DNA from: Burkholderiaceae bacterium
GTDB taxonomy: Bacteria > Pseudomonadota > Gammaproteobacteria > Burkholderiales > Burkholderiaceae_C
Reading direction: 5' to 3'
NCBI GenBank assembly: GCA_024710165.1
Contig: JANJVG010000206.1
Coordinates: 1-36,894, forward strand
Length of the DNA stretch: 36,894 bases
Below are positions 1 to 36,894 of this stretch, in pieces. Under the pieces are notes generated by a model. That model made no database searches and had not been told where the DNA came from. It was given only the letters and a program-made list of their open reading frames with translations. The translations under genes were made by a program, and so were the position numbers. Each line of letters begins with the position of its first letter. The stretch's first letter is position 1.

Positions 1-204
1 CTCGGCCAGGCCCGCGGCGCGGGCGCGCTCCAGGTCGCGCGCGTTGTCCCCCTGCAGCGCTTCGGTCTGCTCGCGCAGCAGTCGCGCCAGCGCCCGCAGC
101 GCTTTGTTTTTGATAGCTGCTGGCGCTTTAGCCATCAGCGCTGAGGCCGTTTTTGCCTGTAAACCGAGGGTCTGGGTGTATTCAGCGACGTTGAGGGCGT
201 TCAT
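1..204 (-). CDS. proA: Gamma-glutamyl phosphate reductase (glutamate-5-semialdehyde dehydrogenase), N-terminal fragment
   Basis: This is the first 68 codons of ProA; the rest lies beyond the left edge of the window. ProA reduces gamma-glutamyl phosphate to glutamate-5-semialdehyde in cytoplasmic proline synthesis. The translation begins [18 protein letters not shown] and reaches a [16 protein letters not shown] stretch. From memory this aligns without gaps to the start of E. coli ProA (AAKQAS..., NANAQDVADARANGLSE). ATG is at 204-202, only 5 bases after the TGA of the HEPN gene, with no clear Shine-Dalgarno sequence, so translation may be coupled to that gene. Residues about 17-34 are encoded by sequence that matches the dispersed intergenic repeat of this genome. 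No stop interrupts the frame up to position 1. Identification is confident; the functional integrity of the whole gene cannot be judged. Confidence 0.9.
104..155 (-). repeat. Comamonadaceae dispersed repeat, copy inside proA coding sequence
   Basis: The plus strand reads tttttgatagctgctggcgc followed by tttagccatcagcgctgagg ccgttttt. This is the same arrangement (T-run, ATAGCTGC, GCGCTT, AGCGCTGA, GGC, T-run) as the intergenic copies elsewhere in the window. Here it lies wholly inside the proA frame, covering residues about 17-34, without shifting the frame. Confidence 0.7.
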
Positions 205-209
205 GGGGG

Positions 210-656
210 TCAAACTTTCGTGCGTTCCTGGATCTTCCGCAACCACAGCACCAACTGGTGCGCCGCAGCCTGCGCAGCAGACAGCGCCAGCGCCTGTCGC
301 AGCGGGTCATCCGGGTACTCATGGGTGAGGATGTTGCGCGTGCTGCGCTGCAGCGCCCACTGATCGGCCAACAGGTAACCACGACGCTCCAGCAGATTCA
401 GCACATCGATAAAGGCAACGTCCTCCACCGGCTCCACCAGCGTCTGCACGGCAAACTGCCGCAGCACATGAGTGGCCAGCGTGTCCTGCAGTTTGGTGAA
501 GCGCAACACGAACTGATCCAGCAGCCGGATCAGTTCGGGCGTGGCCAGCTGCAGATGCGCTTCGGTCAAGGGCTGCGGGATCAGGCCCAGTGCCTCAATC
601 ATGATGCTTGCATGGCGATCACATTGCGCAAGCGCCACGTCCAGCGGCAAGCTCAT
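210..656 (-). CDS. HEPN-fold (HepT-like) putative toxin of an MNT/HEPN pair
   Basis: This is a 148-residue, mostly helical protein without membrane segments. Its key feature is R107-N-I-L-T-H112-E-Y114, which fits the RX4HXY motif of HepT-type HEPN ribonucleases. In the MntA/HepT family the Tyr is the residue that the partner nucleotidyltransferase AMPylates. The ATG at 656-654 overlaps the TGA of the upstream nucleotidyltransferase gene (ATGA), the usual tight coupling of such pairs. A GTG two codons further upstream is less likely. proA starts 5 bases after its stop. The sequence is not close to the HepT proteins I remember outside the motif, so assignment rests on motif, size and partner gene. 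An alternative is a non-toxic nucleotidyltransferase substrate-binding protein (HI0074 type). Confidence 0.7.
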
Positions 657-943
657 AGCCACACCCCCCGATCTCGTGCGACGCGGTAAATCGGCAGGTC
701 CAGGCGACCCGTGTTGACAACAATGTCGATCTTGCGGTCTCCGAGGGCACGGTACAGCTCTGCGGCCATGTGCGCTTCGCGTTCAAAAGCATACTGAGCG
801 GGCAGGTCTACTTCGATATACAGATCAATATCACCGCCGCGTGCTGCATCGTCCACCCTGGAGCCAAACAAGCGCAGCGGCACGCCAAACCAGCGCACGC
901 TGGCGTCATGCAGGGATTTTTGTTCGACCGGGGTGAGGCGCAT
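653..943 (-). CDS. MNT-type minimal nucleotidyltransferase (MntA-like putative antitoxin)
   Basis: This is a 96-residue protein of the minimal nucleotidyltransferase group of the pol-beta superfamily. The active-site signature is G27-S28, nine residues, then D38-I-D40. A third acidic residue is probably the Asp in DRKIDIVV near residue 75. In MntA/HepT systems such a protein AMPylates the HEPN toxin at its RX4HXY tyrosine and so neutralises it; here that is inferred from family and gene order. The ATG at 943-941 begins MRLTPVEQK. The longer open frame upstream is Arg/Ser rich and overlaps the xre gene, so it is not credible. The gene lies 46 bases after xre and overlaps the HEPN gene by 4 bases. 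Confidence 0.75.
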   Translation of the reverse strand: MRLTPVEQKSLHDASVRWFGVPLRLFGSRVDDAARGGDIDLYIEVDLPAQYAFEREAHMAAELYRALGDRKIDIVVNTGRLDLPIYRVARDRGVWL

Positions 944-989
944 CCAGCCATTTTCGCAGAATGCTCTGCAGCTGGTGTCCGGTGCCCGG

Positions 990-1277
990 CTACTCCAGCG
1001 GGCTCGGCGCCTGGGGCTGCGCGACCGCCTGTTCCAGCAAGTAGCGCTGCTGCACCCGCCCCATGAAATCCGCCAGCGAAAACTGCAACCCGTCCGCAAG
1101 GCGCAGCAAGACGCTCAGCGTGGGCTGCTTGCGACCTACTTCCATCAAGGAGATGTAGGGACGATCCAACTCACAGCACCCCGCCAGATCTTCCTGCGAA
1201 AAGCCCAACTCCCGCCGACGAAGCTTGATCTCGGTCGCGAATGCATTGATGAGAAGCTGATTCTTGCTGGGGCGCAT
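990..1277 (-). CDS. XRE-family helix-turn-helix regulator
   Basis: This is a 95-residue cytoplasmic DNA-binding protein with a Cro/C1-type HTH at about residues 14-68 (KLRRRELGFSQEDLAGCCEL, then DRPYISLMEVGRKQPTLSVL). ATG at 1277 is preferred; the frame stays open to a TTG at 1295, which lacks a Shine-Dalgarno sequence. It is the first gene of an operon with the nucleotidyltransferase and HEPN genes, and a 14-bp perfect palindrome lies 31 bases upstream of its start. I infer autorepression of the module by this protein. The C-terminal 25 residues (LLEQAVAQPQAPSPLE) are probably disordered. Confidence 0.85.
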   Translation of the reverse strand: MRPSKNQLLINAFATEIKLRRRELGFSQEDLAGCCELDRPYISLMEVGRKQPTLSVLLRLADGLQFSLADFMGRVQQRYLLEQAVAQPQAPSPLE

Positions 1278-1307
1278 TTGCCCCAAATGTTTCAATTCGG
1301 TACACTT

Positions 1308-1321
1308 TAGACACGTGTCTA
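1308..1321. promoter_or_regulatory. Perfect palindrome TAGACACGTGTCTA, candidate operator of the XRE protein
   Basis: This is a 14-bp perfect palindrome in the divergent intergenic region between xre (minus, start 1277) and the lipoprotein gene (plus, start 1376). It is flanked by AT-rich sequence (tatagatagctatttt) suitable for promoter elements. Position and symmetry suit binding of an XRE dimer that controls the toxin-antitoxin operon and possibly the divergent gene. Binding itself is inference. Confidence 0.5.
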
Positions 1322-1375
1322 TAGATAGCTATTTTGCGAACCAGCACGTTCACGATCGAAATGAGTGGCGCTTGA

Positions 1376-1993
1376 ATGAAGAAAAACACATTAAAAATGG
1401 CGGCTATCAGTCTCGCAGTGGTGACATTGACTGCGTGCGGGGGCGGGAGCGATGACTCGAACCCAGAGCAAGCTCCCGGGCCTCTTTCCAAGTATGAGGG
1501 TACTTGGTCGCCAGGCTGCGATGGTGAAAACGAGCGTCAAACCGTGAGTTTCACCACCCTGGAAAATGGCATAAAACTCGGCATGAACATGCAGAATGAG
1601 TTTTTCAATCAGGCCAACTGCACAGGCGGCATCGTCGCCACAGGCACCTACGGCCCACCCCAGCCAGCGGCAACGGTGACCTATCTAGAGACTGTGGCGA
1701 GCGCGTCCGTCAGATTGCCAAACGGTCAAACCATACAAACCTCGGTAGATCGTGTCTCAACAGCGGGATCAGGTGCTTCCTTCGCCTACACGGGGAGCGG
1801 AGTACAGGGAACTACCGTGATCAGCGGTAAAAAATACTGGCGCATCGCCTACGGCGGCGTAAGCACACTCACCAACGTCAACGACGCTTCAGGAACTTCG
1901 GTAGGAGCCCTTCTTTTGTTGAACGGCGAGTTACTGGAACTCGAACCGATAACTTCAAATTACTACCGGGTTATAAGCCAGCTGACGCGCTGA
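1376..1993 (+). CDS. Hypothetical lipoprotein
   Basis: This 205-residue exported protein has an N-terminal lipoprotein signal (MKKNTLKMAAISLAVVTLTA then CGGGS). The lipobox is LTAC, so the mature protein would begin at Cys21 and be anchored in a membrane facing the periplasm or the cell surface. The mature part is rich in Thr, Ser, Gly and Asn with alternating hydrophobic residues, suggesting beta structure. I recognise no domain. Codon use and base composition are visibly less GC-rich than the flanking genes, consistent with horizontal acquisition. It is divergent from the xre-MNT-HEPN operon and shares its regulatory region. The start is the ATG in cttgaATGaag; the Shine-Dalgarno sequence is weak. 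Confidence 0.8.
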   Translation: MKKNTLKMAAISLAVVTLTACGGGSDDSNPEQAPGPLSKYEGTWSPGCDGENERQTVSFTTLENGIKLGMNMQNEFFNQANCTGGIVATGTYGPPQPAATVTYLETVASASVRLPNGQTIQTSVDRVSTAGSGASFAYTGSGVQGTTVISGKKYWRIAYGGVSTLTNVNDASGTSVGALLLLNGELLELEPITSNYYRVISQLTR

Positions 1994-2065
1994 ATGACAC
2001 CCTGTAGATGAAGTTACGCATCAAACAACTTTCAAACACCCACACACGCCAGATTGCCAAATTTT

Positions 2066-2464
2066 ATGAAACGCCAACGATTCTTTCTCGCCGCATCTCT
2101 GTCTCTTGCCATGTTGACCCTTGGCTGCGCCAGCGTCGGCAATGAAACCCTGCGTTCCGAGTCGGAAGGAACCATCAGCCAGAAAATGGTTGAGGGAAAA
2201 ACCAGCAAGGCCGAAGTCCGGAAAATGTTCGGCTCGCCCATGAAGACCACTTTCACCGACGGTGGACTTGAAATCTGGACCTACGAGTTCAGCAAGGTGT
2301 CGGCAGACGCTGTAAGTTACATCCCGATCGTCAGCATGTTCGGCGGAAGCTCCAGTGGCACCAAAAAAGAACTTGTCGTGATGTACGACGACAAGGGTCT
2401 GGTCAAGCGATATGCGATGAGCGAGTCCGACGTGAAGCACAAAACCGGCATGTTCAACAACTGA
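2066..2464 (+). CDS. SmpA/OmlA (BamE-like) domain lipoprotein
   Basis: This 132-residue lipoprotein starts at MKRQRFFLAASLSLAMLTLG with cleavage before CASVG. The mature region reads ISQKMVEGKTSKAEVRKMFG, SP and later GLEIWTYEFSK, the typical pattern of the SmpA/OmlA fold (I-x-G-x-T-x-x-x-V-x-x-x-x-G-x-P, then W-x-Y). The best-known member, BamE, is a small accessory lipoprotein of the outer-membrane protein insertion machine. This protein is probably a paralogue rather than BamE itself, because the C-terminal half (VSYIPIVSMFGG, then a Ser/Gly stretch) differs. The ATG at 2066 is chosen over a TTG at 2054. Like its left neighbour it is less GC-rich than the rest of the window. Confidence 0.8.
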   Translation: MKRQRFFLAASLSLAMLTLGCASVGNETLRSESEGTISQKMVEGKTSKAEVRKMFGSPMKTTFTDGGLEIWTYEFSKVSADAVSYIPIVSMFGGSSSGTKKELVVMYDDKGLVKRYAMSESDVKHKTGMFNN

Positions 2465-2805
2465 AAGCGTTTCGGCGGTAGCAGGCCATTGACTCGCCGC
2501 TGGCGTCCATCGGGCCCGGTGGCGGCGTCACCTCGTTCAGTACCGCTCATCGACAACCGCTGTCGTAGATACCGGGGTGCAACGCGCTCATCGGCCAACA
2601 GTGTGATCGCACAGAAGGCAGTCCATGACCTTGGATGCTTGGCTTTCGATAGCTGTTGGCTTTTACCTTACAACCACAAAGACCTTTTTTTTTCGTTTCA
2701 ACCGAGATGGTTGGCACCATCCGCCACGCTGAAGGGGAATTGACCCTCAGCGGTACACCGGGCGCCGGGCTGCGCTGTAATCACCGCCAACCCCGGAGCC
2801 CCGAC
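2465..2805. other. Intergenic region of 341 bases without a convincing gene
   Basis: No open frame here has credible start signals and codon use. A degenerate half copy of the dispersed repeat (gatagctgttggctttt) is at about 2648-2664, followed by an 11-base T-run at about 2684-2694. A GGAG at 2795-2798 is the Shine-Dalgarno sequence of the next gene. No clear terminator hairpin was seen. Confidence 0.5.
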
Positions 2806-3090
2806 ATGACCGAAGCCCCCACCACCCAGCTTGCCACCTTGCAGTCCGCACTGGCGGAGCACCGCCAGGGGAGCCTGAGCGCCTCGGCACTCGGCGATCT
2901 GGCCCGCGGACAGAAAGCGTTGCGGGCGGCCCTGCCGCCGCGCTACGGCGAGGTGCTGCTGAGCCTGCTGGACCGGCTCGAAGCCAGCGCGCTGTTCACC
3001 GAGGAAAGCTGCTCCTTCAGCCGCTCCAGCCTGCTGGACCACCTGCAGGCCTGGGTGGACAAGGCAGCGAGCGTTCTGACTTCGGCGTGA
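2806..3090 (+). CDS. Small hypothetical protein
   Basis: This is a 94-residue Ala/Leu/Ser-rich soluble protein (MTEAPTTQLATLQSALAEHR ...) predicted to be mostly helical, with no signal peptide or membrane segment. GGAG lies 7 bases before the ATG, and third-position GC is high as in the core genes, both supporting a real gene. The longer frame upstream is intergenic sequence. I do not recognise a family. Its neighbour ssb is convergent. Confidence 0.65.
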   Translation: MTEAPTTQLATLQSALAEHRQGSLSASALGDLARGQKALRAALPPRYGEVLLSLLDRLEASALFTEESCSFSRSSLLDHLQAWVDKAASVLTSA

Positions 3091-3101
3091 AGCGATTGAT
3101 T

Positions 3102-3147
3102 GAATAGCTGTCAGTGCTTGCAAGAAAAGGGCTTGAGGCACTTTTCG
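3102..3147 (+). repeat. Comamonadaceae dispersed repeat copy
   Basis: The sequence is gattgaatagctgtcagtgc then ttgcaagaaaagggcttgag gcacttttc. It is a diverged copy (AATAGCTG, GTGCTTG, AAGGGCTTGAGGC, T-run) just after the stop of the small hypothetical gene. Confidence 0.65.
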
Positions 3148-3215
3148 TCAGTGATTGACCCCCGGGGTACTGCCCGGATGCGGGCAGCGGAGCATGGCGC
3201 TTGCCATATTTGCAA

Positions 3216-3268
3216 TGAAAATAGCTGCAAGCCCTTGTTGTACAAGCGCTTGCAGCTATCAAAAAAAG
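3216..3268 (-). terminator. Palindromic copy of the dispersed repeat, likely ssb terminator
   Basis: ATAGCTGCAAGC at 3221-3232 pairs perfectly with 3248-3259. After one C/C mismatch, CTTGT 3234-3238 pairs with ACAAG 3242-3246 around a 3-base loop, giving a 17-bp stem with one mismatch. On the minus strand the hairpin follows the ssb stop and is followed by TTTTC; on the other side it is flanked by seven Ts. This fits a rho-independent terminator for ssb built from a head-to-head pair of repeat half units. Confidence 0.65.
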
Positions 3269-3293
3269 AGTGCGCACGATCGGTGCGCCAGGC

Positions 3294-3851
3294 TCAGAAG
3301 GGAATGTCGTCGTCCATGTCCTCGAAGCCCGAGGGGGCGGCACGGGGCGCCGGGGCCATGGGGGCTGGTGCCGGGGCCGGGCGCTGCGGGGGGGCTGCGG
3401 GGCGCTGGGGCGGCGGTGCGGCGCGGCGTGGGGCCTGCGGCTCGTAGCCACCGGAGTCGCCACCACCGTAACCCTCGTCATAGCCACCGCCTTGCGCACC
3501 GCCACCGCCCATGCCCTGGCGGCTGCCCAGCATCTGCATGCTGTCGGCACGGATTTCGGTGCTGTACTTTTCCACACCGGCTTGGTCGGTCCACTTGCGG
3601 GTGCGCAGGCTGCCTTCCACGTAAACCTGCGAGCCTTTGCGCAGGTACTGGCCGACGATTTCGGCCAGGCGGCCGTTGAACACCACGCGGTGCCATTCGG
3701 TGGATTCTTTCGGTTCGCCAGTCTGCTTGTCTTTCCACTTGTCGGTGGTGGCGATGGTCACGTTGGCCACCTGGTCTCCGCTGGGGAAGGTGCGCATCTC
3801 GGGGTCGCGCCCCAGGTTGCCGACGATGATGACTTTGTTCACGGATGCCAT
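3294..3851 (-). CDS. ssb: Single-stranded DNA-binding protein
   Basis: This 185-residue SSB binds single-stranded DNA as a tetramer in replication, repair and recombination. The OB fold spans about residues 1-110 and opens with [40 protein letters not shown] and [12 protein letters not shown] are typical. A Gly/Pro/Ala-rich flexible linker (about 113-175) follows, and the protein ends in the acidic tail DMDDDIPF, which recruits partner proteins. The ATG at 3851 is preceded by an AGAGG Shine-Dalgarno sequence. The upstream MFS gene on the same strand ends 82 bases before this start, an order common in Burkholderiales. The 17-bp hairpin downstream probably ends the transcript. Confidence 0.97.
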
Positions 3852-3933
3852 GCTGCTCTACCTCTGTGTTCGTGGGGCGCGCCAGGCGCCAGACGCGTGA
3901 TTGTGCCGCAACCGCCCGGGCGGTGAAGGGGCT

Positions 3934-5112
3934 TCAGTGCCCTGCCCGGCCCACCGGGCGCAGCGGCCAGGTCAGCACCAGCCACAGGGCCGTGAGGAGC
4001 GTCGTCGCCACGAACAGACCCGGGGCACCGGCCCATTTGACCAGCGCGCCGCCGAGCGCGCCACCGGCAAACAGCCCCAGCGACTGCAACGTGTTGTAGA
4101 CCCCCAGCGCCGCGCCGCGCACCGGGGTGGGCGCCATGCGCGACACCAGGCTGGGCTGGCTGGCCTCCAGCGCGTTGAAGCCGCAGAAGAAGACGAACAG
4201 CAGCAGCCCCAGCACCCACAGCGTCGGCGCCTGCCCGCTGGCCACCAGCGCGCCCAGGCCCACCTGCACCAGCAGCACCAGGGCAATGGCGCCCAGCAGC
4301 GCGGCGCGCAGGCGGCCACGCCGCTCCATCGCAAACAGGCCGCCCATGGCCACAAACGACAGCACCACCGCCGGCAGGTACACCTGCCAGTGCTGCGCGT
4401 GCGCCAGACCCGCCTGCACCAGCAGGGCGGGCACGGCCACCCACATGGACAGCTGCACGGTGTGCAGCACGAACACGCCCAGGTTCAGGCGCAGCAGATC
4501 AGGGTTCTTGAAGACATCGGCCAGGCGGCCGCGCGGCCCCTCGCTGTGGTGCGCGGCCTCGGGCGGCACCCACCACAGCACCACGGCAATGCCGGCCAGC
4601 GCGAGCGCGCAGGTCAGGCCGAACAGGCCGCCCAGGCCAATGCGGGCGGTGAGCAGGGGCGCGGCCACCAGGGCCACGGCAAACATCAGGCCGATGCTGC
4701 CACCCACCAGCGCCATCGACTTGGTGCGCACGCTGTCGCGCGTCTGGTCGGCCAGCAGCGCGGTGACGGCCGCCGACACCGCGCCCGCGCCCTGCAGCGC
4801 ACGGCCCACCAGCAGGCCCATCACGCTGTCGGCCAGTGCCGCCAGCAGGCTGCCGCCGGCAAACACCAGCAGACCCAGCACGATGACGCGCTTGCGGCCG
4901 AAGCGGTCGGACGCCATGCCCAGCGGCAGTTGCAGCACCGCCTGCGTGAGGCCGTAAATGCCCATGGCCAGGCCGACGAGCGCCGGGTCGTCCCCGCCGG
5001 GGTACTTGCGCGCCTCCAGCGCAAACACCGGTAAGACCATGAACAGCCCCAGCATGCGCAACGCGAAGATCAGCGCCAGCGAGACGCTGGAGCGGCGCTC
5101 TTGCGGGGTCAT
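3934..5112 (-). CDS. MFS transporter, YajR/drug-efflux type
   Basis: This 392-residue inner-membrane protein has about 12 hydrophobic segments. The MFS motif A follows the second segment (GMASDRFGRKRVIVLGLLV), typical of proton-coupled drug/metabolite antiporters. The start MTPQERRSSVSLALIFALRM (ATG 5112) gives the normal family length. The frame is open to a TTG at 5214, which would add a Pro/Ser-rich 34-residue tail of doubtful reality. The sequence resembles YajR-like efflux proteins but lacks a C-terminal cytosolic domain. The substrate cannot be predicted. It lies upstream of ssb on the same strand. Confidence 0.85.
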   Translation of the reverse strand: MTPQERRSSVSLALIFALRMLGLFMVLPVFALEARKYPGGDDPALVGLAMGIYGLTQAVLQLPLGMASDRFGRKRVIVLGLLVFAGGSLLAALADSVMGLLVGRALQGAGAVSAAVTALLADQTRDSVRTKSMALVGGSIGLMFAVALVAAPLLTARIGLGGLFGLTCALALAGIAVVLWWVPPEAAHHSEGPRGRLADVFKNPDLLRLNLGVFVLHTVQLSMWVAVPALLVQAGLAHAQHWQVYLPAVVLSFVAMGGLFAMERRGRLRAALLGAIALVLLVQVGLGALVASGQAPTLWVLGLLLFVFFCGFNALEASQPSLVSRMAPTPVRGAALGVYNTLQSLGLFAGGALGGALVKWAGAPGLFVATTLLTALWLVLTWPLRPVGRAGH

Positions 5113-5292
5113 CCGGCTGGCGGGGGATGGAGGCTGCGCAGCAGCAGCGTCTGGGGAAGGGGAAAAGGATTCCGGCACGGTGGTGCGCAAGGGCCCGGGG
5201 GCCCGATGAAACAAAACAGCGATTCTCGCCCATCCACTGCGACCACGGCCGCCCCGGGGGTTTGGGTGGCGCCCATCACCCAGAAGATTGAG

Positions 5293-5341
5293 GGAAAAAT
5301 CGGGCCCAAGCGCCCTTTTTACAAGCGCTGAAAGCTATTAT
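5293..5341 (-). repeat. Comamonadaceae dispersed repeat copy
   Basis: Read on the minus strand: aatagctttcagcgcttgta then aaaagggcgcttgggcccga tttt. It lies between the MFS gene and the stop of the glutathione peroxidase gene, the usual intergenic location of this element. Confidence 0.75.
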
Positions 5342-5362
5342 TTCAATAGCAATCATGCCCTC

Positions 5363-5851
5363 TCATGCCGCCAGTGCCGCCTCGATGTCGCCCGCCAGCT
5401 TGGCGGGGGCATCCTGCGGTGCGTAGCGGCGCAGCACCTGGCCGTCTTTGCCCACCAGAAACTTGGTGAAATTCCATTTGATGGCCTTGCTGCCCAGCAA
5501 GCCTGGCGCCTCGGCGGCCAGCCAGCGGTAGAGCGGGCTGGCGCCGTCCCCGTTGACCTCGATCTTGGCCATCATCGGAAAGCTCACGCCGTAGTTGCGC
5601 TGGCAGAAGCGGGCGATGTCGTCGTTGCTGCCCGGGTCCTGCCCGGCAAACTGGTTGCACGGAAAGCCCAGCACCACCAGCCCCTGGCCGCCGTACTGCT
5701 GGTGCAGCGCCTCCAGCCCGCCAAACTGCGGCGTGAAGCCGCAGGCGCTGGCGGTGTTGACGATGAGCAGCACCTTGCCCGCGTACTGGCGCAGTGGCAC
5801 GGTGCTGCCGTCGATGGCCTGGGCGTCGAAGTCGTAAACCGTGGTGGGCAT
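5363..5851 (-). CDS. Glutathione peroxidase family protein (Cys type)
   Basis: This 162-residue thiol peroxidase reduces hydroperoxides, in bacteria often with thioredoxin rather than glutathione. The catalytic tetrad is visible as C37 (VNTASACGFTPQ), Q71 (FPCNQFAGQ), W126 and N127 (AIKWNFTKF). Selenocysteine is replaced by Cys. A second Cys in FPCNQ (C65) and one at C83 (RFCQRNYG) could provide the resolving thiol. The start MPTTVYDFDAQAIDG (ATG 5851) matches family length; the ten residues upstream are unlike the family. No signal peptide is present, so it is cytoplasmic. It appears monocistronic with a repeat copy behind it. Confidence 0.93.
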   Translation of the reverse strand: MPTTVYDFDAQAIDGSTVPLRQYAGKVLLIVNTASACGFTPQFGGLEALHQQYGGQGLVVLGFPCNQFAGQDPGSNDDIARFCQRNYGVSFPMMAKIEVNGDGASPLYRWLAAEAPGLLGSKAIKWNFTKFLVGKDGQVLRRYAPQDAPAKLAGDIEAALAA

Positions 5852-6061
5852 GGCGGGCACCTGGGCAGTGAACAGGCGCACATGCTAGCCGCACCAGCAC
5901 CTACGCGCCGCACGGCCGGCCCATTCCTGCACACCGGGCCGGGATACCCCCGGCAGTCGTGGTACCTTCGTGCGTGTTGCCGCTGCACCCTTGGCGCCCT
6001 GTGCGCACACCAGCGCGGATGCGGCGCCGCGAGTCTTTGAAGCCCTCCGTTTGCACGCACC

Positions 6062-6466
6062 ATGCCCATTCACGTCGCCGCCCAGCGGCAAATTCTTGTC
6101 GGCCGCCCTGTCACCCTGGAGGGGGTCGCCCCCCGGGGCCTGCTCAGCGCGGTGTTCGAGGACGATGGCGAGACCGCCTATTTTTATGCGCTCGACCGCT
6201 CCATCCAAGGCCCCTCCGTCCAGGACGCCGTGCACATCTACAACGTGCGCAGCGTGACCCACCGGGACCAGCCCTCCACAGTCAAGGTGGGCTGGTCTGG
6301 CGACTGCCGCAAGGTGGTGCTGCTCATCAACGACTACCCGCATGCGGTATTCGATTTTGACGCGCAGCAGGGCTATTGCCGCAGCGGCTTTCCGCCACCG
6401 GGCGTGGGGCCCTGGTCGCAGGATGGGCACGACTGGAACGAGGCCTGCATCGCGCTTTTTGCATGA
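6062..6466 (+). CDS. DUF2251-type conserved protein
   Basis: This 134-residue soluble protein begins MPIHVAAQRQILVGRPVTLE. The stretches AVFEDDGETAYFYALD, DAVHIYNVRSV, LLINDYPHAVFDFDAQQGYC and the final HDWNEACIALF match the DUF2251 pattern as I remember it. The molecular function of that family is unknown. It is flanked by the divergent glutathione peroxidase gene on the left and the convergent lplT on the right, with a dispersed repeat directly after its stop. Confidence 0.75.
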   Translation: MPIHVAAQRQILVGRPVTLEGVAPRGLLSAVFEDDGETAYFYALDRSIQGPSVQDAVHIYNVRSVTHRDQPSTVKVGWSGDCRKVVLLINDYPHAVFDFDAQQGYCRSGFPPPGVGPWSQDGHDWNEACIALFA

Positions 6467-6511
6467 AACAAGCCTCTAGCGCACATCCATCATGCGCCAG
6501 CAGCTATTGAA
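6467..6511 (-). repeat. Comamonadaceae dispersed repeat copy
   Basis: On the minus strand: aatagctgctggcgcatgat then ggatgtgcgctagaggcttg ttt. It fills the 54-base gap between the convergent DUF2251 and lplT stops and could act in transcription termination. Confidence 0.7.
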
Positions 6512-6520
6512 TATGCAGCA

Positions 6521-7825
6521 TCAATGGTGGGTGTCCTGCCGCGCGATGCGCAGCAGGTGGTCCAGCTCTTCGGCGTGCTTCACGCAGTTGTGGGCATGCC
6601 AGCGCTGGATCAGCCACATGATGCCCGCCACCACCACACCAAAGGCGGTGATGGCACCGAAGGCCGACAGGCCCAGCTTGGTGGACAGGCTGTAGAACGC
6701 GCCCAGGCCCAGAATGCAGGCCTGTTCGTTGAAGTTCTGCACGGCAATCGAGCGGCCCGAACCCATCAGGTTGTGACCCCGGTGCTGCAGCAGGGCGTTC
6801 ATGGGCACCACCAGAAAGCCGCCCAGTCCGCCCAGGACAATGAGGAAAGGCACGGCCAGCCACACGCTGTCGATGAAGTTCATCAGAATCACGAGCACGC
6901 CCATGGCAATGCCCAGGGGCATGACGCGCGTGGCCACGTCCAGCCGCATGTACATCGAGGCCACCACGGCACCCACCGCGGTGCCGATGGCCACCACGCC
7001 CACCAGGGCTGAGGCCTGCGTGGTGCTGTAGCCCAGGGCTGCGGCGCTCCAGGCCAGCACGATGTAGCGCAGGTTGCCCGAAACGCCCCAGAACAGCGTG
7101 GTGGTGGACAGCGAGATCTGGCCCAGCCGGTCCTTCCACAGCCGCTTGTTGCAGCTCCAGAAGTCGGGCAGCAGCGCCAGGGTGTTGGCCAGCACGCTGC
7201 GCGCGGGGTTTTGCCGCATGGAGCGCATTTCGACGCCCGTGTGCGGAATGCAGGTATTGAACCAGGCCGCCACGATGTAGACGAAGATCAGCGCAAAAAT
7301 GGCCGCCTGGGGTGCGGTGTTAACCCCCAGATCGATGCCCGGCACATCCACCGACAGCAGCAGCGAGGAGATGGTGGGCCCCACCAGCTGGCCGCCCAGC
7401 AGCACGCCCAGGATGATGGAGGCAATCGTCAGCCCCTCGATCCAGCCATTGGCCTTGACCAGTTGCGAGGCCGGGAGCAGCTCGGTGAGGATGCCGTACT
7501 TGGCGGGCGAATACGCTGCGGCGCCCAGGCCCACCACGGCATAGGCCATGAGCGGGTGCGAGCCAAACAGCATCATCAGGCAGCCCACCACCTTGATGGC
7601 GTTGCTGACAAACATCACCCGGCCTTTGGGCAGCGCATCGGCAAAAGCGCCCACGAAGGGCGCCAGAATGACGTAGAACAAGGCAAACATGGGCACCAGG
7701 GCGGCGCGCTGCCATTCGGGGGCGCCCCCGGTGCGCAACAGTTCCACGGCCGTCACGAAAAGTGCGTTGTCGGCCAGCGAGCTGAAAAACTGCGCCGACA
7801 TGATGGTGTAGAAACCGCGCTTCAT
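6521..7825 (-). CDS. lplT: Lysophospholipid transporter
   Basis: This 434-residue MFS protein has 12 predicted membrane segments. In enterobacteria LplT flips lysophospholipids (2-acyl-glycerophosphoethanolamine) to the inner leaflet for re-acylation by Aas. The N-terminus MKRGFYTIMSAQFFSSLADN and ALPKGRVMFVSNAIKVVGC, AAYSPAKYGILTELLP and ANGWIEGLTIASIILGVLLGG are characteristic. The ATG at 7825 gives family length. It is divergent from alr, an arrangement I remember from related Burkholderiales. No aas-like acyltransferase is nearby, so the partner enzyme is elsewhere. Confidence 0.93.
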   Translation of the reverse strand: MKRGFYTIMSAQFFSSLADNALFVTAVELLRTGGAPEWQRAALVPMFALFYVILAPFVGAFADALPKGRVMFVSNAIKVVGCLMMLFGSHPLMAYAVVGLGAAAYSPAKYGILTELLPASQLVKANGWIEGLTIASIILGVLLGGQLVGPTISSLLLSVDVPGIDLGVNTAPQAAIFALIFVYIVAAWFNTCIPHTGVEMRSMRQNPARSVLANTLALLPDFWSCNKRLWKDRLGQISLSTTTLFWGVSGNLRYIVLAWSAAALGYSTTQASALVGVVAIGTAVGAVVASMYMRLDVATRVMPLGIAMGVLVILMNFIDSVWLAVPFLIVLGGLGGFLVVPMNALLQHRGHNLMGSGRSIAVQNFNEQACILGLGAFYSLSTKLGLSAFGAITAFGVVVAGIMWLIQRWHAHNCVKHAEELDHLLRIARQDTHH

Positions 7826-7962
7826 CGATGGGCTGGGTGTGCATCAGTCGCGCTGATGCCCTGGTAAATGTGGAACCCCATGGCAAGTGAGTGGCGGTTA
7901 TATCATGCGGTTACACGGGCCCGGTGCCAGAATCCGGGCCTCGTTCCCCGGTATCAGTCTCC

Positions 7963-9069
7963 ATGCCACGTCCCATTCTCGCCACCATCCACACTACTGC
8001 ACTGCAGCACAACCTGGCGCGTGTGCGCCGCGCCGCGCCCGATGCCAAGGTCTGGGCCGTGGTCAAGGCCAATGCCTATGGGCACGGCATCGAGCGTGCG
8101 TTCGAGGGCCTGCGCGGCGCCGACGGCTTCGCCCTGCTCGACCTGGCAGAGGCCGAGCGCGTGCGCCACCTGGGCTGGCGCGGCCCCATCCTGCTGCTCG
8201 AAGGCGTGTTCGAACCGCGCGACCTGGAGCTGTGCTCGCGCCTGGGCCTGTGGCATGCCGTGCACTGTGACGAGCAGATCGACTGGCTGAGCCGCCACAA
8301 GACCCATGTGCCGCACCGCGTTTTTCTCAAGATGAACTCGGGCATGAACCGCCTGGGCTTCACACCGCAGCGCTTTCGCAGCGCCTGGGCGCGCCTCTCG
8401 GCCCTGCCGCAGGTCGATGAAATCTCGCTGATGACGCATTTCTCTGACGCCGATGGCCCGCGCGGCATTGCGCACCAGATGGCCGCCTTTTCCGCCGCCA
8501 CGCAGGACCTGCCGGGCGAGCGCAGCCTGAGCAACAGCGCCGCCACCTTGCGCCACGCGCAGGACGCAGGCGTGCGCGCCGACTGGGTGCGTGCGGGCAT
8601 CGTGCTGTACGGCAGCGCACCCGACTTTCCCGAACACGACAGCGCCCACTGGGGCGTGCAGCCCACCATGACGCTGTCCACGCGCCTGCTGGCCGTGCAG
8701 CAGCTGCAGGCCGGCGACACCGTGGGCTACGGCTCACGCTTCACGGCCGAGGGGCCGCTCACCATCGGCGTGGCCGCCTGCGGCTATGCCGATGGCTACC
8801 CGCGCCACTGTGACACCGGCACGCCGGTGCTGGTGAACGGCGTACGCACCCGCCTGGTGGGCCGCGTGAGCATGGACATGGTCACCGTGGACCTCACACC
8901 ACTGCAGCAGGCGGGCATGGAGGTGGGTCTGGGCAGCGAGGTCACCCTGTGGGGGCGTGCGGGCAACGGCGCCGTGCTGCCCATCGACGAGGTGGCGCAG
9001 GCCGCCGGCACAGTGGGCTATGAACTGATGTGCGCGCTGGCCCAGCGCGTGCCGGTGGTGGTGGACTGA
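7963..9069 (+). CDS. alr: Alanine racemase
   Basis: This 368-residue PLP enzyme interconverts L- and D-alanine for peptidoglycan. K35 in [11 protein letters not shown] binds PLP. Y256 in VGYGSRF is the second catalytic base; the 221-residue spacing to K35 equals that of E. coli Alr. GYADGYPR and [13 protein letters not shown] are further family motifs. The start [20 protein letters not shown] (ATG 7963) fits the family; the frame extends upstream without a better start. It is divergent from lplT. Its stop is separated by 46 bases from the converging PAS-GGDEF gene. Confidence 0.95.
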
Positions 9070-9115
9070 GTACCGCCCGCCGACGATGATTGGCTGCAGG
9101 CAGGCCTGCGGAGTA

Positions 9116-10876
9116 TCACCCCGGATGATCGCTCGGGCCACGCGGCGGCACCAGCGAGCCTCCCCCACGCTGGCCGGCCTTGGCCGCGTACATCGCCTTG
9201 TCGGCGCTGACCAGCAGGGTTTCAGGGGATGCGCCGTGCTCGGGGTAGAGCGCCACGCCGACCGAAGCGCCAATCTGCAGCGCCAGCCCGTCCAGCAGGA
9301 AAGGCTCCGAGAGCGCCTGCACCAAACGCCCGGCCAGGCGCAGGGCCTGGTCGTGCTGGGTGATGCCGCGCTGCAGCACGGCAAATTCATCGCCGCCCAG
9401 GCGCGCCACAAAATCGGATTCACGGGCAACGCGCCCAAGCACACGGGCCACCCAGACCAGCACACCGTCGCCCACGGCATGGCCATGCCGGTCGTTGATG
9501 GGCTTGAAGCCGTCCAGGTCGAGGTAAAGCACGGCAAACACGCTGGAGGTGCGCCGCGCCAGCGCCACCTCCGAGGCCAGGCAGTCGATGAATTTGGCGC
9601 GGTTGAGCAGGCCGGTCAGGCTGTCGTGGCTGGCCAGATGTTCGATGCGCTGCTCGTGCAGGCGCCGCTCGGTCACGTCGGTATAAGTGCGCAGCATGCC
9701 TGCGCCGCCCACGGGGAGGCTGCGCACCTCCAGGATGCGGCCGTTGGGCCGCGTACGCTCGTAGTTGCGCAAGGATGGCGCCTCGGCATCGGCGGCCAGA
9801 TCGGCCCCGAGCGCTTCGGACACGCCTTCAAATTCGTTGTGCGCCCACTGGTAGCGGATCACCTCGGCGAGGGTGGGGCGACGGTCCAGGAGTTCCCGGG
9901 GGAGATCGAGCAGCTCGAGGATGTGCTGGTTGTAAAACTCCACCACCCCTTCGGTGTTGATCATGGCAATGCCCTGCTCCATGCCCTCCAGCGTGGCCTG
10001 CAGCAAGGCAGACTTGCGGGCCAGCTGGGCCGCGCTCTCGCGCGCGATGCGCTCGGCCTGCGCCAGCTTCTGCTGCTGGCGCCGCAACTCCGACACATCC
10101 ACATGGGCGTAAAACACCGAGCCATCGTCGGCGGGCCGGGCAATCACCCGGCAAAAGCGGTTGCCGGGCAGGGGCAGCTCGAAGGGCGCCCCCACAAAGC
10201 GCAGGTTCTCGCGCAGCGTCTGGCGGCCCGACTGGCACAGCGCCGCCTCGGGGCCGCTGCAGCCGGCCCATGCCATGGCGTACACCGCCTCAAACCAGGC
10301 CGACACGGCCGCCGCGGCGTCGCGCAGCCCGTACATCAGCACAAAAGATTCATTGACCCACTGGATCCGGCCATCGGGCGCGCACACCATCAGGCCGTCG
10401 GGCATGCGGTCAAGCAGTGCGGTGGGCAAGGCCATCGGCCCCTGGCCCTCGGCGGGCAGCGCGGGGCTGGCCAACCGCCACAGGCGCACCCGGCCCACGC
10501 CGTCCAGCGGCAGCGAAGACACCCGCAGGCGCATGCCACGGTGATCGAATTCGTAGGGGCTGCTCTGTGCCTGGTGGCGGGCCAGGCCGGTGTCGATGTA
10601 ACGGTCGATCTCCGGCAGCTCGGGCGCCTTCAGGCGCACGCTGTAGAAGCGGCGCAGGTTGTCCCGGTAATGCTCGCCCTCGTGCAGTTGGCCCTCATGC
10701 TCGGGAAAGAACTGGAAAAAGGTGCGGTTCCACACCAGGGCGCGATCGTGCGGGTCAAAGACACACATGGCGGTGTGCAGGCCATCGAGCATCTGCCCGA
10801 AGCACTGCAGCAGGTCACGCGTTGCGGGGTTCAAGGAGGCCGGCACGGTCTGGGTGTTCTGTAACAATCCGAGCAT
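9116..10876 (-). CDS. PAS-domain diguanylate cyclase
   Basis: This 586-residue cytoplasmic protein has no clear membrane segment. Two or three PAS-like sensor regions (about 20-140, 150-270, 290-400) are joined by a short coiled coil near 265-290 (SELRRQQQKLAQAERIARES). A GGDEF domain spans about 415-575. GGDEF is intact at residues 494-498, and the inhibitory I-site R-E-S-D lies exactly five residues before it, so an active, product-inhibited c-di-GMP synthase is expected. The second PAS region contains MPDGLMVCAPDGRIQWVNES and the third MEQGIAMINTEGVVEFYNQH, typical PAS cores. Ligands are unknown. It converges with alr and is divergent from the transglutaminase gene. Confidence 0.92.
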   Translation of the reverse strand: MLGLLQNTQTVPASLNPATRDLLQCFGQMLDGLHTAMCVFDPHDRALVWNRTFFQFFPEHEGQLHEGEHYRDNLRRFYSVRLKAPELPEIDRYIDTGLARHQAQSSPYEFDHRGMRLRVSSLPLDGVGRVRLWRLASPALPAEGQGPMALPTALLDRMPDGLMVCAPDGRIQWVNESFVLMYGLRDAAAAVSAWFEAVYAMAWAGCSGPEAALCQSGRQTLRENLRFVGAPFELPLPGNRFCRVIARPADDGSVFYAHVDVSELRRQQQKLAQAERIARESAAQLARKSALLQATLEGMEQGIAMINTEGVVEFYNQHILELLDLPRELLDRRPTLAEVIRYQWAHNEFEGVSEALGADLAADAEAPSLRNYERTRPNGRILEVRSLPVGGAGMLRTYTDVTERRLHEQRIEHLASHDSLTGLLNRAKFIDCLASEVALARRTSSVFAVLYLDLDGFKPINDRHGHAVGDGVLVWVARVLGRVARESDFVARLGGDEFAVLQRGITQHDQALRLAGRLVQALSEPFLLDGLALQIGASVGVALYPEHGASPETLLVSADKAMYAAKAGQRGGGSLVPPRGPSDHPG

Positions 10877-10977
10877 TCTGCGCCATTCCCGGGGCTGGCC
10901 GGGGCAGCGCCAACCAAAACCGGGGGCCTGCCGCCATGGCGACAGCCGCTGCGGCGCGCCAGCGCCACACTATCCCC

Positions 10978-11655
10978 ATGACCGAGCACCCCTCCCCGGC
11001 CACGCGGGCCGCCACGGCCCTGATTGACAGCGACCACCCTGAAGTCATCGGGTTTGCCCGTGCGCATGCCCAGGGCCGCGATGCGCGCGAGCGCGCCGTG
11101 GCGCTGACCCTGGCCGTGCGCGACGGCTTTCGCTACGACCCCTACCGCATCGAGCTCACGCCCGAAGGCATGCGCGCCAGCACCGTGCTGGCCAACGGTT
11201 ACGGCTGGTGCGTGCCCAAGGCCGTGCTGCTGGCGGCGGTGTGCCGTGCCGCCGGCATCCCGGCACGCCTGGGTTTTGCCGACGTGCGCAACCACCTGAG
11301 CACCGAGCGCATGCGCCAGACCCTGCAGACCGACCTGTTCATCTGGCATGGCTATGCCGACCTGTGGATCGACGGCCGGTGGGTGAAGGCCACGCCGGCC
11401 TTCAACATCGGGCTCTGTGAGCGCTTCGGCCTGCTGCCGCTCGACTTCGACGGCCACACCGACTCGATCTACCACCCGTTCGACCGCACCGGCAACCGCC
11501 ACATGGAGTATGTGCGCGACCGCGGCACCTTTGACGACCTGCCGCTCGAACGCATCGTGGCAGACTTCCAGCAAATCTACGGCGCCTGGATGGTGAACCC
11601 CACCCAGCTCCAGTCCGCCAGTTTCCAGAACGACGTGGAGCGCGAAACGCGATGA
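10978..11655 (+). CDS. Transglutaminase-like protein
   Basis: This is a 225-residue cytoplasmic protein of the transglutaminase-like superfamily. C78 sits in NGYGWCVPKAVLLAAVCRAA and H124 in FIWHGYADLWIDGRWVKATP. The position of the third catalytic residue (usually Asp after WV-x-x) reads WVKATPAFN here, so the classic triad looks incomplete or uses another residue. Function is unknown; relatives act as proteases or amidases rather than cross-linkers. The ATG at 10978 follows a stop-free region but gives the family-like N-terminus MTEHPSPATRAATALIDSDH. Its TGA overlaps the ATG of the thioesterase gene by 4 bases, indicating coupled translation. Confidence 0.85.
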   Translation: MTEHPSPATRAATALIDSDHPEVIGFARAHAQGRDARERAVALTLAVRDGFRYDPYRIELTPEGMRASTVLANGYGWCVPKAVLLAAVCRAAGIPARLGFADVRNHLSTERMRQTLQTDLFIWHGYADLWIDGRWVKATPAFNIGLCERFGLLPLDFDGHTDSIYHPFDRTGNRHMEYVRDRGTFDDLPLERIVADFQQIYGAWMVNPTQLQSASFQNDVERETR

Positions 11656-12098
11656 CCGAACCCTCTCTTGCAATCCCCCCGGGGTTCGAGGCCATCGAGG
11701 CCGGCGGCCCGTACATGCAGAACAACGGCCCCCTGTACCTGCTGCACCAGGGTAACGTGGTGAAGTTCGGCTTTAGGGTCGAGCAGCGCCACATCAACCC
11801 GATGAACAATCTGCACGGCGGCATGATGGCCAGCTTTTGCGACATGCTGCTGCCGCTGTCGGTGCACCGCAAAAGCACCGAGGTGGGCAGCCGCTTTTTG
11901 CCCACCATCAGCCTGCAGATCGACTACCTGGCCCCGGCCCCGCTGGGCTGCTGGGTCGAGGGCGAGGCCGAGCCGCTGCGTGTGACGCGCTCGCTGGTGT
12001 TTGCCCAGGGCCTGGTGCGCGCCGACGGCGTACCCTGCGCGCGGGTAAGCGGCGTGTTCAAGATCGGCCCGGCCATCCCGATGGAAATGGTGGGCTGA
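11652..12098 (+). CDS. PaaI-type hotdog-fold thioesterase
   Basis: This is a 148-residue hotdog protein of the acyl-CoA thioesterase/PaaI group. The active-site region reads INPMNNLHGGMMASFCDMLL, with HGG at residues 55-57 and the acidic residue D64 that typically supplies the general base. A second strand pattern is PTISLQIDYLAPAPLGCWVE. Substrates are probably acyl- or aryl-CoA; a specific one cannot be assigned. The start overlaps the stop of the transglutaminase-like gene (ATGA), so the two form an operon. Confidence 0.87.
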   Translation: MTEPSLAIPPGFEAIEAGGPYMQNNGPLYLLHQGNVVKFGFRVEQRHINPMNNLHGGMMASFCDMLLPLSVHRKSTEVGSRFLPTISLQIDYLAPAPLGCWVEGEAEPLRVTRSLVFAQGLVRADGVPCARVSGVFKIGPAIPMEMVG

Positions 12099-12270
12099 CC
12101 CCGCCGGCAGCCGGCGCCGAACCGCAGCAGTGCGCCCTGCAGACGGGCGCCGGTGTGTTCTGCATGGACCGCGCACGCTGCCGGGCTGTTTTGCCAGGGC
12201 GCCACGCGCGCTTTACCGGCGCTTGACGCGGGCAGTCTAAGATGCATTGAAAACACCTTTTATTGTCCCG

Positions 12271-13599
12271 ATGCAACGCATACACCGCTTTTTTTGGCTC
12301 AGCCTGCTCGCATTGTCCGGGCTGTGGCTGCTCTGCGACACGACGGCCTTGTCCAGCCTGCAGGGCTTTTTCCCCTGGCGCAACCTGCTCATCCAGTACA
12401 GCGGCGTGCTGGGCCTGGGCGTCATGAGCCTGGCCATGCTGCTGGCCGTGCGCCCGGTGCGCCTGGAGCCCTGGCTGGGCGGGCTCGACAAAATGTACCG
12501 CCTGCACAAGTGGCTGGGCATTGCGGGGCTGGTGCTGTCGGTGGGGCACTGGCTGCTGTCCGAGGCGCCCAAGTGGCTCGTGGGCGCAGGCCTGCTGACG
12601 CGGCCCCAGCGTGGCAAGGCGCCACAGGTCGAGGGGCTGGAGGCCTGGCTGCGCGGCCTGCGGGGCCCGGCCGAGGGGCTGGGCGAGTGGGCTTTTTATG
12701 CCGCCGTGCTGCTCATGGTGCTGGCGCTGGTGCCACGCTTTCCGTACAAGCGTTTTTTCCAGACGCACCGGCTTATCGCCGTGGCCTACCTGGTGCTGGT
12801 GTTCCACGCGGTGGTGCTGATGCGCTTTGCCTACTGGAGCACGCCGCTGGGCTGGCTGATGGCCGCGCTGATGGCCGGGGGCAGCGTGGCCGCCGTGTGG
12901 GTGCTGCTGCGCCGCGTGGGCGCGCAGCGCCAGGTGGCGGGCGAGGTGCAGTCCGTGGTGCGCCACGACCTTCTGCAGGTGGTGGAGGTGACGATTGCCC
13001 TCAAGGGCCGCTGGGCCGGGCACGATGCCGGGCAGTTTGCCTTTGTCACCCTGCACGCGGACGAGGGGCCGCACCCCTACACCATCACCTCGGCCTGGAA
13101 GGATGACGGCCAGATCACCTTCGTCATCAAGGCGCTGGGCGACTACACGGCCACGCTGGCCGAGCGCGTGCGGGTGGGCGATGTGGTGCGCATCGAGGGG
13201 CCCTATGGCCGCTTCAACTTCGAGGGCCACCAGCGTCGCCAGATCTGGGTGGGGGCGGGCATTGGCATCACCCCGTTCATTGCGCGCATGAAGGCGCTGG
13301 CGCAGCAGGGCGACGGGCGCGAAATCGACCTGTTCCACACCACGGCGGTGTACGACCCCCACGCCATCGGCCTGATCGAGCGCGACGCCCGCGAAGCCGG
13401 GGTGCACCTGCATGTGCTGTGGGACGAGCGCGATGGCCGGCTGGACGCCCGCCGCATCACCGAGCAGGTTCCCGAGTGGCGCGATGCCGATGTGTGGTTC
13501 TGCGGCCCGGCCGGGTTTGGCCAGGCCCTGGAGCAGGACCTGGTGGCCCTGGGCCTGCCCGCTGCGCGCCTGCACCGCGAGCTGTTCCAGATGCGCTAG
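12271..13599 (+). CDS. Ferric-reductase-like flavocytochrome (NOX/FRE superfamily)
   Basis: This 442-residue membrane protein has about six N-terminal membrane helices. It carries two His pairs suited to bis-heme b binding: H79/H93 (YRLHKWLGIAGLVLSVGHWL) and H166/H179 (HRLIAVAYLVLVFHA). The C-terminal half is a ferredoxin-reductase module with an FAD motif (HPYTITSAW) and NAD(P) motifs (GAGIGITPFIARM, VWFCGPAGFGQA). The likely reaction is transmembrane electron transfer from NAD(P)H to an extracytoplasmic acceptor such as ferric iron, copper or oxygen. The ATG at 12271 is preferred over a TTG at 12247. The stop TAG (13597-13599) forms the first three bases of the 188-bp palindromic element that follows. 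Confidence 0.88.
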   Translation: MQRIHRFFWLSLLALSGLWLLCDTTALSSLQGFFPWRNLLIQYSGVLGLGVMSLAMLLAVRPVRLEPWLGGLDKMYRLHKWLGIAGLVLSVGHWLLSEAPKWLVGAGLLTRPQRGKAPQVEGLEAWLRGLRGPAEGLGEWAFYAAVLLMVLALVPRFPYKRFFQTHRLIAVAYLVLVFHAVVLMRFAYWSTPLGWLMAALMAGGSVAAVWVLLRRVGAQRQVAGEVQSVVRHDLLQVVEVTIALKGRWAGHDAGQFAFVTLHADEGPHPYTITSAWKDDGQITFVIKALGDYTATLAERVRVGDVVRIEGPYGRFNFEGHQRRQIWVGAGIGITPFIARMKALAQQGDGREIDLFHTTAVYDPHAIGLIERDAREAGVHLHVLWDERDGRLDARRITEQVPEWRDADVWFCGPAGFGQALEQDLVALGLPAARLHRELFQMR

Positions 13600-13784
13600 G
13601 AGCCTGTCGGGCTTGGAGCGCCGAAAGCGAACATCGGCCCCAGCGAGGACAGTTTTTGCCGGATTTGCAGCCCCATAGCCCGGCTATGGGGCAAGAAGAC
13701 GGTGTCCTCGAAGAGCGGCGAAGCCAACCATGGACCGCTGCGGTCGATTTGCAGCCGGCGATTTCCAAGTCCGACAGGCTCCTA
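13597..13784. repeat. 188-bp imperfect palindromic element with 21-bp terminal inverted repeats
   Basis: The left end 13597-13617 (taggagcctgtcgggcttgg a) and right end 13764-13784 (tccaagtccgacaggctcct a) are complementary except for one base. Inside, GAGGACA 13645-13651 pairs with TGTCCTC 13703-13709. At the centre GCCCCATAGCC 13670-13680 pairs with GGCTATGGGGC 13682-13692. There is no open frame. It looks like a non-coding MITE/REP-like element or a large hairpin terminator. The left end supplies the stop codon of the preceding gene. With the following 124 bases, in which I see nothing clear, it fills the gap before the GGDEF-EAL gene. Confidence 0.8.
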
Positions 13785-13908
13785 TGCGCCTGCAAATCCG
13801 GGCGCCCGTGCAACCCCTCCCCAGGGGGCGGCTTGCGCGCACCCCCCGGCTCGGGCCACCCGGGTTTGGTGCATGATGGATGCATTCCTCCGGTGTCCGA
13901 GCCTGACC

Positions 13909-15804
13909 ATGCCCTCCTTCAGCCCCGACGAACGCCCCCTGTCCACCGGCAGCGTGCTGACGCTGCAGCAGCGCCGGCTGCGACAGATTCTGTGGACGGT
14001 GATCGCCGCTTTCGGCACGGCCGCGCTGATGAGTTTTTCCAAGGGCAGCTACACCAGCGTGTCCCTGGAACTGGTGGCCATGGCGCTGCTGGGCATCGCC
14101 TTCCGGTGGAACCAGCGCGGCGAACTGGCGAAGGCCTCCCGGCTGATGCTGGTCACCCTGATTGCGGGCCTGTTCGGGCTCATGGCCACGGGCGAAGGGC
14201 TGTACGACGAGGGCACGCTGGCGTTTCCAGCCATCCTGATCTTTGCCGGCATGTTCGGCAACCGGCGCATGCTGTGGGTGCTGATGGCCTGGCTGCAGGG
14301 GGCGCTGGTGCTGCTGTTCGTGCTGCACGAAACCGGCGTGATCCGCGCAGCGGCGGTGCCCGTGGACCTGCAGCGCCTGGTGATGATGGCGGCCATTCTG
14401 GCGGCCATCGGCTTTTTCGTCTGGCTCCTGACGAGCGACATGCAGCGCACCCTGGCGCAGCTGGCTTCGGAGAAGGAGGCACTGGCCGAATCGCACCAGC
14501 GCATCGACGTGCTGGCGCACCGCGACACGCTGACCCAGCTGCCCAACCGCACCCTGGCCAAAGACCGCCTGGAGCAGCTGCTGCTGCAGGCGCGGCGCGA
14601 CCAGTGCATGGTGGCCGCGCTGTACCTGGACCTGGACAACTTCAAGACCGTGAACGACTCGCTGGGCCACGCCGCAGGCGACGAACTGCTGTGCCTGGTA
14701 GCCGAGCGCCTGGGCTCGGGCCTGCGCGAATGCGATACGGTGGCGCGGCTCTCGGGCGACGAGTTCCTGATCCTGCTGGGAAACATCCACACCGAGGAGG
14801 CGGTGGCCACCAGCGCGGCGCGCGTGCTGCAACTGCTGGCCCAGCCCTTTGCGCTGCAGGGGCTGGACGTGGTGGTAACCACCTCGCTGGGCATTGCCGT
14901 GGCGCCGCGCGACGGATCGGACGTGGACGAGCTGCTCAAGAACGCCGATATGGCCATGTACCGCGCCAAGGATTCGGGGCGCAACGCGTTCCGCTTCTTT
15001 GATGCCAGCATGAACGAAAGCGTGGTCGAGCACCTGCACATGGCCTCGGGCCTGCGCACCGCGCTGGCGCAGGAGGAGCTGCAGGTGCACTACCAGCCGC
15101 AGTTCGACCTGCACAGCGGCCGCATCATCGGCGCCGAGGCCCTGGTACGCTGGAAGCACCCCACACTGGGCTTTGTGCCGCCGGGCAAGTTCATCCCCGT
15201 GGCCGAGCGCACCGGCCTCATCAACGAAGTGGGCGCCTGGGTGCTGCACCGCGCCTGCCTGGACGCCCGGGCCTGGCGCCAGCAGGGGCTGGGGGAGCTG
15301 ACGGTGGCGGTCAACGTCTCGCCCCTGCAGTTCCACCGCGACAGCATCGAACGCGAAGTGGCCAACGCGCTGGCCGCATGCCAATTGCCCGCCAGTGCGC
15401 TGGAGCTGGAACTGACCAAGTCCCTGCTGGTGGCCGACGCGCACCACCTCAGCGAAGTGCTGCAGCGCCTGCGCGCCCTGGGCGTGCAGATTGCCATCGA
15501 CGACTTCGGCACCGGCTACTCCAACCTCGGTTACCTGCAGCGTTTTGCGGTGCACCGGCTCAAGATCGACCAGTCCTTTGTGCGCAAGATCTGCACCAGC
15601 ACCCACGACGAAGGCATCGTGCGCGCCATCATCGAAATGGCCCACTGCCTGGGCCTGGAGGTGGTGGCCGAAGGGGTGGAAGACCGCCCGGTGCTCGAGC
15701 GCTTGCAAGGCTTTGGCTGCGAGTTTGGTCAGGGCTTTCACTGGTCGCCTGCACTTGCGGACGACGAGTTCCGCGCCTATGTGCGCAGATTCCAGCCCGC
15801 CTGA
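13909..15804 (+). CDS. Membrane GGDEF-EAL c-di-GMP protein
   Basis: This 631-residue protein has about five or six membrane helices (25-175), a short coiled coil, GGDEF (about 200-365) and EAL (about 375-625). The cyclase signature is SGDEF (282-286), a tolerated variant, with I-site R-E-C-D (273-276) five residues before it. In EAL, E410 (EAL), N469, E501, D531/D532, K552, E588 and Q608 are present at the spacing of active phosphodiesterases. However, the second Glu of the ExTE motif is Lys (E501-L-T-K504). That Glu corresponds to RocR E268, which holds loop 6, so phosphodiesterase activity may be reduced. The start could also be 13873 (12 residues longer); neither has a strong Shine-Dalgarno sequence. 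Confidence 0.9.
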   Translation: MPSFSPDERPLSTGSVLTLQQRRLRQILWTVIAAFGTAALMSFSKGSYTSVSLELVAMALLGIAFRWNQRGELAKASRLMLVTLIAGLFGLMATGEGLYDEGTLAFPAILIFAGMFGNRRMLWVLMAWLQGALVLLFVLHETGVIRAAAVPVDLQRLVMMAAILAAIGFFVWLLTSDMQRTLAQLASEKEALAESHQRIDVLAHRDTLTQLPNRTLAKDRLEQLLLQARRDQCMVAALYLDLDNFKTVNDSLGHAAGDELLCLVAERLGSGLRECDTVARLSGDEFLILLGNIHTEEAVATSAARVLQLLAQPFALQGLDVVVTTSLGIAVAPRDGSDVDELLKNADMAMYRAKDSGRNAFRFFDASMNESVVEHLHMASGLRTALAQEELQVHYQPQFDLHSGRIIGAEALVRWKHPTLGFVPPGKFIPVAERTGLINEVGAWVLHRACLDARAWRQQGLGELTVAVNVSPLQFHRDSIEREVANALAACQLPASALELELTKSLLVADAHHLSEVLQRLRALGVQIAIDDFGTGYSNLGYLQRFAVHRLKIDQSFVRKICTSTHDEGIVRAIIEMAHCLGLEVVAEGVEDRPVLERLQGFGCEFGQGFHWSPALADDEFRAYVRRFQPA

Positions 15805-15849
15805 GGCGGTTCAAACGAATCACCTCTCCCGCAGGGCCACGAATCAATT

Positions 15850-15900
15850 CAAAAACAATAGCTGCAAGCGCTTATCAATCAAGGGCTAAAGCCCATTTTT
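15850..15900 (+). repeat. Comamonadaceae dispersed repeat copy
   Basis: The sequence is caaaaacaatagctgcaagc then gcttatcaatcaagggctaa agcccattttt. It is one of the best-preserved copies and is located between the GGDEF-EAL gene and the hyi-like gene, ending 28 bases before the next ATG. Confidence 0.8.
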
Positions 15901-15927
15901 ATTCATTTTTCATCCCATCCCCCTCCG

Positions 15928-16755
15928 ATGCCCCGGTTTGCTGCCAACCTGAGTCTGATGTACACCGAGCTACCGTTTCTCGAACGCTTTGGCGCAGCCG
16001 CGCGCGATGGGTTCACAGCGGTGGAATACCTGTTCCCCTATGCTTTCGAGCCCGGCGAACTGGCCGCCCGGCTGCGCCACCATGGGCTGCGCCAGGTCTT
16101 GTTCAACGCACCGCCCGGGGGGCTGGAGCGCGCCGCCATGGCCACCGCCTGGGACCAGGGCGAGCGCGGCACCGCAGCCCTGGCCGGGCGGGAGGCCGAG
16201 TTCCGTGCCGGCGTGCATGCCGCGCTGCACTACGCGCAGGCCCTGGCGTGCCCGCGCATCCACCTCATGGCCGGCCTGCTGCCCGCCGGGCTGGAACCGG
16301 CAGCCTGGCACAGCGTGTACCTGGACAACCTGCGCTGGGCGGCCGAGCAGGCCGGGCGCAGCGGCTGCACGGTGCTGATCGAACCCATCAACCCGCGCGA
16401 CATGCCGGGCTACCCCCTGAACCGGCAAGGCGAGGCGCATGCGCTGCTGCAGGCCGTGGACTCGCCCCACCTACAGGTGCAAATGGACCTGTACCACTGC
16501 CAGATCGTCGAAGGCGACCTGGCCACCCGGCTACGCCAGTACCTGCCCACGGGACGCGTCGGACACATCCAGATCGCCGGGGTGCCCGAGCGCCATGAGC
16601 CCGACCAGGGCGAACTGAACTACCCCTACCTGTTCGGGCTGATCGACGCACTGGGCTACGAAGGCTGGATTGGCTGCGAATACCGCCCCGCAGCCGGCAC
16701 CACCGCCGGGCTGGGCTGGCGCGACCGGGCCCGCAGCACTACCGGTTCATCGTAA
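15928..16755 (+). CDS. Hydroxypyruvate isomerase / 2-oxo-tetronate isomerase family protein
   Basis: This 275-residue TIM-barrel isomerase is of the xylose-isomerase-like fold, Hyi/OtnI group. These enzymes interconvert hydroxypyruvate and tartronate semialdehyde, or 2-oxo-tetronates. Metal ligands are placed as expected: E152 ([14 protein letters not shown]), D187 ([13 protein letters not shown]), H213 ([20 protein letters not shown]) and E251 (IGCEYRP). E33 in AVEYLFPY is also conserved in the family. No gcl or glxR neighbour is present, so substrate specificity stays open. The Shine-Dalgarno sequence is weak (cccatccccctccg). The C-terminus [11 protein letters not shown] is slightly shorter or different from what I remember for Hyi. 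Confidence 0.88.
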
Positions 16756-16872
16756 GACTGCGTACGCGAGAGTGCGTAAGGGAACTTGCGGGGAAACAAA
16801 TTGTGACAGGGGTTTTACAGTCCCCGAAGTGGCGGCTAGCACCGTGGCCGCCCCACGTCAGGAGATTTCCCC

Positions 16873-18870
16873 ATGGCCCTTTCTGCTGCCAACAACCGAT
16901 CGGTCGCGCGCCGCGTGACCCTGCTGGCCATCGCCCTGGTGGCCGTGGTCCTGGTTCTGGTCGGTCTGGCCATCACCGTGCTCACCGAGCGCAGCACCCG
17001 CGCCCAGGTGGTGCTGAGCGTGGGCGACACGGCGCAAAGCGTGGCGCAATCGCTCGACGCCGCCGACGCCACCAACCGCGAGCTGGTGCAGCTCACCATG
17101 AAGGGGTTCCAGCGCTACTTCGAGGCCACCATGCAGCTCGACGAAGCCACGGGCGAGCTGCGCAGCTATGGCGCCCTGGTGAACGAGGACACCAGCTCGG
17201 TGGACAAATTTGCCTCCGAGACGGGGGGCATCGCTGCCGTGTATGCACGCAAGGGCAACGATTTTGTGCGGGTCACCACCTCGGTCAAGGACGCCGAAGG
17301 CAAGCGCCCGTTCGGCACGCCGCTGGAGGCCGGTGCCGCACTGGACAGCGCACGCAAGGGCGAGACGCATGTGGGCCGCATGGTGGTGGGCGGCAAGCCC
17401 TACATGGGCTACTACCTGCCGTCCAAGGATGCCGCCGGCAAGGTCATCGCCCTGCTGTTCATCGGCAACGACATCAGCGTGTTCGAGGGCATGTTTGAAA
17501 AGCAGGTGGCGCAGACGAAATTCTTCGACAACGGCGGCGCCTACGTGATCGACCCGCGTGGCTCGCTGGACCAAGCCGTGTTTGTGGCCCACCCCACGGC
17601 GCGCGGCCAGAAGGTGCTGCAGGCCTACCCGCAGGCCCGCGCCTTCTTCGAGGCCCTGGCCGACGCGCCCGACGGCTTTGTCCGCGACGCCGTCTCCGTG
17701 CTGGGAACCTCTGCCGGCGACCCCTGGGCGCTGGTGCGCAAAACCCGGGCCGATGGCTGGTGGGTGGTGGCCGAGGTGCCCGACGGCGAGGCCCTGGCCA
17801 GCCAGTTCCAGGTGGTGCTGGCGGTGTGGGGCATGATGGCCGTGGCCGTGGTGTTGCTGGCCGGGGGGCTGTTCGTGATGCTGCGCCGGGGCGTGAGCGA
17901 ACCGCTGCGCCAGCTCACCCACGCCATCACCCTGGTGGCCCAGGGCGACCTGACACAAGCCTTCCACACCCGCCAGCGCGATGAAATCGGCGCGCTGGTG
18001 CAAGAAGTCGAGGCCATGCGCCAGCGCTACCTGCAGATGCTGCAGCAGGTGCGCACGGCGGTGGACAGCATCACCACCGCCAGCGCCGAAATCGCCAGTG
18101 GCAACCAGGATCTCTCCAGCCGCACCGAACAGACCGCCAGCAGCCTGGCCGAAACCGCCCAAAGCATGGAACAGCTCACGGCCACGGTGCGCCAGTCGGC
18201 CGACGCGGCGCGCCAGGCCAACCAGCTCGCCGGCTCGGCCGCCGAAGTGGCGGCACGCGGCGGCCAGGTGGTCAGCGAGGTGGTATCCACCATGGGCGAC
18301 ATCAACCAGAGTTCGCGCCGCATCGCCGACATCATTGGCGTGATTGACGGCATCGCCTTCCAGACCAACATCCTGGCGCTCAACGCTGCCGTCGAGGCTG
18401 CCCGCGCCGGCGAACAGGGCCGGGGCTTTGCCGTGGTGGCCAGCGAGGTGCGCAGCCTGGCCGGGCGCAGCGCGGAGGCGGCGCGTGAGATCAAGCAGCT
18501 CATCGGCGCTTCGGTCGACAAGGTGGAAGCCGGTGCCCGCCTGGTGCAGAACGCCGGCAGCACCATGGACGAAATCGTCGGCTCGGTGCACCGCGTGGGC
18601 GACATCATTGGCGAGATCACGGCCGCATCGTCCGAGCAGTCGGACGGCATTGGCCAGGTGAACACCGCCGTCAACCAGCTCGACCAGATGACGCAGCAAA
18701 ACGCCGCGCTGGTGGAGCAGTCGGCCGCCGCCGCACAAAGCATGCGCGAACAGGCCCGCAGTCTGGCTGCGGCGGTGCAGGTGTTCAAGCTGGGCGACGA
18801 CGCCCATGCTGCACCGGTGCGGGACGCGCCGGGCCTGCCGCCAGCAGCACCCGCCCCACGCCTGCACTGA
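16873..18870 (+). CDS. Methyl-accepting chemotaxis protein with periplasmic Cache domain
   Basis: This 665-residue chemoreceptor has TM1 at about 17-37, a large periplasmic Cache-type sensor (about 40-310) and TM2 at about 315-337. HAMP (about 338-392) and a methyl-accepting signalling coiled coil follow. The kinase-contact tip is intact ([20 protein letters not shown] then [20 protein letters not shown]). The sensor contains [20 protein letters not shown] and an [15 protein letters not shown] core typical of Cache_3/Cache_2 double modules that sense small carboxylates or similar ligands. There is no C-terminal NWETF-like CheR tether. AGGAG at 16860-16864 precedes the ATG at good spacing. It is a single gene with no other che genes nearby. 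Confidence 0.95.
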
Positions 18871-18912
18871 AGGCCGCACGCCACAGGCGGCGCTGCGGCG
18901 CATCGGCCCGCA

Positions 18913-18956
18913 GCGCCCGGCGCCAGCGCCCGGGCGCACGGTCTGAAAAGCAGACC
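18913..18956 (+). other. Two adjacent hairpins downstream of the chemoreceptor gene
   Basis: GCGCCCGG 18913-18920 pairs with CCGGGCGC 18930-18937 around a 9-base loop. GGTCTG 18940-18945 pairs with CAGACC 18951-18956 around AAAAG. No T-run follows, so it is a possible mRNA 3' structure or rho-type terminator rather than a classic intrinsic terminator. Confidence 0.35.
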
Positions 18957-19068
18957 GGGGCCACCACCCCGCACTTCCGGGGCCTTGAGCGATTTCGGGA
19001 GCGCTGCCTGGCAAGGTCTCGGCGCTTGTGATGCAATCCAGGTTTCGCCAACCCCGAGGAGCCCGCCG

Positions 19069-20535
19069 ATGAACGCCCCCATCCCTTCCCATGTTCTGCA
19101 GCCTGCGCAGGCGCTGGATCACCTGAGCCAGGTGTGGGACGCCAGCATCGTGCCCCAGCTCACCGACTACATCCGCATCCCCGCCAAGTCGCCCATGTTC
19201 GAGCCCGGCTGGGAGGGCGCGGGCCTGCTCGACACCGTGGTGCGCAACGCCGCCGACTGGGTGCTGGCCCAGCAGGTGGCCGGGCTCACCGCCGAGGTGG
19301 TGCGCCTGCCGGGGCGCACGCCGGTGCTGTTCTTCGAGATTGCCGCCACCCGCCCCGCCAGCCCGCAAACGGTGCTGATGTACGGCCACCTGGATAAGCA
19401 GCCTGAATTCTCGGGCTGGCGCTCCGACCTGGGCCCCTGGACGCCCAAGATGGAGGACGGCAAGCTCTACGGCCGGGGAGGCGCCGACGACGGCTATGCC
19501 GTGTACGCCAGCATCGCCGCCGTGCAGGAGCTGCAACGCCAGGGTGTGCCGCACCCGCGCATCGTCGGCCTGATCGAAACCAGCGAGGAAAGCGGCTCGC
19601 GTGACCTGCTGCCCTACATCGACGCCCTGAAAACCCGCCTGGGCGAGGTGGCCCTGGTGGTCTGCCTGGACTCGGGCGCGGGCAATTACGACCAGCTCTG
19701 GCTCACCACCAGCCTGCGCGGCATGGCCAGCGGCACGCTGAAGGTGGAGATATTGACCGAGGGCATCCACTCGGGCGACGCCTCGGGCCTGGTGCCTTCG
19801 TCCTTCCGCATCATGCGCCAGGTGCTGGATCGGCTGGAGGACAGCGCCACCGGGCGCCTGCTGCCTGCCCGCTTCCACTGCGAGGTGCCCGCCGAACGCC
19901 TGGCCCAGGCGCGCGCCACGGCGGCGATTCTGGGCGAGGAGGTGTACCGGCGCTTCCCCTGGGCGCACCACGACTGCGGCGGCTCCACCATCGTCGCGCT
20001 GCCCACCACCACGGACCCGGTGCAGGCCCTGCTCAAGCGCACCTGGGAGCCCACGCTCAGCGTGACCGGCGCCGAGGGCTTTCCGGCCCTGCAGGACGCG
20101 GGCAACGTGCTGCGCCCTTACACCGCCTTCAAGCTCAGCCTGCGCCTGCCGCCGCTGGTGGACGCGGCAGCCTGCGTGCAGGAGATGAAGGCCCTGCTCG
20201 AAGACAACGCCCCCTACCAGGCCAAGGTGACCTGGGAGAGCGCCAGCGGCGCCAACGGCTGGAACGCGCCCGAGACCGCGCCCTGGTTTGCCCAGGCGCT
20301 CGATGCCGCCAGCCAGGCGCACTTCGGCGCGCCCTGCGGCTTCATCGGCCAGGGCGGCACCATTCCGCTGATGGGCATGCTCAGCCAGGGCTTCCCGCAG
20401 GCGCAGATGATGGTCTGCGGCGTGCTCGGCCCCAAGAGCAACGCACACGGCCCCAACGAGTTTCTGCACGTGCCCTACGCCAAAAAGCTCACCGCCGCCG
20501 TGGCGCAGGTGATTGCCAGCCTGCCCGCCGCCTGA
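19069..20535 (+). CDS. M20-family metallopeptidase (dipeptidase-like)
   Basis: This is a 488-residue cytoplasmic di-zinc hydrolase of the M20 (ArgE/DapE/CNDP-like) family. The metal/catalytic motifs are in order: MYGHLDKQ (H107, D109), GRGGADDGYA (D140), IETSEESGS (E173, E174), CLDSGAG (D201), and near the end GPKSNAHGPNEF (His ligand). The length is that of CNDP-type dipeptidases with an inserted dimerisation domain. The ATG at 19069 is preceded by CGAGGAG, a good Shine-Dalgarno sequence; the longer frame upstream is intergenic. The alpha/beta hydrolase gene follows after 25 bases and is probably co-transcribed. The substrate is unknown. Confidence 0.92.
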   Translation: MNAPIPSHVLQPAQALDHLSQVWDASIVPQLTDYIRIPAKSPMFEPGWEGAGLLDTVVRNAADWVLAQQVAGLTAEVVRLPGRTPVLFFEIAATRPASPQTVLMYGHLDKQPEFSGWRSDLGPWTPKMEDGKLYGRGGADDGYAVYASIAAVQELQRQGVPHPRIVGLIETSEESGSRDLLPYIDALKTRLGEVALVVCLDSGAGNYDQLWLTTSLRGMASGTLKVEILTEGIHSGDASGLVPSSFRIMRQVLDRLEDSATGRLLPARFHCEVPAERLAQARATAAILGEEVYRRFPWAHHDCGGSTIVALPTTTDPVQALLKRTWEPTLSVTGAEGFPALQDAGNVLRPYTAFKLSLRLPPLVDAAACVQEMKALLEDNAPYQAKVTWESASGANGWNAPETAPWFAQALDAASQAHFGAPCGFIGQGGTIPLMGMLSQGFPQAQMMVCGVLGPKSNAHGPNEFLHVPYAKKLTAAVAQVIASLPAA

Positions 20536-20560
20536 GCCACGGCGAACCCGCCCCCACGCC

Positions 20561-21406
20561 ATGCACCCACCTGCCGAATTCAGCCTGAGCACCCTGACCG
20601 CCAGCGACGGTGAAAACCTGGCTGTGTACGACTGGCCCCCGGCCGATGGCGTGCCCCGGCGCGGCACGGTACTCATCGTGCACGGGCTGGGTGAGCACGC
20701 CGGGCGCTACGATGCCACCGCGCAGCAGCTCAATGAGTGGGGCTTTGCCGTGCGGGCCTACGACCAGTACGGCCACGGACAGTCGGGCGGGCCGCGCGGC
20801 GGACTGAGCCATGATCTGCGGCTGCTGGACGACCTGGGCGATCTGGTGGACGCCACCCGCGCCCGCACCCCCCAGGGCCTGCCGCTGGTGTTGCTGGGTC
20901 ACAGCATGGGCGGGCTGGTGGCGGCGCGCTTTGTGGCCATGCACATCCGGCCGGTGGACGCACTGGTGCTGTCCTCGCCTGCGCTGGACCCCGGCCTCAA
21001 CCCTTTGCAAAAACTGCTGCTGTCCACGCTGCCACGGCTGGCGCCCAACCTGCGCGTGGGCAACGGGCTGGACGCGCGCTACCTCTCGCACGACCCGGCC
21101 GTGGTGGCCGCCTACCAGCGCGACCCGCTGTGCCACGACCGCATCAGCGGCCGCCTGGCGCGCTTCATCGCCGAGGGCGGGCCGGCCACCCTGGCCCGGG
21201 CTGCACACTGGAACGTGCCCACGCTGCTGATGTGGGCGGGCGACGACCGGCTGGTCAACCCGGCAGGCAGCCGCGCCTTTGCTGCGGCCGCTCCCGACAC
21301 GCTGGTGCAGTCACGCTGCTTTGACGGGCTCTACCACGAGCTGTTCAACGAAAAGGATGCCAGCCCGGTGTTCGACCTGCTGCACCGCTGGCTGCTCCCG
21401 CGTTGA
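20561..21406 (+). CDS. Alpha/beta hydrolase (monoacylglycerol-lipase-like)
   Basis: This 281-residue serine hydrolase has nucleophile S115 in LLGHSMGGLVAARF, acid D229 in MWAGDDRLV and base H259 in DGLYHELFNE. The oxyanion region is IVHGLGEHAGRY. The HGxxEH and the LYHELFNE ending are characteristic of the Hydrolase_4 / monoglyceride lipase-lysophospholipase group. No signal peptide is present, so it is intracellular. It starts 25 bases after the M20 peptidase stop and is probably in the same transcript. Confidence 0.92.
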   Translation: MHPPAEFSLSTLTASDGENLAVYDWPPADGVPRRGTVLIVHGLGEHAGRYDATAQQLNEWGFAVRAYDQYGHGQSGGPRGGLSHDLRLLDDLGDLVDATRARTPQGLPLVLLGHSMGGLVAARFVAMHIRPVDALVLSSPALDPGLNPLQKLLLSTLPRLAPNLRVGNGLDARYLSHDPAVVAAYQRDPLCHDRISGRLARFIAEGGPATLARAAHWNVPTLLMWAGDDRLVNPAGSRAFAAAAPDTLVQSRCFDGLYHELFNEKDASPVFDLLHRWLLPR

Positions 21407-21449
21407 GAAAGCGTGCTCCTGGAAACCACCAGCAGTGGGGTTGCAAGAA

Positions 21450-21512
21450 AAAATGAACCAAAACAGGATCAAGCCCTTTTCCAGCAAGCGCTTGTAGCTA
21501 TTGTTTTTGCAC
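21450..21512 (-). repeat. Comamonadaceae dispersed repeat copy
   Basis: On the minus strand: gtgcaaaaacaatagctaca then agcgcttgctggaaaagggc ttgatcctgttttggttcat ttt. It sits between the stops of two convergent genes (hydrolase and MFS), a location suited to bidirectional termination. Confidence 0.75.
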
Positions 21513-21540
21513 TAGAACGGGCCCATGCTCCCACCCGGGC

Positions 21541-22719
21541 CTATGCGCCAGCACGGCGCTGCCGCAGCGCAAGCCACACCAGCGCACCGCCGGTGATGGC
21601 GATGGGCACCAGGGAGCCGTAGTTGAGCAAAGCCCAGCCCTGCGTGGTGACCAGCGCGCCCGAGGCAAACGAGGTCATGGCCATGGTGGCAAACACGAAG
21701 AAGTTGATGGCTGCCTGCGCGCGGTCTTTTTCCTCGGGGCGGTAGGCCTGCAGGGCCAGGGTGGTGCTGCCGGTGAACAGGAAATTCCAGCCCACGCCCA
21801 GCAGGAACAGCGCCACGGTGAAATGGTGCAGCTCCACCCCCATCAGGGCCACCACCACACAGGCAAAGTTGAGCAACACGCCCACACCCATGACCGCCAG
21901 CACTCCCAGGCGCCGGATGAGGTGGCCGGTAAAGAAACCGGGCGCAAACATGCCGATCACATGCCACTCCAGCACCAGCGCGGCATCATCAAACGCATAG
22001 CCGCAGACCTGCATGGCCAGCGGCGTGGCGGCCATGAGCAGGTTCATCACGCCATAGCCCAGCGCGGCGCCCAGTACCGCCACCGCAAAGGCGGGCTCGC
22101 GCAGCAACTGGGCCACCGAACGCCCGCCCCCGGGCGCGCCCGCCGGGGCGCCCGGCCGGGGCAGGGCCTCGAACCGGATGGCAGACATCAGCGCCATGGA
22201 CAGCAGCGCCACCCCCATCAGCGCCACATACGCCCCCGCAAAAGGCACGCCCATCAGCGTGCGCGTGGCGCTGGCCAGGTTGGGGCCGGCCACCGCACCC
22301 AGCAGGCCACCGGCCAGCACCAGCGACACCGCTTTTTCGCGAAACGCCGGCACAGCCAGTTCGGCAGCAGCAAAACGGTACAACTGGCCATTGGCGCTGT
22401 AGTACCCCGCCACCACGGTGGCCGTGCACAGCAGCCAGAAGTTGGCCGAAAACACGGCCCAGGCGCACAGCAGCGCCGAAAACACCGCCACCGCCAGCCC
22501 GATCTGGAACGACACCTTGCGCCCCCAGCGCGCCTGGCTGCGCGCCACCAGCGGCGTGGACAGGGCACCGCCCACCACATAGCCCATCACGGGCAGCGTG
22601 GCCATCCAGCCCAGCGGGGCCAGCTGCAGGCCCACGAGCCCGTTGATGGCGATGAAGACCACGTTGTTGGTCAGAAACAGCCCCTGGCACAGGGCAAGCA
22701 GCCACAGATTTTTGTTCAT
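21541..22719 (-). CDS. MFS transporter
   Basis: This 392-residue inner-membrane protein has about 12 membrane segments (MNKNLWLLALCQGLFLTNNV ...). The loop after helix 2 reads VARSQARWGRKVSF, a recognisable MFS motif A. A charged central loop (FEALPRPGAPAGAPGGGRS) separates the two halves. The ATG at 22719 is chosen; an in-frame ATG at 22734 would add MCLHT. It is divergent from ubiU, so the 209-base gap with the FNR-type site may also influence its transcription. The substrate is unknown. Confidence 0.87.
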   Translation of the reverse strand: MNKNLWLLALCQGLFLTNNVVFIAINGLVGLQLAPLGWMATLPVMGYVVGGALSTPLVARSQARWGRKVSFQIGLAVAVFSALLCAWAVFSANFWLLCTATVVAGYYSANGQLYRFAAAELAVPAFREKAVSLVLAGGLLGAVAGPNLASATRTLMGVPFAGAYVALMGVALLSMALMSAIRFEALPRPGAPAGAPGGGRSVAQLLREPAFAVAVLGAALGYGVMNLLMAATPLAMQVCGYAFDDAALVLEWHVIGMFAPGFFTGHLIRRLGVLAVMGVGVLLNFACVVVALMGVELHHFTVALFLLGVGWNFLFTGSTTLALQAYRPEEKDRAQAAINFFVFATMAMTSFASGALVTTQGWALLNYGSLVPIAITGGALVWLALRQRRAGA

Positions 22720-22834
22720 GGTATGTAGGCACATTATCCCGATGTTTCTGCCGGCAACCTGTCCGTGCCTGCGGCCATGGTCCGGTCCGCCAAAAACCAT
22801 ACCCATGCAAGGGATTAGGGCATTGCCGGGGAGC

Positions 22835-22848
22835 TTGACAAATGTCAT
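22835..22848 (+). promoter_or_regulatory. Candidate FNR/DNR-type site upstream of ubiU
   Basis: TTGAC-AAAT-GTCAT resembles the FNR-family consensus TTGAT-N4-ATCAA, with the C/G variant seen in DNR/NNR-type sites and one mismatch at the last base. Its centre (22841.5) lies 41.5 bases before a start point predicted 7 bases after a TATGGT -10-like element (22871-22876), the class II activator position. A 12-bp perfect palindrome ATGTCATGACAT (22842-22853) overlaps it. The regulatory role is inferred, supported by the known FNR control of ubiUVT in E. coli. Confidence 0.5.
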
Positions 22849-22928
22849 GACATGGGTATTTACCCTGTCGTATGGTTGCGCGCTTGCGATGGCGCCTGTC
22901 CGTGCGCCCGCGTCCAAATACAGACCGC

Positions 22929-23984
22929 ATGCACACCCTGACCCCTTCCCCCGATGTGGCGGCCCCCGACAGCGCCGCCACCGCTTTCGAGCTGGTCTGC
23001 CCCGCGGGCAGCCTGCCTGCACTCAAGGCGGCCGTGGACAACGGCGCCAGCTGCGTTTACCTGGGCCTGCGCGACGCCACCAACGCGCGCAACTTCGCCG
23101 GGCTCAACTTCGACGAAGCCGCCATTGCCAACGGCATCCGGTACGCGCACGAGCGCGGCGCCAAAGTCTTCATGGCGCTCAACACCTACCCACAGGCGGC
23201 CAACCCGGCGCCCTGGCGCGCCGCCATGGACAAGGCCGTGGACATGGGCATGGACGCCGTCATCCTGGCCGACCCCGGCCTCATGCAATACGGCGCGCAG
23301 CACCACCCCCAGCTGCGCCTGCACCTGTCGGTGCAGGGCTCGGCCACTAGTGCCGACGCCATCAACTTCTACCGTGAGCAGTTCGGCATCGTGCGCGCGG
23401 TGCTGCCGCGCGTGCTGTCGATGGAGCAAGTGCAGCGCGTGATCGACAGCACCCCGGTGGAGATCGAGGTGTTCGGCTTCGGCAGCCTGTGCGTGATGGT
23501 CGAGGGGCGCTGCGCGCTCTCGTCCTACGTGACGGGCGAGTCGCCCAACACCCACGGTGTGTGCTCGCCCGCCAAGTCGGTGCGCTGGCAGGAAACGCCC
23601 AAGGGGCTCGAATCGCGCCTGGGCGGTGTGCTCATCGACCGCTACGCGCCCGGCGAAAACGCGGGTTACCCCACGCTGTGCAAGGGTCGCTTTGACGTGG
23701 GTGAGGACGAAAACTACTACGCCATCGAAGAACCCACCAGCCTCAATACCCTCGAACTGCTGCCAAAACTCATCAAGATGGGCGTGCGCGCCGTCAAGAT
23801 CGAAGGCCGCCAGCGCAGCCCCGCCTATGTGGCGCAGGTCACCAAGGTGTGGCGCGACGCCATCGACAACTGCCTGGCCGACCCGCTGCGCTACGCCCCC
23901 AAGACCGCCTGGATGGCCAGCCTCGACCAGGTGGCCGAAGGCCAGCAGCACACCCTGGGCGCCTACCACCGCCCCTGGAAATGA
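22929..23984 (+). CDS. ubiU: Ubiquinone biosynthesis protein UbiU (U32 peptidase-like, O2-independent hydroxylation)
   Basis: This is a 351-residue [4Fe-4S] protein of the U32 family. With UbiV it hydroxylates the ubiquinone ring without oxygen, using prephenate as hydroxyl donor in E. coli. Four cluster cysteines C188, C195, C212 and C251 have exactly the spacings (7, 17, 39) of E. coli C169/C176/C193/C232. ELVCPAGSLPALKAAVDNGA and VKIEGRQRSPAYVAQV are typical U32 motifs. The ATG at 22929 starts MHTLTPSPDVAAPDS, a slightly long N-terminal tail. The stop overlaps the start of ubiV by 4 bases. An FNR-type site upstream suggests activation under low oxygen. Confidence 0.93.
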   Translation: MHTLTPSPDVAAPDSAATAFELVCPAGSLPALKAAVDNGASCVYLGLRDATNARNFAGLNFDEAAIANGIRYAHERGAKVFMALNTYPQAANPAPWRAAMDKAVDMGMDAVILADPGLMQYGAQHHPQLRLHLSVQGSATSADAINFYREQFGIVRAVLPRVLSMEQVQRVIDSTPVEIEVFGFGSLCVMVEGRCALSSYVTGESPNTHGVCSPAKSVRWQETPKGLESRLGGVLIDRYAPGENAGYPTLCKGRFDVGEDENYYAIEEPTSLNTLELLPKLIKMGVRAVKIEGRQRSPAYVAQVTKVWRDAIDNCLADPLRYAPKTAWMASLDQVAEGQQHTLGAYHRPWK

Positions 23985-24901
23985 CGAACATGATCAAGCT
24001 CTCTTTGGGTGCGCCGCAGTACTACTGGCCGCGCCAGACCACTTTCGACTTCTACGAGGCCATGGCGGCGTCGCCGGTGGACATTGTTTACCTGGGCGAA
24101 ACCGTGTGCTCGCGCCGCAAGGAGCTGCGCCTGCAGGACTGGCTCGACATCGCCGACCTGATGCGCTCGGCGGGCAAGGAGGCCGTGCTGTCCACCCAGG
24201 TGCTGCTCGAATCGGGCGTGGAAGTCAGCACCATGCACAAGGTGACGGCCAACCCCGATTACCTCATCGAGGCCAACGACATGGGCGCCGTGCAGCGCCT
24301 GTCGGGCAAGCGCCCTTTTGTGGGTGGCCTGCACCTGAACATCTACAACCAGCCCTCGCTGGAGTGGCTGGCCCAGTTGGGCGCCACGCGCTGGGTGGCA
24401 CCGCTGGAGATGAAGCACGAAGACCTTGCTGCCCTGATCCGGAACGGCCCGCAAAATCTGCAGACCGAGGTGTTTGCCTACGGCCGCATGGCGCTGGCGT
24501 TTTCGGCGCGCTGCTTTACCGCACGCCAGCGCAACCTGCCCAAGGACGACTGCCAGTTCAGCTGCCTGGATCACCCCGATGGCCTGATGCTCAAAACCCG
24601 CGAGAGCGAGGAGTTCCTGGTGCTCAACGGCATCCAGACGCAGTCGGCGCGCGTGCACAACCTCATTGACGAACTGCCGCGCATGCAGCGCATGGGTGTG
24701 GCCGTGGCGCGCATCAGCCCGCAGGCGCAGCACACGGGCGAGATCGTGGCCCTTTTTGATGCCGTGCGCCAAGGCCGCCTGGCCCCGCGCGATGCCCGCA
24801 CCCAGCTCCAGCCGCTCATGCCCGAGCAAAGCTGCAACGGCTACTGGCATGGCCGCCCCGGCCTGGACCTGGTCGAGTCCGGGGCCCTGGCCGCTGCCTG
24901 A
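23981..24901 (+). CDS. ubiV: Ubiquinone biosynthesis protein UbiV
   Basis: This is a 306-residue U32-family [4Fe-4S] partner of UbiU in O2-independent ring hydroxylation. The cysteines C43, C178, C191 and C195 match E. coli C39/C180/C193/C197: the final spacings of 13 and 4 are identical. Motifs include YYWPRQTTFDFYEAMAASPV, VYLGETVCSRRKE and DDCQFSCLDHPDG. The ATG at 23981 overlaps the ubiU TGA. A second Met at residue 4 (MTNMIK) is an alternative start. A dispersed repeat copy lies between ubiV and ubiT. Confidence 0.93.
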   Translation: MTNMIKLSLGAPQYYWPRQTTFDFYEAMAASPVDIVYLGETVCSRRKELRLQDWLDIADLMRSAGKEAVLSTQVLLESGVEVSTMHKVTANPDYLIEANDMGAVQRLSGKRPFVGGLHLNIYNQPSLEWLAQLGATRWVAPLEMKHEDLAALIRNGPQNLQTEVFAYGRMALAFSARCFTARQRNLPKDDCQFSCLDHPDGLMLKTRESEEFLVLNGIQTQSARVHNLIDELPRMQRMGVAVARISPQAQHTGEIVALFDAVRQGRLAPRDARTQLQPLMPEQSCNGYWHGRPGLDLVESGALAAA

Positions 24902-24975
24902 TGGCCCCGTGGCATGCCCCCAAGTGCCGGACCAGGGCCCCGCAGCCACCGATCAATGGCTGCAACATCCATGGT

Positions 24976-25023
24976 CAAAAATGCCGCTGGCGCTTGCTGG
25001 ATAAGCGCTGAGCGCTATCAGAT
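24976..25023 (+). repeat. Comamonadaceae dispersed repeat copy within the ubi cluster
   Basis: The sequence is tcaaaaatgccgctggcgct then tgctggataagcgctgagcg ctatcaga. It lies between ubiV and ubiT and is more degenerate than others; in the same strand sense it could slow or attenuate transcription into ubiT. Confidence 0.6.
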
Positions 25024-25056
25024 TCGACATTGCGCAACCCACCCACAAGGAACGCC

Positions 25057-25557
25057 ATGAACGCACCCACCCCCTTCACCCTGCCCTCCCCCCTGGCAGC
25101 GCTTACCGGACGACTGCCTGCGTACCCTGGTTCCGTAGTGCTGGTCACCGCGCTCAACCTGGGCGTAGCGCGCCAGCTGCCCCGGGATGTGGGCGACATG
25201 CTGCTGCACAAACGCCTGCGCATCCACGTGCGCGACGCGCGCGTCACCTTTGACTTCACCTGGACCGGCGGCGCCTTTGCACCCCGCGCGCGCCATGCCG
25301 ACATCGATCTGTGCATCAGCGCCAGCGCACACGACTTCCTGCTGCTGGCCCAGCGCCAGCAGGACCCGGACACCCTGTTCTTCAACCGCCGCCTGGTCAT
25401 GGAAGGCGACACCGAACTCGGCCTGGTCGTGAAAAACACCCTCGACGCGCTCGAGCTGCCGGTGCTCGATCTGCAGCAATGGACACCGCGCCAGGTGCTG
25501 TCGCGCCTGGCAGCCCTGCGCCCCGGCATGGGGGCAGCACCGGGAGCCCGCCCATGA
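25057..25557 (+). CDS. ubiT: Ubiquinone biosynthesis accessory factor UbiT (SCP2 domain)
   Basis: This is a 166-residue SCP2-fold lipid-binding protein. In E. coli UbiT is the anaerobic counterpart of UbiJ and presents the hydrophobic ubiquinone precursors to the Ubi enzymes. The SCP2 region (about 50-140) includes LHKRLRIHVRDARVTFDFTW and the conserved FFNRRLVMEGDTELGLVVKN. ACAAGG at 25045-25050 is the Shine-Dalgarno sequence for the ATG at 25057. The stop overlaps the ATG of the DGC gene (ATGA). Its place behind ubiU-ubiV confirms the assignment. Confidence 0.9.
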   Translation: MNAPTPFTLPSPLAALTGRLPAYPGSVVLVTALNLGVARQLPRDVGDMLLHKRLRIHVRDARVTFDFTWTGGAFAPRARHADIDLCISASAHDFLLLAQRQQDPDTLFFNRRLVMEGDTELGLVVKNTLDALELPVLDLQQWTPRQVLSRLAALRPGMGAAPGARP

Positions 25558-25973
25558 ACCGCACCCAGCCAACCCTGCCCCTGGTCTATTCCTGCTCGGG
25601 CTGCTCCAGCGCCGCGCAGCTGGCCAACCACGTGGCGCTGCGGCTGGACCGCGCCGGCGTGGCCGAGATGTCCTGCATCGCCGGCGTGGGCGGTGACGTG
25701 CCCAGCCTGGTGCGCACGGCGCGCTCGGGCCGCCCCATCATTGCGCTGGACGGCTGCCCGCTCAACTGCGTGCAGGGCTGCCTCTCGCGCCACGGCATCG
25801 CCGCCGACCGCCACTACCAGCTGCAGCAGTACGGCGTGAAAAAGCGCCGCCACGAAGACTTCGACCCCGCGCAGGCGCAGCTGGTGCTGGAACAGGTGCA
25901 GGCCGACCTGGCGGCCCACCCGCTCTCGGCGCACGAGGCGACTGCCGACCCCACCCCCCGGATGGCCGCATGA
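25554..25973 (+). CDS. DGC-domain putative zinc-binding protein
   Basis: This is a 139-residue soluble protein with six conserved-looking cysteines: C14 and C17 (YSCSGCSS), C41 (MSCIAGVGG), and C68, C72 and C76 in D66-G-C-P-L-N-C-V-Q-G-C. The D-G-C motif and the early CxxC match the DGC family of putative metal-binding proteins, whose function is not established. It overlaps ubiT upstream and ubiX downstream by 4 bases each, so it is translationally locked into the ubiquinone operon. Possible roles are metal or Fe-S handling for UbiU/UbiV, or redox sensing; both are inference. Confidence 0.82.
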   Translation: MNRTQPTLPLVYSCSGCSSAAQLANHVALRLDRAGVAEMSCIAGVGGDVPSLVRTARSGRPIIALDGCPLNCVQGCLSRHGIAADRHYQLQQYGVKKRRHEDFDPAQAQLVLEQVQADLAAHPLSAHEATADPTPRMAA

Positions 25974-26584
25974 ACGCTGCGGCCACGCCCCCTGCAGCCG
26001 GGCAGGCGCCGCAACGCGTGGTCGTGGGCATCTCCGGTGCCAGCGGCGCGGTGTACGGCGTGCGCCTGCTGCAGGCGCTGCGCACCTGCCCCGGGGTGGA
26101 GTCGCACCTCGTCGTCTCGGACACCGGCTGGCGCACCCTGCGCCACGAAATGAACCTGGAGCCCGACGCCGTGCGCGCCCTGGCGCATGTGGCGCACGCC
26201 GCCGACAACGTGGGCGCCAGCATTGCCAGCGGCTCCTTCCAGTGCGCGGGCATGGTCATCGCCCCCTGCTCCATGCGCACCCTGGCGGCCGTGGCGCATG
26301 GCCTGGCCGACAGCCTGCTGACCCGCGCCGCCGACGTCATGCTCAAGGAACGCCGCCGCCTGGTGCTGCTGGCGCGCGAAACCCCGCTACACCTGGGCCA
26401 CCTGCGCAACATGGTCAGCGTGACCGAAATGGGCGCCATCGTCTGCCCCCCGGTGCCCGCGTTCTACCTGCACCCGCGCAGCGTGGACGACATCGTGGAC
26501 CACACCGTGGCGCGCACGCTGGACATGCTGGGCCTGGCCCATGGGCTGGGCGGGCGCTGGCAGGGGCTGGGCGCTGGCCACTGA
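25970..26584 (+). CDS. ubiX: Flavin prenyltransferase UbiX
   Basis: This 204-residue enzyme makes prenylated FMN, the cofactor of UbiD decarboxylase, from dimethylallyl phosphate and FMN. The Rossmann-like FMN site is VVVGISGASGAVYGVRLLQA. Later motifs are ASIASGSFQCAGMVIAPCSM, RAADVMLKERRRLVLLARET and PLHLGHLRNM, all typical of UbiX/Pad1. The N-terminus carries a 15-residue Ala/Pro-rich tail. The start overlaps the DGC stop (ATGA). ubiD follows after an 85-base gap largely occupied by a dispersed repeat. Confidence 0.95.
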   Translation: MNAAATPPAAGQAPQRVVVGISGASGAVYGVRLLQALRTCPGVESHLVVSDTGWRTLRHEMNLEPDAVRALAHVAHAADNVGASIASGSFQCAGMVIAPCSMRTLAAVAHGLADSLLTRAADVMLKERRRLVLLARETPLHLGHLRNMVSVTEMGAIVCPPVPAFYLHPRSVDDIVDHTVARTLDMLGLAHGLGGRWQGLGAGH

Positions 26585-26600
26585 CACGGGCTGGACTGGG

Positions 26601-26667
26601 TTCTTTTTGCTATATTTTTTATAGCTGCTTGCGCATTATCCATAAGCGCAAAAGCCACTTTTTATCC
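26601..26667 (+). repeat. Comamonadaceae dispersed repeat forming the ubiD leader
   Basis: The sequence is ttctttttgctatatttttt then atagctgcttgcgcattatc cataagcgcaaaagccactt tttatcc. The copy ends 2 bases before the ubiD ATG and leaves no recognisable Shine-Dalgarno sequence. It also contains TTGCTATATTTTTTATAG, AT-rich enough to host a promoter. Confidence 0.75.
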
Positions 26668-26669
26668 AA

Positions 26670-28154
26670 ATGCACTACCACGACCTGCGCGACTTCATCC
26701 AGCAGCTTGAACAGCGCGGCGAGCTGCGCCGTGTGCGCGAGCCGGTGTCGCCCCACCTGGAGATGACGGCCCTGTGCGACCGCGTGCTGCGCGCGGGCGG
26801 CCCGGCCATGCTGTTCGAGAACCCCACGGGCCACCGCATGCCGGTGCTGGGCAACCTGTTCGGCACGCCCGAGCGCGTGGCGCGTGCCATGGGGGTGGAG
26901 AGCATCGCCGGGCTTCGGCCGTTTGGCGAGCTGCTGGCCTCGCTCAAGGAGCCCGAGGCGCCCAAGGGCTTCAAGGAGATGGTGGGCATGGGCAGCCTGC
27001 TCAAGACGCTGTGGAACATGGCGCCCAAGGAGCGCAGCAGCCCGCCGTGCCAGGAGGTGGTGTGGGAAGGTTCTGACGTGGACCTGGCGCGCCTGCCCAT
27101 CCAGCACTGCTGGCCCGGCGACGTGGCGCCGCTGGTCACCTGGGGCCTGGTCATCACGCAGGGGCCGCACAAGACGCGGCAGAACCTGGGCATCTACCGC
27201 CAGCAGGTGCTGGGCCGCAACAAGCTCATCATGCGCTGGCTGGCCCACCGGGGCGGCGCGCTCGACTTCCGCGACCACTGCGCCATGAACCCCGGCCAGC
27301 CCTACCCAGTAGCCGTGGCGCTGGGGGCCGACCCGGCGACCATCCTGGGCGCCGTCACGCCCGTGCCCGACAGCCTGTCGGAATACCAGTTCGCCGGCCT
27401 GCTGCGCGGAGCGCGCACCGAGGTGGCACCCGCACTGGGCGTGCCGCTGCGCGTGCCGGCCAACGCCGAAATCGTGCTCGAAGGCCATATCCAGCCCGAC
27501 GCCACGCATGCCAGCGGCTGGGAGCATGCGCTCGAAGGGCCGTATGGCGACCACACGGGCTATTACAACGAGCAGGCCGAGTTCCCGGTATTCACGGTGG
27601 ACCGCATCACGCTGCGCAAGGATGCGATCTACCACTCCACCTACACCGGCAAGCCGCCCGACGAGCCCGCCGTGCTGGGCGTGGCGCTGAACGAGCTGTT
27701 CATCCCTCTGCTGCAGCGCCAGTTCCCCGAGATCGTGGACTTCTACCTGCCGCCCGAGGGCTGCAGCTACCGCATGGCGCTGGTGCGCATCAAGAAGGCC
27801 TACCCCGGCCACGCGCGCCGCGTGATGATGGGCGTGTGGAGCCACCTGCGCCAGTTCATGTACACCAAGTTCATCGTGGTGGTGGACGAGGACGTGGACG
27901 TGCGCGACTGGAAGGAGGTCGTCTGGGCGCTGACCACGCGCATGGACCCGGCACGCGACACCATGGTGGTGGAGCACACCCCCATCGACTACCTCGACTT
28001 CGCCTCGCCCGTGAGCGGCCTGGGCAGCAAGATGGGCATGGACGCCACGAACAAGTGGCCCGGCGAGACGCAGCGCGAATGGGGCCGCACCATCACCATG
28101 GATGCCGATGTGACGGCGCGCATGGACGCGCTGTACGCAACGCTCGGTCTCTGA
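26670..28154 (+). CDS. ubiD: 4-hydroxy-3-polyprenylbenzoate decarboxylase UbiD
   Basis: This 494-residue prFMN-dependent decarboxylase removes the carboxyl group of the ubiquinone precursor. [20 protein letters not shown] is the usual N-terminus. The cofactor/substrate region includes [30 protein letters not shown] and [40 protein letters not shown] follows, and the C-terminus is [15 protein letters not shown]. Length equals the family norm. It belongs functionally with ubiX directly upstream and completes the O2-independent ubiquinone set. The leader is made of a dispersed repeat. A strong hairpin terminator follows the stop. Confidence 0.96.
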
Positions 28155-28171
28155 CACAGGAAAAAAAAAAG

Positions 28172-28205
28172 CCGCCCGGCTCCTTTCGGGGTGCCGGGCG
28201 GTTTT
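28172..28205. terminator. Bidirectional rho-independent terminator between ubiD and the cytochrome b operon
   Basis: CCGCCCGGC 28172-28180 pairs with GCCGGGCGG 28193-28201 around a 12-base loop, with TTTT following on the plus strand. Ten As at 28161-28170 on the other side give a U-run for the minus strand. It separates the convergent ubiD and the respiratory operon. Confidence 0.9.
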
Positions 28206-28217
28206 GCTTGGGACGGC

Positions 28218-30143
28218 TTACTGCTGCGCCGGGGCTTGGGCCGGGGCGGCCATCAGGAAGGCGTCGGAGAAGCAGGCGTCCTCGCCCAGGCCCTGGGCCA
28301 GGAAGGCCGGCACGGCGGTCTCCACCATCTTCACCGAGCCGCAGAGGTAGACCTCGTGGCCGCTGAGGTCGGCAAAATCTTTCAGCATGGACTCGTGCAC
28401 CAGGCCCGTGCGGCCCGTCCAGCCGTCGCCCTCTGAGGGCTCGGAAACCACGGGCACCACGGTGAAGTTCGGGTGCTCCTTTTGCCACTGTTCGCACAGT
28501 GCCAGCATGTAGAGGTCCTTGCGCTGGCGCACACCCCAGTACAGGCGCATGGGCCGCTGCACACCGCGCTGGAAGGCATCCTCGACGATGCTCTTGATGG
28601 GTGCGAAGCCGGTGGCGCCGGCCACGAACAGGATGGGGTGCATGCTGTCGCGCAGCGTGAAGCTGCCGCGCGGGCCCTCGAAGCGGATGGGGTCTCCCAC
28701 CTTCATGCCGTCAAACACATGGGTGGTGAAACGCCCGCCAGGAATCAGGCGCACATGCAGCTCAATCTGCTCGCGCGTGTGCGGCGCATTGGCAAACGAG
28801 AAGGCGCGGCGCTGGCCGTCGTCCAGCAGGATGTCGATGTACTGACCGGCTTCGAAATCCAGGGTCTGGCCCTGGGGCAATGCAATCAGCACGCGCATCA
28901 CGTCCTCGGCCAGGCGCTCCAGCCCGGCCACCGTGCCGCTGTGCACCGTGGCGCTGACGGCCGTCGCGCTCGGAACGAATCCATCCACCTCGATGACCAC
29001 GTCGCCTTTCGGCACCGCGCAGCACATCAGCGCCTTGCCCTGGGCCTTGAGGGCATCGGGCAGCGCACTGCGCTGGTAGGGGCGGTGCTCAACGCTGCCA
29101 TGCTCCACGCTGCACAGGCACAGCCCGCAGCCGCCATTGCGGCATTCATAGGGCAGCGCCAGGCCTTCGCGCAGGCCTGCATCGAGGATGGTCTCGTCTT
29201 CGCGCACCTTGAATTCTGCGCTGGCGCCCTGTGCGCCATGTGCCACGACCAGGTGCTTGCGCTTGTCGCCACGGCGGAACTTCGGCGGCCACCAGGGCAG
29301 CAGACACAGCACGACAGAACCGCCCACCACCAGCGCCCAGACCTGACCCAGCGGCCATTCGGTCAGCAGCGGGAAGAGAGCCAGGTAGAACCAGTCCAGC
29401 TCCACGCTGGTCACGGCGGTGCTCAGATCGGACGCCCCGCCCTGGCTGTGCACAGGCGCCACCAGCGACAGCACGAGCATGGACAGCAGCAGACCCACCA
29501 CGATGGGGCGTGGCGGCGTGGTGCGCGCCTTGGGCACGCGCTGCACGTGGATCCACATCACCATCAGCAGCACCAGCGGAATGCCCAGGTGCATGAACGA
29601 CAGCAGGGTGAAGAAGCGGTCGCCCACATGGTCGGAGTAGACGAAGTTGCGCATCAGCGTGCCGCCGAAGCTCGGCAGCCAGTCGAGCCACTCGAAGGTG
29701 GCCACGGTGACGTACTGCGCGAGCTGGTCCCAGGGCAACATGTAGCCGTTGATGCCGGAGGCGTACACCATCCAGATCAGCATCACGCCGGTCACCCATG
29801 AGAACCAGCGGAAGCCGTGGTACAGGTTGAAGGCGAAGTAGCGCAGCATGTGCAGCATCATGGTGAGCACCATGGCGTCGGAGGCGTAGCGGTGGATGCT
29901 GCGCATGATGCCGCCCGCGTACCACTGATCCTGCGACAGGGACACCACGGACGAATAGGCCTCGCTCAGGCCGGTTTCGAAGAAGATGTAGACGTACAGC
30001 CCGGTCCCGCCCACTACCCAGAAAAGGAAGAAGGTGATGGCGCCCAGATGGTAGAAGGGGTTGATACGGTCGCCGAACGCCGCGTTGAACAGTCCCTCGG
30101 CGCGCAGAAACAGCCACTGCAGCAAGGCCTGGAAATGTTTCAT
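28218..30143 (-). CDS. Cytochrome b - [2Fe-2S] ferredoxin - FAD/NAD(P) reductase fusion
   Basis: This is a 641-residue three-part protein. Residues 1-205 form a four-helix cytochrome b N-terminal domain with both heme pairs intact: H84/H98 (SIHRYASDAMVLTMMLHMLR) and H185/H199 (FMHLGIPLVLLMVMWIHVQR). Two more membrane helices follow (about 211-231 and 252-283). Residues 297-390 are a plant-type ferredoxin with C334-x4-C339-x2-C342-x31-C374. Residues about 400-630 are an FNR-type reductase with an FAD motif (RRAFSFANAP) and NAD(P) motifs (FVAGATGFAPIKSI, EVYLCGSVKMV). It should move electrons between cytosolic NAD(P)H and membrane hemes/quinone. It is the last gene of the operon; its start overlaps the preceding stop by 4 bases. 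I know no named homologue. Confidence 0.9.
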   Translation of the reverse strand: MKHFQALLQWLFLRAEGLFNAAFGDRINPFYHLGAITFFLFWVVGGTGLYVYIFFETGLSEAYSSVVSLSQDQWYAGGIMRSIHRYASDAMVLTMMLHMLRYFAFNLYHGFRWFSWVTGVMLIWMVYASGINGYMLPWDQLAQYVTVATFEWLDWLPSFGGTLMRNFVYSDHVGDRFFTLLSFMHLGIPLVLLMVMWIHVQRVPKARTTPPRPIVVGLLLSMLVLSLVAPVHSQGGASDLSTAVTSVELDWFYLALFPLLTEWPLGQVWALVVGGSVVLCLLPWWPPKFRRGDKRKHLVVAHGAQGASAEFKVREDETILDAGLREGLALPYECRNGGCGLCLCSVEHGSVEHRPYQRSALPDALKAQGKALMCCAVPKGDVVIEVDGFVPSATAVSATVHSGTVAGLERLAEDVMRVLIALPQGQTLDFEAGQYIDILLDDGQRRAFSFANAPHTREQIELHVRLIPGGRFTTHVFDGMKVGDPIRFEGPRGSFTLRDSMHPILFVAGATGFAPIKSIVEDAFQRGVQRPMRLYWGVRQRKDLYMLALCEQWQKEHPNFTVVPVVSEPSEGDGWTGRTGLVHESMLKDFADLSGHEVYLCGSVKMVETAVPAFLAQGLGEDACFSDAFLMAAPAQAPAQQ

Positions 30144-31591
30144 GGTTGTGTCGTCTGTATTTGGCCTGCGGACGCAGGCGTGTTGCGAATGGCCTGGATC
30201 ACCACGACGACGAACAGCAGTCCGCCGATGATGGCAATCAGGCCGCCCAGGCCCATGAGGCCCATGCCGGCCACTTCGGCGGTGCTGCGCAGCACCTGCT
30301 CGGCGCCCGCCACCTTGCGTTGCACGCCATAGCCACCCGACCAGACCAGGCCGATGATGTGCATCAGCTGGCCCGCGCCATAGAGCCAGGGCTGCCAGGT
30401 GGCCAGGCGCCCCTGCGGCGCACCGTAGCCCAGCGCGGGCAGCACCTTGTAGACCACGCCCATGAGCGCCAGCGTGACGCCCACGATGCAGCCGTGGTAG
30501 TGCGCGGGAATGCGCACGTTGCTGCCATTGATGAAGACGCCGATCACGCCGCCCGCCGCGAACAGCAGCACGGACGACAGCAGCGCGGCGCGCAAGGGGC
30601 GCATCGTCTCCTGGGTCAGGCGGTGGTTGAACACGGCCACCACCACGGCCAGCCCCACGGGCACGATGGCTGGGCCACCGCCCACGCGCATGGCCCAGGT
30701 GAGCAGGTTGCGATGCTCCACCGAGGCCACGTCATAGGCCAGGTAGGCGTAGGGGGTGACGAAAACCCCCACCAGGGCCAGGCCGAGCATCATCAGCGTG
30801 ACGCGCGGGCTCAGGGGCACGCGTGCGCCGCAGGCGTTGGCCAGCCAGAGCCAGCCCACGAGCATGAGCAGCGTCCAGGTGAACTGCAGCGCATGCCCGC
30901 CCCCCCAGAACAGAATCTCGTAGTAGGCCTTGCCGTCGAGCGACTGCGGAACCACCGCATACGACCAGGCGAACGACAGCAGGGCCACCGCCATGGACAC
31001 GGCCGCCGCATTCAGGCCGAAGTGCAGGGCCCCCTGGCCGCCGAACCCGAAGCCCAGCCGCGGCGCCAGCAGCATGCTGCGCAGCACCAGAACGCCCACA
31101 CCCAGACCGAACACGGCCAGCCCCGCCAGAAACAGCGGGGACGACAGCACCGGAATGTAGTTGGCCATGATCGGCTCGCCCGGATTGAGGAACGGTGCGA
31201 GTGACATCGCCGCGGTGCCCGCTGCCGTGATCCACAGCGCGATCCAGCCCCACCCGGACCCGCGCTGCGAGCTGTTGAGGCTCCACAGCAGCCCGCCGAG
31301 CGCGACAAACCAGACCAGCACCGACAAATCCACATGCAGCACCAGCGAGACGTGGAAAAAATTGGCCGCAGGCAGCATCTGGTTGATGCCCGGCGTGCGC
31401 GAAAGCACCAGCAGGATGGAGAACAGGCCCGAGCCAATCAGTGCAAACAGTCCCAGCCAAAGCCAGCCCCGCGCCAGGGCGCGGCGGGCGTCCTGGGGCA
31501 CGGCAAGATCGTATTCCGCCTGGGTCTGCGCTGCAGCCGGGGGCGAATGGCCGCTGGTGCGGCCGAAAGGGGGGCGGGGGATGGCGCTCAT
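30140..31591 (-). CDS. Divergent heme-copper oxidoreductase subunit I-like protein
   Basis: This 483-residue protein has about 12 membrane helices and resembles cbb3/NOR-type subunit I. Candidate heme and metal ligands are H80/H86 (FFHVSLVLHVDLSVLVWF), H233 (FWGGGHALQFTWTLLML), H293 (VEHRNLLTW) and H364/H366 (PAHYHGCIVG). The helix VI site reads H-A-L-Q-F, so the oxidase Tyr (or NOR Glu) at H+4 is Phe. The usual helix VII HH pair is E292-H293. A standard CuB/heme site is therefore not intact as read here. It overlaps both neighbours by 4 bases. It might be a NO reductase-like enzyme, an oxidase with a different metal site, or a non-catalytic electron carrier. Confidence 0.78.
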   Translation of the reverse strand: MSAIPRPPFGRTSGHSPPAAAQTQAEYDLAVPQDARRALARGWLWLGLFALIGSGLFSILLVLSRTPGINQMLPAANFFHVSLVLHVDLSVLVWFVALGGLLWSLNSSQRGSGWGWIALWITAAGTAAMSLAPFLNPGEPIMANYIPVLSSPLFLAGLAVFGLGVGVLVLRSMLLAPRLGFGFGGQGALHFGLNAAAVSMAVALLSFAWSYAVVPQSLDGKAYYEILFWGGGHALQFTWTLLMLVGWLWLANACGARVPLSPRVTLMMLGLALVGVFVTPYAYLAYDVASVEHRNLLTWAMRVGGGPAIVPVGLAVVVAVFNHRLTQETMRPLRAALLSSVLLFAAGGVIGVFINGSNVRIPAHYHGCIVGVTLALMGVVYKVLPALGYGAPQGRLATWQPWLYGAGQLMHIIGLVWSGGYGVQRKVAGAEQVLRSTAEVAGMGLMGLGGLIAIIGGLLFVVVVIQAIRNTPASAGQIQTTQP

Positions 31592-32091
31592 GACAGGATG
31601 ATTCCTCCCCGCTCGGCGCTGAAGTCGATGATCAGCACCTGGGCAGGCTTGAGGGTAACGGTGGAGTCGTGCTGGTGCGTGAAGCCCTCCGCAGTCTTGT
31701 CGTCCTTCAGGCGGACGGTGATGCGGTGCTCACCTGCGGGAACATCGACGCTGTGATAGACCGTGGAGGCACCATCACGCGAAAGGCCCGAGGGGTTGGC
31801 TGTTTTCTGGAACACCGTTTTGCCGTCGATGTCCAGTTCGACATGCACGGGGGAGCGCTCGCGCTCGCACTTCATGGGTGCACGCATGTTGGGCGCAAGC
31901 TTCGCCAGCTCCTCCTTGGTGTAGGGGCGGCAGTCCGCCACGCGCACCCCATGGTGGACGAAGCTGATCTTGATCAGCGCGTGGTCGGCCTGCAGCGGGT
32001 GGTATACCGGCCAGCGTGAAAAAACGCCTATGGCCAGCGCGAAACAGCTATACAAAAGGGCCTGGCCTGTCCAGTTCAAGGCTCGGTTCAT
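31588..32091 (-). CDS. Small membrane-anchored protein of unknown function in the respiratory operon
   Basis: This 167-residue protein has one N-terminal membrane helix (about 8-25) and a hydrophilic domain that probably faces the periplasm. Two cysteines (C54 in VADCRPYTKE and C74 in PMKCERERSP) and several His (H46-H47, HQHD near 139-142) could bind metal or heme. The second half has an alternating beta pattern (VHVELDIDG, HSVDVPAGEHRITVRLKDD) reminiscent of an immunoglobulin-like domain. I recognise no family. It overlaps the genes on both sides by 4 bases, so it is almost certainly a subunit or assembly factor of the complex encoded here. Confidence 0.8.
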   Translation of the reverse strand: MNRALNWTGQALLYSCFALAIGVFSRWPVYHPLQADHALIKISFVHHGVRVADCRPYTKEELAKLAPNMRAPMKCERERSPVHVELDIDGKTVFQKTANPSGLSRDGASTVYHSVDVPAGEHRITVRLKDDKTAEGFTHQHDSTVTLKPAQVLIIDFSAERGGIILS

Positions 32092-33674
32092 GGGGTACTC
32101 TCCAGAGGCAAAAATGGTTCGGTGGCGCCGGTGCGTGCGCGCAATTGGCTGAGGGCGGCGGCCAGCGCCGCCTCGTCGCCACGGTCCGCCCAGGCCACAT
32201 GCCAGCGTTCCGCAGGCACCGTGGCCCGTAGATGGGGGGGGCGCTCACCACCCAGGCGCTGCTGCGTCCAGCGCTGGCCCAGGCGGAATTCGCATCCGCC
32301 TTCGCGGCAGCCGCTGACAAGCACGCCGTCAGCGCCGCCGCGCAGCGCGTATTCGATGAATGAGGGCGGGAGCATACCAGCGCACACCAGGCTGAAATGC
32401 AGCACGTCGGGAGCGGCCGTGGTGTCAGCGCGCGCGCCGTGGTCACAGCCGAAGACGACGTAGCGGCGCGGGCCGGGCATGGCGGCCAGGCCTTGCAGCA
32501 GGCGCTCGCGCAGGTCATGGATGGGCCACTGCGGCATGTCGATCCCGGTGACCAGCCTCTCTGTGCTGCGGAATGGTGTGGAGGAGGGACAGGCACCAAC
32601 GCAGATGCCGCAGCTTGCGCACAGGTCTGCATCGACCACCGCCAGTTCCACGCCTCGCCGTCCGTTGGTGTGCGGCACCATGGTGACGGCGGAGTAGGGG
32701 CAATCGTCGAAGCAGCGACGGCAGCCGCTGCAGTTGCCCGGATCGACAACGGCCACGGGCTGCGCACGCGCGGGCAGCAGTGGCAGTGCCAGCAGCACGG
32801 CGAATGCCGCCACGAGCAGAATCCACACCGCGATGGGGGAAGTGGCATCCGTCAGCGGATGGATGAAGAGCAGTATCCAGTCGAGCTGCAGGTTCTGGGG
32901 AACCGTGGCCAGGTTGGCCGGCCCCTGGCTGCGCACGGGAAGCACGAGCGCCAGCAGCAGCAAGGTGGCCGCCGTGGCCAGTGCCATCGCACGGGGCGGA
33001 AAGACGCGGGCGTGGCTGATGCGCTGGATGTGGAACCACAGCCCGAACACCATCAGCAGGGGCATGCCCAGGTGAACGAAGACGAACAGCGTGAACAGGC
33101 GGTTCAGGTTGGCGTCGCCGAGGAAATTGCGTGCGAGGGGCGACGCAAGAAAGGGCAGCGCGTCGAACCACTCCGCCGTGGCGATGGCGGAGAACTGGCC
33201 CAGCTGGTCCCAGTTGAGCCAGAAACCGCCGATGCCGCAGACGAAGGCCAGGGCAATCAGGGGAATGCCGGTCAGCCAGGGAACGGCGCGAAAGCCCTTG
33301 TAGCGGCCCAGCACCCATTCTCGCGCGAGGTGCGCGAGCATGACGATGACGAAGCCGTCGGCCGCGTAGCGGTGCAGTCCGCGCAGGGCCGTGCCCAGCA
33401 TCCAGGGCACCTGCGACAGTTCATCAATGGAGCGGTATGCCCCCGCCGCCGAGGTGTCGAGCAGCACATAGAGCACCACGCCACTGACCACCAGCAGCCA
33501 GAAGAGCATGAACCCCAGTGCACCGAGATGTTTGAGCGGGTTCAGGGCGCCGCCAAACGGCACATCGAAGACATGCTCAATGGCGCGGTAGGCATCGGCG
33601 ATGCGGGGAACCGGGGAGGTGGACTGCTGAACGGGGAGGTCTTCGCGAACGAAGCCTGAACCAGAAGGCGACAT
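32088..33674 (-). CDS. Cytochrome b - 2x[4Fe-4S] - MvhD/FlpD fusion
   Basis: This is a 528-residue multi-domain electron carrier. The cytochrome b N-terminal domain (about 35-220) has complete heme pairs H101/H115 and H201/H215. Two further membrane helices (about 230-247, 262-297) follow. Two ferredoxin [4Fe-4S] motifs are C315-x2-C318-x2-C321-x3-C325 and C352-x2-C355-x2-C358-x3-C362. The C-terminal domain (about 400-480) resembles the delta subunit of methyl-viologen hydrogenase (MvhD/FlpD), with C410, C431, C456 and C461 as likely [2Fe-2S] ligands. That domain normally passes electrons to heterodisulfide reductase-type flavoproteins. ATG 33674 lies 13 bases after the SCO stop. The membrane part is clearly paralogous to the fusion protein at 28218-30143. 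Confidence 0.88.
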   Translation of the reverse strand: MSPSGSGFVREDLPVQQSTSPVPRIADAYRAIEHVFDVPFGGALNPLKHLGALGFMLFWLLVVSGVVLYVLLDTSAAGAYRSIDELSQVPWMLGTALRGLHRYAADGFVIVMLAHLAREWVLGRYKGFRAVPWLTGIPLIALAFVCGIGGFWLNWDQLGQFSAIATAEWFDALPFLASPLARNFLGDANLNRLFTLFVFVHLGMPLLMVFGLWFHIQRISHARVFPPRAMALATAATLLLLALVLPVRSQGPANLATVPQNLQLDWILLFIHPLTDATSPIAVWILLVAAFAVLLALPLLPARAQPVAVVDPGNCSGCRRCFDDCPYSAVTMVPHTNGRRGVELAVVDADLCASCGICVGACPSSTPFRSTERLVTGIDMPQWPIHDLRERLLQGLAAMPGPRRYVVFGCDHGARADTTAAPDVLHFSLVCAGMLPPSFIEYALRGGADGVLVSGCREGGCEFRLGQRWTQQRLGGERPPHLRATVPAERWHVAWADRGDEAALAAALSQLRARTGATEPFLPLESTP

Positions 33675-33687
33675 TGAACGGCGGGCG

Positions 33688-34542
33688 TCAGACGCTGCGC
33701 GCCCCCTTGGAGCGGGCGCCCGGCCGGTTCGAGCGCCACTCATTGAAGAAAAACACCAGCATGAGAATGAAAAAAGTCACGCCGCCCGCGATCTGGATGG
33801 GCAGTGTGTAGTCCACGCGGTACGAGCCGGTCTTGGGGTCGTACACGGTGCACAGAATGCGAATGCGGTCCATCACGTCGTCGAGCATCGTGGCGGGCTC
33901 TACCGGCATGCCGCTGAGCAGCTGCTTGATCGGCTCGCCGATCTCGGCGGGCTTGATGCTCTCACCATAGATCTGGCGCACGATGCGGCCGTCGGCATCG
34001 AGCAGCGACACCTGGAGCACATGGTCGAAGCCGGCCGGGGTCGGCGCATAGACAAAACCGAAGTCCTTCGCAATGGCACCAATCGTGCTCATGGAAGGGC
34101 TCAGAAATTCCCAGCTGGGCTGGTTGATCTGGTACTGGGCGGCAAACGCCTTGAGCGCCACGGGCGAATCGTCGGGCTGGTTGAAACCAATGCTCACCAC
34201 GTTGAACTGGCTGGTGCCGAAGACTTTCTGCAGGCCCTGCACGGTTTCCTGCAGCGAACGCGTGGTGGTGGGGCAGACCTGGAAGCAGCCTGTGTAGATA
34301 AAGCTGACCAGCAGCGGCTTGCCCCGGTAAGAGGACAGCCGCACGGGACGGCCCTCGCGGTCGAGCAGGGTATGGTCGCCGACTTTGCGGCCAACCGCCT
34401 CCTGGCTCAGGCGCAGCGCCATATCACGATCCAGGCCCATGTCGGTGTGCGACGCGGCCTGGGAAGAATGGGGCAGCAGCAGGCCCATGACCAGACACAG
34501 CGCCACCGCGAGGTATCCGCGAAGAAGGGCTGTGGTATGCAT
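33688..34542 (-). CDS. SCO1/SenC family copper chaperone-like protein
   Basis: This 284-residue exported thioredoxin-fold protein has a signal sequence or N-terminal helix (residues 7-29, ending SQAAS). The copper site is C86-F-Q-V-C90 (FIYTGCFQVCPTTTRSLQET) with H174 in GFDHVLQVSLLD. It also has a C-terminal membrane helix (about 250-270). SCO proteins deliver copper or electrons to the CuA/CuB centres of heme-copper oxidases. In ammonia oxidisers a senC gene accompanies the norSY genes of an unusual NO reductase. An AGGAA Shine-Dalgarno sequence precedes the ATG at 34542. It lies between heme O synthase and the first cytochrome b fusion in the operon. Confidence 0.92.
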   Translation of the reverse strand: MHTTALLRGYLAVALCLVMGLLLPHSSQAASHTDMGLDRDMALRLSQEAVGRKVGDHTLLDREGRPVRLSSYRGKPLLVSFIYTGCFQVCPTTTRSLQETVQGLQKVFGTSQFNVVSIGFNQPDDSPVALKAFAAQYQINQPSWEFLSPSMSTIGAIAKDFGFVYAPTPAGFDHVLQVSLLDADGRIVRQIYGESIKPAEIGEPIKQLLSGMPVEPATMLDDVMDRIRILCTVYDPKTGSYRVDYTLPIQIAGGVTFFILMLVFFFNEWRSNRPGARSKGARSV

Positions 34543-34564
34543 GGGGAGTTCCTGCCGCTGGAAG

Positions 34565-35464
34565 TTATCGCATGAAGCCGTCGATGCAGGCAGCGACCAG
34601 CAGGACGCTCAACTGCACCAGCGATGCGAAAAAGGAGCCCATGGCCGAGGCACGGTTGGTGTCGCGCGCCAGAAGCCAGGATTTGTACACGAAATGCAGG
34701 CCGCCAGCGAGTGCGCCAACGGCATAGACGGGACCCGCACCGAAGCCCAGGGGCAACAGCGAGGCCACGAACAACGCCACCGTGCTGACCAGAACCGTGC
34801 GCGCTGCACGCTCAGGCCCCACGACGACGGGCAGCATGGGCACGCCTGCCTGGGCATAGTCCGCACGGTTGGCGATGGCCAGGCTCCAGAAGTGGGGCGG
34901 CGTCCAGAGGAACAGAACGAGCGCCAGCAGCATGGGCAGGGGCCCGAGCTGCGGATCGATGGCGGCGGCACCCGCGAGCACCGCGAAGCTGCCTGCCAGG
35001 CCGCCGATGACGATGTTCATCGTGCTGCGGCGCTTCAGCCACAGGGTATAGACCACCCCGTAGAAGAAGGCGCCCAGGAAGACGTACAGCGCGGCCATCC
35101 CGTTCAGCACCAGCCACGCCGCCGCCACGGCCCCCGCCAGCAGCACGGCCATGAGGGCCAGCCAGGCGGGGTGGTGGGGCAGCGCACCGGTGGCGAACGC
35201 GCGGCCGCGCGTACGCGCCATCAGGCGGTCGCTTTCGTGCTCGACATACTGGTTGAACGCACCCGCGCTCGCCGACGCGATGAGCACCGACAGCGCCAGC
35301 ACGAGGACCTGTGCCATGCTGGGCGAGGGGCCGGGCGAGACCGCCATGCCCACGAGCGCGGTAATCATGATCAGCACACCGATGCGCAGCTTGAACAGCG
35401 AGATGACGTCGCGCGTCAACTGCGCTGCACTGCGCCCGGCGGGCTTGAGCGTGGTGGTGTGCAT
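34565..35464 (-). CDS. Protoheme IX farnesyltransferase (heme O synthase)
   Basis: This 299-residue UbiA-superfamily membrane prenyltransferase (CyoE/CtaB) converts heme B to heme O with farnesyl diphosphate. The allylic diphosphate/Mg motif is N71-x3-E75-x3-D79 followed by RLMARTRGRAF. The second conserved regions are YTLWLKRRSTMNIVIGGLAG and LWTPPHFWSLAIANRADYAQ. About nine membrane helices are predicted. It is placed 15 bases after a heme-copper subunit I gene and before SCO, so the enzyme complex probably uses heme O or A in at least one site. The genome may carry another copy for the main oxidases. Confidence 0.94.
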   Translation of the reverse strand: MHTTTLKPAGRSAAQLTRDVISLFKLRIGVLIMITALVGMAVSPGPSPSMAQVLVLALSVLIASASAGAFNQYVEHESDRLMARTRGRAFATGALPHHPAWLALMAVLLAGAVAAAWLVLNGMAALYVFLGAFFYGVVYTLWLKRRSTMNIVIGGLAGSFAVLAGAAAIDPQLGPLPMLLALVLFLWTPPHFWSLAIANRADYAQAGVPMLPVVVGPERAARTVLVSTVALFVASLLPLGFGAGPVYAVGALAGGLHFVYKSWLLARDTNRASAMGSFFASLVQLSVLLVAACIDGFMR

Positions 35465-35479
35465 GGCGCAGTATCCCGC

Positions 35480-36894
35480 TTAGCTAAGGCCCCAGAGCTG
35501 ACCGAGGTACTTCCAGTTGATGAAGTAGTAGAGCACGAAGGTCACGAGGAAGAACACAGCCAGCACGAAAGTGCCAGGAGCCACGAAACCTGCGGAACCG
35601 TACGTCTGGGCGGCAGCGGTGGGAGCAGCGCGCATCACCGGGGTGAACTTGGCGCTCACGGTGCCGGTATCCAGCTTCTTGCCCCACAGCAGCGAGCCGA
35701 CGGTGATGTAGATGTAGATCGCACCACCGGCGATGGCAATGATGCCGCCAACGCTGACCAGGCCCATCATCAGGTAGGCAGCGCCGGGCCATTCGTAGGC
35801 CAGGGCCGCGCCGCTGAAGGCCATGTCCCAGTGACGGCGGGAAACGCCCAGCGTGCCGGCGCCCATCATCACGAGGCAGAAGAAGTACATCGAGAAACCG
35901 AACAGGTACGGCTGGATCTTGGCCAGGCCCGGGTTGATCATCTCGCGACGGAACAACACGGGAATCAGGAAGTACGTCAGCGACATGAAGGTCAGCGTCG
36001 TACCGATCACCACGGTGGCGTGGAAGTGGCCAGGCACGTAAATGGTGTTGTGGATCAGCAGGTTCAGCTGCTCGGTACCCATCATCACGCCGGTGATGCC
36101 GCCCAGGAAGCCGAAGCCCACGAGCGAGATGAACACGCCGGAGAACACGGGGTTGCCCCAGGGTGCCTTGCGCAGCCACTCAAACAGGCCCTTGTCGTAG
36201 CCGCGTGCGCGCTGGGCCACTTCCATGGCACCAGGAATCGACAGCGCGTGGATCATCGAAGCCAGCACGGCGAAGTACATGAAGTAGCTGGTGTTCACCA
36301 CTTTCCACTCGGTGCTGATGCCGGGGTCGGCCAACAGGTGGTGGGCACTGGCAAGCTGCAGGAACAGGATGTACAGCAGGAAGGCGCCACGGCTGACGCG
36401 CTCGGACATGGGCTTGGCACCGAAGGCGATGGCCGCCACGGCATACCAGATCGAGATGTGCGCCGCCACGTTGATTTGCTGCGACGAGTGCCCGAAAGCC
36501 CACCAGATGGTGCGGTAGATCAATGGATCGACTTCACTGATGAGGCCAATGGCCATCATGTAGGTGGGGATCAGGATGATCGCGCCGGAGGCAATGGTGA
36601 ACACCGCGATGATGGCGGCCGTGATGGCGCCAAACGTCACCAGGGGCACCGAGCCTTCGTAGGTTTTTTCGCGCTTGGCGACCACCAGCGTGCCGAAAAA
36701 CACAAAACACGCAATCAGGGCGCCGACGGCGAACAGGATGAGGCCCAGGTAGAACCACGACGACGCCATCATGGGCACGTACGAGGTCATCATGACGCTG
36801 GAGCCGCCCTGGAACACCGTCAGGTTGTTCATCACCGCGCCGATCAGCATCAGTGCGAAGGCCGCCCAGGCGATCTTGGGTGTGGCAATGCGGC
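35480..36894 (-). CDS. Heme-copper oxidoreductase subunit I (B-type-like, lacks active-site Tyr), 5' end outside window
   Basis: 471 codons are visible; the frame stays open to the window edge and an ATG at 36850 is internal. The relevant ligands, counted from that Met, are H121 (WWAFGHSSQQ), H170/H171 (LASAHHLLADPGIS) and H275/H277 (VPGHFHATVV). CuB and heme ligands of helices VI, VII and X are thus present. The oxidase Tyr at H+4 of helix VI (HPxVY in B-type ba3 enzymes) is Gln125, and the Pro is Ser. The overall pattern (ADPG, HNTIYVPGHFH) is closest to B-type enzymes. Lack of the Tyr is a property of NO reductases. Ammonia oxidisers have a comparable norY-senC arrangement, so a sNOR-like function is my best guess. 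Confidence 0.88.
   Translation of the reverse strand, partial: RIATPKIAWAAFALMLIGAVMNNLTVFQGGSSVMMTSYVPMMASSWFYLGLILFAVGALIACFVFFGTLVVAKREKTYEGSVPLVTFGAITAAIIAVFTIASGAIILIPTYMMAIGLISEVDPLIYRTIWWAFGHSSQQINVAAHISIWYAVAAIAFGAKPMSERVSRGAFLLYILFLQLASAHHLLADPGISTEWKVVNTSYFMYFAVLASMIHALSIPGAMEVAQRARGYDKGLFEWLRKAPWGNPVFSGVFISLVGFGFLGGITGVMMGTEQLNLLIHNTIYVPGHFHATVVIGTTLTFMSLTYFLIPVLFRREMINPGLAKIQPYLFGFSMYFFCLVMMGAGTLGVSRRHWDMAFSGAALAYEWPGAAYLMMGLVSVGGIIAIAGGAIYIYITVGSLLWGKKLDTGTVSAKFTPVMRAAPTAAAQTYGSAGFVAPGTFVLAVFFLVTFVLYYFINWKYLGQLWGLS

Follow-up and report, generated by a model that had tools for sequence, protein, structure and literature searches.

A gene cluster with an eNOR-type heme-copper core, two cytochrome b fusions and a heme-copper-fold protein that lacks the helix-VII copper ligands

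The cluster and its relatives

The window, an entire contig of 36,894 bases, carries seven co-directional open reading frames at 28218-36894, all on the minus strand (Table 1); the reading frames and their Pfam and NCBIfam matches agree with the domains given in the initial annotation. The leading gene, a heme-copper subunit I, is partial, as had been noted, because the window's contig ends there. Three 4-base ATGA overlaps (32088-32091, 31588-31591 and 30140-30143) join the last four genes. They suggest translational coupling; the fixed stoichiometry that had been read into them is not supported, and one of the two cytochrome b fusions is missing from some intact clusters among the near loci described below. 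SCO and CybMvhD overlap by 56 bases as annotated in the window. This is probably a start-codon artefact, because the starts chosen by our script at two other loci (L029 and L030) leave 11-12 bases between these genes; the real CybMvhD start probably lies inside, downstream of 33743.

Table 1. Features of the 36,894-base window
Feature	Coordinates	Strand	Matches and remarks
eNOR-type heme-copper subunit I, 5' part missing at contig end	35480..36894	-	PF00115, 177 bits; partial, 470 aa
CtaB/CyoE heme O synthase (UbiA)	34565..35464	-	TIGR01473, 264.5 bits (cut-off 210.3)
SCO/SenC copper chaperone, membrane anchored	33688..34542	-	PF02630, 54 bits
CybMvhD: diheme cytochrome b - 2x[4Fe-4S] - MvhD/FlpD [2Fe-2S]	32088..33743	-	PF00033, Fer4, PF02662
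Small anchored protein, 167 aa	31588..32091	-	no known family
HCO2: heme-copper-oxidase-fold protein	30140..31591	-	weak COX1 match, 41.3 bits (cut-off 34.8)
CybFNR: diheme cytochrome b - [2Fe-2S] ferredoxin - FAD/NAD(P) reductase	28218..30143	-	PF00033, PF00111, PF00970, PF00175
UbiU, O2-independent ubiquinone synthesis	22872..23984	+	NF047963, 558 bits, above cut-off; neighbour, functional context only
UbiV, O2-independent ubiquinone synthesis	23849..24901	+	NF047965, 396 bits, above cut-off; neighbour, functional context only

Relatives of the cluster were taken as the best 80 of 244 matches to HCO2 (the near loci), a sample biased towards HCO2. All eight genes, which is to say the seven of the window and a CuA subunit II, are present together in 58 of the 80, most commonly in one gene order (52/80). 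The search for co-occurrence that the initial annotation had called for thus supports a co-inherited set, and the recurrence of the same fusions in other genomes disposes of an assembly artefact. The small anchored protein, HCO2 and at least one cytochrome b fusion are found at every near locus; the spacing is -4 bases from the small protein to HCO2 in 64/80 and between HCO2 and CybFNR in 44/70. Simplicispira lacusdiani (L024) has the whole cluster, whereas that of Castellaniella defragrans DSM 12141 (L043) lacks CybMvhD. The two-fusion call at locus L097, which is counted among the 58, overlaps itself and is doubtful. The alignments used below are confined to near-full-length proteins, and accordingly represent HCO2 from 74 of the 80 loci, subunit I from 65, CuA subunit II from 64, the small protein from 78 and each fusion from 70.

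The heme-copper core and its probable substrate

The closest solved relatives of the first subunit I by sequence are the B-family oxidases 7deg and ba3. Its GHSSQQ motif aligns with GHPVVY of 7deg, which places a Gln where oxidases have their cross-linked Tyr, and this residue, Q235, is retained in all 65 relatives. So are the six heme and CuB histidines H69, H231, H280, H281, H385 and H387, including the helix-VII HH pair; low-spin H69 falls beyond the end of the window's contig, with the other five inside. The cross-linked oxidase Tyr is absent by alignment, and inspection of helix VII by eye showed no Tyr of the C-family kind; the Glu that cNOR and qNOR carry four residues after the helix-VI His is likewise absent, Q235 standing in that place.

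The comparison with published systems draws on passages of PMC4940428, PMC11388526, PMC6967387, PMC8756737, PMC8114936, PMC10734462, PMC8879329, PMC12569097 and PMC6431628. A published table in these passages lists the residue at the Tyr place by type: Q for eNOR, N for sNOR and D for gNOR. The first subunit I has neither the Asn nor the Asp, and is by its residues a B-family protein of the described eNOR type; the core, at least, is not the undescribed complex that had been claimed. The Tyr-to-Gln rule by which eNOR is assigned is itself a rule of sequence. With eNOR (the 'ba3-a1' B-family heme-copper oxidase of Hemp and Murali, reported to be an NO reductase) the cluster shares the Gln-for-Tyr subunit I, an upstream CuA subunit II and a clustered SCO; relative to the eNOR passages covered, the two cytochrome b fusions, the small anchored protein and the copper-less heme-copper homologue are extra. 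The sNOR cluster of ammonia oxidisers (norSY-senC-orf1) has in common with it a B-type subunit I, the clustering of norS with senC and, by prediction, a cupredoxin second subunit. It differs, in a comparison made by description and not by sequence, in its four-gene cluster name and in the Asn listed at the Tyr place. The label sNOR is dropped because the residue is Gln and not Asn, a judgement made by the published residue rule and not against sNOR sequences.

The GHxxQQxN signature recurs in four plasmid homologues, two from Thermus and one each from Thermomicrobium and Defluviimonas. In both Thermus copies the helix-X pair is HFK and not HFH; the eNOR family is therefore not uniform in its heme ligands. 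Enzymes of this type are easily misannotated as cytochrome oxidases: most of the plasmid homologues listed are entered as subunit I of a 'cbb3-type' or 'b(o/a)3-type' oxidase.

The subunit II that the initial annotation proposed to look for upstream is present in the relatives, in which a 179-aa CuA subunit II gene directly precedes subunit I and the CuA ligands are kept in 64/64. At the window this gene would lie off the contig end, and the CuA ligands are seen in the relatives only. SCO has GCFQVCP and a conserved His by family alignment, and is likely to serve CuA maturation. Linkage to a CtaA-like gene is seen at 51 of the 60 near loci where this could be judged, 46 times divergently upstream and 5 times downstream (Pfam-confirmed at L024 only), and the gene that follows eNOR in Thermomicrobium is a CtaA-CtaB fusion. 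Together with CtaB and SCO, the linked CtaA of most relatives that could be judged suggests provision for heme A and CuA maturation.

The neighbourhood points to nitric oxide. A nirS or nirN-like gene lies at 14 of the 80 near loci and at 10 of 20 eNOR loci examined in other genomes. Strong cd1-family matches occur in 18/18 HCO2-positive relatives vs 14/42 negatives (one-sided p 5e-7, with ancestry ignored). In one genome (G057) a divergent cd1 match begins ~1.2 kb from the cluster, with a hemerythrin, a cytochrome c (identified by eye) and a Crp-type regulator after it; the eNOR copy of Thermus plasmid pTF24b is near nirS and an Rrf2 regulator. At the nirS place of locus L201 the chosen open reading frame has no Pfam match, the gene probably lying in another frame.

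NO reduction is most likely because of the eNOR Gln in subunit I together with these recurring nirS- or nirN-like neighbours, and the core is, on sequence grounds, very probably an NO reductase. Between the substrates that had been proposed, NO or oxygen at low tension, the balance thus moves towards the first. An alternative in which the core reduces oxygen with high affinity and serves microaerobic growth has a precedent of sorts: the sNOR genes of Nitrosomonas europaea are raised 2.7 to 10.8-fold under oxygen limitation, and their authors argue, in the passages covered, that this relative may be a high-affinity oxidase. It is nonetheless very unlikely here, with the active-site Tyr replaced by Gln in 65/65, nirS-type genes recurrent beside the cluster, and CtaD and CcoN at hand to serve the host for oxygen. 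The host also encodes a cNOR (NorB-like, with an HLWVE motif), which gives it a second NO reductase beside eNOR. No NOR model matched the NorB-like protein, which takes its name from this motif; for the CtaD-like protein the scan covered only part of the sequence, hence a score of 647 bits where the cut-off is 670.75. No NosZ match was found in the host's 94%-complete draft. The product of NO reduction, N2O, is a greenhouse gas.

HCO2: the fold without the helix-VII copper ligands

The initial annotation counted two heme-copper subunits in the cluster. HCO2 has the fold. Its AF2 model (pLDDT 88) matches COX subunit I with a VIA Z of ~30 over ~417 residues (27.6-30.4 in the 50 rows shown) and a best Foldseek E of 5e-8; by sequence, no solved relative is found at E 1. 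The twelve-helix fold is common to HCO2 and subunit I of the A, B and C families and of cNOR, and H86, H233, H364 and H366 are kept. What HCO2 lacks, in distinction from all of these, is the helix-VII CuB pair, and a second heme-copper subunit in the catalytic sense is therefore not supported. The HH of eNOR aligns with Ala282 and a gap, and no HH appears in helix VII in any of the 26 rows of the mixed alignment. Of the three CuB histidines, H233 is kept and the helix-VII pair is missing at the aligned place. His occupies position 286 in 42/74 rows, and HH, at 286-287, in L064 alone of the 74. The place four residues after H233, which is Tyr in oxidases and Glu in cNOR, is held by Phe (F237) in 74/74; this Phe, where Asp would be expected, also disposes of an identification with gNOR/NorGHJ. 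HCO2 relatives form one separate clade without the helix-VII copper ligands (99/100).

An E-H-R motif at 292-294 was considered as a substitute copper pair and set aside: it aligns with E-W-K of eNOR, it begins helix VIII in the AF2 model (helix numbering ours), and it is 60 residues from H233 vs 49 for H231-H280 of eNOR. The usual spacing from the helix-VI His to the copper pair is 49-51.

HCO2 is, to judge from its residues, probably non-catalytic; that it serves as an electron conduit in particular is a more tentative proposal. A second terminal reductase for NO or oxygen, working through an atypical metal site or through heme alone and giving the cluster two active sites, would make sense of the full fold, the conserved heme histidines and the retention of H233 and Q236 in 74/74 and Y283 in 73/74. 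The chance of it is slim indeed, given the loss of both helix-VII copper ligands across the family and the invariant Phe.

HCO2 might alternatively work with heme A synthase (CtaA), holding heme or carrying electrons for heme A formation; its clustering with eNOR would then reflect eNOR's need for heme A, and the fusions would be unrelated to it. The linkage of CtaA-like genes to the near loci speaks for this, and so does the Thermomicrobium CtaA-CtaB fusion directly after eNOR. Among 20 more distant HCO2 loci, 10 have a CtaA-like gene, which overlaps HCO2 by 4-23 bases in 5; the other 10 show none, and the nearest operon mates of HCO2 in the 80 near loci are the small protein and CybFNR, not CtaA. 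This partnership is on the whole quite unlikely. There is no sign of an eNOR cluster nearby in 16 of the 20 distant loci; with CtaA at 10 of the 20, this hints at another role for HCO2. No HCO2 match was found on plasmids. In one genome (G219) the sole match to the HCO2 profile is its own eNOR.

The literature, judged by titles and abstract openings, yielded nothing on point about CuB-less heme-copper proteins. From such a protein one could learn what the fold is good for after catalysis is lost, and it would be a reason not to annotate its relatives as oxidases.

The cytochrome b fusions and the supply of electrons

Each fusion has in common with the cytochrome bc1 and b6f complexes a four-His diheme cytochrome b (PF00033). 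It differs from them in its soluble redox domains, which are C-terminal, and in a conserved Asp-Trp, DW(F), that stands (placed by eye) where the bc complexes have PEWY. The four heme-ligand histidines are kept in 70/70 relatives of CybFNR, and in CybMvhD the four histidines and all twelve Fe-S cysteines in 70/70. The cytochrome b parts of the two are 38-55% identical (63 pairs) and are, on their sequences, paralogous. Pfam and NCBIfam found neither a Rieske protein nor cytochrome c1 among the cluster genes of the window, which upholds the earlier statement that this is not a bc1 complex. The top NCBIfam match of CybMvhD is ExtP, the b-type cytochrome of selenite/tellurite operons, at 87 bits against a cut-off of 290; ExtP is also the best cytochrome b match of CybFNR, at 109 bits, far under the same cut-off. 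A fusion of cytochrome b/b6 to NAD(P), FAD and 2Fe-2S domains, much like those of CybFNR, was reportedly described in Accumulibacter by Garcia Martin et al. in 2006, and is said to have been proposed once as a redox valve.

The small anchored protein is predicted to consist of one transmembrane helix and a beta-sandwich (AF2 pLDDT 92), and has two Cys that are invariant in 35/35 rows. It has no Pfam or NCBIfam match at E 0.01 and a best Foldseek E of 0.011; an identity as FixH/CcoH finds no support in Pfam, NCBIfam or Foldseek.

These components can be assembled into an eNOR-type NO reductase cluster that comprises assembly factors and a dedicated membrane electron-input module, an account in which we place moderate confidence. 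NO would be reduced to N2O at the heme-CuB site of subunit I, with electrons entering through CuA. From the domains it is a reasonable inference, in keeping with the initial annotation, that the terminal reductase draws on NAD(P)H and on donors of the ferredoxin type: CybFNR would accept NAD(P)H electrons by way of FAD and 2Fe-2S, and CybMvhD would be supplied, via 4Fe-4S and MvhD, by a ferredoxin-like or thiol partner. The paralogous cytochromes b may associate as cytochrome b does in the dimer found in bc complexes, and pass electrons to ubiquinone or straight towards the periplasmic side. HCO2, its heme ligands kept and its helix-VII CuB ligands gone, would belong to this module as a heme subunit without catalysis of its own, tethered by the small anchored protein. 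That the fusions feed the same respiratory pathway as the core is somewhat more likely than not. If they do feed eNOR, NADH- or ferredoxin-linked NO reduction would proceed without bc1 and cytochrome c, and the energy accounting of denitrifiers would change.

A bolder version makes HCO2 the member of a wider family turned from catalyst to membrane electron carrier after loss of CuB, and joins it with the paired fusions in one respiratory complex running directly from NAD(P)H/ferredoxin to NO, with bc1 and cytochrome c left out of the path; we regard this as rather unlikely. The eNOR core is already known. Its combination with the fusions, the small protein and HCO2 is absent from the literature passages covered, as is any report of a cytochrome b/MvhD-type fusion with a NO reductase; the primary eNOR paper lies outside that scope.

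UbiU, UbiV and UbiD are all in the window, and occur at 13, 13 and 15 of the 80 near loci, respectively, so that oxygen is not required for making the quinone pool. The start of UbiV is uncertain, its NF047965 match opening at residue 50. An oxygen-independent quinone supply fits two machines in one operon: eNOR would be fed by cytochrome c, and the fusions would run in reverse, the proton-motive force driving quinol electrons onto NAD(P)+ and ferredoxin as a redox valve for anaerobic carbon metabolism. Each fusion being a complete four-His cytochrome b, with its Asp-Trp at the PEWY place, speaks for such an arrangement. A secondary source among those covered reports that eNOR uses reduced cytochrome c, in which case it needs no direct electron feed. 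The fusions were not found by tblastn beside eNOR in the stretches fetched from the two Thermus plasmids and Thermomicrobium, and CybMvhD was not seen at 8 of the 20 eNOR loci of other genomes (three of these stretches stop near SCO at a contig end); the electron-input module is therefore dispensable for eNOR. We nevertheless consider the separation into two machines unlikely and retain the dedicated module, because CybMvhD and the small protein track eNOR across families and onto a plasmid, more than an unrelated valve predicts. Both lie within the fetched stretch at 12 of the 20 eNOR loci of other genomes, and both are beside eNOR on the plasmid of Defluviimonas, an alphaproteobacterium.

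Gene set and conservation of the cluster

The seven open reading frames of the initial annotation are real and lie where it had placed them. Domain searches of the window give, in the order of transcription, a partial COX1, heme O synthase (CtaB), SCO1-SenC, a fusion of cytochrome b with 4Fe4S and FlpD/MvhD domains (CybMvhD), a 167-aa protein without family (the small protein), a weak COX1 (HCO2), and a fusion of cytochrome b with 2Fe2S, FAD and NAD domains (CybFNR). The ATGA overlaps reported for the last four genes are also confirmed: all three junctions read ATGA in the window sequence. The window is a complete contig (C30; 36,894 bases) of a draft assembly (225 contigs, 3.83 Mb, 94% complete, 6.7% contaminated), and the start of the operon is therefore absent from it.

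A scan of species genomes yielded 244 loci with HCO2 relatives, the best 80 of which were kept as near loci; named hosts among these include Simplicispira, Acidovorax, Comamonas, Castellaniella, Ramlibacter and Herbaspirillum. The cupredoxin subunit II (CuA) envisaged upstream of subunit I is the first of eight genes in these relatives. All eight occur together in 58/80 near loci, which bears out the proposed co-occurrence of both fusions with both subunit I genes, and the commonest gene order is kept in 52/80. Truncation by contig ends affects many of the remaining near loci, and in others CtaB or one of the fusions is missing. CybMvhD is missing from the intact stretches L041, L043, L050 and L094 (L097 is doubtful), and CybFNR from L087 and L098. 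None of the 80 lacks the small protein or HCO2, and each has one or both cytochrome b fusions. With script-chosen starts, the small protein and HCO2 genes overlap by 4 bases in 64/80 near loci, and those of HCO2 and CybFNR in 44/70.

Convergent genes for UbiU, UbiV, UbiX and UbiD adjoin the cluster (Table); NCBI naming assigns the UbiU and UbiV of the window to anaerobic ubiquinone biosynthesis, and each occurs in 13/80 near loci.

Coordinates of the cluster and of neighboring or related features
Stretch	Position (strand)	Feature
Window	28218-36894 (-)	eNOR cluster
Window	35480-36894 (-)	First subunit I, partial
Window	31588-32091 (-)	Small protein, membrane-anchored
Window	30140-31591 (-)	HCO2
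Window	22872-24901 (+), 25970-28154 (+)	UbiU, UbiV, UbiX, UbiD
Window	13702-15804 (+)	GGDEF-EAL protein
L192	14517-14921	Hemerythrin beside eNOR or nirS-type gene
L201	15618-16181	Hemerythrin beside eNOR or nirS-type gene
L119	8599-10987	Copper-less HCO gene overlapping CtaA-like gene
L126	7943-10359	Copper-less HCO gene overlapping CtaA-like gene
L129	9121-11256	More distant copper-less HCO homologue
L133	8813-14457	More distant copper-less HCO homologue
L194	10838-12640	CtaA-CtaB fusion, Thermomicrobium roseum plasmid

The eNOR-type core and its nitrogen context

The best solved-structure matches of the first subunit I are B-family oxidases (7deg, ba3). Its six heme/CuB histidines, and a Gln at the place of the 7deg Tyr, are present in 65/65 full-length relatives; subunit II keeps its CuA ligands in 64/64. 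Published work gives the following background: oxidases have Y at the Tyr position, cNOR and qNOR E, sNOR and CuANor N, eNOR Q and gNOR D (PMC8756737); ba3-a1, a B-family subtype, proved to reduce NO with reduced cytochrome c as donor, hence its new name eNOR (PMC8879329); the Magnetospirilli ba3-a1 operon lacks the Tyr and has SCO genes (PMC6431628). Judged by sequence, the catalytic core of the cluster is of the eNOR type. The suggestion of an undescribed complex fails for the core, a known enzyme type, and may hold for the partner set, of which no earlier description was found in the literature examined. As far as checked, the assembly of partners, the copper-less homologue above all, is new; this claim is limited to that literature, since the primary eNOR paper lies outside the comparison.

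The Gln motif also occurs in plasmid-borne homologues of Thermus thermophilus (two), Thermomicrobium roseum and Defluviimonas; in a maximum-likelihood tree one Thermus copy and the Thermomicrobium and Defluviimonas copies join the window eNOR family (96/99). In the eNOR-like subunit I of both T. thermophilus plasmids (L193, L195) HFK replaces HFH, and one heme ligand may be replaced there.

The guess that NO is the substrate is supported by the Gln-type core and by nirS-type genes nearby in relatives. Thermus pTF24b carries nirS and a gene for an Rrf2 regulator close to the eNOR pair; tblastn with this NirS matched 14/80 near loci and 10/20 eNOR loci from other genomes. By identity (at least 44%, some partial), 11 of the 14 and 4 of the 10 are NirS-like; the full-length matches of 26-29% identity (three near loci, six other-genome loci) would be NirN-like at best. 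Genome G057 has a cd1 match that is transcribed divergently from the cluster and starts ~1.2 kb from it; hemerythrin, a protein recognized by eye as a cytochrome c, and a regulator of the Crp type come next. HCO2 is present in 18/60 related genomes (host included). A strong cd1-family match (PF02239, which covers NirS paralogues too; E 1e-100 or better) is found in 18/18 of these versus 14/42 of the others (one-sided Fisher p 5e-7 over 60 genomes, shared ancestry not removed). The host also encodes a NorB-like protein (HLWVE, by eye), CtaD and CcoN; NosZ has no match in its draft genome (94% complete).

HCO2 and the CtaA link

HCO2 had been read as a second heme-copper subunit I. The fold stands: its confident AF2 model (pLDDT 88) superposes on oxidase subunits I with Z near 30 and rmsd 3.4 across some 417 residues. 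The helix-VII copper ligands do not: in the profile alignment the eNOR HH pair falls opposite Ala282 and a gap, ahead of Tyr283, and E-H-R (292-294) falls opposite eNOR E-W-K. H86, H233, H364, H366 and a Phe at H233+4 are kept in 74/74 rows, Tyr283 in 73 and Ala282 in 66. HCO2 may have a weak metal site, since position 286 is His in 42/74 rows (Tyr in 31) and a single row, L064, has HH at 286-287. Helix-VII HH occurs in 0/26 rows of a mixed alignment, 20 of them distant HCO2 homologues. These 20 form one clade with HCO2 (99/100), apart from eNOR and from the long branches of CtaD, CcoN and NorB.

A profile search finds the family in 59/398 phylum-sample genomes (one, G219, a cross-match to eNOR only); eNOR is in 30/398, all within those 59. 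No sign of the eNOR cluster appears at 16 of the 20 distant HCO2 loci. Of the remaining four, L120 and L123 encode an eNOR subunit I, and the short contigs L117 and L118 carry other genes of the cluster. In L133 and L129, more distant copper-less homologues lie near large multiheme cytochromes c, recognized by Pfam in the former and by eye in the latter. The homologue in L129 has TPR repeats as well.

A CtaA-like gene is linked to the cluster in 51/60 near loci with enough upstream sequence, and on the Thermomicrobium plasmid the gene right after those of eNOR encodes a heme A synthase fused to a heme O synthase; eNOR therefore likely contains heme A. That HCO2 works with CtaA is a live rival: CtaA-like genes are in 10/20 distant HCO2 loci and overlap HCO2 in five. 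The overlap is 4-23 bases in L119, L126, L128 and L135 (family f57); a cytochrome b561-like gene and a weak cupredoxin match lie nearby in L126.

Cytochrome b fusions and proposed electron input

Four His of the cytochrome b part are kept in 70/70 rows for each fusion. In CybMvhD the same 70/70 conservation extends to the four cysteines of the MvhD part and to the eight that belong to two 4Fe-4S clusters. Both fusions have Asp-Trp near the PEWY place of bc complexes (by eye). Across 63 locus pairs the two cytochrome b parts share 38-55% identity (median 45%); the fusions are therefore paralogues, and their cytochromes b could pair with each other.

Among 20 eNOR loci of the phylum sample outside the near loci, CybMvhD and the small protein are in the stretch in 12 (on the other strand in L181); of the eight without CybMvhD, three (L176, L178, L179) break off near SCO, where their contigs end. 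Of these 20 loci, L185 alone, from the host's own family, has HCO2 and CybFNR as well. The Defluviimonas (Alphaproteobacteria) set is CuA, eNOR, CtaB, SCO, CybMvhD, small protein and hemerythrin; tblastn finds no fusions in the Thermus and Thermomicrobium stretches fetched. A series is plausible, with no direction implied: the core alone (Thermus; Thermomicrobium with heme genes), the core with CybMvhD and the small protein, and these with HCO2 and CybFNR. From this series and the fusion domains, the fusions would feed electrons to eNOR. Clusters of family f57 (L117, L118, L120) have two CybMvhD genes.
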